The position numbers were made by a program, and so were the translations under genes. A DNA stretch of 32,698 nucleotides. Origin: a virus. Positions 1-32,698 of the stretch are shown piece after piece. Every line of letters begins with the position of its first letter. Positions within the stretch are counted from its first letter, which is position 1. Location: IMG/VR virus record IMGVR_UViG_3300009496_000035, positions 1 to 32,698 of that record; one strand, given 5' to 3'. Below the pieces are notes generated by a model. The model was not told the DNA's origin and did no database searches. It saw only the letters and a list, made by a program, of their open reading frames with translations.

Positions 1-480
1 ATCATAAACTATCAAGCCTTGTGCCGCTCCTGCCAATACCACTTTACCAGCGCCGCCGCCAGTTCTCTCAAGAGTTAATTGTGAGCTTCCGCCAGGTACA
101 GATATATGAAGTTTAGTACCTGGGCTAGTCGTCCCTATCCCGACGTTGCCGTTATCTACAATAAATTTAACATTTTCACTAGCGTCAACTACACTAAATT
201 GAACTGTTCCTGTTCTTGGTCCAACAATTATACTATTGCCTGTAGCGTCTAGCATCCAAGCTGTAGAAGATCCAACTTCGCTATCTAACCTATATAATCT
301 TGTACCTGCTAAATGACTAGTCCCATTATTTACTCTAAGAGTATCATAAGTTCCGTCTGATACAGATAATATCCCGCTAGGACTAGTCGTCCCGATACCG
401 ACGTTGCCTGTAAAAGTTCCGTCATCCGCTTCTATTGATCCGTCAATTTCTATGTCTGTTAAAAACTTTTTAGTTGCCAT
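1..480 (-). CDS. Tail fibre protein, N-terminal part (runs off left edge)
   Basis: The first 160 residues of a fibre protein are visible, starting at the ATG at 480 with MATKKFLTDIEIDGSI, and the frame is still open at base 1. Two NVGIGTTSP motifs (about residues 26-34 and 132-140) mark the repeats typical of phage fibres and adhesins of marine Bacteroidota phages. The second half is Gly/Ser/Thr-rich and looks beta-structured. It lies 64 bases downstream of another fibre-like gene, at the end of the structural module. The same repeat occurs in the partial gene at the right edge, so both are probably pieces of one gene. Joining base 1 directly to base 32698 shifts the frame, so sequence is missing or the ends are not adjacent. 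The exact receptor-binding role is inferred. Confidence 0.75.
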   Translation of the reverse strand, partial: MATKKFLTDIEIDGSIEADDGTFTGNVGIGTTSPSGILSVSDGTYDTLRVNNGTSHLAGTRLYRLDSEVGSSTAWMLDATGNSIIVGPRTGTVQFSVVDASENVKFIVDNGNVGIGTTSPGTKLHISVPGGSSQLTLERTGGGAGKVVLAGAAQGLIVYD

Positions 481-544
481 ATATCTGTATGCCCTTGTTA
501 TTTATTTGTGTGTAGTCTTTACACTTGTTCACTTTTAGTTATGA

Positions 545-1843
545 CTATCCGTTTACTACTATCCTATATTGATTTGTGGTAGGCGCTGTATTAAACTTAA
601 TGGTTATTGTATTAACAGATGTTAATTCCACAAAAGCCACCACCTCGTCATTACTAGTCGCATCGTAAACTTTAGCTTGTACATACTGATTATTCATGCC
701 ATGAGTTACCACTACTGTAGTTGTAATCTCGCTTATCAATCTTGTATAGGTCCTAGTATTTGTAAGCGTAGAGCTTACACCTAGATTACCTTTTAGTGTT
801 GAAGGTGTCACGGCCCTTATTGTGTCAGTACCCGTGTTAACCTCTGTTTGTGTTGCTATCTCTATAATACCCTTAGTGGTTGTAGATGCGTCAGGTTCAT
901 CCCCTGTATTAGTTCCAGTTGAGGTGTTAATAGCATCAATAAGGTCCTTTAATACCTTACCCTGAGCCGCTGTAAGCCCTTCTGTGGTGCTTGTGGACGT
1001 TAAGGTGTTGTTTAGTGTAATAGCGTCTAAGAAGTCGCTCATATCGATTGTGAACGTACTTGCATCATCCCTAGTAAAGGTAGCTAAACCCGTAGCGCCA
1101 TTAATTGACCCTGAAGTCAATCTAGCCAGGTTAGTGTCATCTAAATATGTAGCTAAGTCAATAGTGGTGTCATTACCCGCTTCGTCCGTGTAGGTGATTA
1201 TGTTAGCGGCAATCCCTATAGATGTTAGTGTTTCTGTATCTAATCCATTAAGTTTTACCTTGTCATCTGCAGTCATTACACCCGCCACCGTAATTGTTGC
1301 AGCGTTTACAGTTATACCTGTACCATAGTCAATATCTATATCTACGTCAGTAGCATTGTGTGTAATGCTTAAGTCGTTGGAGGAGTGTGAATTTAAAGAA
1401 TCAATATCCACCTGTAATTCTTGAAGCGCAGATTGTACGTTAGTGCTTGTTAAGTTCCCTGAGGCATTGCTAGGAACCTCTGAAGCTACTTGATCAGCTG
1501 TAGCGTTAGACTCTATGTTAGATAGTTTTGTCTTCTCAGTAGGCAGCAATAAACCTGCTTGACCTCCTGTAGCGGCTGGAATAGTTGCGTCGTTTCCACT
1601 AGAAGATGTAACAATACCACTAGAGGCCGCAGCCGTATATCCTAGGTCTGTAATTCCGTTCTCCCCTAGATCTATCCAAGATGTAGCACCTGCATCATAA
1701 ACATAAAGAGTATTGACAGATGTATTCCAATATATTTGTCCATCTACAGGGCTTGATGGCGCAGCCGATAAATTTTGTACAACCGCATTTAAGAGTTGAT
1801 TTTTATTTAAATCTAAGTCTACTAAGTGTTTAATGTTTGCCAT
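545..1843 (-). CDS. Tail fibre / appendage structural protein
   Basis: A 432-residue protein, low in charge and rich in Thr, Ser, Asn and Asp. Near the N-terminus (about residues 32-60) it has the segment [20 protein letters not shown], a common element of phage fibre proteins. Around residues 320-355 it has a [20 protein letters not shown]...AVTPSTLKG unit, which matches the repeat of T4-type and other tail fibres. The last 65 residues ([15 protein letters not shown]...TITIKF...NQYRIVVNG) resemble the C-terminal domain of the neighbouring 146-residue protein. It starts 6 bases after that gene's stop, so both are co-transcribed. A virion appendage role is likely; which part of the tail it forms cannot be told. 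Confidence 0.7.
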
Positions 1844-1848
1844 TGCTT

Positions 1849-2289
1849 CTAATTTATGTACGCTTCACCCGAGAAGGCTGAGTTAAAAGTTATTTTTATA
1901 TTGTTGTTATCTATGTGTTGTATTGCACCTACTACTACGGTCCCTGCTGTGTCTACGACCACACAAGAGGGTCTTTTATTTAATTGATGGTTTATTGACC
2001 AAGAAGCTGAGGGTATAGTTTGATCAAAAACATACTCTTTATCCTGTAGTATATTAGCGACAGTACCATCTGCCCTAAGATATTCTGTAGACGTACCTGT
2101 AGGCGTTTTAAATCCTGTAGCCTCTATGTTTACACTACTTTCTATTGAGTTTGTTGAGATAGATAAAGGCGTTTCATTACCTAGACCGTCCGTCACAACC
2201 TTGTCTGAACTAGTTAAATTCTCGTTATCTTTTAATTTAAGAACCGACTCATAGGTGTCCTTAATTCTTTGTCCTGTAAATGTTGCCAT
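1849..2289 (-). CDS. Small appendage / fibre-like structural protein
   Basis: A 146-residue protein. It carries a [12 protein letters not shown] motif (about residues 65-76), which is common in fibre proteins of Bacteroidota phages. The C-terminal domain (about residues 82-146, [20 protein letters not shown]...[10 protein letters not shown]...[14 protein letters not shown]) is a small beta-rich unit, related by pattern to the end of the next fibre protein. It lies one base after the DUF6712-like connector gene and 6 bases before the 432-residue fibre gene. It is probably exposed on the virion. I cannot say whether it is a fibre tip, a connector or a head decoration. Confidence 0.6.
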
Positions 2290-2290
2290 A

Positions 2291-2791
2291 TTATATATAC
2301 CACCCTCCGAAGTTTGTGTCTCTGTTAGGGCTCATTTCATCCTTTGTGTTAACTAGGTACTCAGGAAACTCATTTGGGTAGTTCTTTAAATAGTCTACCA
2401 TCCTATCAGCGTAGTGCTGTGCTGTGTCTCTAGTGGCCTCTACCATCATATTAAGATCATCCTTAGTTAGCGTCTCAGCAGCTTCGCTAGTGTGCTTAAA
2501 AACTCCTTTATTATTAATGCTAAATTGACTAAATGGCAAAAACTCTAATAAAGCAAATTGGGCCAAAGTAGGTTTAATGTGCGTAATCATTAAGGTCTCA
2601 TAATCTCCTGTTAGTGTGTTAGCTAAAACATCTGCCTGTAGCTTTTTATACAGTCTACTCCCTAATAACTCATGTACATGTATGTCCTGAGCTATCTCTA
2701 TATATTGGATTACTCTATCAAAATCTAAATTTCCTGATATTGGTGTGAACCTTACAAGATCATCCCTGCTAATAAATAATGCTTTACTCAT
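2291..2791 (-). CDS. DUF6712-like head-tail connector protein
   Basis: A 166-residue protein. Its features fit the DUF6712 family of Bacteroidota phages as I remember it: an N-terminal SKALFISRDDLVRFTPISGN, a helical segment with IQYIEIAQDIHVHELLGSRL, the phrase LEFLPFSQFSINNKGVFKHT around residues 83-102, and a C-terminal NFGGWYI. That family is thought to act like the gp6-type adaptor that closes the portal. Position supports this: portal, then a 222-residue head gene, then this gene, separated by only a base or two. The assignment rests on motif memory, not on a search. Confidence 0.6.
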   Translation of the reverse strand: MSKALFISRDDLVRFTPISGNLDFDRVIQYIEIAQDIHVHELLGSRLYKKLQADVLANTLTGDYETLMITHIKPTLAQFALLEFLPFSQFSINNKGVFKHTSEAAETLTKDDLNMMVEATRDTAQHYADRMVDYLKNYPNEFPEYLVNTKDEMSPNRDTNFGGWYI

Positions 2792-2792
2792 C

Positions 2793-3461
2793 TTATTTCT
2801 TTTTTCCTTTTGGTTTATAACTTGGGTGATGCCCTTTGTCAGCTCTGTCTATCTGAGCCTCAGCTACTCTCCTGTCATTTTTAAATCTCCCACTAGTTGG
2901 GCTAAAGTGGTGTTTTTTAGCTTCTGAAATAGATGCCTTTTTTACTCCATTAAAAGCACCTCCACCCCATGGTGTCCCGTCCTTCTTTTTTCTTTTTATA
3001 TATATGCGTCTTTCAAACTTGTGATGGCAGTTAACCCCGCCTTTATGCAACCACAAACTATATGGTTGTTTATTGTGGCCTAGTCTTGAATTTACGCCGT
3101 CTGCCTTCATTCTTATGATGTCCTCTTTACGGTATAATCTGTCAGCTCCTTCCATAGCTCTACAGAATGGGCGCATCTTTTTTCCGCTATTGCTTTTGCC
3201 GTACTTTTTTGAGCCTTGAACGTATGCGTAACGAACTTTGACAAAATTGTTATCCTGCTTGCTATCTTTTGCTCTTTGGTCCTCAGGAGCGAAGCTAAGG
3301 GCCACATTAAGCGTAGCGTTTAGCATACCCTCAAAATCCTCGGCCTCAGTCTCCCCGTCATCAATACGCGCGTCAACGCACACCCATTCGTCAGAGACAA
3401 TTTCTCCCACTTTTTTAAGGTACATTAGTATTTCAGCTTGCTCCCTAGAAGTCTTACACAT
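2793..3461 (-). CDS. Conserved head-module protein of unknown function, basic C-terminus
   Basis: A 222-residue protein whose ATG overlaps the portal stop codon by one base (TAATG). It has an acidic first third (residues 28-47, DARIDDGETEAEDFEG), then a core FVKVRYAYVQGSKK...MRPFCRAMEGADRLYRKEDI (about residues 73-117), then QPYSLWLHKGGVNCHHKF (about 132-149). The last 70 residues are very basic. The MRPFC...YRKEDI and GGxNCHHKF pattern recalls the C-terminal domain of minor head (MuF-like) proteins, and the Cys and paired His could bind a metal. Immediate linkage to the portal fits a minor capsid or head-morphogenesis role. The function is inferred from position only. Confidence 0.5.
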   Translation of the reverse strand: MCKTSREQAEILMYLKKVGEIVSDEWVCVDARIDDGETEAEDFEGMLNATLNVALSFAPEDQRAKDSKQDNNFVKVRYAYVQGSKKYGKSNSGKKMRPFCRAMEGADRLYRKEDIIRMKADGVNSRLGHNKQPYSLWLHKGGVNCHHKFERRIYIKRKKKDGTPWGGGAFNGVKKASISEAKKHHFSPTSGRFKNDRRVAEAQIDRADKGHHPSYKPKGKKK

Positions 3462-4702
3462 TATCTATTTTTTAAATAAGCACTCATTGCTAGATCTACA
3501 GCACTCGCTAGGTTTTGATCTACTTTATTGTCCTCCTCATCCTTCTCAGTTATCTTCTCGGCTTTTGGCTTCTCATCCTTCTCTTTGTATTGATTCTCCT
3601 CCTCTTGATTCTCCTCTGTAAACTCAATAGGTTGCGATGTTATAAAATACAACTCAGGAGCTTCTCCATTAACCTCTAGAACCTCTTTTAAGGCATCAAC
3701 TATCTCATCCTGAAAGTTACGTATAACTGTAGAGTTAAATAGCTGTGAGGCTACCTTAATTTCATCTGAGTTACTTGCGAGGCCATTTCCACCGTCTTTA
3801 ATTCCTAATAACATAGGGGACGTTACCCTGTGGCCCACAAGGATCTTGTGCATTGCTTCGTTTGCGAGGTACTCATAATGTGCAGGAGCGTCATTTAAAG
3901 ATATATCTTCAACAGATGCTTTGTTGTCTGCAGACTCATTAAAAGCTACAATTACCTTTTGCCCCTTAGATCCTGTTAATTTTCTTTTAACGTCTTCAGA
4001 AATTTGCTGTCTTTGTTCAGCTGAAGGGACTCCATTGTTAAAATTTATAACCTTTGTACCACTAAAAGAATTTTTAGCCTCATTAAGTAAGTAGTCTGAG
4101 ATCTCGTTTTCAAGCTCACAATAAGGTAAGGCTCCTGAGTATCCTACAGGGCTAAAATATGAATAACCTGAAACGTATGGCTTTAAGATTAACAATTCAA
4201 TCTTCTCCTTTGAGTTCCCAAATGTAGGTATCTTAGTTAGCTTATCTGAAGGGCTCTTGTCTATCCAGTTAGGGTGGTAGTAATAGTTATTTATTACACC
4301 CATTTCATCCATCTTCTCAGGTCTTAAGGTGTGTATAGGAAAATGCTTTATACCTACCACTTTGCGGTTGTTACTTGCATTGTTGTATATAACCTGCATA
4401 GCAGCCATCCCTAACATTTTACGCTCTACGATAACCTTTTTAAGGTCTCTGTGGTTTATTAGTTTCCTAAGCTCTTTAACTTCGTTAGAATCCTTCTCAA
4501 GGCCATCTATGCAGATACCTTGCCCGTATATTAGATCTGATATAGATTTGATTGCAGCGTTGTTGGTTGCACTCTGTAGGTATTGCTGTATTAAAAAACT
4601 GAAATAATCATTATCTTCTCCATAAGATACATACTCCTTAAATTTATCTTCAATAGCTTTAGGCATTTCATAGGCCGCTAAGTTTGTTATAGTGTAGTTC
4701 AT
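3461..4702 (-). CDS. Portal protein
   Basis: A 413-residue protein with the layout of an SPP1/HK97-type portal. The N-terminal helical part is about residues 20-60. A stem/clip region follows, with IKHFPIHTLRPEKM and NNYYYHPNW (about 118-145). Then comes a long helix region with AHYEYLANEAMHKILVGHR and TSPMLLGIKDGGNGLASNSDE (about 273-315), a stretch usual in portals. The last 60 residues are a charged Glu/Lys-rich tail. It would form the dodecameric ring at the capsid vertex through which terminase pumps DNA. It overlaps both neighbours by one base (TAATG on each side), so translation is coupled. The gene is downstream of the major capsid gene, which is not the usual order. Confidence 0.85.
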   Translation of the reverse strand: MNYTITNLAAYEMPKAIEDKFKEYVSYGEDNDYFSFLIQQYLQSATNNAAIKSISDLIYGQGICIDGLEKDSNEVKELRKLINHRDLKKVIVERKMLGMAAMQVIYNNASNNRKVVGIKHFPIHTLRPEKMDEMGVINNYYYHPNWIDKSPSDKLTKIPTFGNSKEKIELLILKPYVSGYSYFSPVGYSGALPYCELENEISDYLLNEAKNSFSGTKVINFNNGVPSAEQRQQISEDVKRKLTGSKGQKVIVAFNESADNKASVEDISLNDAPAHYEYLANEAMHKILVGHRVTSPMLLGIKDGGNGLASNSDEIKVASQLFNSTVIRNFQDEIVDALKEVLEVNGEAPELYFITSQPIEFTEENQEEENQYKEKDEKPKAEKITEKDEEDNKVDQNLASAVDLAMSAYLKNR

Positions 4703-5082
4703 TATTCTAGTATTGTATAGTTAGTTGCCGTTGTTTTTTGTACGTATACATCCTCATTAATTGAGTAATCTAGTGTACTTTTTTGAGTCGTTTGAAATTT
4801 ACCTCTATATACAACTTCTCCAAACAAGACACCCACTAAGCTGTATTGTGTTTCATCTTTTAAGCTAGATAGCTCTAAGGTTCTTATCTTTAATTCATGA
4901 TAATATTTTTTAGCAACCACATTAGCGTTACCTTGTGCATTATTAAACTCAGCTAAGACCGTGTCATTTCCGTCAGCGTAAACGCTCCATAAAATATAAG
5001 AACTTTCAGCATCTTGATCTGTTAAGTTTATGTTTATATTTAAGCTTTGTATTTGAGTGCCTACTATGTTTATATAGTTCAT
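4702..5082 (-). CDS. Structural-module protein of unknown function
   Basis: A 126-residue, beta-rich protein (MNYINIVGTQIQSLNININLTD...SSYILWSVYADGND...). No recognised domain. The composition fits a small virion protein with an immunoglobulin-like or jelly-roll fold. The gene begins 8 bases after a copy of the TGTTTTTAAATAAA motif, which itself follows a strong terminator, so it appears to start a new transcription or translation unit that continues into the portal through a TAATG overlap. A head decoration protein or neck component is possible, but nothing in the sequence decides this. Confidence 0.55.
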   Translation of the reverse strand: MNYINIVGTQIQSLNININLTDQDAESSYILWSVYADGNDTVLAEFNNAQGNANVVAKKYYHELKIRTLELSSLKDETQYSLVGVLFGEVVYRGKFQTTQKSTLDYSINEDVYVQKTTATNYTILE

Positions 5083-5090
5083 TATTACTC

Positions 5091-5104
5091 TTTATTTAAA
5101 AACA
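5091..5104 (-). promoter_or_regulatory. 14-mer motif, copy 1, after a terminator
   Basis: Identical 14-mer, ending 8 bases before the ATG of the 126-residue gene ahead of the portal. It follows a strong intrinsic terminator (5133-5156), so expression of the portal unit has to restart here unless the terminator leaks. Confidence 0.65.
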
Positions 5105-5123
5105 ATATACTAGCCAATATGAT

Positions 5124-5156
5124 ACAAAAAAAAACAGCCACCCTAAGGCAGCTGTT
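5124..5156 (-). terminator. Strong intrinsic terminator after the tube-like gene
   Basis: On the minus strand AACAGCTGCC-TTAG-GGTGGCTGTT forms a 10-bp stem (two G-T pairs) with a four-base loop, directly followed by nine T. Confidence 0.85.
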
Positions 5157-5179
5157 ATTCTAGTTTTCATTTTGTTGGA

Positions 5180-5695
5180 TTATACTCCTAAAGTTACTGA
5201 AAAATCTGTAGCAATTACTCCTGTGTATTGCTTAGCGAAGCCCTTCTCCATTCCTGCAAACGTGAGCTCATATCCTGATTTGTCACCTAATGAAGCCCCA
5301 CTTGTAGCGGTTGCGCTCATTTCAGCTCCAAATTCTTCTCCCATTAACCAAACAGTCCCGTTGTTATCTTCAATTAAAATTTGTGGACGTCCGTAAGCTA
5401 ATAATTTTACTTCTTTGTGAGTCGTAGCGTCTTGCTTCTTTAAAGAAACGACTAGCGTTTGCTCAGCAAAAGTAGTACCGTTATCGCGGCTTGAGGTTAG
5501 TGATTGATCAAAGGTAGATGTACCTCTTAGATCGTATTTAAAAGCGTCAGGTGTTGTTGCTGAGATTCCTGTAACCGTTTCATCAGAAATAGTTAGGTCT
5601 CCCATTGCTCCAAAGTTTACAAAGTAGATGGCGTTCAAACCCCCCACACTGTCTTTACAGCCTTCCAAACGCCCTAGTGTGATATTACATGGCAT
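5180..5695 (-). CDS. Probable tail tube (major tail) protein
   Basis: A 171-residue protein, MPCNITLGRLEGCKDSVGGL at the N-terminus, with a compact beta-rich body (FKYDLRGTSTFDQSLTSS, LLAYGRPQILIEDNNGTVWL) and a C-terminal FAKQYTGVIATDFSVTLGV. The size, Gly/Thr/Ser-rich composition and position straight after the major capsid gene fit a major tail tube subunit of a siphovirus. No other gene in the window is a better candidate. A decoration or head-tail joining protein cannot be excluded. It is the last gene before a strong terminator and is separated from the capsid gene by a GC-rich hairpin, so its mRNA may be processed or differently expressed. Confidence 0.5.
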   Translation of the reverse strand: MPCNITLGRLEGCKDSVGGLNAIYFVNFGAMGDLTISDETVTGISATTPDAFKYDLRGTSTFDQSLTSSRDNGTTFAEQTLVVSLKKQDATTHKEVKLLAYGRPQILIEDNNGTVWLMGEEFGAEMSATATSGASLGDKSGYELTFAGMEKGFAKQYTGVIATDFSVTLGV

Positions 5696-5733
5696 AATGT
5701 TATAGTATTTAAGTTGTTGATATTGATTTAGTT

Positions 5734-5759
5734 AAGAGCCCCTAATTAAAGGAGCCCTT
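5734..5759 (-). terminator. Hairpin between capsid and tube-like genes
   Basis: AAGGGCTCC ... GGGGCTCTT, a 9-bp stem with two G-T pairs and an 8-base loop, but no T-run after it. Probably a stability or processing element rather than a full terminator. Confidence 0.55.
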
Positions 5760-5777
5760 TAGATAATTAGTCTGTTA

Positions 5778-6677
5778 TTAAGACTGTGTTGTTAAAACGA
5801 TTTCTGAACCGATAGCATATTGTACCGCTGCAGAATAACGCATTACAACTCTCACATTTTGTGATCCGTCGATATCTGCGAGGTCAATCAATTTTACAAG
5901 ATTTTGGTCATTTTGAAGCCCGCAGCCGAAAAACATATTGTCCTTCATTCCTGCAACCATTTGCCCTGAATTTAATCCATTTGCTACAAATAATTTAACA
6001 CCTTCAAAATCCATTGCAGTTTGACCTACATGGTAAAGATCTTTGTATCCTAAAGCTGCCTGAGCTCTTACATAAGATCTAGCGTCTGCTTGTGAGATAT
6101 AGATACTTAGTCCTTCAGAACCATAAATAGTCTCAGGAATAGCGTCTACTACGTCTCCAAGGCGCTCAATGATGTTAGCTGCAGTCGTTGCACCTGTGAA
6201 GGCTACATCTACTACATCAGCATCAGCTGCCATAAGGTTAACTAATCCGTCAAATTTACCCGCTCCTGTTCCGTTCCAAATGTTAGTCTCTACGTTAGCA
6301 GCTACTTTACCTGCTACATGACCTATAAGGTATGCTGCGAAGCTTTTTGGTAATTCGTCAAAAGATGAAAATCCTTGCTCAATTGAAAGCCAGTCCGACT
6401 CAAAATCTTTTTTACAAAGTTCCAAATTTACTTGAAAATCTTTTACTTGTAAGTAACGCTCAGTTAATGTAACTGAAGATGTTGCTGCGAAGTCACATGA
6501 AGCGTCAGCTACTATGTCTCCTACTGCAAGCTTCTGCATTACCTGCTTATACTTAATGTTTGGTTTTACTGTGATTCCTCCTTTATCTAAAGTAGGCGCT
6601 GATAATAAAGCCGCGGCTATAAATCCTTGTGCTTTAGCCCCTGCGTAAGAGGTCGTAATACTAGTTGTTGTTGGCAT
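5778..6677 (-). CDS. Major capsid protein (HK97 fold)
   Basis: A 299-residue protein starting MPTTTSITTSYAGAKAQGFI. It contains features common in capsid proteins of Bacteroidota phages: GGITVKPNIKYKQVMQKL near residues 33-50, an E-loop/spine region, LSIYISQADARSYVRAQ (about 190-206), and a C-terminal VRVVMRYSAAVQYAIGSEIV. It would form the icosahedral shell. It lies 16 bases downstream of the Ala/Pro/Glu-rich scaffold-like gene and downstream of the prohead protease, the classical protease-scaffold-capsid order. No cleavage site could be assigned with confidence. A hairpin follows the stop codon, as is usual for very highly expressed genes. Confidence 0.8.
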   Translation of the reverse strand: MPTTTSITTSYAGAKAQGFIAAALLSAPTLDKGGITVKPNIKYKQVMQKLAVGDIVADASCDFAATSSVTLTERYLQVKDFQVNLELCKKDFESDWLSIEQGFSSFDELPKSFAAYLIGHVAGKVAANVETNIWNGTGAGKFDGLVNLMAADADVVDVAFTGATTAANIIERLGDVVDAIPETIYGSEGLSIYISQADARSYVRAQAALGYKDLYHVGQTAMDFEGVKLFVANGLNSGQMVAGMKDNMFFGCGLQNDQNLVKLIDLADIDGSQNVRVVMRYSAAVQYAIGSEIVLTTQS

Positions 6678-6693
6678 TGTTTAAAATTTAAAA

Positions 6694-7143
6694 TTAATTA
6701 TTATTGATATATTTGAAAACTCTCTCTTGAATAGAAGCTCCTTTTTTACCGATGCCACTCGCTGACTCAGACCTGACTACAGCCTCAGGGCTATGTGTCA
6801 ATCCTTGTGGTGCTGCTTGTGGTATTTCGGGTATAGGATCTTCTACTTTCATAGCATCTGCTAAGATTCCTTTTAGGTCCGCTAGTTGTTGCTCTAGTGC
6901 TTTTACTCGCAGGTCCTCTACGGGCTCCTCAGATACTACTTCAGCTGCAGGCGTTTCCGCTACAGGCTCTGCTACAGGCTCAGCTGCAGGTGCTACTACC
7001 TCAGCCACTACAGGATCAGGTGTTGGTGCTACAGGCTCTGCCGCAGCTTCAGGTGTTGGTGCTACAGCTTCATCTGCAGGTGTTTCTGTCGCTATATTTA
7101 AAGCTTCAGCAATCTTTTTTAGGGTGTCTTTTGCGTTTAACAT
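6694..7143 (-). CDS. Scaffold-like protein, Ala/Pro/Glu-rich
   Basis: A 149-residue acidic protein. Residues 20-75 are a low-complexity tract of Pro-Ala-Glu-Val repeats (PVAEPVAETPAAEVV). Next comes a short coiled coil (about 76-98, LRVKALEQQLADLKGILADA). The basic end is SGIGKKGASIQERVFKYINNN. This acidic, disordered, coiled-coil layout directly before the capsid gene is typical of head scaffolding proteins, which assemble inside the procapsid and are then removed by the protease. The repeated DNA causes open frames on the other strand, which are not genes. A TGTTTTTAAATAAA motif lies 22 bases upstream of the start. Confidence 0.6.
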   Translation of the reverse strand: MLNAKDTLKKIAEALNIATETPADEAVAPTPEAAAEPVAPTPDPVVAEVVAPAAEPVAEPVAETPAAEVVSEEPVEDLRVKALEQQLADLKGILADAMKVEDPIPEIPQAAPQGLTHSPEAVVRSESASGIGKKGASIQERVFKYINNN

Positions 7144-7165
7144 AAATTAATTTAAGGGTTTGTAT

Positions 7166-7179
7166 TTTATTTAAAAACA
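7166..7179 (-). promoter_or_regulatory. 14-mer motif, copy 2, before the scaffold-like gene
   Basis: Identical 14-mer, 22 bases before the ATG; here the base after it is A instead of the usual G. A perfect inverted repeat AACAGATTTCTGTT lies 5 bases upstream at 7185-7198. Confidence 0.55.
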
Positions 7180-7184
7180 CTATT

Positions 7185-7198
7185 AACAGAAATCTGTT
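7185..7198. repeat. Perfect inverted repeat AACAGA-AA-TCTGTT
   Basis: A 6-bp perfect dyad with a two-base centre in the gap between the 50-residue gene and the scaffold-like gene, 5 bases upstream of a copy of the 14-mer motif. On the plus strand T-runs follow it. It may be an operator-like site or a weak plus-strand terminator. Confidence 0.4.
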
Positions 7199-7226
7199 TT
7201 TTTGTAGCACTAATGATTTTAGTTTT

Positions 7227-7379
7227 TTAACCACTTGTGTTGGATATTGTATCTTCTCTATCTATTTTGGTTATGTCACTAATTTGATTGCCACCGTATA
7301 AACTACCGAAACCTTGAGGCTTTGCATTTGGACCTCCGTACTCATTACCTACTTTTGGATATTTTGCTTTTATGTACAT
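7227..7379 (-). CDS. Small structural-module protein (50 aa), unknown
   Basis: A 50-residue reading frame beginning MYIKAKYPKVGNEYGGPN and ending at TAA at 7229-7227. It is Gly/Asn/Tyr-rich (NAKPQGFGSLYGGNQISD) with no recognised domain. Its ATG overlaps the stop of the upstream gene by one base (TAATG), the same coupling used by the portal, tape measure and several other genes of this phage, which is the main reason to accept it. It may be a small virion component. Confidence 0.55.
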   Translation of the reverse strand: MYIKAKYPKVGNEYGGPNAKPQGFGSLYGGNQISDITKIDREDTISNTSG

Positions 7380-7870
7380 TAGTGTATTGATATTATATTA
7401 AGAGATAAATTATCTACAGTGACGTTATGGGTAGATGTGTAATTTTCAACCTCTAAAGTTATTTCATCTAAATTTACTAAGTCTATTACTGTCTGACAAA
7501 CAACATTTGCAGCCTTGCCACCTGAGTCTGTTGTGACAAACCCCTCAGAGTCTTCTACTATAACACCATTTTTAGATACATAAAACGCTAAGTCTTGGCC
7601 ATTACTAGACTCCACAGAAAAAATAGCTATAACTTGAGAAGTCATACTATCTCCATTATATATAACAGAATTTAAGCCTTGAGCAAATCCGTCATTTACT
7701 GAATAAATAAAATTTCCGCTTATAGTTTCGGGTGTGCTTACTGTGTTAATTACAGTCTCAGTTGTGTTCTCGTGCATATAAACAACGGCCCTTTCAACTT
7801 CGTGGTCTTTTAAGTATTCTGTTGACGTGTGTAAGTATGCTCTTTGCGTGTTGTTATTTATTACAGCCAT
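7379..7870 (-). CDS. Putative structural protein, beta-rich (163 aa)
   Basis: A 163-residue protein with alternating hydrophobic/polar segments (NFIYSVNDGFAQGLNSVIYN, VIAIFSVESSNGQDLAFYVS, NYTSTHNVTVDNLSLNIISI) that suggest a jelly-roll or beta-sandwich domain. It sits between the prohead protease and the scaffold/capsid genes, and is coupled by a TAATG overlap to the 50-residue gene below it. Possible roles are capsid decoration or head fibre. No family is recognised. Confidence 0.5.
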   Translation of the reverse strand: MAVINNNTQRAYLHTSTEYLKDHEVERAVVYMHENTTETVINTVSTPETISGNFIYSVNDGFAQGLNSVIYNGDSMTSQVIAIFSVESSNGQDLAFYVSKNGVIVEDSEGFVTTDSGGKAANVVCQTVIDLVNLDEITLEVENYTSTHNVTVDNLSLNIISIH

Positions 7871-7871
7871 A

Positions 7872-7897
7872 TATCTATTATTTATATCTATTATTTA
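7872..7897. repeat. 13-base perfect tandem duplication
   Basis: TATCTATTATTTA occurs twice in direct succession in the short space between the protease stop and the 163-residue gene. A possible replication slippage product; no function evident. Confidence 0.7.
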
Positions 7898-8497
7898 TAT
7901 ATTTTCTTTTACTATTTGGCGTATCATATCTAGAGTTTTATCTAGGACCTCATCGCTAAAATTCATATCACTTTCACGTCTTAGAGCGTTAGAAAATTGT
8001 CCTTCTATACTGAAGCCAAAAACCTTATCGTTTTTTACGTAGTTGTCCCATACATCCTGGTCATCTACTTTCATGCTAATTGCCCAAGTCCCCTCAGGTA
8101 GATTTAAGCCGTATTTAGCGCTCTTGTCTAGCTTAGAGTCTTCTACTATCCAGGACTCAAAAATGGTCATCCCAGCTAGTTTAACGTCGTGCTCTAGAGT
8201 AGCATTGTTTTGATTATTATTTTTAAAGAAATTCTGTGCTGTCTTAGCTATCGTCTCCTTAGAAAAATATATGTAAAAGTCTTCAGCTCCATTCTCACCT
8301 TTGCGAAAAATTGGTTTATCAGGTATTAGGGCCGCTCCTAAGAGTACTTGTTTATCTTTTGATACTTCAGCTAGTAAAATAGGTTTCTGATCACCTAGGG
8401 CTACCCAGTCACTCATAATTGCTGGCGTATTAACCAAACTAACAGCGCTTACACCTAGCTGGTCATCTTCGCCTAAAAGCATTTCGTAAATTTTCAT
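7895..8497 (-). CDS. Prohead protease, XkdF-like (peptidase S78-type)
   Basis: A 200-residue protein with the pattern of XkdF-type phage serine proteases: VLLGAALIPDKPIFRK (about residues 51-66), FYIYFSKETI (74-83), TLEHDVKLAGMTIFESWIVE (100-119) containing the likely catalytic His103, and VFGFSIEGQF (159-168) with the likely nucleophile Ser163. The family cleaves scaffold and capsid N-termini during head maturation. Its place upstream of the scaffold and capsid genes fits. A TGTTTTTAAATAAA motif ends 8 bases before the ATG. It is the first gene of the head module and directly follows the tape measure gene. Confidence 0.8.
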   Translation of the reverse strand: MKIYEMLLGEDDQLGVSAVSLVNTPAIMSDWVALGDQKPILLAEVSKDKQVLLGAALIPDKPIFRKGENGAEDFYIYFSKETIAKTAQNFFKNNNQNNATLEHDVKLAGMTIFESWIVEDSKLDKSAKYGLNLPEGTWAISMKVDDQDVWDNYVKNDKVFGFSIEGQFSNALRRESDMNFSDEVLDKTLDMIRQIVKENI

Positions 8498-8505
8498 ATT
8501 ATATC

Positions 8506-8519
8506 TTTATTTAAAAACA
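8506..8519 (-). promoter_or_regulatory. 14-mer motif, copy 3, before prohead protease
   Basis: Identical 14-mer, ending 8 bases before the ATG of the prohead protease, the first gene of the head module. Confidence 0.6.
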
Positions 8520-8522
8520 ATT

Positions 8523-11456
8523 TTATCCGAGACTTGCTTCGGTTTCTGTGTTGCGCTGTAATGCTTGAGTGCTCGTAACGTCTTCAGCTACTACATAGGC
8601 TCTCATGGGTCTATTGTTAGCTCCTGATATTGTACTGCCTAAAAAGTTAGCGTCATTGCTAGTCTGCCCTATAACATTAAAAGCGGGGGCTTGAATGGCC
8701 GCACCACCTCCTGATCCTCCAAAGTCTTGGCCCCCAAATCTAGAAGTGAGTTTTTTCATATCCTTCTTTTGCTTTGCCATGTTTTTGATCATCATACCCG
8801 CTTGAATTGCATACGTAGCCATAGTGATAGCATTCCATGGAGGTCCGAGTTTACTAGCGTTAGCCATACCCACCTGCAAAGATCCTTGTTGTTTTATTCC
8901 ATCTGCAGCCATTTCCATGTTAGACTCTGTCGCTTTTGCCTTCATTGTCATAGCTAGAGCCTTCATTTTCATAACGATCTCAGCTAGCATCATAGCCTGC
9001 TTCATTTTAAGCATTAACTGACCTATCTTTGACTCCTCACCTGAGGCCATTATAACAGCATCTAAGCCATCAGCTAAAGTTTGTTTTTTAAGCTCTAAAA
9101 TACGTGCATCCTCCTCTTGTTTTTTGATCATTCTGTCCTGATCTGCTTTAAAGCTTAGGTCAGCATAGTACTCTACAATACTTGCTTTTAACATCTCCTT
9201 CTCAGTAGTCGATACTTTCAGTTGTTCTAGCTCTAGTAAATGTGCCTCTTTTTGCTGTGCTAAGTTCTGAAGTGGATCGTCTGACTTTATCTTAAATTTA
9301 GCATCGAAGTCGTCAAATATTTTCTTTTTAGCTTCTTTATTTAATAGCTCCTGATCTATTACCTTTTGATTATATATAGCATTTATAGCTAGAGTGGCTT
9401 TACCCTTCTCATCGTCACTCATTTTATGCAGTTCTAACTCAGCTAAGTATTGTTTTCTTTTAACTTCAATAGCCTCTAGTTTAGTTTTAGCTTGCTGATC
9501 TTGTTCTAATTTTAACAGTTTTTTAAGAAACGCATTCTTAGCATTAAGTTCCTTATCTACTCCTCCCTTTTTAGCAACTCCTAGCTCATTAAGTCTTTTG
9601 ATCTCATTTTCTATACTCTCAATAAACTTATTCTTAGCTCTGATCTCAGCCTCTGTAGTTTCAGGCATAGCTTTACCAACGGCTAGCAATGCTTTTTGAG
9701 CTGCTATAAGACTACCTAGTTTCTTTGTAGCTTCACCATCGGCAAGTGTATTCTCATCTGTTAACTCAGTATTTTCGGCTATAGTCATTCCTAGATCCTC
9801 CATCAGGCCGTTTTTAGCTGATGTTAGAGAGCTTGTAATCTCCATAGATTTGTTATAGCTGTCTTGTGCTCTTTCAGTGCCTTTAAGGCCATTTCTAAGC
9901 CTTCTGTTAGCTATTTCTAGATCATTGAATGACATCTCAGTACGCTTAAGATGTATTTGCTGTTGCTGTGCTGCAGCTCGCTCCTGTAATGTGCCCTCAG
10001 TTTGTTCTAGATTGTGCTGTTTAGCGTTCTGAGCTATAGCATTCCTTAGTTGCATTTCATTCTCAAGCAAGGTCTTCTTATCCTTTGCTGCGTCATTTAA
10101 TGCCTCTTGTATCTCTTCGTCAGCCTCCTGAAGTATGATCTTATTAATTAACATCTCGTTAACTTCTCCAATAGCAGCACTTAATTGCTCGTTAGTGGCC
10201 TTCTCAGCGTCAATATTTTTTAAAAAGTCAGGATATTCCTTTTGTAGTTTTTCTATGATCTCAACACGATCACCCTCAGATGTATTTGTGTCTAGTAGTT
10301 GCCCCTCTAAAGCAAACAATGCAAAGCGCTCCTTATCTAGCTCTTCACTTAATAGTGTTGTGGGTGTTATAAAGCTTAATATTGCTGTAGTGGCCTGTAT
10401 AAAGCCTCTAGCTATTTTATTGAGCATTCCCTCACCGTCTTCTATAGATAGTAGAAATCCTTCCCATGCACTAGATAACTTAGTGGTATCACCTGCTAAA
10501 TTGTCTAGTTTTACCTCTGCCATTTTCTTAGCGGCTCCTTCAGCATCTAGAAATTTCTTCTCTAAGCCTGCAATGTCATCCTGTCCACTTGCTAGAGTAA
10601 GGAATGTTTTACCTGCTACAACACCTACCATATCAATAGCGGTATTAAGTGGATCTGCCGATTCTCTCACTTTTTTCATACCATCTGCCAATGATATACC
10701 CTTCTTGTTAAGCATTATAAAGGTCTTAGCTAGTCCCGTTCCTGCTATAGATCCCTTTAGTCCCCTATCTGCTAAAACCCCTAGTAAAGCCGTCGTTTTC
10801 TCTACAGATACGTTTGTAGCTTTTGATACAGGAGCGACTAACTTCAATGATTCTCTTAATGAGCTAAATGACAGTGCTGAGCTAGATGTACTCTTGGCCA
10901 TTACGTCTACAACCCTTTGAGTCTCTTTTGTTGATAAACCAAATGATTTGATTAATGATCCTGAAAACTCAGCTGCTTCTCCTAGATCAACTTCTAAAGA
11001 TGCTGCTAGATCTAATATTGCACCTGTTGAATTTTTAATATCATCAGTCTTGAAACCTAACTTTGCTAGCTCAGTTTGCAGTGATAATACCTCACTAGCG
11101 GTAAATGCTGTTGTGGCTCCTAATTGCTTAGCCTGATTACTAAGCTCACCCATTTCTGCCTTACTAGATCCTGTTACGGCCTCTAATGTAGATAGAGCCT
11201 TCTCAAATTGAGTTGACTTACTAAGTGCCGCTCCTAAGCCTGCTACTAAAGCACCTAATCCTACTACTAAAACCCCAACACCGCTCGATATAAGTGCCAT
11301 AGTCATAGACTTGATGCCTCCTGTTGCCGCTGTAGCTGAGGCCGCCACTCCTTTCAATGAAGTCGATAGTCCACCCGCTGCGGCTGTCCCTGCGTTTAAG
11401 CTAGTTGCTGCATTTGATGTAACCGACACATGAACTCTTCTAGTTTCTTTAGCCAT
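8523..11456 (-). CDS. Tail tape measure protein
   Basis: The longest gene, 977 residues. A hydrophobic segment rich in Gly/Ala/Val lies near the N-terminus (about residues 50-78). The region FEKALSTLEAVTGSSKAEMG ... LGFKTDDIKNSTGAILDLAA (about 84-150) matches the PhageMin_Tail tape-measure domain, followed by long Lys/Glu-rich helical stretches (about 380-800) and a Gly-rich C-terminus. The protein sets tail length and is ejected with DNA. Using the usual 0.15 nm per residue, the tail would be about 145 nm (inference). The ATG overlaps the stop of a 48-residue gene by one base. Confidence 0.9.
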   Translation of the reverse strand: MAKETRRVHVSVTSNAATSLNAGTAAAGGLSTSLKGVAASATAATGGIKSMTMALISSGVGVLVVGLGALVAGLGAALSKSTQFEKALSTLEAVTGSSKAEMGELSNQAKQLGATTAFTASEVLSLQTELAKLGFKTDDIKNSTGAILDLAASLEVDLGEAAEFSGSLIKSFGLSTKETQRVVDVMAKSTSSSALSFSSLRESLKLVAPVSKATNVSVEKTTALLGVLADRGLKGSIAGTGLAKTFIMLNKKGISLADGMKKVRESADPLNTAIDMVGVVAGKTFLTLASGQDDIAGLEKKFLDAEGAAKKMAEVKLDNLAGDTTKLSSAWEGFLLSIEDGEGMLNKIARGFIQATTAILSFITPTTLLSEELDKERFALFALEGQLLDTNTSEGDRVEIIEKLQKEYPDFLKNIDAEKATNEQLSAAIGEVNEMLINKIILQEADEEIQEALNDAAKDKKTLLENEMQLRNAIAQNAKQHNLEQTEGTLQERAAAQQQQIHLKRTEMSFNDLEIANRRLRNGLKGTERAQDSYNKSMEITSSLTSAKNGLMEDLGMTIAENTELTDENTLADGEATKKLGSLIAAQKALLAVGKAMPETTEAEIRAKNKFIESIENEIKRLNELGVAKKGGVDKELNAKNAFLKKLLKLEQDQQAKTKLEAIEVKRKQYLAELELHKMSDDEKGKATLAINAIYNQKVIDQELLNKEAKKKIFDDFDAKFKIKSDDPLQNLAQQKEAHLLELEQLKVSTTEKEMLKASIVEYYADLSFKADQDRMIKKQEEDARILELKKQTLADGLDAVIMASGEESKIGQLMLKMKQAMMLAEIVMKMKALAMTMKAKATESNMEMAADGIKQQGSLQVGMANASKLGPPWNAITMATYAIQAGMMIKNMAKQKKDMKKLTSRFGGQDFGGSGGGAAIQAPAFNVIGQTSNDANFLGSTISGANNRPMRAYVVAEDVTSTQALQRNTETEASLG

Positions 11457-11602
11457 TATCTGTATGTATTATTATATCTAAATTTCATGTATCTTTTAAG
11501 CTCGCTCCATGTCTCAGGATACTTATATAGTCCTTTAGCCACATTGACGGGATAGCTGTCTTGTTCTGTGGTCCTTAGTAGTTTTAGGATTATATCTATC
11601 AT
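11456..11602 (-). CDS. Small protein coupled to the tape measure gene (48 aa)
   Basis: A 48-residue frame, MIDIILKLLRTTEQDSYPVN ... ETWSELKRYMKFRYNNTYR, ending TAA at 11458-11456 and overlapping the tape-measure ATG by one base. A TGTTTTTAAATAAA motif lies 4 bases upstream of its ATG, so it probably carries the translation start for the tape measure unit. The protein is basic and partly helical. In many siphoviruses the gene just before the tape measure is a tail assembly chaperone, but at 48 residues this cannot be the usual protein. No family recognised. Confidence 0.6.
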   Translation of the reverse strand: MIDIILKLLRTTEQDSYPVNVAKGLYKYPETWSELKRYMKFRYNNTYR

Positions 11603-11606
11603 AGTC

Positions 11607-11620
11607 TTTATTTAAAAACA
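11607..11620 (-). promoter_or_regulatory. 14-mer motif, copy 4, before the tape measure unit
   Basis: Identical 14-mer, ending 4 bases before the ATG of the 48-residue gene that is coupled to the tape measure. A small hairpin (AACAC...GTGTT, 11617-11630) overlaps its upstream end, so its T-run could also serve a weak terminator. Confidence 0.6.
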
Positions 11621-11721
11621 CCGTAGTGTTATTCTAGTAGTATGTTAAAGTTATGTTAAAAGCTTGTGTATGTCAATTATTTTGTCGATATTCAAAACTT
11701 CTTTAAGTGAAACAGTAGCCT

Positions 11722-14121
11722 TTATGCAAAAGTCTCTATAAAATCACCACTTCTACCTATAACAGACCCTACCATGTCGATGTCTACGTCAGTATTAGGA
11801 GCTAATAAGTACCTAGAAATCAGTCCCGTGGATGCATCTACATAAGTGAAGTATATAGACTTAGTAAGGCTCTCATTCTCGATGTTCCTTGTTTGAGTTT
11901 CAAAGTGCTCTAGCTTAGAATTACCTACTAAAGTAAGATCCAATTTGGTTACTCCTGAAAGGTAGTTAGTTTCTAAGGAATTTATGTTATAGAATTTATT
12001 ACTTATTAGAAGCGTATCTGAAAGCTTTAAATTGATTAATTGAGACTGTGGTATATGAGCTGTCAACTTTACCTTGCGTTTATCTTCGTCAAACATTAAA
12101 GCTGTAGTACCTCTGTAGAAACTATGCCATAAGCCATTACCAAACATGTTAAAAGCAAACCTATACTCACTTAGTTCCTCACCAAAGTACAACCCTACGT
12201 CGCTGTATAGGCCTACAGGTGTTTCTAAGCCTACTTGATGCACATTTGATGGCATTGTATATACTGTGCTAGAAGATACCGTTGAGACCGTGTCAAAAGC
12301 TAATTGAGATACACTACCTGTAAATGTATCAGGCTTACATATATAAGTAAACATAGGCTTAATAGATTGTTCAGATCCACCTACGTCGCTAAATAACGTA
12401 TAACATACCCTGAAGTCATCGCCATTGCTAAGGTCATCTAAGGGCTCTATAGGAGATCTTTGATTCTTTATCTTAAAGTCATAAGCACTACCTGATAGCT
12501 TCGCACCTTCTTCTCCTATTAATTCGTATCTTATTTCACCGTAATTTCTACCATTAACAGCCTTGTATCCTTCTTCTAAGGCCAATACAGGCTCCTCGAA
12601 GCCCATTAACAAACTAGAGTATAAGTTAGGCTTATTAATATCATATCCTGATACATCCACATATTTTGTGATATCCTTAACAGATCCTTCACTCATGAAA
12701 TGATCATAGTGTTTAGTAGATATATTTAAGTCAGAGTCAACCTCAGCAATTACATTAAATTGTTTAAAAATAGAGGTTAAAAACTCCATTATAGTCATAG
12801 TAGGTAAGTTCTTTTGAGCGTCATAGGTATTAGCTGTCCCCACAAGAGCATCTGCTTCTAAAGATGAAGTTATCGTAGGATCGTAGTACCATGTTTTAAA
12901 GAGGTGGTTACCAACTTGATTAGGTATATACTCTTTATTATATCCTATTATTGATACCCTTATATCTACGCTAGGATTACTCTCTGACTCAACCTCAACC
13001 TGAAATATCGCAGGGTTTCTGTTTCCTAGTACTATAAAATCTTCAGTATACGCATCTGACTCACTTATTTCTCTAACTACCTGACCACCTACTTTCAATT
13101 TAATGTTTGCTGTAGTGTTAAAGATTCCCTTTACTCTTACCTGATATTTTCTGTCCTGTCCTAGCAGCATAGTCTCTTCACTTGGATCAAAAACAAAGCC
13201 ATTGCTGATCAGTTGAAAATCAGGAATAGAACCTGATAATAAAGTAAAGTTATTAGCTATAGTTGAATTAAGACTCCCTGATCTAGTTTTGTCTGTTTGG
13301 TGAAGCCAAAGATACAGCTCTCTTATGTAGTCAGATTCTAGTACTCCTGTGAAATTAAAGTTGTATCTAGTCTGTATTTTGTCTAATATAGCCCCTACTG
13401 AAAGAGCACCTATTACATCCTCTTCACGTATACCATAACCCACTGCATTTGTACCTCCTGAGTATGCTATATTTCTAGCTCCTTCAATACCTGTGGCCGC
13501 TGTAGATGAATCAGCTATATATCTCGCTTTTCTACTAGCTAAAGGGAACATTAAGTCCCTAGGGGTTTGGTTCTGTATTTCAGACACAAAATCAAAGCTG
13601 TCATCATATAGGTCAGTGAAGTCTAAATCATTTAACCTATCCTTACCAATTTGCCTAGATAGCTCAGATAATTTACCTATAAAAGTAATCTTATAGTGCA
13701 TAGCTACACCGTTGGCTATTCTAGCACCATCTATACGAATGTTTCCTACTTTGTAAGTAGTATTATTCATTATAATTTTAGCAGGTATAAGCTCTCTAGA
13801 GTCGATACCATTATTGATATCTATATTGTAGTTGTGTTTAAAGATCCTGTTGTTTTTCTTACTAGCAGGAACTGTGAAGGTTTTACTAAAATCAGTAAAT
13901 AACTTCTTAGGATCACTCATGTCTTTTACTACTGACTTGATACTAACCCCTTCGTCTCCAAACATATCTAAAATAGGAGTTTGAGTTACATCCACATTAA
14001 GGTTGTTGCTTGCATTCCATGCTACAGCATACGACTCCCATGAGTCAATTATATCACCCCAAGTCTCACCATTAGCAGGCTCAGGTATATTACCTATAAG
14101 TATTCTAATTGGTATCTTCAT
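11722..14121 (-). CDS. Large tail / baseplate protein
   Basis: A 799-residue protein. The segment DMSDPKKLFTDFSKTFTVPA followed by SKKNNRIFKHNYNIDINNGI (about residues 66-105) is a strongly conserved stretch of tail proteins in Bacteroidota phages and prophages. IKPMFTYICKP and VKLTAHIPQSQLINLKLSD (about 690) are further beta-rich parts. It probably builds the distal tail or tip, in the position of tail-associated lysin/baseplate hub genes of other siphoviruses. It overlaps the upstream 374-residue gene by one base (TAATG). After its stop the -1 frame stays open for another 24 codons (see findings). The role is inferred from family context. Confidence 0.65.
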   Translation of the reverse strand: MKIPIRILIGNIPEPANGETWGDIIDSWESYAVAWNASNNLNVDVTQTPILDMFGDEGVSIKSVVKDMSDPKKLFTDFSKTFTVPASKKNNRIFKHNYNIDINNGIDSRELIPAKIIMNNTTYKVGNIRIDGARIANGVAMHYKITFIGKLSELSRQIGKDRLNDLDFTDLYDDSFDFVSEIQNQTPRDLMFPLASRKARYIADSSTAATGIEGARNIAYSGGTNAVGYGIREEDVIGALSVGAILDKIQTRYNFNFTGVLESDYIRELYLWLHQTDKTRSGSLNSTIANNFTLLSGSIPDFQLISNGFVFDPSEETMLLGQDRKYQVRVKGIFNTTANIKLKVGGQVVREISESDAYTEDFIVLGNRNPAIFQVEVESESNPSVDIRVSIIGYNKEYIPNQVGNHLFKTWYYDPTITSSLEADALVGTANTYDAQKNLPTMTIMEFLTSIFKQFNVIAEVDSDLNISTKHYDHFMSEGSVKDITKYVDVSGYDINKPNLYSSLLMGFEEPVLALEEGYKAVNGRNYGEIRYELIGEEGAKLSGSAYDFKIKNQRSPIEPLDDLSNGDDFRVCYTLFSDVGGSEQSIKPMFTYICKPDTFTGSVSQLAFDTVSTVSSSTVYTMPSNVHQVGLETPVGLYSDVGLYFGEELSEYRFAFNMFGNGLWHSFYRGTTALMFDEDKRKVKLTAHIPQSQLINLKLSDTLLISNKFYNINSLETNYLSGVTKLDLTLVGNSKLEHFETQTRNIENESLTKSIYFTYVDASTGLISRYLLAPNTDVDIDMVGSVIGRSGDFIETFA

Positions 14122-15245
14122 TATCTCACATTGTTTAAGTACTCAGAAGCTGATTCTATTGTAAAGGTGTACTGTATAAGCTTGTCATTAAGATGGTTTT
14201 TCTTAGATAGCTTTGTGTTAGTTACATTAACAGGTAATAAATTAGATCCGTTACTGTGGATCTTAGCCCATACATACTCACTTAGCATAAGCTCCTCTAT
14301 CTGCATAACATAGTACTCATCTAGATAGTCCGTATTGATAGTAAATGATTGCTTAGAGCCCGTTAAGCGTTTTCTAGATGCATGCATACCATTACTGTAG
14401 TTCATGCTCTCTAAGTTGCTTATATTGCGTTTAAAGGTATCTGAGGTTGTAGCTATCTCTTCAGTATGCTTAAGAGTAAAAGCTAATGTATTTTTAGCAC
14501 CCTGCTTATTAACATAAGTAAGTGTTATAGCTCTAGCCGTACCTGTTGCGTAAGACAATGCTGTGTTATCGTTGTTATTGTATTTATTGCAGTCAAAAAT
14601 GTCATGCTTTACTAGATAAAAAGTACCATTAAAGTTGAATAGTACCTGAGTAATAGTTGTAGACAAACTCAGGCTTCTTATCTGCCCGTCAGAATCTGTT
14701 GAAGGCAATATAGCACTCTGAAGACTTGTACCGTTCGCAAAGAATATAGTTTTATTCCATGAAGTGCTGTCAGTAGGTTGTACTAGGTAAGAAAATAGAC
14801 CACTTTCACCTTCAGCTCCTGTAACTCTAAATATCTTGTCATATCCTAGAGTATTTGGCTTAGGATCTTCAGGTAAACAGATATATTCGTCCTCAAATGT
14901 TTGGCCATTATGCTGTAGCCCTTCTGTAAAGACAGTGTAACCTTCTGTAGCTATATATGTAGCTTTTTGAGCTGCTATAAGAGCAAAATCAGTAAATTTA
15001 GTTTCTACCCATACCACAGCCGATCTGTTTGAATCATCTTGAGTACAATAGTCCCTTACTAGTTCAGATATCTCTAATGTGGCCTCTCCTCCTATAGCTT
15101 CTTTAGTTAAAGTATATGTTGCCGCTGTTGGTTTGTCAGTAGATACGTCTCCTGTCCAAATCCTAAGCTGTAATTGCACTGTAGGCTCTGTAGTTGCTAG
15201 TTGTACGTAAAACGGGCTCCTTGTGTTAATCTGTCTGTATGCCAT
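14121..15245 (-). CDS. Tail protein of unknown role, possibly distal tail
   Basis: A 374-residue protein, MAYRQINTRSPFYVQLATTE at the start, then mixed beta segments (LRIWTGDVSTDKPTAATYTL, EATLEISELVRDYC) and a C-terminal part with YVMQIEELMLSEYVWAK (about 320-336) and IQYTFTIESASEYLNNVR. It is coupled by TAATG to the 799-residue tail protein and follows the gp10-like gene, so it belongs to the tail module. A distal-tail or tip role would fit its place next to the large tail protein, but no domain is firmly recognised. Confidence 0.5.
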   Translation of the reverse strand: MAYRQINTRSPFYVQLATTEPTVQLQLRIWTGDVSTDKPTAATYTLTKEAIGGEATLEISELVRDYCTQDDSNRSAVVWVETKFTDFALIAAQKATYIATEGYTVFTEGLQHNGQTFEDEYICLPEDPKPNTLGYDKIFRVTGAEGESGLFSYLVQPTDSTSWNKTIFFANGTSLQSAILPSTDSDGQIRSLSLSTTITQVLFNFNGTFYLVKHDIFDCNKYNNNDNTALSYATGTARAITLTYVNKQGAKNTLAFTLKHTEEIATTSDTFKRNISNLESMNYSNGMHASRKRLTGSKQSFTINTDYLDEYYVMQIEELMLSEYVWAKIHSNGSNLLPVNVTNTKLSKKNHLNDKLIQYTFTIESASEYLNNVR

Positions 15246-15252
15246 TGTATTG

Positions 15253-15843
15253 TTATTTTAGTATTTTAACCATTCTAGACCTAGCTAGTCTGTTTGTTAT
15301 TTGATTTGCAAAGTTTTTCTGTATGTCATCTGCTATGGCATTGTGATACGCTCGCATTGTTACCTTATATCTTTTATTAAAAGGCTTCTCAAAGAAACCT
15401 GTCTTTTTAATACCCTTCTCATAGATTGATCTAGCTATAACAAAAGCTAAGCCCTGAGATAGACCCTTCTTTTTAAGCCACTTCCTGATAGGACCAACAG
15501 GCACAGTCTTCTTACCATTCCTGAACTTATTAGGACTTTTAGCGTTGACTATATAGTTACTTTTAGAACCTCTCACACCCTCATCTAAGAACTTACCATA
15601 GTGAGCCATTTCAAATGTGACACTAGGCATTGCAGATCCACCTGTAAACTTACCTTTAATATCTCTATTCATTTTGGAGCTAACAAACCCCTTAAGAGAC
15701 TTATATAGCTTACCACTTACTTTGTGTGAAGATTTCTTGCCTCTACTCGTGCGGCCCCTAGTTAGATTAGCCTTAGACTGAGCTATTACATAGCGTTTAT
15801 AGCCATCCATTACACGCCTTGCCTTAGGATATGTTGAGGTCAT
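15253..15843 (-). CDS. HK97-gp10-like neck / tail completion protein
   Basis: A 196-residue, very basic protein from the ATG at 15843 (an in-frame GTG nine bases earlier is less likely because the ATG lies just 2 bases after the preceding stop). The segment HYGKFLDEGVRGSKSNYIV (about residues 82-100) followed by VPVGPIRKWLKKKGLSQGLA and KKTGFFEKPF is the usual pattern of gp10-like head-tail joining or tail completion proteins, which often read 'Y..fLdeGt' then 'Gf...p'. It lies between a 152-residue neck-like gene and the tail proteins. The role is by family pattern and position. Confidence 0.6.
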   Translation of the reverse strand: MTSTYPKARRVMDGYKRYVIAQSKANLTRGRTSRGKKSSHKVSGKLYKSLKGFVSSKMNRDIKGKFTGGSAMPSVTFEMAHYGKFLDEGVRGSKSNYIVNAKSPNKFRNGKKTVPVGPIRKWLKKKGLSQGLAFVIARSIYEKGIKKTGFFEKPFNKRYKVTMRAYHNAIADDIQKNFANQITNRLARSRMVKILK

Positions 15844-15845
15844 TT

Positions 15846-16304
15846 TTAGCACAGGTCCAAAGTGTTTTTAATGATCACTGTAAACTCCATTCCACATCCT
15901 GCCAGCTTATCTTCAAATCTCTCACTAAAGAACTCGATACTTACAGATTCATCCTCTACCTGAAAGCCTTGAGCATATAGGTCGCCTCTCATTAGCTCCT
16001 GTATTGTCTTAGTAGCTGCAGCAAACATAGAATTTAGCACATAGTGCTCATTATCATTTCCGTAAAACTGATCTGTTTGGGCCTGCTTTTGTTCGTCTAC
16101 AATATCCAAGAATAACACTGACATATCTACATAGGCTACGCCTTCTCCTATCCTAGCTGTAGACATTCCTACATGTGCTAAAGGAAAAATATTCTTTTTA
16201 AGTAAGTCAACCTCAAAGAGATCACCGAATGTGACCTGATTGATTAGTTTATTATTTTGCAACTCAGACCTTATAGCATCTGTGACTTTAAAAATGTTAT
16301 TCAT
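15846..16304 (-). CDS. Putative tail terminator / neck protein
   Basis: A 152-residue protein, MNNIFKVTDAIRSELQNNKL, with a central FPLAHVGMSTARIGEGVAYV (about 56-75) and a C-terminal FEDKLAGCGMEFTVIIKNTL. The size, the alternating strand pattern ending in a beta-strand, and position next to the gp10-like gene resemble tail terminator or tail-completion proteins. It starts 3 bases after the end of the -1 frame of the tail assembly chaperone gene. No catalytic motif. Assignment is tentative. Confidence 0.45.
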   Translation of the reverse strand: MNNIFKVTDAIRSELQNNKLINQVTFGDLFEVDLLKKNIFPLAHVGMSTARIGEGVAYVDMSVLFLDIVDEQKQAQTDQFYGNDNEHYVLNSMFAAATKTIQELMRGDLYAQGFQVEDESVSIEFFSERFEDKLAGCGMEFTVIIKNTLDLC

Positions 16305-16307
16305 ATC

Positions 16308-17044
16308 TTATTTTTTTCTATATTGTGCCCTTTCAATTTCTGCCTTCTCCTTATCATATTCTAAAAACATTAAAGCTTCAAGGTGATTCATTTCTGTTAC
16401 TTCTGTATACTTTGTAGCCACTCCTCCGCAAAGAGCGTAGATAGAGTTGAACCATCCGTATTTCGAGGCGAATTGAGACTGTCTGCTATAGTCATTATCG
16501 TCCCCTCCTGTGTCTTCAAATAGTCCTGTGAATCCTTTAGTAACTCGTTCACGATACTGTAAAAAAAAACAATAGCTGCACTAATTACCCCTATAGGCGC
16601 CTGCTTCATTAGCTCATGTGATTCCATGCTTGCCTCATAGCCGTTAATAGTGTAAAGATCACCAAAACTCTTTAATACAGGTCTATACATAACAGCTGCA
16701 GCCTTGTGAAACTCCTTAGGGTTACTTAGCCCTTGCTCGAGATCTATGAACTCACCTAAAGACATGGCCTGAAGATCAGGAATGAACCCGTACTCAATGC
16801 CGTCCATAGTGAACTTAGTATTGAAGGGTATTTGTGTATTTAGGATCTCTAAGATCTCATCTGAAATGGCTTGAACCTCAGAAAACCTCATCTTAGATAC
16901 TATCTTAATATCTACACCACAGAATATCTCAATGGTCTTAAACATAAAAAATTCCTTCTCCTGATCCTCTGTATTGATCAAAGCAAATCTTTGGTATTGC
17001 TCTAGTGTAATGTCGTTAATTTCTGTAGGGACTTGTATCTTCAT
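16308..17044 (-). CDS. Tail assembly chaperone with predicted -1 frameshift product (215 aa / about 245 aa)
   Basis: The zero frame (17044 to stop at 16397) gives 215 residues, MKIQVPTEINDITLEQYQRF ... MDGIEYGFIPDLQAMSLGEF. This pattern recurs in Bacteroidota phages at this position. At 16569-16561 the coding strand has nine consecutive T (codons GTT TTT TTT TAC), an ideal slippery site. The -1 frame opens only at 16580, just before this run, and is free of stops to the TAA at 16308. It encodes a convincing protein end: FASKYGWFNSIYALCGG ... HLEALMFLEYDKEKAEIE. A -1 slip therefore yields about 245 residues, as in the G/GT chaperones that load on the tape measure. An alternative is a one-base homopolymer sequencing error. 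A TGTTTTTAAATAAA motif lies 6 bases before the ATG. Confidence 0.7.
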
Positions 17045-17050
17045 TTGATC

Positions 17051-17064
17051 TTTATTTAAAAACA
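17051..17064 (-). promoter_or_regulatory. 14-mer motif, copy 5, before tail chaperone
   Basis: Identical 14-mer, ending 6 bases before the ATG of the tail assembly chaperone gene, the first gene of the tail module. Confidence 0.6.
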
Positions 17065-17107
17065 GGTCACTAGTAAATAAGTAGCCTCAAAAAAAATAAA
17101 AAAAAAA

Positions 17108-17140
17108 TTTGGAGTGTATATATATTAATTAGTATATTTG
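17108..17140 (+). promoter_or_regulatory. Possible forward-strand promoter
   Basis: TTTG (17108-17111), 21 bases, TATATTTG (17133-17140): a near-perfect Bacteroidota promoter, but on the plus strand, where there is no gene. AT-rich DNA can produce this by chance. It would start an RNA at the hairpin 17147-17175. Confidence 0.4.
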
Positions 17141-17145
17141 TCACG

Positions 17146-17216
17146 GTGCCCTAAAGTCAACGGTAAAATAGGGCATAAAAAACGAAACCCACAACTTAAT
17201 GCAGGTTTTATTTTCT
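17146..17216 (+). ncRNA. Candidate small RNA on the plus strand
   Basis: Downstream of the plus-strand promoter lie a 7-bp perfect hairpin (TGCCCTA/TAGGGCA, 17147-17175) and a weaker stem (AAACC/GGTTT, 17185-17208) followed by TTTTATTTTC, which would act as a terminator and give a roughly 70-base RNA. Both stems are also read from the minus strand, where they end the small-gene operon, so this could simply be a terminator region. Confidence 0.3.
17174..17208 (-). terminator. Terminator after the 63-aa gene
   Basis: AAACCT ... GGGTTT stem (17208-17185) followed by CGTTTTTT on the minus strand; just downstream lies a second, perfect 7-bp hairpin (17147-17175). Confidence 0.55.
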
Positions 17217-17407
17217 TAGTCTCTTAATACCTCATTTGATACAATCAGGTTGTAAACGTCATCTAGCAGATCAGTATCATTTAACATCTCCTTGCTATCT
17301 ATATAGTTTTCAAGATCTCTCATGGCATGAAAGTATCCTAGCTCATAGTTTTTACGCCTCACAGCTTCGACCTCTCTATTCTCGTGTAATTCATCTAGTG
17401 TGTTCAT
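17216..17407 (-). CDS. Small acidic protein (63 aa), unknown
   Basis: A 63-residue protein, MNTLDELHENREVEAVRRKN ... LLDDVYNLIVSNEVLRD, acidic and predicted helical. It lies between two terminator-like hairpins (17429-17444 upstream, 17185-17208 downstream), so it may be a separate short transcript or the read-through end of the small-gene operon. No recognised domain. It is the last gene before the tail module. Confidence 0.5.
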   Translation of the reverse strand: MNTLDELHENREVEAVRRKNYELGYFHAMRDLENYIDSKEMLNDTDLLDDVYNLIVSNEVLRD

Positions 17408-17428
17408 TAGTAGTGGTTTAGTTTTAAA

Positions 17429-17444
17429 GGGGGTGTTAACCCCC
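17429..17444 (-). terminator. Terminator after the 70-aa gene
   Basis: GGGGGT-TAAC-ACCCCC, 6 bp of perfect stem, followed by TTTAAAAC. Short T-run, so efficiency may be moderate. Confidence 0.6.
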
Positions 17445-17452
17445 GTTAGTTA

Positions 17453-17665
17453 TTATAGTGATAAAATTGTCTTCTCGTTTGCTTCGATTGTCTTCTGTAT
17501 TAAATCAGTGTCATTGAAGTATAAATCCAATAGGCTTTTATAAGACTTTATAGTATCCCATTCTAAGTCTGTTAGGTCGTAGTTTTTATCGTTCCACTTT
17601 GTTACAAGTGATATAAGCATTTTTAGAGTTTCGTTGTTTGCTTTGTAGATTTCTTTTAAAGTCAT
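17453..17665 (-). CDS. Small helical protein (70 aa), unknown, from a family-I promoter
   Basis: A 70-residue protein, MTLKEIYKANNETLKMLISL ... FNDTDLIQKTIEANEKTILSL, with regular heptad-like hydrophobics suggesting helices. A copy of the phage promoter family I (17702-17738) lies just upstream, with a predicted transcription start about 30 bases before the ATG, and a terminator (17429-17444) follows the stop, so it appears to be a one-gene transcript. A regulatory or host-takeover role is possible but not shown. Confidence 0.55.
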   Translation of the reverse strand: MTLKEIYKANNETLKMLISLVTKWNDKNYDLTDLEWDTIKSYKSLLDLYFNDTDLIQKTIEANEKTILSL

Positions 17666-17701
17666 AATGTTTATTTTTAGTGTTTGTTATTATTTACACT
17701 T

Positions 17702-17738
17702 CAAAGATACAATGGTTATTTAGTTAAACCTGAGCTTT
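17702..17738 (-). promoter_or_regulatory. Promoter family I, copy A, before the 70-aa gene
   Basis: Coding strand: AAAAGCTCAGGTTTAACTAA, then 10 bases, then TATCTTTG (-7 element of Bacteroidota promoters). Transcription should start about 30 bases before the ATG at 17665. Confidence 0.75.
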
Positions 17739-17739
17739 T

Positions 17740-17910
17740 TTAATCTTTTTTTGAATTATTTTGCATCTGCTTCTTTATCAGTCTTTTACGATGTCTCTGA
17801 TCTAGTATTCTTTTGCACCTGCTGAGGTGTTTGTTAGGAAACCAGGTAAAGTTAAGCAGTATATGCTCCAATTCCATAGTAGTACATTTATTTAAGTCTT
17901 TATCTGTCAT
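17740..17910 (-). CDS. Small basic protein (56 aa), unknown
   Basis: A 56-residue frame, MTDKDLNKCTTMELEHILLN ... RCKRILDQRHRKRLIKKQMQ, starting one base after the stop of the GIY-YIG gene. The second half is strongly basic (Arg/Lys/His), which would fit nucleic-acid binding. Its stop lies right next to the upstream element of the promoter at 17702-17738. No family recognised; accepted because of tight packing and coding-like composition. Confidence 0.5.
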   Translation of the reverse strand: MTDKDLNKCTTMELEHILLNFTWFPNKHLSRCKRILDQRHRKRLIKKQMQNNSKKD

Positions 17911-17911
17911 A

Positions 17912-18274
17912 TTAATTATATCCTATATTATGTAAGTATCTTTCAGTAGCTAAAGCCTCTCTTTTAGTTTTAAAAGCAGCTACCACCTCATATCCTAGTA
18001 TGTGTCTGCCTTGGCTTTTATGGTTCCTCATTCTTATACTGGGTTGTGTCGTTATTCCTATATAGTGATCCTCAGGCAGATAGTATAATGTATAAAAATC
18101 GTTTCTCTGAGACTCAATATAAGCCTTTATTTTATCTTTAGACTTGGCTCTATATGTCTTAGACTGAGTATTTATGCATTCTTTACATACATAAGACAGC
18201 CCGTCTTTTCTAGTTTTATCTTTGTTAAATAAACCTTTGTCTTTTATTGCATTGCATTTTGTACATTCCTTCAT
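17912..18274 (-). CDS. GIY-YIG nuclease-like protein with N-terminal zinc-binding motif
   Basis: A 120-residue protein. Residues 4-33 carry two Cys pairs, CTKC and CKEC, spaced about 22 residues apart, a probable small zinc finger. The second half matches the GIY-YIG fold: FYTLYYLPEDHYIGITT (about 60-76) gives the two Tyr-containing strands, with Arg residues in PSIRMRNHK following and a Glu in EALATERYLH near the C-terminus as metal ligand. Such proteins are free-standing homing or repair-type endonucleases, or nicking enzymes in phages. It sits in a run of very small genes. The target is unknown. Confidence 0.65.
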   Translation of the reverse strand: MKECTKCNAIKDKGLFNKDKTRKDGLSYVCKECINTQSKTYRAKSKDKIKAYIESQRNDFYTLYYLPEDHYIGITTQPSIRMRNHKSQGRHILGYEVVAAFKTKREALATERYLHNIGYN

Positions 18275-18276
18275 GT

Positions 18277-18414
18277 TTATATAGCGTTGTCTATTTTCTC
18301 TATTATATGTCTAAGCTGTGATCTTTCAAATTGACCTATTAATTTTTCATCTATATGAAGGGTAAAATAATCTTTAGTAATTGCGGGCTTAATTATAATC
18401 TGTAAGTCTTTCAT
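18277..18414 (-). CDS. Small protein (45 aa), unknown
   Basis: A 45-residue frame, MKDLQIIIKPAITKDYFTLH ... RSQLRHIIEKIDNAI, with a beta-beta-alpha-like pattern. It starts one base after the stop of the preceding 37-residue gene and ends 2 bases before the GIY-YIG start. No recognised family; accepted on packing and composition. Confidence 0.5.
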   Translation of the reverse strand: MKDLQIIIKPAITKDYFTLHIDEKLIGQFERSQLRHIIEKIDNAI

Positions 18415-18415
18415 G

Positions 18416-18529
18416 TTATTTAGTTTTAAGGTTTAAAATTCTTTTGTTAATTGCTTTACGTCTTTTACTGCATGGCAGCTTATCTGCAATCTGTTGTAGT
18501 TTCTGTATTATCTGTTTAGTTGTTCTCAT
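18416..18529 (-). CDS. Small basic protein (37 aa), unknown
   Basis: A 37-residue frame, MRTTKQIIQKLQQIADKLPC ... AINKRILNLKTK, helical and basic. Its ATG overlaps the stop of the 81-residue gene by four bases (ATGA), a coupling seen repeatedly in this cluster. No family recognised. Confidence 0.45.
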   Translation of the reverse strand: MRTTKQIIQKLQQIADKLPCSKRRKAINKRILNLKTK

Positions 18530-18771
18530 TTCTGTGTGCGTTTATTATAGTAATGTAGATAGATCTCCTCTACCTTCTCTGAGTGCTCATGCTGCTTATA
18601 TACCTCAGTACCTACATGCTTAGCGTTACCGATCTCCAGGACCAATCTAACATAAGCTAGATTCCTTGTAGTCTTTCCTGTCTTATGTGTATAATACTGT
18701 TTAATAGGTTCAGCATATACCCTCAGATGGTTTCCTTTTAAGGCCCAACTCATGGCTTTTAAGCCTTTCAT
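18526..18771 (-). CDS. Small basic protein (81 aa), unknown
   Basis: An 81-residue protein, MKGLKAMSWALKGNHLRVYA ... LHYYNKRTQK, very basic, with strands RVYAEPIKQYYTHKTG and LAYVRLVLEIGNAKHVGT. It overlaps the stop of the upstream 44-residue gene by ATGA and the next gene by ATGA. The composition suggests nucleic-acid binding, but no motif supports a specific role. Confidence 0.5.
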   Translation of the reverse strand: MKGLKAMSWALKGNHLRVYAEPIKQYYTHKTGKTTRNLAYVRLVLEIGNAKHVGTEVYKQHEHSEKVEEIYLHYYNKRTQK

Positions 18772-18902
18772 TGCTTTTGACTTATTCTAGTGACCCCTAT
18801 GCGACCATTGCGGTAATGCTTTACCAATAGTTGTGTATCTAGTTCTACGACCTTATACGGCCTTATAGATAGCTTTACGAGTAATCTGTTATATATATTC
18901 AT
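18768..18902 (-). CDS. Small basic protein (44 aa), unknown
   Basis: A 44-residue frame, MNIYNRLLVKLSIRPYKVVE ... HYRNGRIGVTRISQKQ. It overlaps the upstream gene by 14 bases and the downstream gene by ATGA. Basic, with a likely beta-strand content. Function unknown. Confidence 0.45.
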   Translation of the reverse strand: MNIYNRLLVKLSIRPYKVVELDTQLLVKHYRNGRIGVTRISQKQ

Positions 18903-19020
18903 TTGCTTTTAATTTAAGGGTTAGTAATTGATTCTCTAAGGTCAGTCTGTTAACCTCTTCTCTAAGGGCTAATATAGCCATTTCTTGATAGTCTAGTAGT
19001 AATTCTGTTTTAGTGTCCAT
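18889..19020 (-). CDS. Small helical protein (43 aa), unknown
   Basis: A 43-residue frame, MDTKTELLLDYQEMAILALR ... RLTLENQLLTLKLKANEYI, with Leu-rich heptads that suggest a short coiled coil. Its ATG overlaps the stop of the preceding 48-residue gene by one base (TAATG). Could form a dimer or pair with a partner protein. No family recognised. Confidence 0.5.
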   Translation of the reverse strand: MDTKTELLLDYQEMAILALREEVNRLTLENQLLTLKLKANEYI

Positions 19021-19166
19021 TATATTGTTGTTTTAAGTTCGTTCATATCTGCTATATACTTCTTATACTTTGCTACCCTCTCTAGGTCTGCAAAGTCTCC
19101 TAAAGATAACTCATAGTTAATAGTCTCTAACGCTCTCTCTATTCCTTTGTTGATTTCTTGTAACAT
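19020..19166 (-). CDS. Small helical protein (48 aa), first gene of small-gene operon
   Basis: A 48-residue frame, MLQEINKGIERALETINYEL ... RVAKYKKYIADMNELKTTI, all helical. It follows a host-type promoter (19197-19229) whose predicted transcription start lies about 24 bases upstream, and is the first gene of the operon running to about 17740. Its stop overlaps the next ATG (TAATG). Function unknown. Confidence 0.5.
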   Translation of the reverse strand: MLQEINKGIERALETINYELSLGDFADLERVAKYKKYIADMNELKTTI

Positions 19167-19196
19167 AGTTTTTATATTTAGTTGATTTGTTTTTTG

Positions 19197-19229
19197 TAAA
19201 GATACAACTAATTAAATGTACCTACCAAA
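19197..19229 (-). promoter_or_regulatory. Host-type promoter for the small-gene operon
   Basis: TTTG (19229-19226), 21 bases, TATCTTTA (19204-19197), with a predicted start about 24 bases before the ATG at 19166. It lies in the 126-base stretch after the large terminase stop. Confidence 0.55.
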
Positions 19230-19292
19230 CAATTATGCAACTTTTTTTAAAATAAAATGAAAATAAAATGTAAGTAGCTGAGGTGTAGCTGA

Positions 19293-20510
19293 TTAGTTAA
19301 TGAAGTATTTACCTGCATTAGGATTGCTGAGGTTATATGATATAAAATACCTGATCCCATCCAATAAATGGTTAAAATCGTCAATTGCAACCTCTTTGCC
19401 ATCCTTCCAAACGTAATTGTTTAGCTCTGTAATAAGGTTATTAGATCCCTGATCTACAAATAGCTTGTAATCCTGCATAAGAGCGATACCCAAGTTAATA
19501 GATCCCTGTCCTTTAATACTAGGCTTTATGTTAAGGCCATAGTTAGACTTAAGCTCATGCAATAGCCGAGGTTCAGCACTGTCCCCTATAGTAAGCGTAT
19601 TAGGGTACTTTAAGAGCTTCTGAGCAATATCTGAAGTAGTTAGCCCTGTAGCGTATATAATCTCTTTAAGATAGATCTCTTTACGTTTAACGTTTATAGA
19701 TACTAATGTACCTGCGGTTGCATCATTCGAGAAGCCAAAATCTAAGCCTATACCATAGTGATCACCATTAGGATCAAATCTTTTAACCTCCCAATTAGTA
19801 AAAATAACACCATGGGCCACATCACGCCACCCTCCAAGGATTTGCGCTTTGTAGTCATCAGGGCGCTCTCTTTTCATCCTGTCTAAGTTAGCCAAGAATG
19901 TTTTATCTAAGTGCTTCTCATTATCTAAGTAGGTTGTATGTATATAGGTAGTGTCGCCTTCTGTGGTATTCTCACCACCCTGTAAGCCTCTACGTTGGAA
20001 AAACCTATCATATATCCAATGCGCTTTGGTAGTGGGGTTCATTACCATTATAACACGGTTCTGTGCCTCCTTAGATCTTACTGATAGATCAATCTTATCA
20101 AATAGTAAAGGATCAGGCATTTCTTCTGCCTCATCGAGTATCCATGTGCTTATACCATTCAAAGACTTAAGTGCAGCTGTCTGTGTACCCTGTCCTACCT
20201 TTAGACCTCTAAAGTATATCTTGTTACCTGTAAGCTTATTAGTTATGTCTGTCTTGTTTATAATGAAGTCATTATGTAAACCCATGATCTCAATCTTCTC
20301 ATTCATCTCAGGTATAATAGAAGTAGATGCTGAGGTCATTGTATAGCGTGTAAATAGGATATTGTGTCCCTTCTCATAAGTGAGTAGCAATATCATTGTA
20401 GATATACTATAGGACTTACTAGAGCCACGTCCCCCTGTAATCATATAGTAACGCGAATTACTAAGAAACAAAGGCCTATACTTAGGGTTTAAAGTTATGC
20501 CGTTACTCAT
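19293..20510 (-). CDS. terL: Terminase large subunit
   Basis: A 405-residue protein from the ATG at 20510. An in-frame TTG at 20516 is less likely, because the ATG gives the ATGAGTAA overlap with the small subunit's stop. The ATPase domain has Walker A GGRGSSKS (about residues 26-33) and Walker B WILDEAEE (about 123-130) with the catalytic Glu. The nuclease domain has Asp in GLDFGFSND (about 257), GDSAE (about 310) and HLLDGIRY (about 384), an RNase-H-like triad. It resembles PBSX/Terminase_3-type enzymes and is short but complete. It cuts and pumps DNA into the procapsid through the portal. The gene is separated from the structural genes by the small-gene operon. Confidence 0.9.
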   Translation of the reverse strand: MSNGITLNPKYRPLFLSNSRYYMITGGRGSSKSYSISTMILLLTYEKGHNILFTRYTMTSASTSIIPEMNEKIEIMGLHNDFIINKTDITNKLTGNKIYFRGLKVGQGTQTAALKSLNGISTWILDEAEEMPDPLLFDKIDLSVRSKEAQNRVIMVMNPTTKAHWIYDRFFQRRGLQGGENTTEGDTTYIHTTYLDNEKHLDKTFLANLDRMKRERPDDYKAQILGGWRDVAHGVIFTNWEVKRFDPNGDHYGIGLDFGFSNDATAGTLVSINVKRKEIYLKEIIYATGLTTSDIAQKLLKYPNTLTIGDSAEPRLLHELKSNYGLNIKPSIKGQGSINLGIALMQDYKLFVDQGSNNLITELNNYVWKDGKEVAIDDFNHLLDGIRYFISYNLSNPNAGKYFIN

Positions 20511-20808
20511 CCTCAAAAGAGATTAAGCCTCTTAGAGTAATATTGTGATCTACTGATCCTGAAGTGTTAAGATCAATCTCCTGCTTAGGTAGTCCTGCTC
20601 TATACTTTAGGAACAACTCAATAGCTCTTTGGTCTCCTGACTCAATGCGTTCTAGTAGCTTCTGTATTACTACGTCAATGTCAATATTGTCGTCTAGGAT
20701 CTGTCTTATGTTTATAAGCTCCCCATTTGAAGGACGCCCACTGTTTGGTCTTGGACCTCCCCAATTATCTGATCCCTGTGCTCCGTTTGCTTTGCTCTTG
20801 CCTGCCAT
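20503..20808 (-). CDS. terS: Terminase small subunit
   Basis: A 101-residue protein. The N-terminus SDNWGGPRPNSGRPSNG (about residues 13-29) is the Gly/Pro/Arg-rich start common in small terminases of this type. A helical region follows (INIRQILDDNIDIDVVIQKL, then RIESGDQRAIELFLKYRAGL, about 33-73). It recognises the packaging site and hands DNA to the large subunit. It overlaps the large subunit gene by 8 bases. A TGTTTTTAAATAAA motif lies 16 bases upstream of the ATG. The DNA-binding part is not a clear HTH, so recognition is inferred from linkage. Confidence 0.75.
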   Translation of the reverse strand: MAGKSKANGAQGSDNWGGPRPNSGRPSNGELINIRQILDDNIDIDVVIQKLLERIESGDQRAIELFLKYRAGLPKQEIDLNTSGSVDHNITLRGLISFEDE

Positions 20809-20823
20809 GTTGATTTATGTTGG

Positions 20824-20837
20824 TTTATTTAAAAACA
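20824..20837 (-). promoter_or_regulatory. 14-mer motif TGTTTTTAAATAAA, copy 6, before terS
   Basis: Identical 14-mer, ending 15 bases before the small terminase ATG, preceded by the AT-rich end of the upstream intergenic stretch. Confidence 0.6.
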
Positions 20838-20876
20838 ATCTAAATTAGCTTTAGTAATCAATGTATTGATTTTCCA

Positions 20877-21185
20877 TCATATACCGAATATTTTCATTTT
20901 AGACTCTAGATCCTTTATCTTAAGCTCAGCCACCTCTAGGGCAGCTTCTGCTTTGCGTGCTCTCACTACAGCGTTGTTTCTGTCATTACGTGCCTCAGAC
21001 ATAAGCCTAGTAAAGCTGTAATCCCTTAGCTCTAAGCTGTTTACATACACAAAGATCCTAAGGAATGCTGACTGCATATAGATCAGCTCCTCGTTGTCAC
21101 TCTTTGCTGTCCACTTAATTAATAGATCACATATAAGGTTTTGATCAGCACCCTTCTGTAGGCTTTCAAATGTCGGATTGGTCAT
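20877..21185 (-). CDS. Hypothetical coiled-coil protein (102 aa)
   Basis: A 102-residue protein, MTNPTFESLQKGADQNLICD, with a C-terminal coiled coil (about 62-98, MSEARNDRNNAVVRARKAEA and EVAELKIKDLESKM). Its start overlaps the upstream 72-residue gene by 20 bases. It is the last gene before the terminase pair. No function can be assigned. Confidence 0.5.
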   Translation of the reverse strand: MTNPTFESLQKGADQNLICDLLIKWTAKSDNEELIYMQSAFLRIFVYVNSLELRDYSFTRLMSEARNDRNNAVVRARKAEAALEVAELKIKDLESKMKIFGI

Positions 21186-21384
21186 GTCTTATATAGCAGT
21201 TAAATTGTTTGTCTGTGTCATTATAATCTCTTAAGGCGTCTCTTATTCCTATAGCAGCCTCGAAGTCATTTATCTCGGCTGCCTCTTGTTCTGCTACTAA
21301 GACTCTTTCCTGAGGTACTCCTAAGCTCAAAGCGTATAAGGCCCCTACGTAATTAAAGTGTCTTGTCTCCTGATCTGTCATCAT
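21166..21384 (-). CDS. Hypothetical protein (72 aa)
   Basis: A 72-residue acidic helical protein, MMTDQETRHFNYVGALYALS ... AEQEAAEINDFEAAIGIRDA. Its ATG overlaps the stop of the RecE-like nuclease gene by four bases (ATGA); a second ATG follows directly. Function unknown; translational coupling suggests it belongs with the nuclease. Confidence 0.5.
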   Translation of the reverse strand: MMTDQETRHFNYVGALYALSLGVPQERVLVAEQEAAEINDFEAAIGIRDALRDYNDTDKQFNCYIRHDQSDI

Positions 21385-22196
21385 AGTGTCCCTTCTTTGT
21401 GGTACTGTGATAAATCTATTAATTCGTCAACAAAAAATGCTTTGTATATAGCGATTGCTGCTTCTAGTTTATCCTTACCTGATTGTAGTGTTTGCTCTGA
21501 GGCTTTAAATATACCTATATCTGTAGTGGTCTTATCTATTACTAACCAATAGAAGTCAGGCACGTTATAAAGTTGTGTATATAGGTAAGCTTGTAAGTCA
21601 TAGTCATATTTCTCTATAGTGAACTTAAACTGATTTACACTACTACCATTCTTTAACGTAATATCCTTAAGTCCGTCGTTAGTTGTCTTAACGTCCGCTA
21701 CATATTCTCTTTTTTTGAATATATCTGCTTTACTTCTTACAGCTAGTCCGTCTACTTCTACTAGGGCAGGTGTTTCTGTCTCTGCTCCCTTCATAAATGA
21801 TACACAGCTATCGTTCTGTAAGAATGCTGCAGCTATTCTAGAGGCCATATACTTCTCTTTAAGCGTATAGGTGCTCTCAGCTCCGTTCTGCTCTTTAGCT
21901 AGTTTCCATTTAGTGGTATTCTTACTAGAGGTATCTACAAAGGTAAATTGTCCGTACTTCTCAGGTTCTAGTATCTCAGTATGTACTAGCTTACCGTCTC
22001 TTAATGCTTGAGTCTCTGTCATGCCTTTACGCTTCATGTGAGCGAACCACTTAGGGCTCTTTAGTAGCCACTTCATTGTACTATATGATAATACTCTATC
22101 TAGGTTAAGGTACTTATAGTAATATTCGTCTCCTACCATGTTATCTAATGTCTCAGATAGGTCTACTGTCTCGTGATTTAATAGTGTTACTTTCAT
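21381..22196 (-). CDS. PD-(D/E)XK exonuclease, RecE / exonuclease VIII-like
   Basis: A 271-residue protein with the full pattern of the RecE-type family: GKLVHTEILEPEKY (about 68-81), KADIFKK (156-162) with Asp158, VADVKTT (166-172) giving the Asp-x-Lys pair (Asp168, Lys170), and YDLQAYLYTQLY (199-210). These residues form the metal-dependent nuclease core. It would resect double-stranded ends and work with the ERF annealing protein (28309-27749) in phage recombination. It is coupled by TAATG to a 34-residue gene upstream and by ATGA to a 72-residue gene downstream. Confidence 0.85.
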   Translation of the reverse strand: MKVTLLNHETVDLSETLDNMVGDEYYYKYLNLDRVLSYSTMKWLLKSPKWFAHMKRKGMTETQALRDGKLVHTEILEPEKYGQFTFVDTSSKNTTKWKLAKEQNGAESTYTLKEKYMASRIAAAFLQNDSCVSFMKGAETETPALVEVDGLAVRSKADIFKKREYVADVKTTNDGLKDITLKNGSSVNQFKFTIEKYDYDLQAYLYTQLYNVPDFYWLVIDKTTTDIGIFKASEQTLQSGKDKLEAAIAIYKAFFVDELIDLSQYHKEGTL

Positions 22197-22300
22197 TAGT
22201 CTATGGCGTTATATAAGTTAGTATCAATGTCTAGGTCATCAGCCCAATTTTCAAGATCGTATTGAGTGTCTATAGCGTTGTATAAGTCTGAGTAATTCAT
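22196..22300 (-). CDS. Acidic micro-protein (34 aa) coupled to the RecE-like nuclease
   Basis: A 34-residue frame, MNYSDLYNAIDTQYDLENWA then DDLDIDTNLYNAID, highly acidic (no Lys or Arg) and containing the duplicated phrase LYNAID at residues 6-11 and 29-34. Its stop overlaps the nuclease ATG by one base. An acidic, DNA-mimic-like partner of the nuclease is conceivable, but this is speculation. Confidence 0.5.
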   Translation of the reverse strand: MNYSDLYNAIDTQYDLENWADDLDIDTNLYNAID

Positions 22301-22301
22301 A

Positions 22302-22430
22302 TTAGTTTTTGTTTAAGTGAATTGAAAGGTTTGTCTCTGCTTGGTCTACTTCTCCTAATGTAATACGTCCGTAGCGATAATCTACGTAGGCGATGTTTCT
22401 TAATAGTTGTAATGTGATTAATTTGTTCAT
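22302..22430 (-). CDS. Small protein (42 aa), first gene after a family-I-like promoter
   Basis: A 42-residue frame, MNKLITLQLLRNIAYVDYRY ... QAETNLSIHLNKN. It starts about 24 bases after the predicted start of transcription from the degenerate promoter at 22461-22497 and ends one base before the acidic 34-residue gene. It begins the operon that contains the RecE-like nuclease. Function unknown. Confidence 0.5.
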   Translation of the reverse strand: MNKLITLQLLRNIAYVDYRYGRITLGEVDQAETNLSIHLNKN

Positions 22431-22460
22431 AGTTATAGTATTTAGTGATTAATGTTTTTG

Positions 22461-22497
22461 TAAAAGTAATTATGATTATTGGTTAAAAAAAGCTTTT
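22461..22497 (-). promoter_or_regulatory. Promoter family I, degenerate copy D
   Basis: AAAAGCT, then four bases, TTTAACCAA, 10 bases, TACTTTTA. It keeps the AAAAGCT and TTTAACnAA elements and the 10-base spacing but diverges elsewhere. It precedes the small-gene/RecE-like operon at 22430. Confidence 0.5.
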
Positions 22498-22536
22498 TAT
22501 GATTTATTTTTAATTTAATTTGCAAGGGTCTAATTA

Positions 22537-23163
22537 TTAAGCTATTGGATATAAATATCTTATCACTTCTGTACGGGGTTTCTTTAGCTTAACGTATGTT
22601 AGGGCATCAAATTCATCTCTAGCCTCTATATCTAAGTCATCTCTTTGCTGTCTAGCTTCGTCTTGAGCCATCATGGACCTCTCTACCTTTATAAATGTAC
22701 TAAGCTGATTGTTCATGAAAGAGTCAATACGATCCTGTGGAATGCCTTCTAGCATGTCCTCAATAGTTTGAACCCTTACAGCTTCTAGATCAGCTATTCT
22801 AGCCTTAAGGTCTACATTCTCGCTATATAGTACTTTATTATGCATCTCATAAGCGTCTAAGATAGTCTCAGAGGCATCCTTACAGTCTTTAAAATCTAAT
22901 CCACCTATTAGGCCATGTATTTCATTTACTCGTCTCTGAAGACCTGTATCCCATTCTATTTCTATCTTAAATTTCTTTATGCCGTGCATGATAGTTGCAT
23001 GATCTTTATTTAAGTATTTACCTATAGCGTAAAATGTCTGTCCTTGAGCTCTAGCAAAGTGATAAAATAAATTTCTAGCTTTTACATACTCTGTCTGCCT
23101 AGTGATCTTCATTAGATCCAAACCTGTTGAGGTTTCTACAGCTTTTCTTATAATGTCTAACAT
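22537..23163 (-). CDS. DnaA domain IV-like replication initiator protein
   Basis: About 208 residues from the ATG at 23163 (an in-frame ATG at 23202 would overlap the previous gene by 22 bases and adds only Lys/Asn-rich residues). The N-terminal 75 residues match the DNA-binding domain IV of bacterial DnaA: VKARNLFYHFARAQGQTFYA, then IGKYLNKDHATIMHGIKK, where DHATIMHG corresponds to the DnaA signature DHTTVxHA that reads DnaA boxes. The rest is an acidic coiled coil (about 100-170) with no ATPase domain. A perfect DnaA box lies in the putative origin at 29863-29872, so this protein may bind there and recruit or displace host factors. The operon ends here. Confidence 0.75.
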   Translation of the reverse strand: MLDIIRKAVETSTGLDLMKITRQTEYVKARNLFYHFARAQGQTFYAIGKYLNKDHATIMHGIKKFKIEIEWDTGLQRRVNEIHGLIGGLDFKDCKDASETILDAYEMHNKVLYSENVDLKARIADLEAVRVQTIEDMLEGIPQDRIDSFMNNQLSTFIKVERSMMAQDEARQQRDDLDIEARDEFDALTYVKLKKPRTEVIRYLYPIA

Positions 23164-23180
23164 ATTTTTATAGTTTTTTT

Positions 23181-23417
23181 TTATAAATTTTCTTGTACCC
23201 ATTTAGCCCCGAATATAGAAGCCTGTTTTTTAGTTTCAAAATACTCACTCACATATATATAGTCCTGATCATTTCCGTTGTAAAACTCTATGATTATATT
23301 CCAAGAGTCGCTCCCCATTCCGTTAGACTTGAAAGGGTTTACCACGTCTATAGTTAAGCCCCCGTGTGATAGTCCGTAATGAGATTTGAATTTTCTTTTT
23401 AAATTTAAAGTAGTCAT
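23181..23417 (-). CDS. Small protein (78 aa), first gene from a family-I promoter
   Basis: A 78-residue protein, MTTLNLKRKFKSHYGLSHGG ... FETKKQASIFGAKWVQENL. I chose the ATG at 23417. The earlier TTG at 23435 lies inside the -7 element of the promoter at 23433-23465 and upstream of the predicted transcription start. The pattern VSEYFETKKQASIFGAKWVQ looks like a small alpha/beta domain. It is followed by the DnaA-like gene. Function unknown. Confidence 0.5.
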   Translation of the reverse strand: MTTLNLKRKFKSHYGLSHGGLTIDVVNPFKSNGMGSDSWNIIIEFYNGNDQDYIYVSEYFETKKQASIFGAKWVQENL

Positions 23418-23432
23418 AGTGTTTCTTTTGAG

Positions 23433-23465
23433 CAAAGATATAAACCTTTATTAGTTAAACCTGAG
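23433..23465 (-). promoter_or_regulatory. Promoter family I, copy B
   Basis: CTCAGGTTTAACTAA, 10 bases, TATCTTTG. The predicted start is just before the ATG at 23417, which shows that the in-frame TTG at 23435 cannot be used. It follows a strong terminator (23493-23512). Confidence 0.75.
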
Positions 23466-23480
23466 GAATATTGAATTATT

Positions 23481-23512
23481 TTTAAAAAAAAAGCCCTACA
23501 TCTCTGTAAGGC
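23481..23512 (-). terminator. Strong terminator before the DnaA-like operon
   Basis: GCCTTAC-AGAGAT-GTAGGGC, 7-bp stem with one G-T pair, then nine T. Ends the operon that closes with the membrane micro-protein. Confidence 0.8.
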
Positions 23513-23538
23513 CTAATTTCACTAGGGTTTAAACAAAA

Positions 23539-23634
23539 CTAATAATTACCTAAAGCAAACAATATGCCTAAGGAAACTATTCCTATACACAGGATCTTCA
23601 CTACTACTTCAATTGCTTTTTCATCTTTATTCAT
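23539..23634 (-). CDS. Single-pass membrane micro-protein (31 aa)
   Basis: A 31-residue frame. A charged start (MNKDEKAIEV) is followed by one hydrophobic segment VVKILCIGIVSLGILFALG (about residues 11-29). Its ATG overlaps the preceding stop by one base (TAATG), and a strong terminator (23493-23512) follows the stop, so it is the last gene of the operon. It may affect the host membrane, for example in superinfection exclusion; this is speculation. Confidence 0.55.
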   Translation of the reverse strand: MNKDEKAIEVVVKILCIGIVSLGILFALGNY

Positions 23635-23771
23635 TATGCTTGTTTTTGGATTTCATTAATTAAATTAGCAACCTCATTGTAGGGCCTAGTAGATAAGTAT
23701 CCTAGTATTTGGTTAACGGACTCAACCGTTAGGTTTATGTTTTTTTCTTCTTTTTCTTTTACTTTTTTCAT
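23634..23771 (-). CDS. Small phage protein (45 aa)
   Basis: A 45-residue frame with a Lys/Glu-rich start and NLTVESVNQILGYLSTRPYN then EVANLINEIQKQA. The phrase 'VNQILGYLSxRPYxEVxxLIxxIQ' resembles short proteins seen in many phages, of unknown function. It is 3 bases after the diphosphohydrolase gene stop and coupled by TAATG to the membrane micro-protein. Confidence 0.55.
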   Translation of the reverse strand: MKKVKEKEEKNINLTVESVNQILGYLSTRPYNEVANLINEIQKQA

Positions 23772-23774
23772 ATA

Positions 23775-24179
23775 TCAATATTTATTGGTTAAAAATCTCT
23801 CTAGGCCCGCTAAGGCCCTCCATGCAACTTTTGCAAGGTGTAATTGTCCGTCAGTGTCTAAAGGATCAATGCTGTGATCTATTAGATGTCTAGTCAAAGC
23901 GTCAAGCTCGTCCTTAGACTTATCCATGTCCCAATGTAACGGCATGTTGGGATGGTGTTGATCATTACCTGCTTGCGAGCACTTAGCAACCTCCTTAATA
24001 GCGTTGGGGAAGTACTTAAGCACTCCTGAAAATACAGGGATTTTTTTTCTATTTGCTGCTTCTTGATTACTAAATAGTGGATTGTCTACCATCTCAGTAA
24101 TGTCATTTGATACACTTTGGTAAAACCTAGAGCAGCTCCCTAGCTTATCACCTTCGCATGTGCAATTAAGACAATACAT
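23775..24179 (-). CDS. dATP/dGTP diphosphohydrolase-like protein (DUF5664)
   Basis: A 134-residue protein. The core FSGVLKYFPNAIKEVAKCSQ followed by NDQHHPNMPLHWDMDKSKDE (about residues 50-90) and HLAKVAWRALAGLERFL (about 114-130) fit the all-helical nucleotide pyrophosphohydrolase domain found in many phages, known as the dATP/dGTP diphosphohydrolase N-terminal family. The first 16 residues hold four Cys (MYCLNCTCEGDKLGSC), possibly a zinc knot. It would hydrolyse dNTPs to dNMP plus pyrophosphate and thereby shape the nucleotide pool. No PurZ-like gene is present, so a 2-aminoadenine genome is not indicated. It is coupled to the metallophosphoesterase gene by TAATG. Confidence 0.6.
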   Translation of the reverse strand: MYCLNCTCEGDKLGSCSRFYQSVSNDITEMVDNPLFSNQEAANRKKIPVFSGVLKYFPNAIKEVAKCSQAGNDQHHPNMPLHWDMDKSKDELDALTRHLIDHSIDPLDTDGQLHLAKVAWRALAGLERFLTNKY

Positions 24180-24904
24180 TATAAGACCATTAATTCATTA
24201 ACAGCTGTCTTACCTCCTAAAATAACAGCGCACCCAATTGCAGGCTTTTTTCCTACTTTCATATAAGCCATAGCATAACTTTTAGCGTCTATGCCACAAC
24301 CTACTTGAGTTCCAAATACTCTAGAGTTAGCTCCTACAAAATACTCAGTGTAGGCCTGGGTGTGTAAATGGCCCTGAACCGTTGATCTCATATCTGACCT
24401 GGCTTTTGTCTTAGCTGTACCAGCTTCACCATGGATGTATAAAACGCCGTCAATCTCTACGTCTGTTACGAATCTCCACTTAGGTGTATTTAGCACTTCT
24501 GAGTAATCCTTAATCCACTGTTTTGGCACGCCTCCTGATTGTGCCTTACGCATTATAATTCTATCGTGATTACCTACAGTAACGTGAGCGTCGGGCCATC
24601 TGTGGTAATATCTTTCTAGTCTCTTTATAGCTAGCTCCAGCTCCTGGCCACCTCCTAGGCCGTCCGCATCCGTCTCATGATATGAGCTGTAATGGTTATC
24701 TATCACGTCACCTATGAAAACCACTTGGTTACAGTTGTAACGCTCGTACACTTCAACACAGTGATCAAAATAACTGTCTAGGTCAAATGGGCTATGTAAA
24801 TCTCCAACTACAAGAACTCTAGACTCTTTGTTATTAAAGAACTCAAAAGAGGTTAATTTAGCCCCCTTAAGCCTTGGCCTAACATCTTTGTTTTTACTTT
24901 CCAT
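24179..24904 (-). CDS. Calcineurin-like metallophosphoesterase
   Basis: A 241-residue protein with the complete metallophosphoesterase set: GDLHSPFD (Asp35, His37), GDVIDN (Asp66), GNHD (Asn112-His113), HGE (His158) and GHLH (His179, His181). These bind two metals. It does not have the SbcD/Mre11 cap domain in an obvious form. Substrates of phage versions are nucleic acids, cyclic nucleotides or phosphoproteins; the sequence does not decide. It is translated together with the dNTP diphosphohydrolase (TAATG), which suggests a linked role in nucleotide or nucleic-acid turnover. Confidence 0.8.
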   Translation of the reverse strand: MESKNKDVRPRLKGAKLTSFEFFNNKESRVLVVGDLHSPFDLDSYFDHCVEVYERYNCNQVVFIGDVIDNHYSSYHETDADGLGGGQELELAIKRLERYYHRWPDAHVTVGNHDRIIMRKAQSGGVPKQWIKDYSEVLNTPKWRFVTDVEIDGVLYIHGEAGTAKTKARSDMRSTVQGHLHTQAYTEYFVGANSRVFGTQVGCGIDAKSYAMAYMKVGKKPAIGCAVILGGKTAVNELMVL

Positions 24905-25139
24905 AATTTACTTTAGGTTTTTTTTTAGATTCAACCTCCTTTGCGTCAATTATATTTGATACATGCAACAACTCGGACGCTAGTCTTTTGTATTGCTCAG
25001 GATCCTCTTTGTCTTTGCCTACGCTGTGAAGCCAATTAAGACGGTTTGCTAACTGATCTGCTAGATTTACTAGAGACGGCAGCTTCATTTTTCTAAGTTG
25101 GTTACTGTTTAGCTCCTTCATATATTTTATATAAGTCAT
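24894..25139 (-). CDS. Hypothetical helical protein (81 aa or 75 aa)
   Basis: An 81-residue protein, MTYIKYMKELNSNQLRKMKL ... SNIIDAKEVESKKKPKVNYGK. A second ATG at 25121 would give 75 residues and fewer bases of overlap with the previous gene. It is helical and ends in a basic tail. It overlaps the metallophosphoesterase start by 11 bases. No recognised function. Confidence 0.5.
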   Translation of the reverse strand: MTYIKYMKELNSNQLRKMKLPSLVNLADQLANRLNWLHSVGKDKEDPEQYKRLASELLHVSNIIDAKEVESKKKPKVNYGK

Positions 25140-25560
25140 CTATTAAATTAACCAAACAAGAACTACAATTAGTAACAACTCTCTTGCTTTTAAATAAGTG
25201 ATTGTAAATAGCTACCAACTCGTTTTGTACCTTAGAACTAACACTCGTAGGCCTTGGGTTAAAAAAACTTTCTAAGAAATCAAACTGATCATTTTCTAAA
25301 TTGTTTAGCTTCCTGTTAGGAAACAACTTATTTAGCTTCTCAGCTCTTGCAGAACAGCCACAGTCATCTACTACTGCGTCAACAACCGCCTTAATACCTG
25401 TAACCTCTGTAAAAGCCGTTACAATGTCTCCTAGGCCTTCTCTACCTGCTTCTCCTAGTATGTCTAGTACTACAGATTTTTTAACTCTAAGCTTCTGAGC
25501 TATCTTACCTGCTTTAAAACCTTCTTGGTGCAATTCAAATACTTTATCGTTAATATCCAT
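25102..25560 (-). CDS. HTH-containing Cys-rich protein (152 aa)
   Basis: A 152-residue protein from the ATG at 25560; the longer frame start at 25617 lies in the TTG of the upstream promoter and cannot be used by that transcript. The N-terminus FELHQEGFKAGKIAQKLRVK then KSVVLDIL (about residues 8-35) looks like a helix-turn-helix. A following segment GLGDIVTAFTEVTGIKAVVD and CGCSARAEKLNKLFPNRKLN (about 42-85) is a repeated theme in Bacteroidota phage proteins of unknown function. CSSC near the C-terminus could bind zinc with CGC. Promoter 25587-25617 lies just upstream, with a predicted start about 20 bases before the ATG. Confidence 0.55.
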   Translation of the reverse strand: MDINDKVFELHQEGFKAGKIAQKLRVKKSVVLDILGEAGREGLGDIVTAFTEVTGIKAVVDAVVDDCGCSARAEKLNKLFPNRKLNNLENDQFDFLESFFNPRPTSVSSKVQNELVAIYNHLFKSKRVVTNCSSCLVNLIDDLYKIYEGAKQ

Positions 25561-25586
25561 TTTTAAGGGTTTAATTATTAATATTG

Positions 25587-25617
25587 CGAATATATGTAAA
25601 ACAATTAACATACACAA
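25587..25617 (-). promoter_or_regulatory. Host-type promoter TTG-N20-TATATTCG before HTH gene
   Basis: TTG (25617-25615), exactly 20 bases, TATATTCG (25594-25587). The same -7 octamer and the same spacing as at 27573-27603. Confirms the ATG at 25560 as the start of the HTH gene. Confidence 0.65.
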
Positions 25618-25634
25618 GCTTTTTTGTATTTATT

Positions 25635-26216
25635 TTATATTAAATCATAGTCTTTGTTGATGAAATCCTGATAATCTTCATGTAGTTGCTCAGCTATCAA
25701 CATCTTTGATCTTTTAATACTTAAATATATGGTCCTTATTCCTATCCCTGACTCCTCAGAAATTGTCCTGAAGCTTTTGCCTGAATCTAAGTAAGTTTTA
25801 AATAGTTTATAGTCAAACCAACTAGAGTTATTTTTTACAATTTGATACATTTTTAACTCTATAGCCTCTACTCCTAATTTCTCCTGATCAACACCCTCAT
25901 CTATAAAATTATATTTCTCCTCGAAGTCATATTGACTCCCTAGATAATTATATCTTAAATTAGACTTCTTTTTAATTGCATTAATAATTATAGATCTTAA
26001 AGTAAAAAACATATAGCCCCTAGATGCTTTGCCTTTGGTGTTAATTATTTTGTCAAAAAGATCATCATACCTAGATAGTCTTAAGTATGCCTCTTGCACA
26101 AAGTCTTCAGCGTAGTTGTATACTTCATTATTGTTGTTAGCTATGGCCCTAGCCATCTCTATATACTCGCTGTGATGTTGTGACAATATTTGTAATGCCT
26201 TGTTTTTGTTATTCAT
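25635..26216 (-). CDS. Sigma-70 family RNA polymerase sigma-like factor
   Basis: A 193-residue protein with region-2 features, NYAEDFVQEAYLRLSRYDDL (about 34-53) and SRGYMFFTLRSIIINAIKKK (about 65-84), and a region-4-like helix-turn-helix SFRTISEESGIGIRTIYLSI (about 148-167). Length and order fit an ECF-type or phage sigma factor, although the FVQEAY motif is only loosely like the canonical DxxQe. It begins one base after the helicase gene. It may redirect host RNA polymerase to the phage promoters whose upstream elements repeat in this genome. This link is inference. A simple transcription regulator with the same fold is an alternative. Confidence 0.7.
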   Translation of the reverse strand: MNNKNKALQILSQHHSEYIEMARAIANNNNEVYNYAEDFVQEAYLRLSRYDDLFDKIINTKGKASRGYMFFTLRSIIINAIKKKSNLRYNYLGSQYDFEEKYNFIDEGVDQEKLGVEAIELKMYQIVKNNSSWFDYKLFKTYLDSGKSFRTISEESGIGIRTIYLSIKRSKMLIAEQLHEDYQDFINKDYDLI

Positions 26217-26217
26217 T

Positions 26218-27153
26218 TTAAAAAGCTATTTCGGGGTTCATATTAGGTATGTCTATACTAGCAACTTTTGAGTGATCAATAACGTCTTTACCTGCTACAC
26301 TAAATGCCACATTACCTGCTTGCATTCGCAAACTTATTGGCGCGTCCATTGATGTAGGCCGTCCACCCGTCTCAGTCTCTTTGACCTTTACTACGTGAAT
26401 ATCTGAAACCATCCATCTTGTAGGATGCTGTGTGTATCTGTGTATTGATACAACGTCATCGGCTCTGTTTCCCCATTTACCACCTCCTTCAACATCTGCC
26501 ATACTGCAAGGCTGAGGCAATCCTTCAAATTCGTGACCGCTAGGATGTTTTCTTCTGAGTGATTCAGTAACTGCGTGAGCGTTTAGCCAAATTGTCACAT
26601 TGTTTTTTTTACAAAATAATCTCATTTCACTTGCTACTTGATAGTCATATTCATGACCTCCAACGGACCTCAATAAGGTAGGATCTTTAATAAGTGAGTT
26701 GTAAGGATCTATAAGTAATCCATCGTAATGCCAAACATCCAATATTTGTTTAGCTTCTGACATTAGGCTTCTAGCGCTGTATAGGCTTTCGACTTTTATA
26801 ATCTTGAAGTGATCATTAATCCACTCCATTTCAGTCTCTATCTGAGCGTCAGGTATCTTTTGAATCGGTACACCTGTTTTAAACTCTAATAATTTTCTAG
26901 CAATGCTGTAGTCGCTATTTTCTGAGCTAAATATTAGCCATTTTAGATCGTGCTTTAAAGCGTAAGCCATTTGTAAGTATAATATCACTGTAGTCTTTCC
27001 TGTGTTGGCGTGTCCTACGCAAATGTTGAAAGCTCCTTTTTTATATCTTAAAAACTGATCAACCTCCTCAATACCTAATCCATACCCCTGCTCAATCCTG
27101 TCATATTTTACATCATATAACTTCTCTTTAATTAATTTAATATCTGTTAACAT
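26218..27153 (-). CDS. DnaB-like replicative helicase (RecA-fold ATPase)
   Basis: A 311-residue protein. The RecA-like core has Walker A GHANTGKTT (about 47-55), FSSENS with the catalytic Glu78 (about 75-80), Walker B LLIDP (about 146-150), the sensor-like LNAHAVTESLR (about 190-200), and MADVEGGGKWGNRADDVVSI followed by HR (about 219-239). This last stretch is the DnaB/TWINKLE-type arginine-finger region. There is no primase or N-terminal DnaB domain. It should act as the hexameric replication helicase, or less likely as a Sak4-type recombinase; the ADDVVSIHR stretch favours the helicase. It follows a terminator, and the sigma-like gene follows. Confidence 0.75.
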   Translation of the reverse strand: MLTDIKLIKEKLYDVKYDRIEQGYGLGIEEVDQFLRYKKGAFNICVGHANTGKTTVILYLQMAYALKHDLKWLIFSSENSDYSIARKLLEFKTGVPIQKIPDAQIETEMEWINDHFKIIKVESLYSARSLMSEAKQILDVWHYDGLLIDPYNSLIKDPTLLRSVGGHEYDYQVASEMRLFCKKNNVTIWLNAHAVTESLRRKHPSGHEFEGLPQPCSMADVEGGGKWGNRADDVVSIHRYTQHPTRWMVSDIHVVKVKETETGGRPTSMDAPISLRMQAGNVAFSVAGKDVIDHSKVASIDIPNMNPEIAF

Positions 27154-27181
27154 CTTAGGGCCCTTTAATAGTTAGTACTAT

Positions 27182-27210
27182 GAAAATAAAGGGAGGCTTT
27201 TACACCTCCC
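27182..27210 (-). terminator. Terminator after SSB-like gene
   Basis: GGGAGG(T)-GTAAAA-(G)CCTCCC with TTTATTTTC after it. The six-base loop GTAAAA is shared with the terminator at 28332-28354. Confidence 0.75.
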
Positions 27211-27218
27211 ATATAACA

Positions 27219-27515
27219 CTAAAACGGCAAGTCAGGAGTTTCTCTACCTGCTAAAGATTGCTCATTAGCTTCTGTCTGTTTTTCAACACGCTCAGCTGCT
27301 TGAATCTTTCCGTCCGTCCAAACCACTTTTCCGTTTCCTATAAAATGCTTAGCCTCCTTAGCTTCTCTTTGCTCTTTGGTTTGCTCCATTGAAGCAGAAG
27401 CGTTTTGTCCGTAAGCGTTAGTTTCGTCATTTACAAAGACAGTGACGTTAGCCCATCCTTTGTCGTTGAATTGAATTTTTTCTTTGTTAATTCCTACCGA
27501 TATAATTGTACTCAT
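27219..27515 (-). CDS. Small SSB-like single-stranded DNA-binding protein
   Basis: A 98-residue protein, MSTIISVGINKEKIQFNDKG ... VFVNDETNAYGQNASASMEQ, then KHFIGNGKVVWTDGK (about 55-71), and an acidic end reading GRETPDLPF. The final DLPF resembles the C-terminal tip of SSB proteins (usually DDIPF) that recruits replication enzymes. The body pattern is that of short ssDNA-binding proteins common in Bacteroidota phages. Its promoter (27573-27603) and a strong terminator (27191-27210) flank it, so it can be expressed as a separate transcript. It should coat ssDNA for the helicase and the ERF protein. Confidence 0.6.
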   Translation of the reverse strand: MSTIISVGINKEKIQFNDKGWANVTVFVNDETNAYGQNASASMEQTKEQREAKEAKHFIGNGKVVWTDGKIQAAERVEKQTEANEQSLAGRETPDLPF

Positions 27516-27572
27516 AATTTATGCGCCTCTCTTAAAGGCTTGGGTTTTTGTTGTGGCTTTATTGCCGTTTTG

Positions 27573-27603
27573 CGAATATACGCAATTTTTAAATAATATG
27601 CAA
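27573..27603 (-). promoter_or_regulatory. Host-type promoter TTG-N20-TATATTCG before SSB-like gene
   Basis: TTG (27603-27601), exactly 20 bases, TATATTCG (27580-27573) fit the flavobacterial consensus. The mRNA leader to the ATG at 27515 would be about 50 bases with a short hairpin. Confidence 0.65.
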
Positions 27604-27675
27604 TCTTTTTACTACTTTTATTTTACCTACTTAATTTATAAACTACTTCATAGTCTCTTGTAAGCAATACCAGTG

Positions 27676-27747
27676 CTAGCTCCTCATTTCATGGATACAA
27701 CTAAATAATACCGCAGCTGCTAATGTTATTAAAAATATTTTATTCAT
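27676..27747 (-). CDS. Micro-lipoprotein (23 aa)
   Basis: A 23-residue frame: MNKIFLITLAAAVLFSC followed by IHEMRS. It has a positively charged start, a hydrophobic stretch and a perfect lipobox LFSC with Cys17, so the mature peptide would be a lipid-anchored heptapeptide. It starts one base after the ERF gene stop. Such small lipoproteins in phages can block superinfection or serve as spanin-like lysis factors; the sequence does not decide. Because it is so short it could also be a chance frame, but the complete lipobox is striking. Confidence 0.5.
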   Translation of the reverse strand: MNKIFLITLAAAVLFSCIHEMRS

Positions 27748-27748
27748 G

Positions 27749-28309
27749 TTATTGGTTTTTAGTAATATTAATTAATGAGTCCTTTACCTTGTCATTTAAT
27801 ATATACTTAGCCTCTATTTGATCCACAGTAACCTTGCCGTTTTTTACAGCTTGTAATGCCTTCAGGTAGTTTTCACTAGTCATTGCTAGATTAGGCTTAG
27901 CCGATACAGCTGTTTTAAGGCCTTTTCCGTGCGTGTTAGTTGCGTCAGCGTCTTTGGTGTCATCTAATAAGAATAAACCTCCTAGAGCGTATTTACGAGC
28001 GTATGAGCTAGATGCTCCTGAAGCTTGTGCTTTATCCATTCCTTTGCGGTTAAGATCTAGGCCTGCCTGAGCTTTTACAAAGAAGCTTCTGTCTCCATCT
28101 GTTACAGTTGCTGTAGATTCTACAAAAAGAGATCCACCTACTTCAATTACCTCATCTGAAATACTAAGGAATAATCCATGCTTATAGCATATCGGCTTAG
28201 CAGCTTCAAAAATATCTTCCGCGTTTCTGTAGCTGTATTTCCCAAAAGAGTTGTATTGACTCTTAGGTGCTTTAAGCTCGTTTTGAATTTTTACTAGTTT
28301 GTCAATCAT
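27749..28309 (-). CDS. ERF family single-strand annealing recombinase
   Basis: A 186-residue protein. YNSFGKYSYRNAEDIFEAAK (about 19-38) and KAQASGASSSYARKYALGGL followed by FLLDDTKDAD (about 93-122) are the two hallmark segments of ERF proteins. The C-terminal part is less conserved, with ALQAVKNGKVTVDQIEAKYI. It anneals complementary single strands. It would cooperate with the RecE-like nuclease (22196-21381) and the SSB-like protein. The gene starts after a terminator (28339-28354) that ends the upstream transcript. No dedicated promoter is evident; its expression may rely on read-through. Confidence 0.85.
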   Translation of the reverse strand: MIDKLVKIQNELKAPKSQYNSFGKYSYRNAEDIFEAAKPICYKHGLFLSISDEVIEVGGSLFVESTATVTDGDRSFFVKAQAGLDLNRKGMDKAQASGASSSYARKYALGGLFLLDDTKDADATNTHGKGLKTAVSAKPNLAMTSENYLKALQAVKNGKVTVDQIEAKYILNDKVKDSLINITKNQ

Positions 28310-28331
28310 AATTTATATATTTAATAGTTAA

Positions 28332-28354
28332 AAAAAGTGGGGCTTTTACACCCC
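28332..28354 (-). terminator. Terminator after the 111-aa gene
   Basis: GGGG(T)-GTAAAA-(G)CCCC, then ACTTTTTTT. Same loop GTAAAA as at 27182-27210. Confidence 0.7.
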
Positions 28355-28361
28355 GTTAGGG

Positions 28362-28697
28362 TTAGTTAAAAAGTTTAGTGTCTTCAGCAACCATGTCAAC
28401 CATTTTTTCAGAAGCATTGTTTTTAGCTAGGAACTTTAAAGCCTTAACTAGTTTCTTAAGATCTTTGTTATCTTTATCGTTGTTCATGAACATGTTGTGA
28501 GTTACATCTGTAGCCTTTACATTAAGACGCCCACAAAAGAATAATTCTTTTTTAGCAAACAAGTCAGTTACATTCCCGTTAAATGTGTAAGTGTGCTCAG
28601 CTTTAAAAGCCTCTACAACTAACTCGGCTGCGTTGTATAATTTTACCTCTCTTTTTGCTTGATCTAATTGTTGTGTTAATGTATTTAAGTTTTTCAT
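28362..28697 (-). CDS. Hypothetical protein (111 aa), first gene from a family-I promoter
   Basis: A 111-residue protein, MKNLNTLTQQLDQAKREVKL ... HNMFMNNDKDNKDLKKLVKA. The ATG at 28697 is preferred. An upstream in-frame start at 28736 lies in the -7 element of the promoter at 28734-28766. The gene is followed by a terminator, so it is a one-gene unit. Helical, Lys/Asp-rich; no recognised domain. Confidence 0.55.
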   Translation of the reverse strand: MKNLNTLTQQLDQAKREVKLYNAAELVVEAFKAEHTYTFNGNVTDLFAKKELFFCGRLNVKATDVTHNMFMNNDKDNKDLKKLVKALKFLAKNNASEKMVDMVAEDTKLFN

Positions 28698-28733
28698 GGT
28701 GTTGATTTTATGTGTTAGCGTTATTGCTTGGTA

Positions 28734-28766
28734 CAAAGATACAGACTCTTTTTAGTTAAACCTGAG
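28734..28766 (-). promoter_or_regulatory. Promoter family I, copy C
   Basis: CTCAGGTTTAACTAA, 10 bases, TATCTTTG, preceded by AAAAAAG like copy A. Drives the 111-residue gene; its transcript starts about 30 bases before the ATG at 28697. Confidence 0.75.
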
Positions 28767-28824
28767 CTTTTTTACATAAATATCAAAAATAAATGAAAAT
28801 AATTTGTAACTGATTGAGCATCAG

Positions 28825-28956
28825 CTATTTTGAGGACAAAGTTTTTTTGTAGTTTTTTATGATACCACAAGATCTGCAGTGATATTCATTCTTTAAGCGA
28901 TACCAAATAACCATGTGCTTCTTATTCTTTGGGCATTTTACAGGTAGTCTAGTCAT
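28825..28956 (-). CDS. Zinc-ribbon-like micro-protein (43 aa)
   Basis: A 43-residue frame, MTRLPVKCPKNKKHMVIWYR then LKNEYHCRSCG ... NYKKTLSSK. Cys8, Cys27 and Cys30, together with His14, could bind one zinc. The CxxxxxH...CxxC layout and the basic C-terminus suggest nucleic-acid binding. It overlaps the upstream gene by 8 bases and ends upstream of the promoter at 28734-28766. Function unknown. Confidence 0.5.
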   Translation of the reverse strand: MTRLPVKCPKNKKHMVIWYRLKNEYHCRSCGIIKNYKKTLSSK

Positions 28957-29170
28957 TAAAAGTAAGTCTATGCATTATATAATGATAGGTCTGTAGCTCA
29001 GCTTCTTGGGCCTCTATCATGCCGTGTATTGTATCTTGATCTATTCCGTGATCAATAATACCATCGCCCATCATTCTGTATTCCTTAAGTTTATTAGTCT
29101 CAAAAAACACCTTTGCCTCTAGTTTGCGGGCAGCTCTGTCTTGTAATTCAGGTAGTGTAAGTTTTCTCAT
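28949..29170 (-). CDS. Small helical protein (73 aa), unknown
   Basis: A 73-residue protein from the ATG at 29170; the longer form starting at 29197 would add only a hydrophobic stretch translated from the AT-rich intergenic region. Sequence MRKLTLPELQDRAARKLEAK ... QTYHYIMHRLTFND, helical and charged. It overlaps the zinc-ribbon gene by 8 bases. No family recognised. Confidence 0.5.
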   Translation of the reverse strand: MRKLTLPELQDRAARKLEAKVFFETNKLKEYRMMGDGIIDHGIDQDTIHGMIEAQEAELQTYHYIMHRLTFND

Positions 29171-29215
29171 ATAATTGAATATATAAAAAATAAACAAGAC
29201 TACCTAATAATTAAC

Positions 29216-29617
29216 CTAAAAGTTTTGATCTTTTTTTACTTCTGCCAATTTGTCCCTGAAGGTCTCAAATATTTCCATGTATTCAAAATCTGCTAATTTA
29301 AAGATCTGTTTAGATTTGATCAGTAATTGTTCTGAAAGATCAGATCCTAGCTTTAAAGAGTACTCATACTGTCTGCCATATTGAAATCTATTGCATTTTC
29401 GACACTGCGCATATACATTCTCCTCGTCCCATCTTGTAGATAAAGCTCCTCGGCCTATGAAATGGCCTGCGTCTGACTCTGTGAAGTGAATAGGTTTATT
29501 ACATGAAACGCATTTGCAGTAACCTGAGTTGTTATCTGCGTCACGTCTCCTTATATACTCGTGAAATGGTTTGTCAATTTTAGTTTTCCAATACTTTAAA
29601 GTTTTTTTCTTTGCCAT
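29216..29617 (-). CDS. ninG: NinG / Rap-like recombination endonuclease
   Basis: A 133-residue protein: YCKCVSCNK (Cys34, Cys36, Cys39), DAGHFIGRGALSTRWDEENV (about 49-68) and CRKCNRF (Cys72, Cys75). This matches the lambda NinG/Rap family, which has a zinc-binding HNH-like core that resolves recombination intermediates (Rap cuts D-loops and Holliday junctions). It is the first gene downstream of the putative origin and early in the DNA-metabolism operon. A TGTTTTTAAATAAA motif lies about 100 bases upstream, the only copy not near a start codon. Confidence 0.85.
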   Translation of the reverse strand: MAKKKTLKYWKTKIDKPFHEYIRRRDADNNSGYCKCVSCNKPIHFTESDAGHFIGRGALSTRWDEENVYAQCRKCNRFQYGRQYEYSLKLGSDLSEQLLIKSKQIFKLADFEYMEIFETFRDKLAEVKKDQNF

Positions 29618-29714
29618 TGTTGTAGTTTTAGATAGTAGGCCCTGTAGTAAAAACCCTAATAAAAACTATAAGGCCCTAAACACTATCTTAGAAGTAAATT
29701 ATGAAAAAACTCCC

Positions 29715-29728
29715 TTTATTTAAAAACA
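29715..29728 (-). promoter_or_regulatory. 14-mer motif TGTTTTTAAATAAA, copy 7 (away from a start)
   Basis: Perfect copy of the repeated motif, the only one with no start codon within 25 bases; the nearest gene is ninG, about 100 bases downstream. It lies at the edge of the putative origin, so it may have a transcription rather than a translation role. Confidence 0.5.
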
Positions 29729-29901
29729 ATATTTTAGTAGCTTATAACCATGTTGACAACTCAGGATAACTTTAGTGGCATTTGTAGTTTTTTTTCTGTA
29801 CCTTCGTTTTATACTTCTCCCTAAGAAATCAGTATCTTTTTATTTACATTATCCTTAAAATATTATCCACAACAAAAAAGCTGCTTTAGTAGTTTGGTAA
29901 A

Positions 29902-29946
29902 GGATTACAAATACGTGGATTACAAATATCAGGATTACGGTATTGC
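29902..29946 (+). repeat. Three tandem 15-base iterons
   Basis: GGATTACAAATACGT, GGATTACAAATATCA, GGATTACGGTATTGC: the first seven bases are identical in all three; the first two share 12 of 15 bases. Typical of initiator binding sites. Confidence 0.75.
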
Positions 29947-29977
29947 GGCTTCTGCTTATATATGTGATATAGGTTAA

Positions 29978-30454
29978 TTATGTTTTATCCTTAACTGTTT
30001 TCATGATCTTTTCAATGCCTCTAGATCCAAAGTAAAAAATAGTCATAGTGCCAAATAAAGACTGTATAACAGGAATGTAAGCTTTATCCACTACAAAGGC
30101 CCCTACGTTGCCGTCTAATAATACTACAGATAAAAATAGTATAAACATAGCTCCATAAGTCACAGGTCTAACTAGACGTGTAATAGTATGCTCATTATCC
30201 ATACCTAGACGCTTAGTAACCTCAACCATTTCGATCATATCATTCTCCATCTCTTGAAGTAAAAGTGACTTATCAGCTTCTGCTAGACTCTTATCTCCTC
30301 GTATAGCGTCTCCTAAGGTACTTAATTGTTTTATACCCGTGATATTACCTGCTAGATTTAAAATCTCAGGAGAAACGCTCTTACCTTGCTTTACTAGCCA
30401 CCTAAGTGCGTCTCCAACTCTAGTAGTTCCTTTTTTGTCTTTGTAGTCACTCAT
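29978..30454 (-). CDS. Holin (GTA-type, two or three membrane segments)
   Basis: A 158-residue protein starting at the ATG at 30454, which overlaps the amidase stop as ATGAGTGA (8 bases). An in-frame TTG at 30478 is not needed. The N-terminal 80 residues are polar, with a helical LLLQEMENDMIEMVEVTK near the middle. Two hydrophobic segments follow: VTYGAMFILFLSVVLLDG (about 98-115) and PVIQSLFGTMTIFYFG (about 128-143). The layout and the FYFGSRGIEK end resemble the GTA_holin_3TM family, which makes lethal membrane lesions for endolysin release. It follows the amidase gene directly, the usual lysis cassette. Confidence 0.7.
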   Translation of the reverse strand: MSDYKDKKGTTRVGDALRWLVKQGKSVSPEILNLAGNITGIKQLSTLGDAIRGDKSLAEADKSLLLQEMENDMIEMVEVTKRLGMDNEHTITRLVRPVTYGAMFILFLSVVLLDGNVGAFVVDKAYIPVIQSLFGTMTIFYFGSRGIEKIMKTVKDKT

Positions 30455-30884
30455 ATTCACAGTTTTTAAAGTAGTCAATTATGTAGTCGTATTCTTTTTG
30501 TACGTCAAATGAAGGGCACGCCTTAGAGCTAAACTCATTGTGTCCGTGTAGTGTGCTATTCGGGTATGTATCCATCAAATCAATTATAAGAGACTCTAAG
30601 CGTCCCTTTTGATTTTCTGTCCTTGTGTCTTTGGGGTTCATTTTAGAGTCAACACCGCCAACGTATGTAATCCCTATAGATCCCTTATTGTGTCCTCTTA
30701 CGTGCGCGCCTTGTCTTTTAACAGGCCGTCCTTCGTGTAGGTCTCCTTTTAAGTCTATTATGTAGTGATATCCTATATCTGACCATCCACGATCTAAATG
30801 CCACTTTTTTATAGTGCCTACAGATACATCTCTACCCTCAGGTGTTGCTGTGCAATGAATTATGATCTTATTGATGTCTCTCAT
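30447..30884 (-). CDS. N-acetylmuramoyl-L-alanine amidase (T7 lysozyme-like endolysin)
   Basis: A 145-residue protein with the zinc ligands of T7-type amidases: His10 (in IIIHCTATP), His115 (in LHGHNEF) and Cys123 (in KACPSF), with the same 8-residue spacing between the last two as in T7 lysozyme. Tyr39 (GYHYIID) and Lys121 correspond to the catalytic Tyr46 and Lys128 of T7. It cleaves the amide bond between muramic acid and the peptide. The single catalytic domain has no cell-wall binding domain, as is usual for Gram-negative hosts. The gene overlaps the upstream membrane protein by 17 bases and the holin by 8. Confidence 0.9.
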   Translation of the reverse strand: MRDINKIIIHCTATPEGRDVSVGTIKKWHLDRGWSDIGYHYIIDLKGDLHEGRPVKRQGAHVRGHNKGSIGITYVGGVDSKMNPKDTRTENQKGRLESLIIDLMDTYPNSTLHGHNEFSSKACPSFDVQKEYDYIIDYFKNCEYE

Positions 30885-31137
30885 CTACGCTGTTATTTTC
30901 ATCCAACTCCCAAATATCCTTCATTAATCTTTCATTTTCTAATTTTGTCTTTTGCCTATTTAGTCTGCCATCTAGGACTTTATTCACTATAAGAACTATA
31001 GTATATATACCCCCTAATATAGATAAAAACAAATGTATTGAAGCCACGCTGTCCCCGTTTATTATGGAGACAGCTGTATCTTTCACACTAATTACCCACA
31101 AGGAGCATGTGGCGTAGTTGGCTACTAATTTAACCAT
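30868..31137 (-). CDS. Small membrane protein of the lysis cassette (89 aa)
   Basis: An 89-residue protein with one clear hydrophobic segment (about 31-53, VASIHLFLSILGGIYTIVLI). A second, weaker hydrophobic stretch lies near the N-terminus. A long charged C-terminal helix follows (NRQKTKLENERLMKDIWELD). Placed directly before the amidase with a 17-base overlap, it might be a second holin, antiholin or inner-membrane spanin subunit. The Lys/Glu-rich tail is typical of several of these. No partner outer-membrane spanin is seen here. The role is inferred from position. Confidence 0.5.
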   Translation of the reverse strand: MVKLVANYATCSLWVISVKDTAVSIINGDSVASIHLFLSILGGIYTIVLIVNKVLDGRLNRQKTKLENERLMKDIWELDENNSVDERHQ

Positions 31138-31138
31138 A

Positions 31139-31456
31139 TTATTCTATAGTTATAGTTTTACTCTCAGGAGTAATTAATAAATCAACAGCGGCCTCTAAAT
31201 TAGACTCTATCTCAGTTACCCTCTCTAGGCCCATTGCTGACTTTGTCCAAGATATGAAATCTTCGTGTGTAAGCTCATCAAATGACGTAAAACCCTCTAG
31301 GTTATCTGTATTTAGAGATTGTGTACCTATATTAGTAGTACTAAAGCCATCTTTTGAGCCCTCAACTCTATAGTGTATCGTGTATACCACATCTGTGTTT
31401 TCTCCTTTAGTAGTGTAAACATCTACTGTTTTGCAATTCCAATTGTAAGTAATCAT
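31139..31456 (-). CDS. DUF7936-like phage protein (105 aa)
   Basis: A 105-residue protein, MITYNWNCKTVDVYTTKGEN followed by TDVVYTIHYRVEG, then TTNIGTQSL and FTSFDELTHEDFISWTKSAM. This N-terminal 'YxWNxxxxDVYTxxGxxDVVxTIHYR' pattern recurs in marine phage proteins near the tail fibre genes and matches what I recall of family DUF7936. Function is unknown; the position just after the fibre gene suggests a virion or fibre-assembly role. It ends one base before the lysis cassette. Confidence 0.55.
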   Translation of the reverse strand: MITYNWNCKTVDVYTTKGENTDVVYTIHYRVEGSKDGFSTTNIGTQSLNTDNLEGFTSFDELTHEDFISWTKSAMGLERVTEIESNLEAAVDLLITPESKTITIE

Positions 31457-31493
31457 TTGTTTTTGTTTTTTATTAATTATTAATTTATTTTTA

Positions 31494-32698
31494 TTACCAT
31501 TGCGCTATAGCAACTCTTTTCCATGAATTTGTTGCGTAGCACACGTATATGTAATCCGCCGTTATTCTTATTTCTCCTAGCGTCCCTGTGTCTCCTCTAC
31601 TAGATGGAGCCGTTTGCATTGCTGAAACCCTGTATCCAGTAGCTGAAATATTTGACAAGGAAGTTATGTGACAACCCGCAGCAAGAGTTGTTGTTCCAAC
31701 CCCAATACCAGCGCCTTGTGTATATATCTTACTATCCTGCAGTCCAAGTGTACCTGATTTACTGTAAGGCACATACCCGTCAGTTAAGTCAGTAGCTATT
31801 AGTGTTTCTGCCTTTACGTTACCTGAAACCTCAAGCTTTTCGCCAGGACTAGTCGTTCCGATACCTGTATTTCCGTCATTATCAAAATGCATTCTTGTAA
31901 TACCCGCTGAGGCATCAAATATCCTAAAATCCGAGCCCGAATTACCTAAATCATATTGCCTTCCCCCACTTGCGGGAACTAGGGAAATTTTAGCATTATT
32001 AGCGCCACTTGCTCCTTTTATTAAAACTCCTATATCGGTTCTAACGTCTAAAGGTTTTGTAGGACTAGTCGTCCCGATCCCCACGTTGCCGTCTGCGTTG
32101 TCTACCCATAGAGTATTTGCTAAAAACCAATCCCCACCACTATTTACATATCCTCTTTGAGTACCCCCTTGTGTAGACAATGTGCTTGAATGCGTCCAAA
32201 ACTCTATCTGTGTGGCTGCGTTTAACTCGTAAGGATTACCTCCAATAAAAACTTTATTGTAAGTTTCAGTAGCTAAAGAGCCTATAATTGCAACACCTGC
32301 TGAACCAGTACCGTTTGTTGATCCTGTATCTTGGTTGTAATGAGTACCTGCTAAGTAAGACCATTTATTAGTGCCATTACCTTTTTCGCCCATTAGAATA
32401 CTACCTCCGTTAGCATTACCGTTTTTAGCTACGTGTAGCTTAGAGTCAGGGCTAGTCGTCCCGATACCAAAATTACCCTGAGTTGCACAAACAAAAGAAT
32501 CTGCACTATTTTCTGATAATTTCCAATCATTACCTGTATTTTCTATACCTCTATTGAAAGAAACTATATTATCTGCTTCGTTCAAACTCATTTCACCCCA
32601 TCCAGTTCCAGCAGCATTAAACATTCTATAAGCGTCTCCAGAGGTAACAGAAATATCACCGTTTACTTGTAGTTTTGTTTGTGGCCCAGTAACCCCGA
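31494..32698 (-). CDS. Tail fibre protein, C-terminal part (runs off right edge)
   Basis: At least 401 residues in one open frame that extends beyond base 32698. It begins with a degenerate repeat end (GVTGPQTKLQVNGD) and then has three clear repeats: NFGIGTTSPDSKLHV, NVGIGTTSPTKPLDV and NTGIGTTSPGEKLEV. The final 45 residues (GTLGEIRITADYIYVCYATN, ending KRVAIAQW) are a small beta-rich tip, probably the receptor-facing end. An internal ATG at 32624 exists, but the frame clearly continues upstream in the same repeat style, so this is not the start. It is probably the other end of the fibre gene begun at 480. Confidence 0.75.
   Translation of the reverse strand, partial: GVTGPQTKLQVNGDISVTSGDAYRMFNAAGTGWGEMSLNEADNIVSFNRGIENTGNDWKLSENSADSFVCATQGNFGIGTTSPDSKLHVAKNGNANGGSILMGEKGNGTNKWSYLAGTHYNQDTGSTNGTGSAGVAIIGSLATETYNKVFIGGNPYELNAATQIEFWTHSSTLSTQGGTQRGYVNSGGDWFLANTLWVDNADGNVGIGTTSPTKPLDVRTDIGVLIKGASGANNAKISLVPASGGRQYDLGNSGSDFRIFDASAGITRMHFDNDGNTGIGTTSPGEKLEVSGNVKAETLIATDLTDGYVPYSKSGTLGLQDSKIYTQGAGIGVGTTTLAAGCHITSLSNISATGYRVSAMQTAPSSRGDTGTLGEIRITADYIYVCYATNSWKRVAIAQW

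Follow-up and report, generated by a model that had tools for sequence, protein, structure and literature searches.

In an uncultured marine Bacteroidota virus, a set of small genes lies behind promoters in which a virus-specific 15-letter word takes the place of half of the bacterium's usual transcription start signal, as judged from the DNA sequence; the word is probably read by a DNA-binding protein that the virus encodes. The window, the whole 32,698-nt stretch of IMG/VR record IMGVR_UViG_3300009496_000035 that was analyzed, contains a promoter family (the CAGG class) in which the 15-mer CTCAGGTTTAACTAA stands upstream of the -7 element TATCTTTG. The best explanation overall, on which our confidence is evenly divided, is that these are phage-specific promoters served by the host polymerase together with a phage activator that replaces recognition at -33. 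It is somewhat probable that the phage has a factor dedicated to reading the element; that this factor is the DnaA-domain-IV-like protein encoded in the window is a tentative identification. A phage-only word in half of a host promoter is well known from T4 in E. coli. No description of such a replacement in Bacteroidota phages was found in the open-licence literature searched, CTCAGGTTTAAC was not found in paper text among the matches listed, and the literature search gave no paper matching a DnaA-like phage transcription factor.

A scan of the window finds exactly three matches to CTCAGGTTTAACTAA-N10-TATCTTTG, all free of mismatches and on the minus strand (Table 1), and 100 dinucleotide shuffles yielded none, even with three mismatches allowed. 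The three shared sites proposed in the first-pass annotation are exact copies at the places it gave. The spacer is 10 bases at 3/3 sites, and its letters differ from site to site. At all three the -7 element fits the Bacteroidota primary-sigma consensus TAHHTTTG. The catalogue of CAGG entries numbers 29, including a false coding-sequence site (L101); the -7 element is TATCTTT(G/A) in 23. In Flavobacterium johnsoniae, TAHHTTTG lies at -12 to -5 according to the available text of PMC6847099, and this spacing puts the predicted starts 4-5 nt past TATCTTTG, not 6-8 bases past it as had been proposed. The 15-mer spans about -37 to -23, with its centre near -30, the place of the Bacteroidota -33 TTTG. 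The reported lack of a TTG near -33 was confirmed at all three sites. By itself this absence is not odd, because F. johnsoniae promoters have a weak element at -33 (PMC6847099, available text). Inspected by eye, CTCAGGTTTAACTAA is asymmetric and lacks the two-fold symmetry of a palindromic operator.

Table 1. Promoters and genes of the window. Predicted starts follow the F. johnsoniae rule in the available text of PMC6847099.
Feature	Position	Strand	Details
CAGG-class promoter	28734..28766	-	15-mer 28752-28766; spacer AAAGAGTCTG; -7 TATCTTTG 28734-28741; predicted start 28728-28729
CAGG-class promoter	23433..23465	-	15-mer 23451-23465; spacer TAAAGGTTTA; -7 TATCTTTG 23433-23440; predicted start 23427-23428; upstream of 78-aa and DnaA-like genes
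CAGG-class promoter	17702..17734	-	15-mer 17720-17734; spacer ATAACCATTG; -7 TATCTTTG 17702-17709; predicted start 17696-17697
TTT-class promoter	22461..22508	-	TTTTTTTAACCAA; -7 TACTTTTA 22461-22468; before 42-aa gene
TTTGG-class (TTG-bearing) promoter	19197..19244	-	contrast class; -7 TATCTTTA 19197-19204
TTGC-class promoter of SSB-like gene	27573..27620	-	contrast class; -7 TATATTCG 27573-27580
TTGT-class promoter of HTH gene	25587..25634	-	-7 TATATTCG 25587-25594; near-palindrome TGTATGTTAATTGTTTTACATATA
DnaA-domain-IV-like protein (PF08299), 221 aa	22537..23202	-	best candidate reader of the element
Sigma-like protein	25635..26216	-	rival candidate; AlphaFold2 model similar to two-domain ECF sigma factors
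HTH protein, 152 aa	25102..25560	-	rival candidate; four invariant Cys
Orphan 111-aa gene	28362..28697	-	true ATG 28697; terminator-like hairpin 3', about 28330-28354 (by eye)
Orphan 78-aa gene	23181..23417	-	true ATG 23417
Orphan 70-aa gene	17453..17665	-	behind 17702 promoter

The promoters correct two start codons, as the first-pass annotation had suggested: the TTGs listed as starts (28736, 23435) are the final three bases of TATCTTTG, and the ATGs in Table 1 replace them. It placed a short operon, putatively early, behind each site; clearly short is the 28734 unit alone, where one gene is followed by the terminator-like hairpin. A relative of the 111-aa gene (40-41% identity) lies behind a CAGG promoter in L009. 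Relatives of the 78-aa gene have a CAGG, TTT or TTTGG promoter in front, and some lie elsewhere in the genome. For 19 proteins encoded behind CAGG promoters, no convincing family match was found.

The motif had been proposed to stand or fall with close relatives of the same gene order, and syntenic uncultured relatives carry the promoter family. In loci fetched by protein only, and so not picked by motif, positions 22-30 of the CAGG class have an identity of 0.93 (16 sites before 15 genes); outside the 15-mer the values are 0.63 for the spacer, 0.57 for the far flank and 0.41 for the leader. At the same nine bases downstream of -33, TTG-bearing promoters (65 genes) have an identity of 0.41. 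The long element is therefore conserved just where the TTG is lost, and this before unrelated genes. Relative stretches were discarded as chance or coding by eye (16/30 in the first motif search and most of the new ones later).

CAGG and TTT promoters are largely confined to a single region of the exonuclease tree, and one CAGG site is present in a phage of a distant lineage (L187, on the same contig as L119). A 48-aa accessory gene is 85% identical in L186, indicating that accessory genes pass between both lineages; the promoters may therefore have travelled with them. One exact-match scan of 84,980 genomes, bacterial and archaeal, gave no instance of the architecture. In INPHARED, the 40-nt motif query found no record in which 80% or more of its length was covered, and Nonlabens phages P12024S and L have no CAGG site. 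The genome collection contains no exonuclease relative and hence gives no host link.

Other classes occupy the -33 place in the relatives: TTTGG, TTGC/TTGT, TTTTTTTAACTAA and TTAGG. All classes are defined by our own regular expressions, slightly altered between scripts, with filters that overlook some sites (the window's 23433 promoter through the A-tract filter, its TTTGG and HTH promoters in another catalogue). The site at 22461-22497, first read as a degenerate fourth copy, is real; it is not decayed, but a sound member of the conserved sister TTT class. In L054, L140 and L141, near-identical AAAAAGCTTTTTTTAACCAATAATCATAAT-TACYTTTA precedes members of the gene family found behind this site, and in L121 a CAGG promoter stands before that family. 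The TTGC/TTGT class accounts for 11/11 SSB, 7/7 Erf and 10/12 HTH promoters. CAGG promoters in the catalogued loci precede small orphan genes and never SSB, Erf or HTH genes. With the false L101 site, which lies inside coding sequence, taken out, the CAGG and TTGC classes have no gene families in common, against a shuffled mean of 7.5. In a single phage, L026, the CAGG, TTT and TTTGG classes are found together, which rules out a wholesale switch at -33 within each phage and also counts against the activator reading.

It is conceivable, though unlikely, that no special factor is involved and that the host polymerase uses the perfect -7 element and the upstream A-tract, the 15-mer being a phage-preferred tuning of promoter strength. 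An A-tract precedes nearly all promoter classes, the weak -33 element of F. johnsoniae (PMC6847099, available text) is compatible with this, and from phage to phage a given gene family can have a CAGG, TTT or TTTGG promoter, as if these were interchangeable. However, the contrast between CAGG and TTG promoters in the 9-nt stretch beyond -33 (0.93 versus 0.41) suggests another reader, as does the absence of the architecture from the host-side genomes scanned.

The best candidate for that reader is the DnaA-domain-IV-like protein. Of the exonuclease-anchored loci, 21/24 that have CAGG or TTT promoters contain its long family, against 0/27 of those that lack such promoters, and no other family found in at least 6 positive loci separates the two sets as well. 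Fifteen distinct genes of the long DnaA-like family have sufficient upstream DNA; for 14 of them the nearest catalogued promoter is CAGG or TTT, at 258-795 nt upstream, and the remaining one is the gene of the window, behind the 23433 promoter that the script's A-tract filter overlooked. A counter-case is L057, which carries four promoters of the TTT class and, in 7.3 kb with the usual slot covered, lacks a DnaA-like gene. L054 and L062 are positive loci without the gene and have little upstream DNA.

The core AACTA(A/G) lies exactly at -28 to -23 in 29/80 sites of the exonuclease clade with the DnaA-like protein, in 14/73 sites of 31 distant loci fetched by that protein (terminase about 42% identical where present), and in 1/127 sites of exonuclease relatives without it. 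With near-copies removed the counts are 8/40, 5/30 and 1/93, the distant and without-protein rates differing at p=0.003, and 39 terminase relatives and 35 DnaA-domain-only loci give 0/62 and 0/60 sites; locus groups B (L183-L214 without L187) and E (L215-L249) in this comparison were split on match length by eye. On the sequences compared, the DnaA link is partly due to descent. The protein retains a D-H-A-T motif, which we take to be the canonical DnaA recognition motif, and this retention would suit a plain replication initiator. The element does not match the DnaA box TTATNCACA, and DnaA boxes (at most one mismatch) are not enriched in the window (36 found, 44 expected). Among cultured phages the nearest DnaA-like proteins, either short or partial matches, are those of Olleya phage Harreka_1, Cellulophaga phage Nekkels_1 and Flavobacterium phage tooticki6-1, and AACTA(A/G) occurs at 0/28 -7 sites in the stretches of these three phages (one whole genome and parts of two).

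A bound protein might instead repress. The 15-mer would then be an operator through which a phage repressor silences the genes after a short early burst, as proposed for an Aca-like protein on the early genes of the archaeal virus SIRV2. The 15-mer overlaps the -33 region, many small genes stand under one regulatory sequence, as the available text on SIRV2 also describes (PMC11065993), and a promoter of this kind also precedes the DnaA-like gene, which fits self-control. Repression is nevertheless improbable: the site is asymmetric and single, and the lost -33 match is better explained by an activator.

The first-pass annotation suggested that a phage factor may bind the 15-mer and named the sigma-like and HTH proteins as candidates. 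A trans-acting phage factor is still the likeliest reader, but these two proteins fail to track the element and the DnaA-like protein does so better. The sigma-like protein has no match in INPHARED; its AlphaFold2 model (pLDDT 74) finds ECF sigma factors as best Foldseek matches (E about 0.02-0.1, probability up to 0.99). The HTH model has no clear structural match. Reading of the element by the sigma-like protein as its -35 would agree with the ECF-like model and with an AAC at one recurring place in many TTTGG, TTT and CAGG promoters, but is highly improbable. The predicted recognition helices of this protein (C-terminal) and of the HTH protein hardly differ between phages that have the element and phages that lack it, and several DnaA-domain-only loci, the group with 0/60 sites, carry good homologues of both (E about 1e-25 for the sigma-like protein). 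No ECF sigma factor was found to co-vary with the element, and the -7 element is of the host primary sigma type. On the evidence of the helices and homologues, the sigma-like protein was rejected as first-choice reader and the HTH protein as a reader. The HTH protein more likely controls the TTGT class, because its own promoter is of this class and contains a near-palindrome.

Barely credible is a recombination cassette, in which copies of promoter stretches would pass from place to place and from phage to phage, the 15-mer being alike through recent sharing only: the same promoter and leader do precede unrelated genes (AAAGTTGCTAAAAAGTTTGGTAGATACTTTAAGTTATGCG or a one-base variant in L005, L050, L056 and L141) and three spacer types recur, but spacer, flank and leader vary around a constant 15-mer, and copying accounts for the element's spread, not its function.

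Under the preferred reading, host polymerase with a phage activator, the host primary RNA polymerase would read the promoters through TATCTTTG, the host's own -7 half, while the host TTTG at -33 is swapped for the 15-nt asymmetric CTCAGGTTTAACTAA. A phage-encoded protein would bind CTCAGGTTTAACTAA, probably as a monomer, and substitute for the lost sigma region 4 contact in a MotA-like manner, so that it would activate rather than repress. The DnaA-domain-IV-like protein may be this binder; its own gene is behind such a promoter in nearly every readable relative. The set of genes served by the promoters would vary, made up of small orphans and not of core replication genes. We put forward with reserve the fuller possibility that a DnaA-domain-IV protein has been recast as a promoter-specificity factor, MotA-like but of separate origin, whose target at -30 is TTAGTTAAA, the reverse complement of TTTAACTAA, and which gives the Bacteroidota primary-sigma polymerase a private, self-regulated promoter class for swappable small host-takeover genes.

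If this is true, the element and the DnaA-like protein provide a two-part test, and the promoters an expression switch, specific to the phage, for use in bacteria whose sigma factor is divergent. The element would also be a sequence tag for finding small orphan phage genes. The tag points at unknown genes, because the 19 proteins noted above have no convincing family match; by analogy, these genes perhaps act in counter-defence.

T4 middle promoters keep a strong host -10 element and have an asymmetric phage element centred at -30 instead of -35 (PMC2988021, available text). The window promoters are similar in that the 15-mer replaces the host -33 element and the host -7 element is kept. They differ in spacer (10, versus 12 +/- 1 in the T4 text), sequence and host sigma, and CTCAGGTTTAACTAA is not the MotA box TGCTTtA. 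The candidate here is DnaA-like, and a Pfam scan of 10 window proteins found no relative of MotA or AsiA. Bacteroidota primary-sigma promoters (-33 TTTG, -7 TAHHTTTG) share the -7 element and short leaders, but in the window promoters TTTG is replaced by TCAGG inside the conserved 15-nt element. The SIRV2 early/anti-defence promoter, in the available text of PMC11065993, is likewise one conserved sequence before many small variable orphan genes, and there too a start codon was corrected by the promoter; unlike the window promoters, it is an archaeal TATA/BRE promoter of known timing. Halovirus HF2 also has repeated intergenic promoter sequences, which are conserved across its genus; HF2 is archaeal, its promoters were reporter-tested, and the available text (PMC8707807) describes no replaced core element of the kind seen in the window.

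The pattern CTCAGGTTTAACTAA-N10-TATCTTTG has three zero-mismatch matches in the window, an uncultured virus record of 32,698 bases, and none in 100 shuffles with up to three mismatches permitted. All three lie on the minus strand, which holds all window genes treated as real. The copies of the conserved promoter family proposed in the first-pass annotation are therefore verified, and the motif is also present in syntenic relatives, where the annotation had expected it. A first IMG/VR scan returned 30 stretches, judged by eye to comprise 14 true sites (CT preceding CAGG, a ten-base spacer and an A- or T-rich flank) and 16 chance or coding matches. A relaxed scan added loci L113 (the contig of L062), L116, L119 and L121 and extra sites in L020 and L029. 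With up to three mismatches, the real core matched 61 times and the reversed core never across the 1.02 Mb of DNA retrieved, a generous control because many loci were fetched by motif and some overlap. The exact site was absent from 84,980 bacterial and archaeal genomes in one scan.

Predicted promoters and other features of the window
Feature	Position	Remark
CAGG-class promoter	17702-17734	
CAGG-class promoter	23433-23465	
CAGG-class promoter	28734-28766	
TTT-class promoter	22461-22497	
TTTGG-class promoter	19197-19204	
TTGC/TTGT-class promoters		before SSB-like gene and HTH gene
HTH gene promoter	25587-25634	near-perfect inverted repeat TGTATGTTAATTGTTTTACATATA
DnaA-domain-IV-like protein	22537-23202	221 aa
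HTH protein	25102-25560	
Sigma-like protein	25635-26216	
48-aa gene	19020-19166	
Diphosphohydrolase-domain gene	23775-24179	PF18909, E 7e-10
Open tail-fibre-like frames	1-480, 31494-32696	run off record ends

The window terminase is 52% identical to those of Nonlabens phages P12024S and L. The frames at the record ends do not share a reading frame across them, and the record may be short of a few bases or more there. The gene at 23775-24179, with a dATP/dGTP diphosphohydrolase N-terminal domain, is possibly tied to nucleotide-pool or base-modification chemistry.

PMC6847099 places the F. johnsoniae -7 element at -12 to -5, with the start 4-5 nt downstream of the element; by this rule the 15-mer is predicted to span about -37 to -23. 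The same place holds TTTGG (T1), CTTGC/CTTGT (T2), TTTTTTTAACTAA (T3), TCAGG (T4, the class of the annotated sites) or TTAGG (T5) in relatives. Because other words fill this place and four of the classes coexist in the window, the site at 22461, previously called a degenerate fourth copy, is rather a sound TTT-class promoter. The gene family behind it also has such a promoter in L054, L140 and L141, and a CAGG promoter in L121. TTAGG characterizes a sister group (L063-L066, L102, L149), in which the DnaA-like protein, where seen (L066, L102), has 153 aa and a TTAGG promoter upstream.

Among loci fetched only by protein search, and with the class defined by TCAGG alone, identity over the nine positions after TCAGG was 0.93 (16 distinct sites before 15 genes); the spacers of these sites were less alike (0.63), as were their far flanks (0.57). 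At the corresponding positions of TTG-bearing promoters (65 genes) identity was 0.41, so the additional constraint goes with the absence of TTG. A larger, partly motif-chosen set, comprising 28 promoters from 16 loci and covering 18 gene families, agreed.

The classes also differ in the genes they precede. TTGC/TTGT promoters stand before SSB (11/11), Erf (7/7) and HTH (10/12) genes and share no gene family with CAGG promoters (7.5 expected from shuffling); the CAGG class has four families in common with TTT and two with TTTGG. CAGG promoters precede genes for small products, and none of 19 scanned proteins had a convincing PHROGs, Pfam or PADLOC match. Directly downstream of terminase, a near-identical TTTGG promoter is followed by different small genes in five relatives (L005, L050, L053, L056, L141); the promoter is constant and the gene is exchanged between phages. 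A few recurrent leader types, including TACCATAATCAAAAACAAATATT and TAGTGTAAATAAAAACAAACGCT, precede unrelated genes in the window and relatives. The inverted repeat of the HTH gene promoter, similar to repeats in relatives such as L036, looks like an autoregulatory operator.

Anchoring on the exonuclease, which avoids motif-based choice, gave 51 loci. The long DnaA-domain-IV-like protein occurs in 21 of the 24 with CAGG or TTT promoters versus 0 of 27 without, and is the single gene family separating the groups. Two exceptions (L054, L062) have little upstream DNA; in L057 the slot is covered and the gene absent, which counts against the link. In a partly motif-fetched set, 15 distinct genes of the long DnaA-like family had 700 nt or more of upstream DNA. 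For 14 of them the nearest catalogued promoter was TTT (10) or CAGG (4), 258-795 nt upstream; the fifteenth is the window's own copy, behind 23433, overlooked by the filter. This arrangement would fit self-regulation of the gene.

The DnaA-like protein is the best candidate reader of the element, but it may just as well be a conventional replication initiator that only happens to lie in the operon. Shared descent could also account for the co-occurrence, because the CAGG/TTT loci with the protein fall largely in one part of the exonuclease tree. Anchoring on the protein itself, in 31 more distant loci (terminase about 42% identical to that of the window where present), partly breaks this explanation. 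AACTA(A/G) stood at exactly -28 to -23 in 14/73 of their sites, and in 29/80 in the exonuclease clade with the protein versus 1/127 in exonuclease relatives without it; after removal of near-copies the counts were 5/30, 8/40 and 1/93 (distant loci against relatives without, p=0.003). With near-copies likewise removed, it was found at 0/62 sites in 39 terminase relatives and 0/60 in 35 loci with the DnaA domain only. L187 (the contig of L119), of the distant lineage, has a CAGG promoter and was excluded from these counts because it was fetched by motif. A caveat is that genes pass between the two lineages: L186, whose terminase is only 43% identical, carries the 48-aa gene at 85% identity, a sign of recent cassette exchange. 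The sigma-like protein, whose predicted model resembles ECF sigma factors, and the HTH protein, both suggested earlier as readers, are disfavoured, their recognition helices being kept in phages with and without the element and their homologues (E about 1e-25 and 1e-30) encoded in several of the DnaA-domain-only loci.

Most likely, on this analysis, the promoters work by host polymerase contacting the -7 element, with a phage protein on the 15-mer that would stand in for the -33 contact. T4 middle promoters, with MotA at -30 and a good -10 required (PMC2988021), share this layout, and the promoters here would work like them in outline without necessarily belonging to that class. The tag-like placement ahead of small orphan genes is reminiscent of SIRV2 (PMC11065993) and HF2 (PMC8707807). 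Replacement of a host core element by a phage element is already known; such an element on a Bacteroidota primary-sigma promoter, with a DnaA-like link, appears new within the literature searched.

Follow-up and report, generated by a model that had tools for sequence, protein, structure and literature searches.

A probable control region between the lysis and replication genes of an uncultured marine phage: promoter-like box, covarying NinG leader, and clade-specific repeats

What does a 360-bp stretch do between the lysis genes and the replication/recombination genes of a phage? The sequence analyzed here, a 32,698-bp virus record that we call the window, has nearly all of its recognizable genes on the minus strand, and the stretch in question (29618–29977) is bordered by the holin stop at 29978 and the NinG ATG at 29617. 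The initial annotation described it as the only long non-coding region and as a putative origin, with a perfect DnaA box that a DnaA domain IV (DnaA-IV) protein of the phage would read. The first description is roughly right: other gaps of 170–475 bp exist, and most contain small ORFs, but those at 17045–17215 and 27516–27748 are likewise empty. As to function we favor another answer, to which we give a probability of about 0.6: the 360 bp form a control region between lysis and replication/recombination genes, made up of a promoter box, a hairpin leader, and a repeat array.

Much of the argument is comparative. We located 49 related loci among viral contigs, and in most of them the genes follow the order amidase, holin, gap, NinG, Erf, SSB-like, DnaB-like, sigma-like, HTH, phosphoesterase, DnaA-IV, exonuclease, and terminase. 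The features of the window are collected in Table 1. No intrinsic terminator was found in the gap.

Table 1. Coordinates of the features discussed, numbered from the first letter of the window
Feature	Position	Strand	Evidence or remark
Holin/NinG intergenic region, putative control region	29618–29977	.	No gene-strand ORF of ≥25 aa; same position in relatives
Holin	29978–30478	-	phrog_3427, 2.1e-6; start codon uncertain
NinG/Rap-type endonuclease, first gene after the hairpin	29216–29617	-	Pfam NinG, 1.5e-14
DnaB_C-like helicase/ATPase, 311 aa	26218–27153	-	DnaB_C, 9.4e-8; phrog_18375, 6.7e-39
Sigma-factor-like phage protein, candidate reader of the promoter box	25635–26216	-	phrog_1740, 3.8e-8; Sigma70_r2, 0.0016, below cut-off
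DnaA domain IV protein of 221 aa without AAA+, C-terminal part of long helices	22537–23202	-	Pfam Bac_DnaA_C, 2.3e-8
TGTTTTTAAATAAA copies	5091–5104, 7166–7179, 8506–8519, 11607–11620, 17051–17064, 20824–20837, 29715–29728	-	Exact match
TGTTTTTAAATAAA, NinG copy	29715–29728	-	97 nt 5' of the NinG ATG; present 5' of NinG in relatives
Bulged hairpin in the NinG leader, loop with TAGGGTTT	29631–29687	-	Covariance model (29632–29686), 45.6 bits, the window row being part of the model's own alignment
TACCTTCG, candidate -7 element of an opposite-strand host-type promoter	29799–29806	+	Full version in relatives
TTATCCACAA, perfect DnaA box	29863–29872	+	Sequence match; absent from homologous gaps
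Three GGATTAC (GTAATCC on the gene strand) in 15-bp steps	29902–29938	+	Starts at 29902, 29917, 29932
TTATCC/TWATCC site cluster, partly within the holin gene	29764–30200	.	Shuffle test

The perfect DnaA box is present, and the gap contains TTATCCACA once, but there is no enrichment of the full box: TTATNCACA, with two occurrences in the window against 1.8 expected, is at chance level, and full DnaA boxes were rejected as a signal for that reason. An origin of the oriC type would be expected to hold a cluster of boxes that relatives conserve. Here one-mismatch boxes show no clustering in the window (p = 0.35 to 0.60), and TTATNCACA is missing from the homologous gaps of about 20 relatives that share the gene order. 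The relatives overall carry just 17 copies in 625 kb, or 0.9 per 32.7 kb. The proposal that the box is a conserved origin element is not supported. Comparative sequence lends no support to the step from encoding a DnaA-IV protein to reading a DnaA box at this place.

The protein itself is a different matter. The initial annotation placed its gene at 23163–22537; the gene is real, but the start is more likely 23202, because relatives align upstream of residue 14. The 221-aa product passes the curated Bac_DnaA_C cut-off (34.4 bits against 31.5), no other family exceeds its own cut-off, and the AAA+ ATPase domain of a full-length DnaA initiator is absent. A profile built from ten relatives matches DnaA crystal structures. 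Confidence in the AlphaFold model is moderate (mean pLDDT 69, with blocks of 75–89 over residues 11–100), and the model's N-terminal domain superposes on the DNA-bound DnaA domain IV structures 3pvp and 1j1v with a TM score of 0.82–0.84 (target length) and an rmsd of 1.3–1.5 Å. Pfam, the relatives' profile, and the superposition all agree that this is a protein with the DnaA DNA-binding signature and no AAA+ domain. Its relatives are 32–41% identical to it, and R35, R43, R51, H68, and T70 are invariant across the alignment. In E. coli numbering the recognition residues of DnaA are R399, R407, K415, H434, T435, and T436; the position of T435 is alanine in all aligned relatives.

Such proteins are already known in phages, contrary to the suggestion that no phage system of this form had been described. 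They are annotated as DnaA_C-domain proteins without AAA+ in Cellulophaga phage phi46:1 (gp40) and Olleya phage Harreka_1 (gp24), they are found in the pelagiphages HTVC034P (gp20), Greip (gp42), and Skadi-4, and PHROGs has a named family for the stand-alone domain (PHROG 27829). Their genes, as in the window, are part of an early/replication module that also includes recombination genes, and in the pelagiphages they adjoin a nuclease and an annealing protein. The window protein differs from them in its longer C-terminal helical part. Its identity to the Harreka_1 protein is low, at about 39% over part of the domain; tblastn with the whole protein gave no match among isolate phages, and the domain alone gave weak ones. 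We found no paper in the open-licence literature that describes the function of a stand-alone phage DnaA-IV protein. DnaA-box clusters are absent from seven isolate phages, of which five have an annotated DnaA-IV protein and two a weak candidate.

The nearest isolates by terminase, at 52% identity to the window, are the Nonlabens phages P12024S and P12024L (Inhavirus), which share with it the holin, the metallophosphoesterase, and the ERF gene; unlike the window, they have neither the TGTTTTTAAATAAA box nor the hairpin. A hypothetical protein of P12024S/L (gp17 of P12024S; 11277–11738 of locus L003) shows a weak match to the DnaA-IV profile (1e-4) and none to Pfam.

What, then, does the locus conserve? 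One answer is TGTTTTTAAATAAA, which occurs as an exact match seven times in the window, each time on the gene strand and never on the plus strand, when about 0.015 copies of its 12-mer core would be expected; the count of near matches was reached in none of 100 shuffles. Six of the seven copies end 4–22 nt before an ATG. The genes behind them include those for the terminase small subunit, an XkdF-type protease, and other late proteins, and one copy precedes a 48-aa ORF upstream of a 977-aa gene. Relatives carry the box before homologous genes, so that it is common to late transcription units, as a late promoter should be. An exact-match scan of viral contigs was uninformative, returning, among the matches listed, mostly single sites in unrelated contigs.

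We infer that TGTTTTTAAATAAA is probably a late promoter read by the phage's own sigma factor. The late promoters of T4 (TATAAATA) are read by the phage sigma factor gp55, and the window resembles T4 in having an AT-rich -10-like box before late genes together with a sigma-like gene. Given that protein and the box, a T4-type late promoter would be the simplest reading. Its consensus is longer than that of T4, and the link to the sigma factor is a predicted one, the sigma-like protein having been identified by weak profile matches only. The very short distance of most copies from an ATG would also suit a translation signal, but the NinG copy, farther from its start codon (Table 1), speaks against this.

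The other conserved element lies between that copy and the NinG ATG. Here the window and its relatives share a hairpin plan: an outer stem of 5–7 bp, a bulge of 4–7 nt on the 5' side only, an inner stem of 7–11 bp, and a loop of 15–20 nt with TAGGGTTT or TGGGGTTT. In stems dissected by hand, 94.7% of stem cells are paired within phages, compared with 68% (maximum 80%) when arms are swapped between them. In the model-based alignment, each of the 14 hairpin pairs has both-sided changes, and pairing of the inner helix amounts to 95.6%. No measure was equaled in 500 shuffles, and slid versions score far lower; this pair count is biased towards the model's own structure, and the arm-swap test agrees with it. 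The outer helix is 57.5% paired by a fixed-column count, which underrates it because the length of the bulge varies. In the L021 clade the minimum-energy fold retains the inner stem only, and the outer stem is assigned by analogy. The covariance model gives a single significant hit at each locus, in every case 5' of NinG. The stems of the hairpin covary among homologues, as those of a structured RNA leader should, and Rfam holds no match at gathering thresholds or at E ≤ 1. The hairpin probably controls NinG expression.

Is the loop involved in pairing elsewhere? In the L005–L019 clade, AAACCCT, which is the complement of the loop sequence AGGGTTT, clusters immediately upstream of start codons, and a clade with the loop GGGGTTT has some AAACCCC leaders. 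In the window the pattern is weak, with one of six AAACCCT copies in leaders (25587–25617). Pairing between the loop and gene leaders is possible.

Several relatives have just 90–110 bp or so between holin and NinG, and that space is occupied by the promoter-like box and the hairpin. In four others (L009, L017, L019, and L043) the repeats lie 3' of NinG, and the box and hairpin remain at NinG; they therefore form a unit with NinG and not with the repeats. Set against the window, L021, L028, and L035, these four loci have the order of the box-hairpin-NinG unit and the repeat region swapped.

The repeat half of the gap is more variable. The "three 15-base iterons" of the initial annotation are there as three GGATTAC motifs at exact 15-bp steps, an arrangement seen nowhere else in the window and in one of 40 shuffled windows, but the full 15-base repeat is only partial: copies 1 and 2 are 80% identical, and copy 3 has little in common with them beyond GGATTAC. 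Regularly spaced direct repeats of this kind are what an iteron-type origin would contain. The reported TTATCC half-sites do form a non-random cluster near the gap, with 6 of the 13 TTATCC/GGATAA copies of the window between 29764 and 30200 (0 of 300 shuffles; p < 0.01) and nine TWATCC sites in 450 bp, but half of the clustered TTATCC sites (three) are in or at the holin gene. These p values are optimistic, because TTATCC was picked as the motif that the initial annotation had named and TWATCC after looking. Among relatives, repeat content at the locus is significantly high in most, and the repeats are specific to the clade (AACTTC, AGTTAC, CCACTA, GAGTCA, and others). In phage lambda, the O protein acts at iterons that lie inside the initiator gene O itself. 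The window resembles a lambda-type origin in having short direct repeats near replication genes; its repeats differ from lambda's in lying 6.5 kb from the DnaA-IV gene and in varying between relatives.

Promoter-like sequences also occur on this side. Four relatives (L028, L029, L035, and L042) have a full TTG-N20-TACCTTCG on the opposite strand at an identical distance from NinG, and the window keeps TACCTTCG with a degenerate -33 part; the direction is into the repeats. Elsewhere in the window, sequences like host-type early promoters, TTGCATAT...TATATTCG and TTGTGTAT...TATATTCG, lie on the minus strand before the SSB-like and HTH genes (27573–27603 and 25587–25617).

What might bind the repeats? 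A replication origin in 29618–29977 is possible, as yet unsupported. If the repeat half were the origin, the DnaA-IV protein would bind the TWATCC/GTAATCC array and recruit the DnaB-like helicase or host DnaA. The non-random TTATCC cluster fits this, as do the DnaA fold of the protein with most of its residues at DNA-contact positions, the presence of repeats at the locus in most relatives, and the lack of any other recognized initiator among the proteins scanned. Nonetheless we consider it unlikely, given that the gaps of relatives are without the box, that other phages with DnaA-IV proteins are without box clusters, and that half of the TTATCC sites are in or at the holin gene. Related iteron cores (ACTTCTACT) occur, moreover, both in L019, whose nearest relatives carry the DnaA-IV gene, and in L028, on whose contig no such gene could be detected between the lysis genes and a point beyond TerL. 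Neither GC skew nor four-fold-site skew has a step at 29.6–30 kb, a result that is uninformative because all genes run one way. The helicase called DnaB-like in the initial annotation does match DnaB_C, but the match is confined to residues 27–125; the early proteins scanned yielded neither a primase nor a polymerase, and the absence of relatives of the DnaB-like protein in bacterial genomes gives no host or prophage clue. The stretch 23775–24179 matches the N-terminal domain of dATP/dGTP diphosphohydrolase (PF18909, 6.9e-10), a family from the nucleotide metabolism of phages with modified DNA. More doubtful still is a joint and more detailed proposal, in which an ATPase-less DnaA would dimerize through its C-terminal helices, read a TWATCC/GTAATCC array that drifts between clades along with the protein, and start replication by handing the site to the DnaB_C-type helicase.

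The repeats may instead be operators for the DnaA-IV protein or for the HTH protein (25102–25617), controlling early and lysis promoters. Cellular DnaA also acts as a transcription factor, a role that DnaA-IV would share, and the operator reading is a more specific form of our explanation for the repeat half. The repeats adjoin promoter-like sequences in the window and in relatives, and their sequences are clade-specific, which is frequent in operators; we regard the proposal as tentative, well short of an even chance. That host DnaA binds the lone TTATCCACA, through which the phage would sense or borrow host initiation, seems very improbable: the sequence matches the cellular consensus perfectly, but there is one box only, at chance frequency and not conserved.

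The control region that we favor would therefore be read in two halves. On the NinG side, the phage-specific box TGTTTTTAAATAAA would be used by the phage's own sigma factor, and the leader of about 97 nt that follows it would fold into the bulged hairpin before the NinG ATG and tune NinG expression. The other half would consist of clade-specific repeats (here TWATCC/GTAATCC), probably bound by a regulator or initiator that the phage encodes, with a possible promoter on the opposite strand.

Stand-alone phage DnaA-IV proteins are widespread and, in the genomes checked, are found without DnaA-box clusters; the covarying NinG leader, absent from Rfam, is the more interesting find. Attention shifts from a DnaA box at chance level to two conserved elements that are directly testable. 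One is a probable late-promoter consensus for an uncultured group of marine phages, flavobacterial-type by its nearest isolates, and the other is a covarying RNA leader, previously undescribed and linked to the NinG recombination nuclease.
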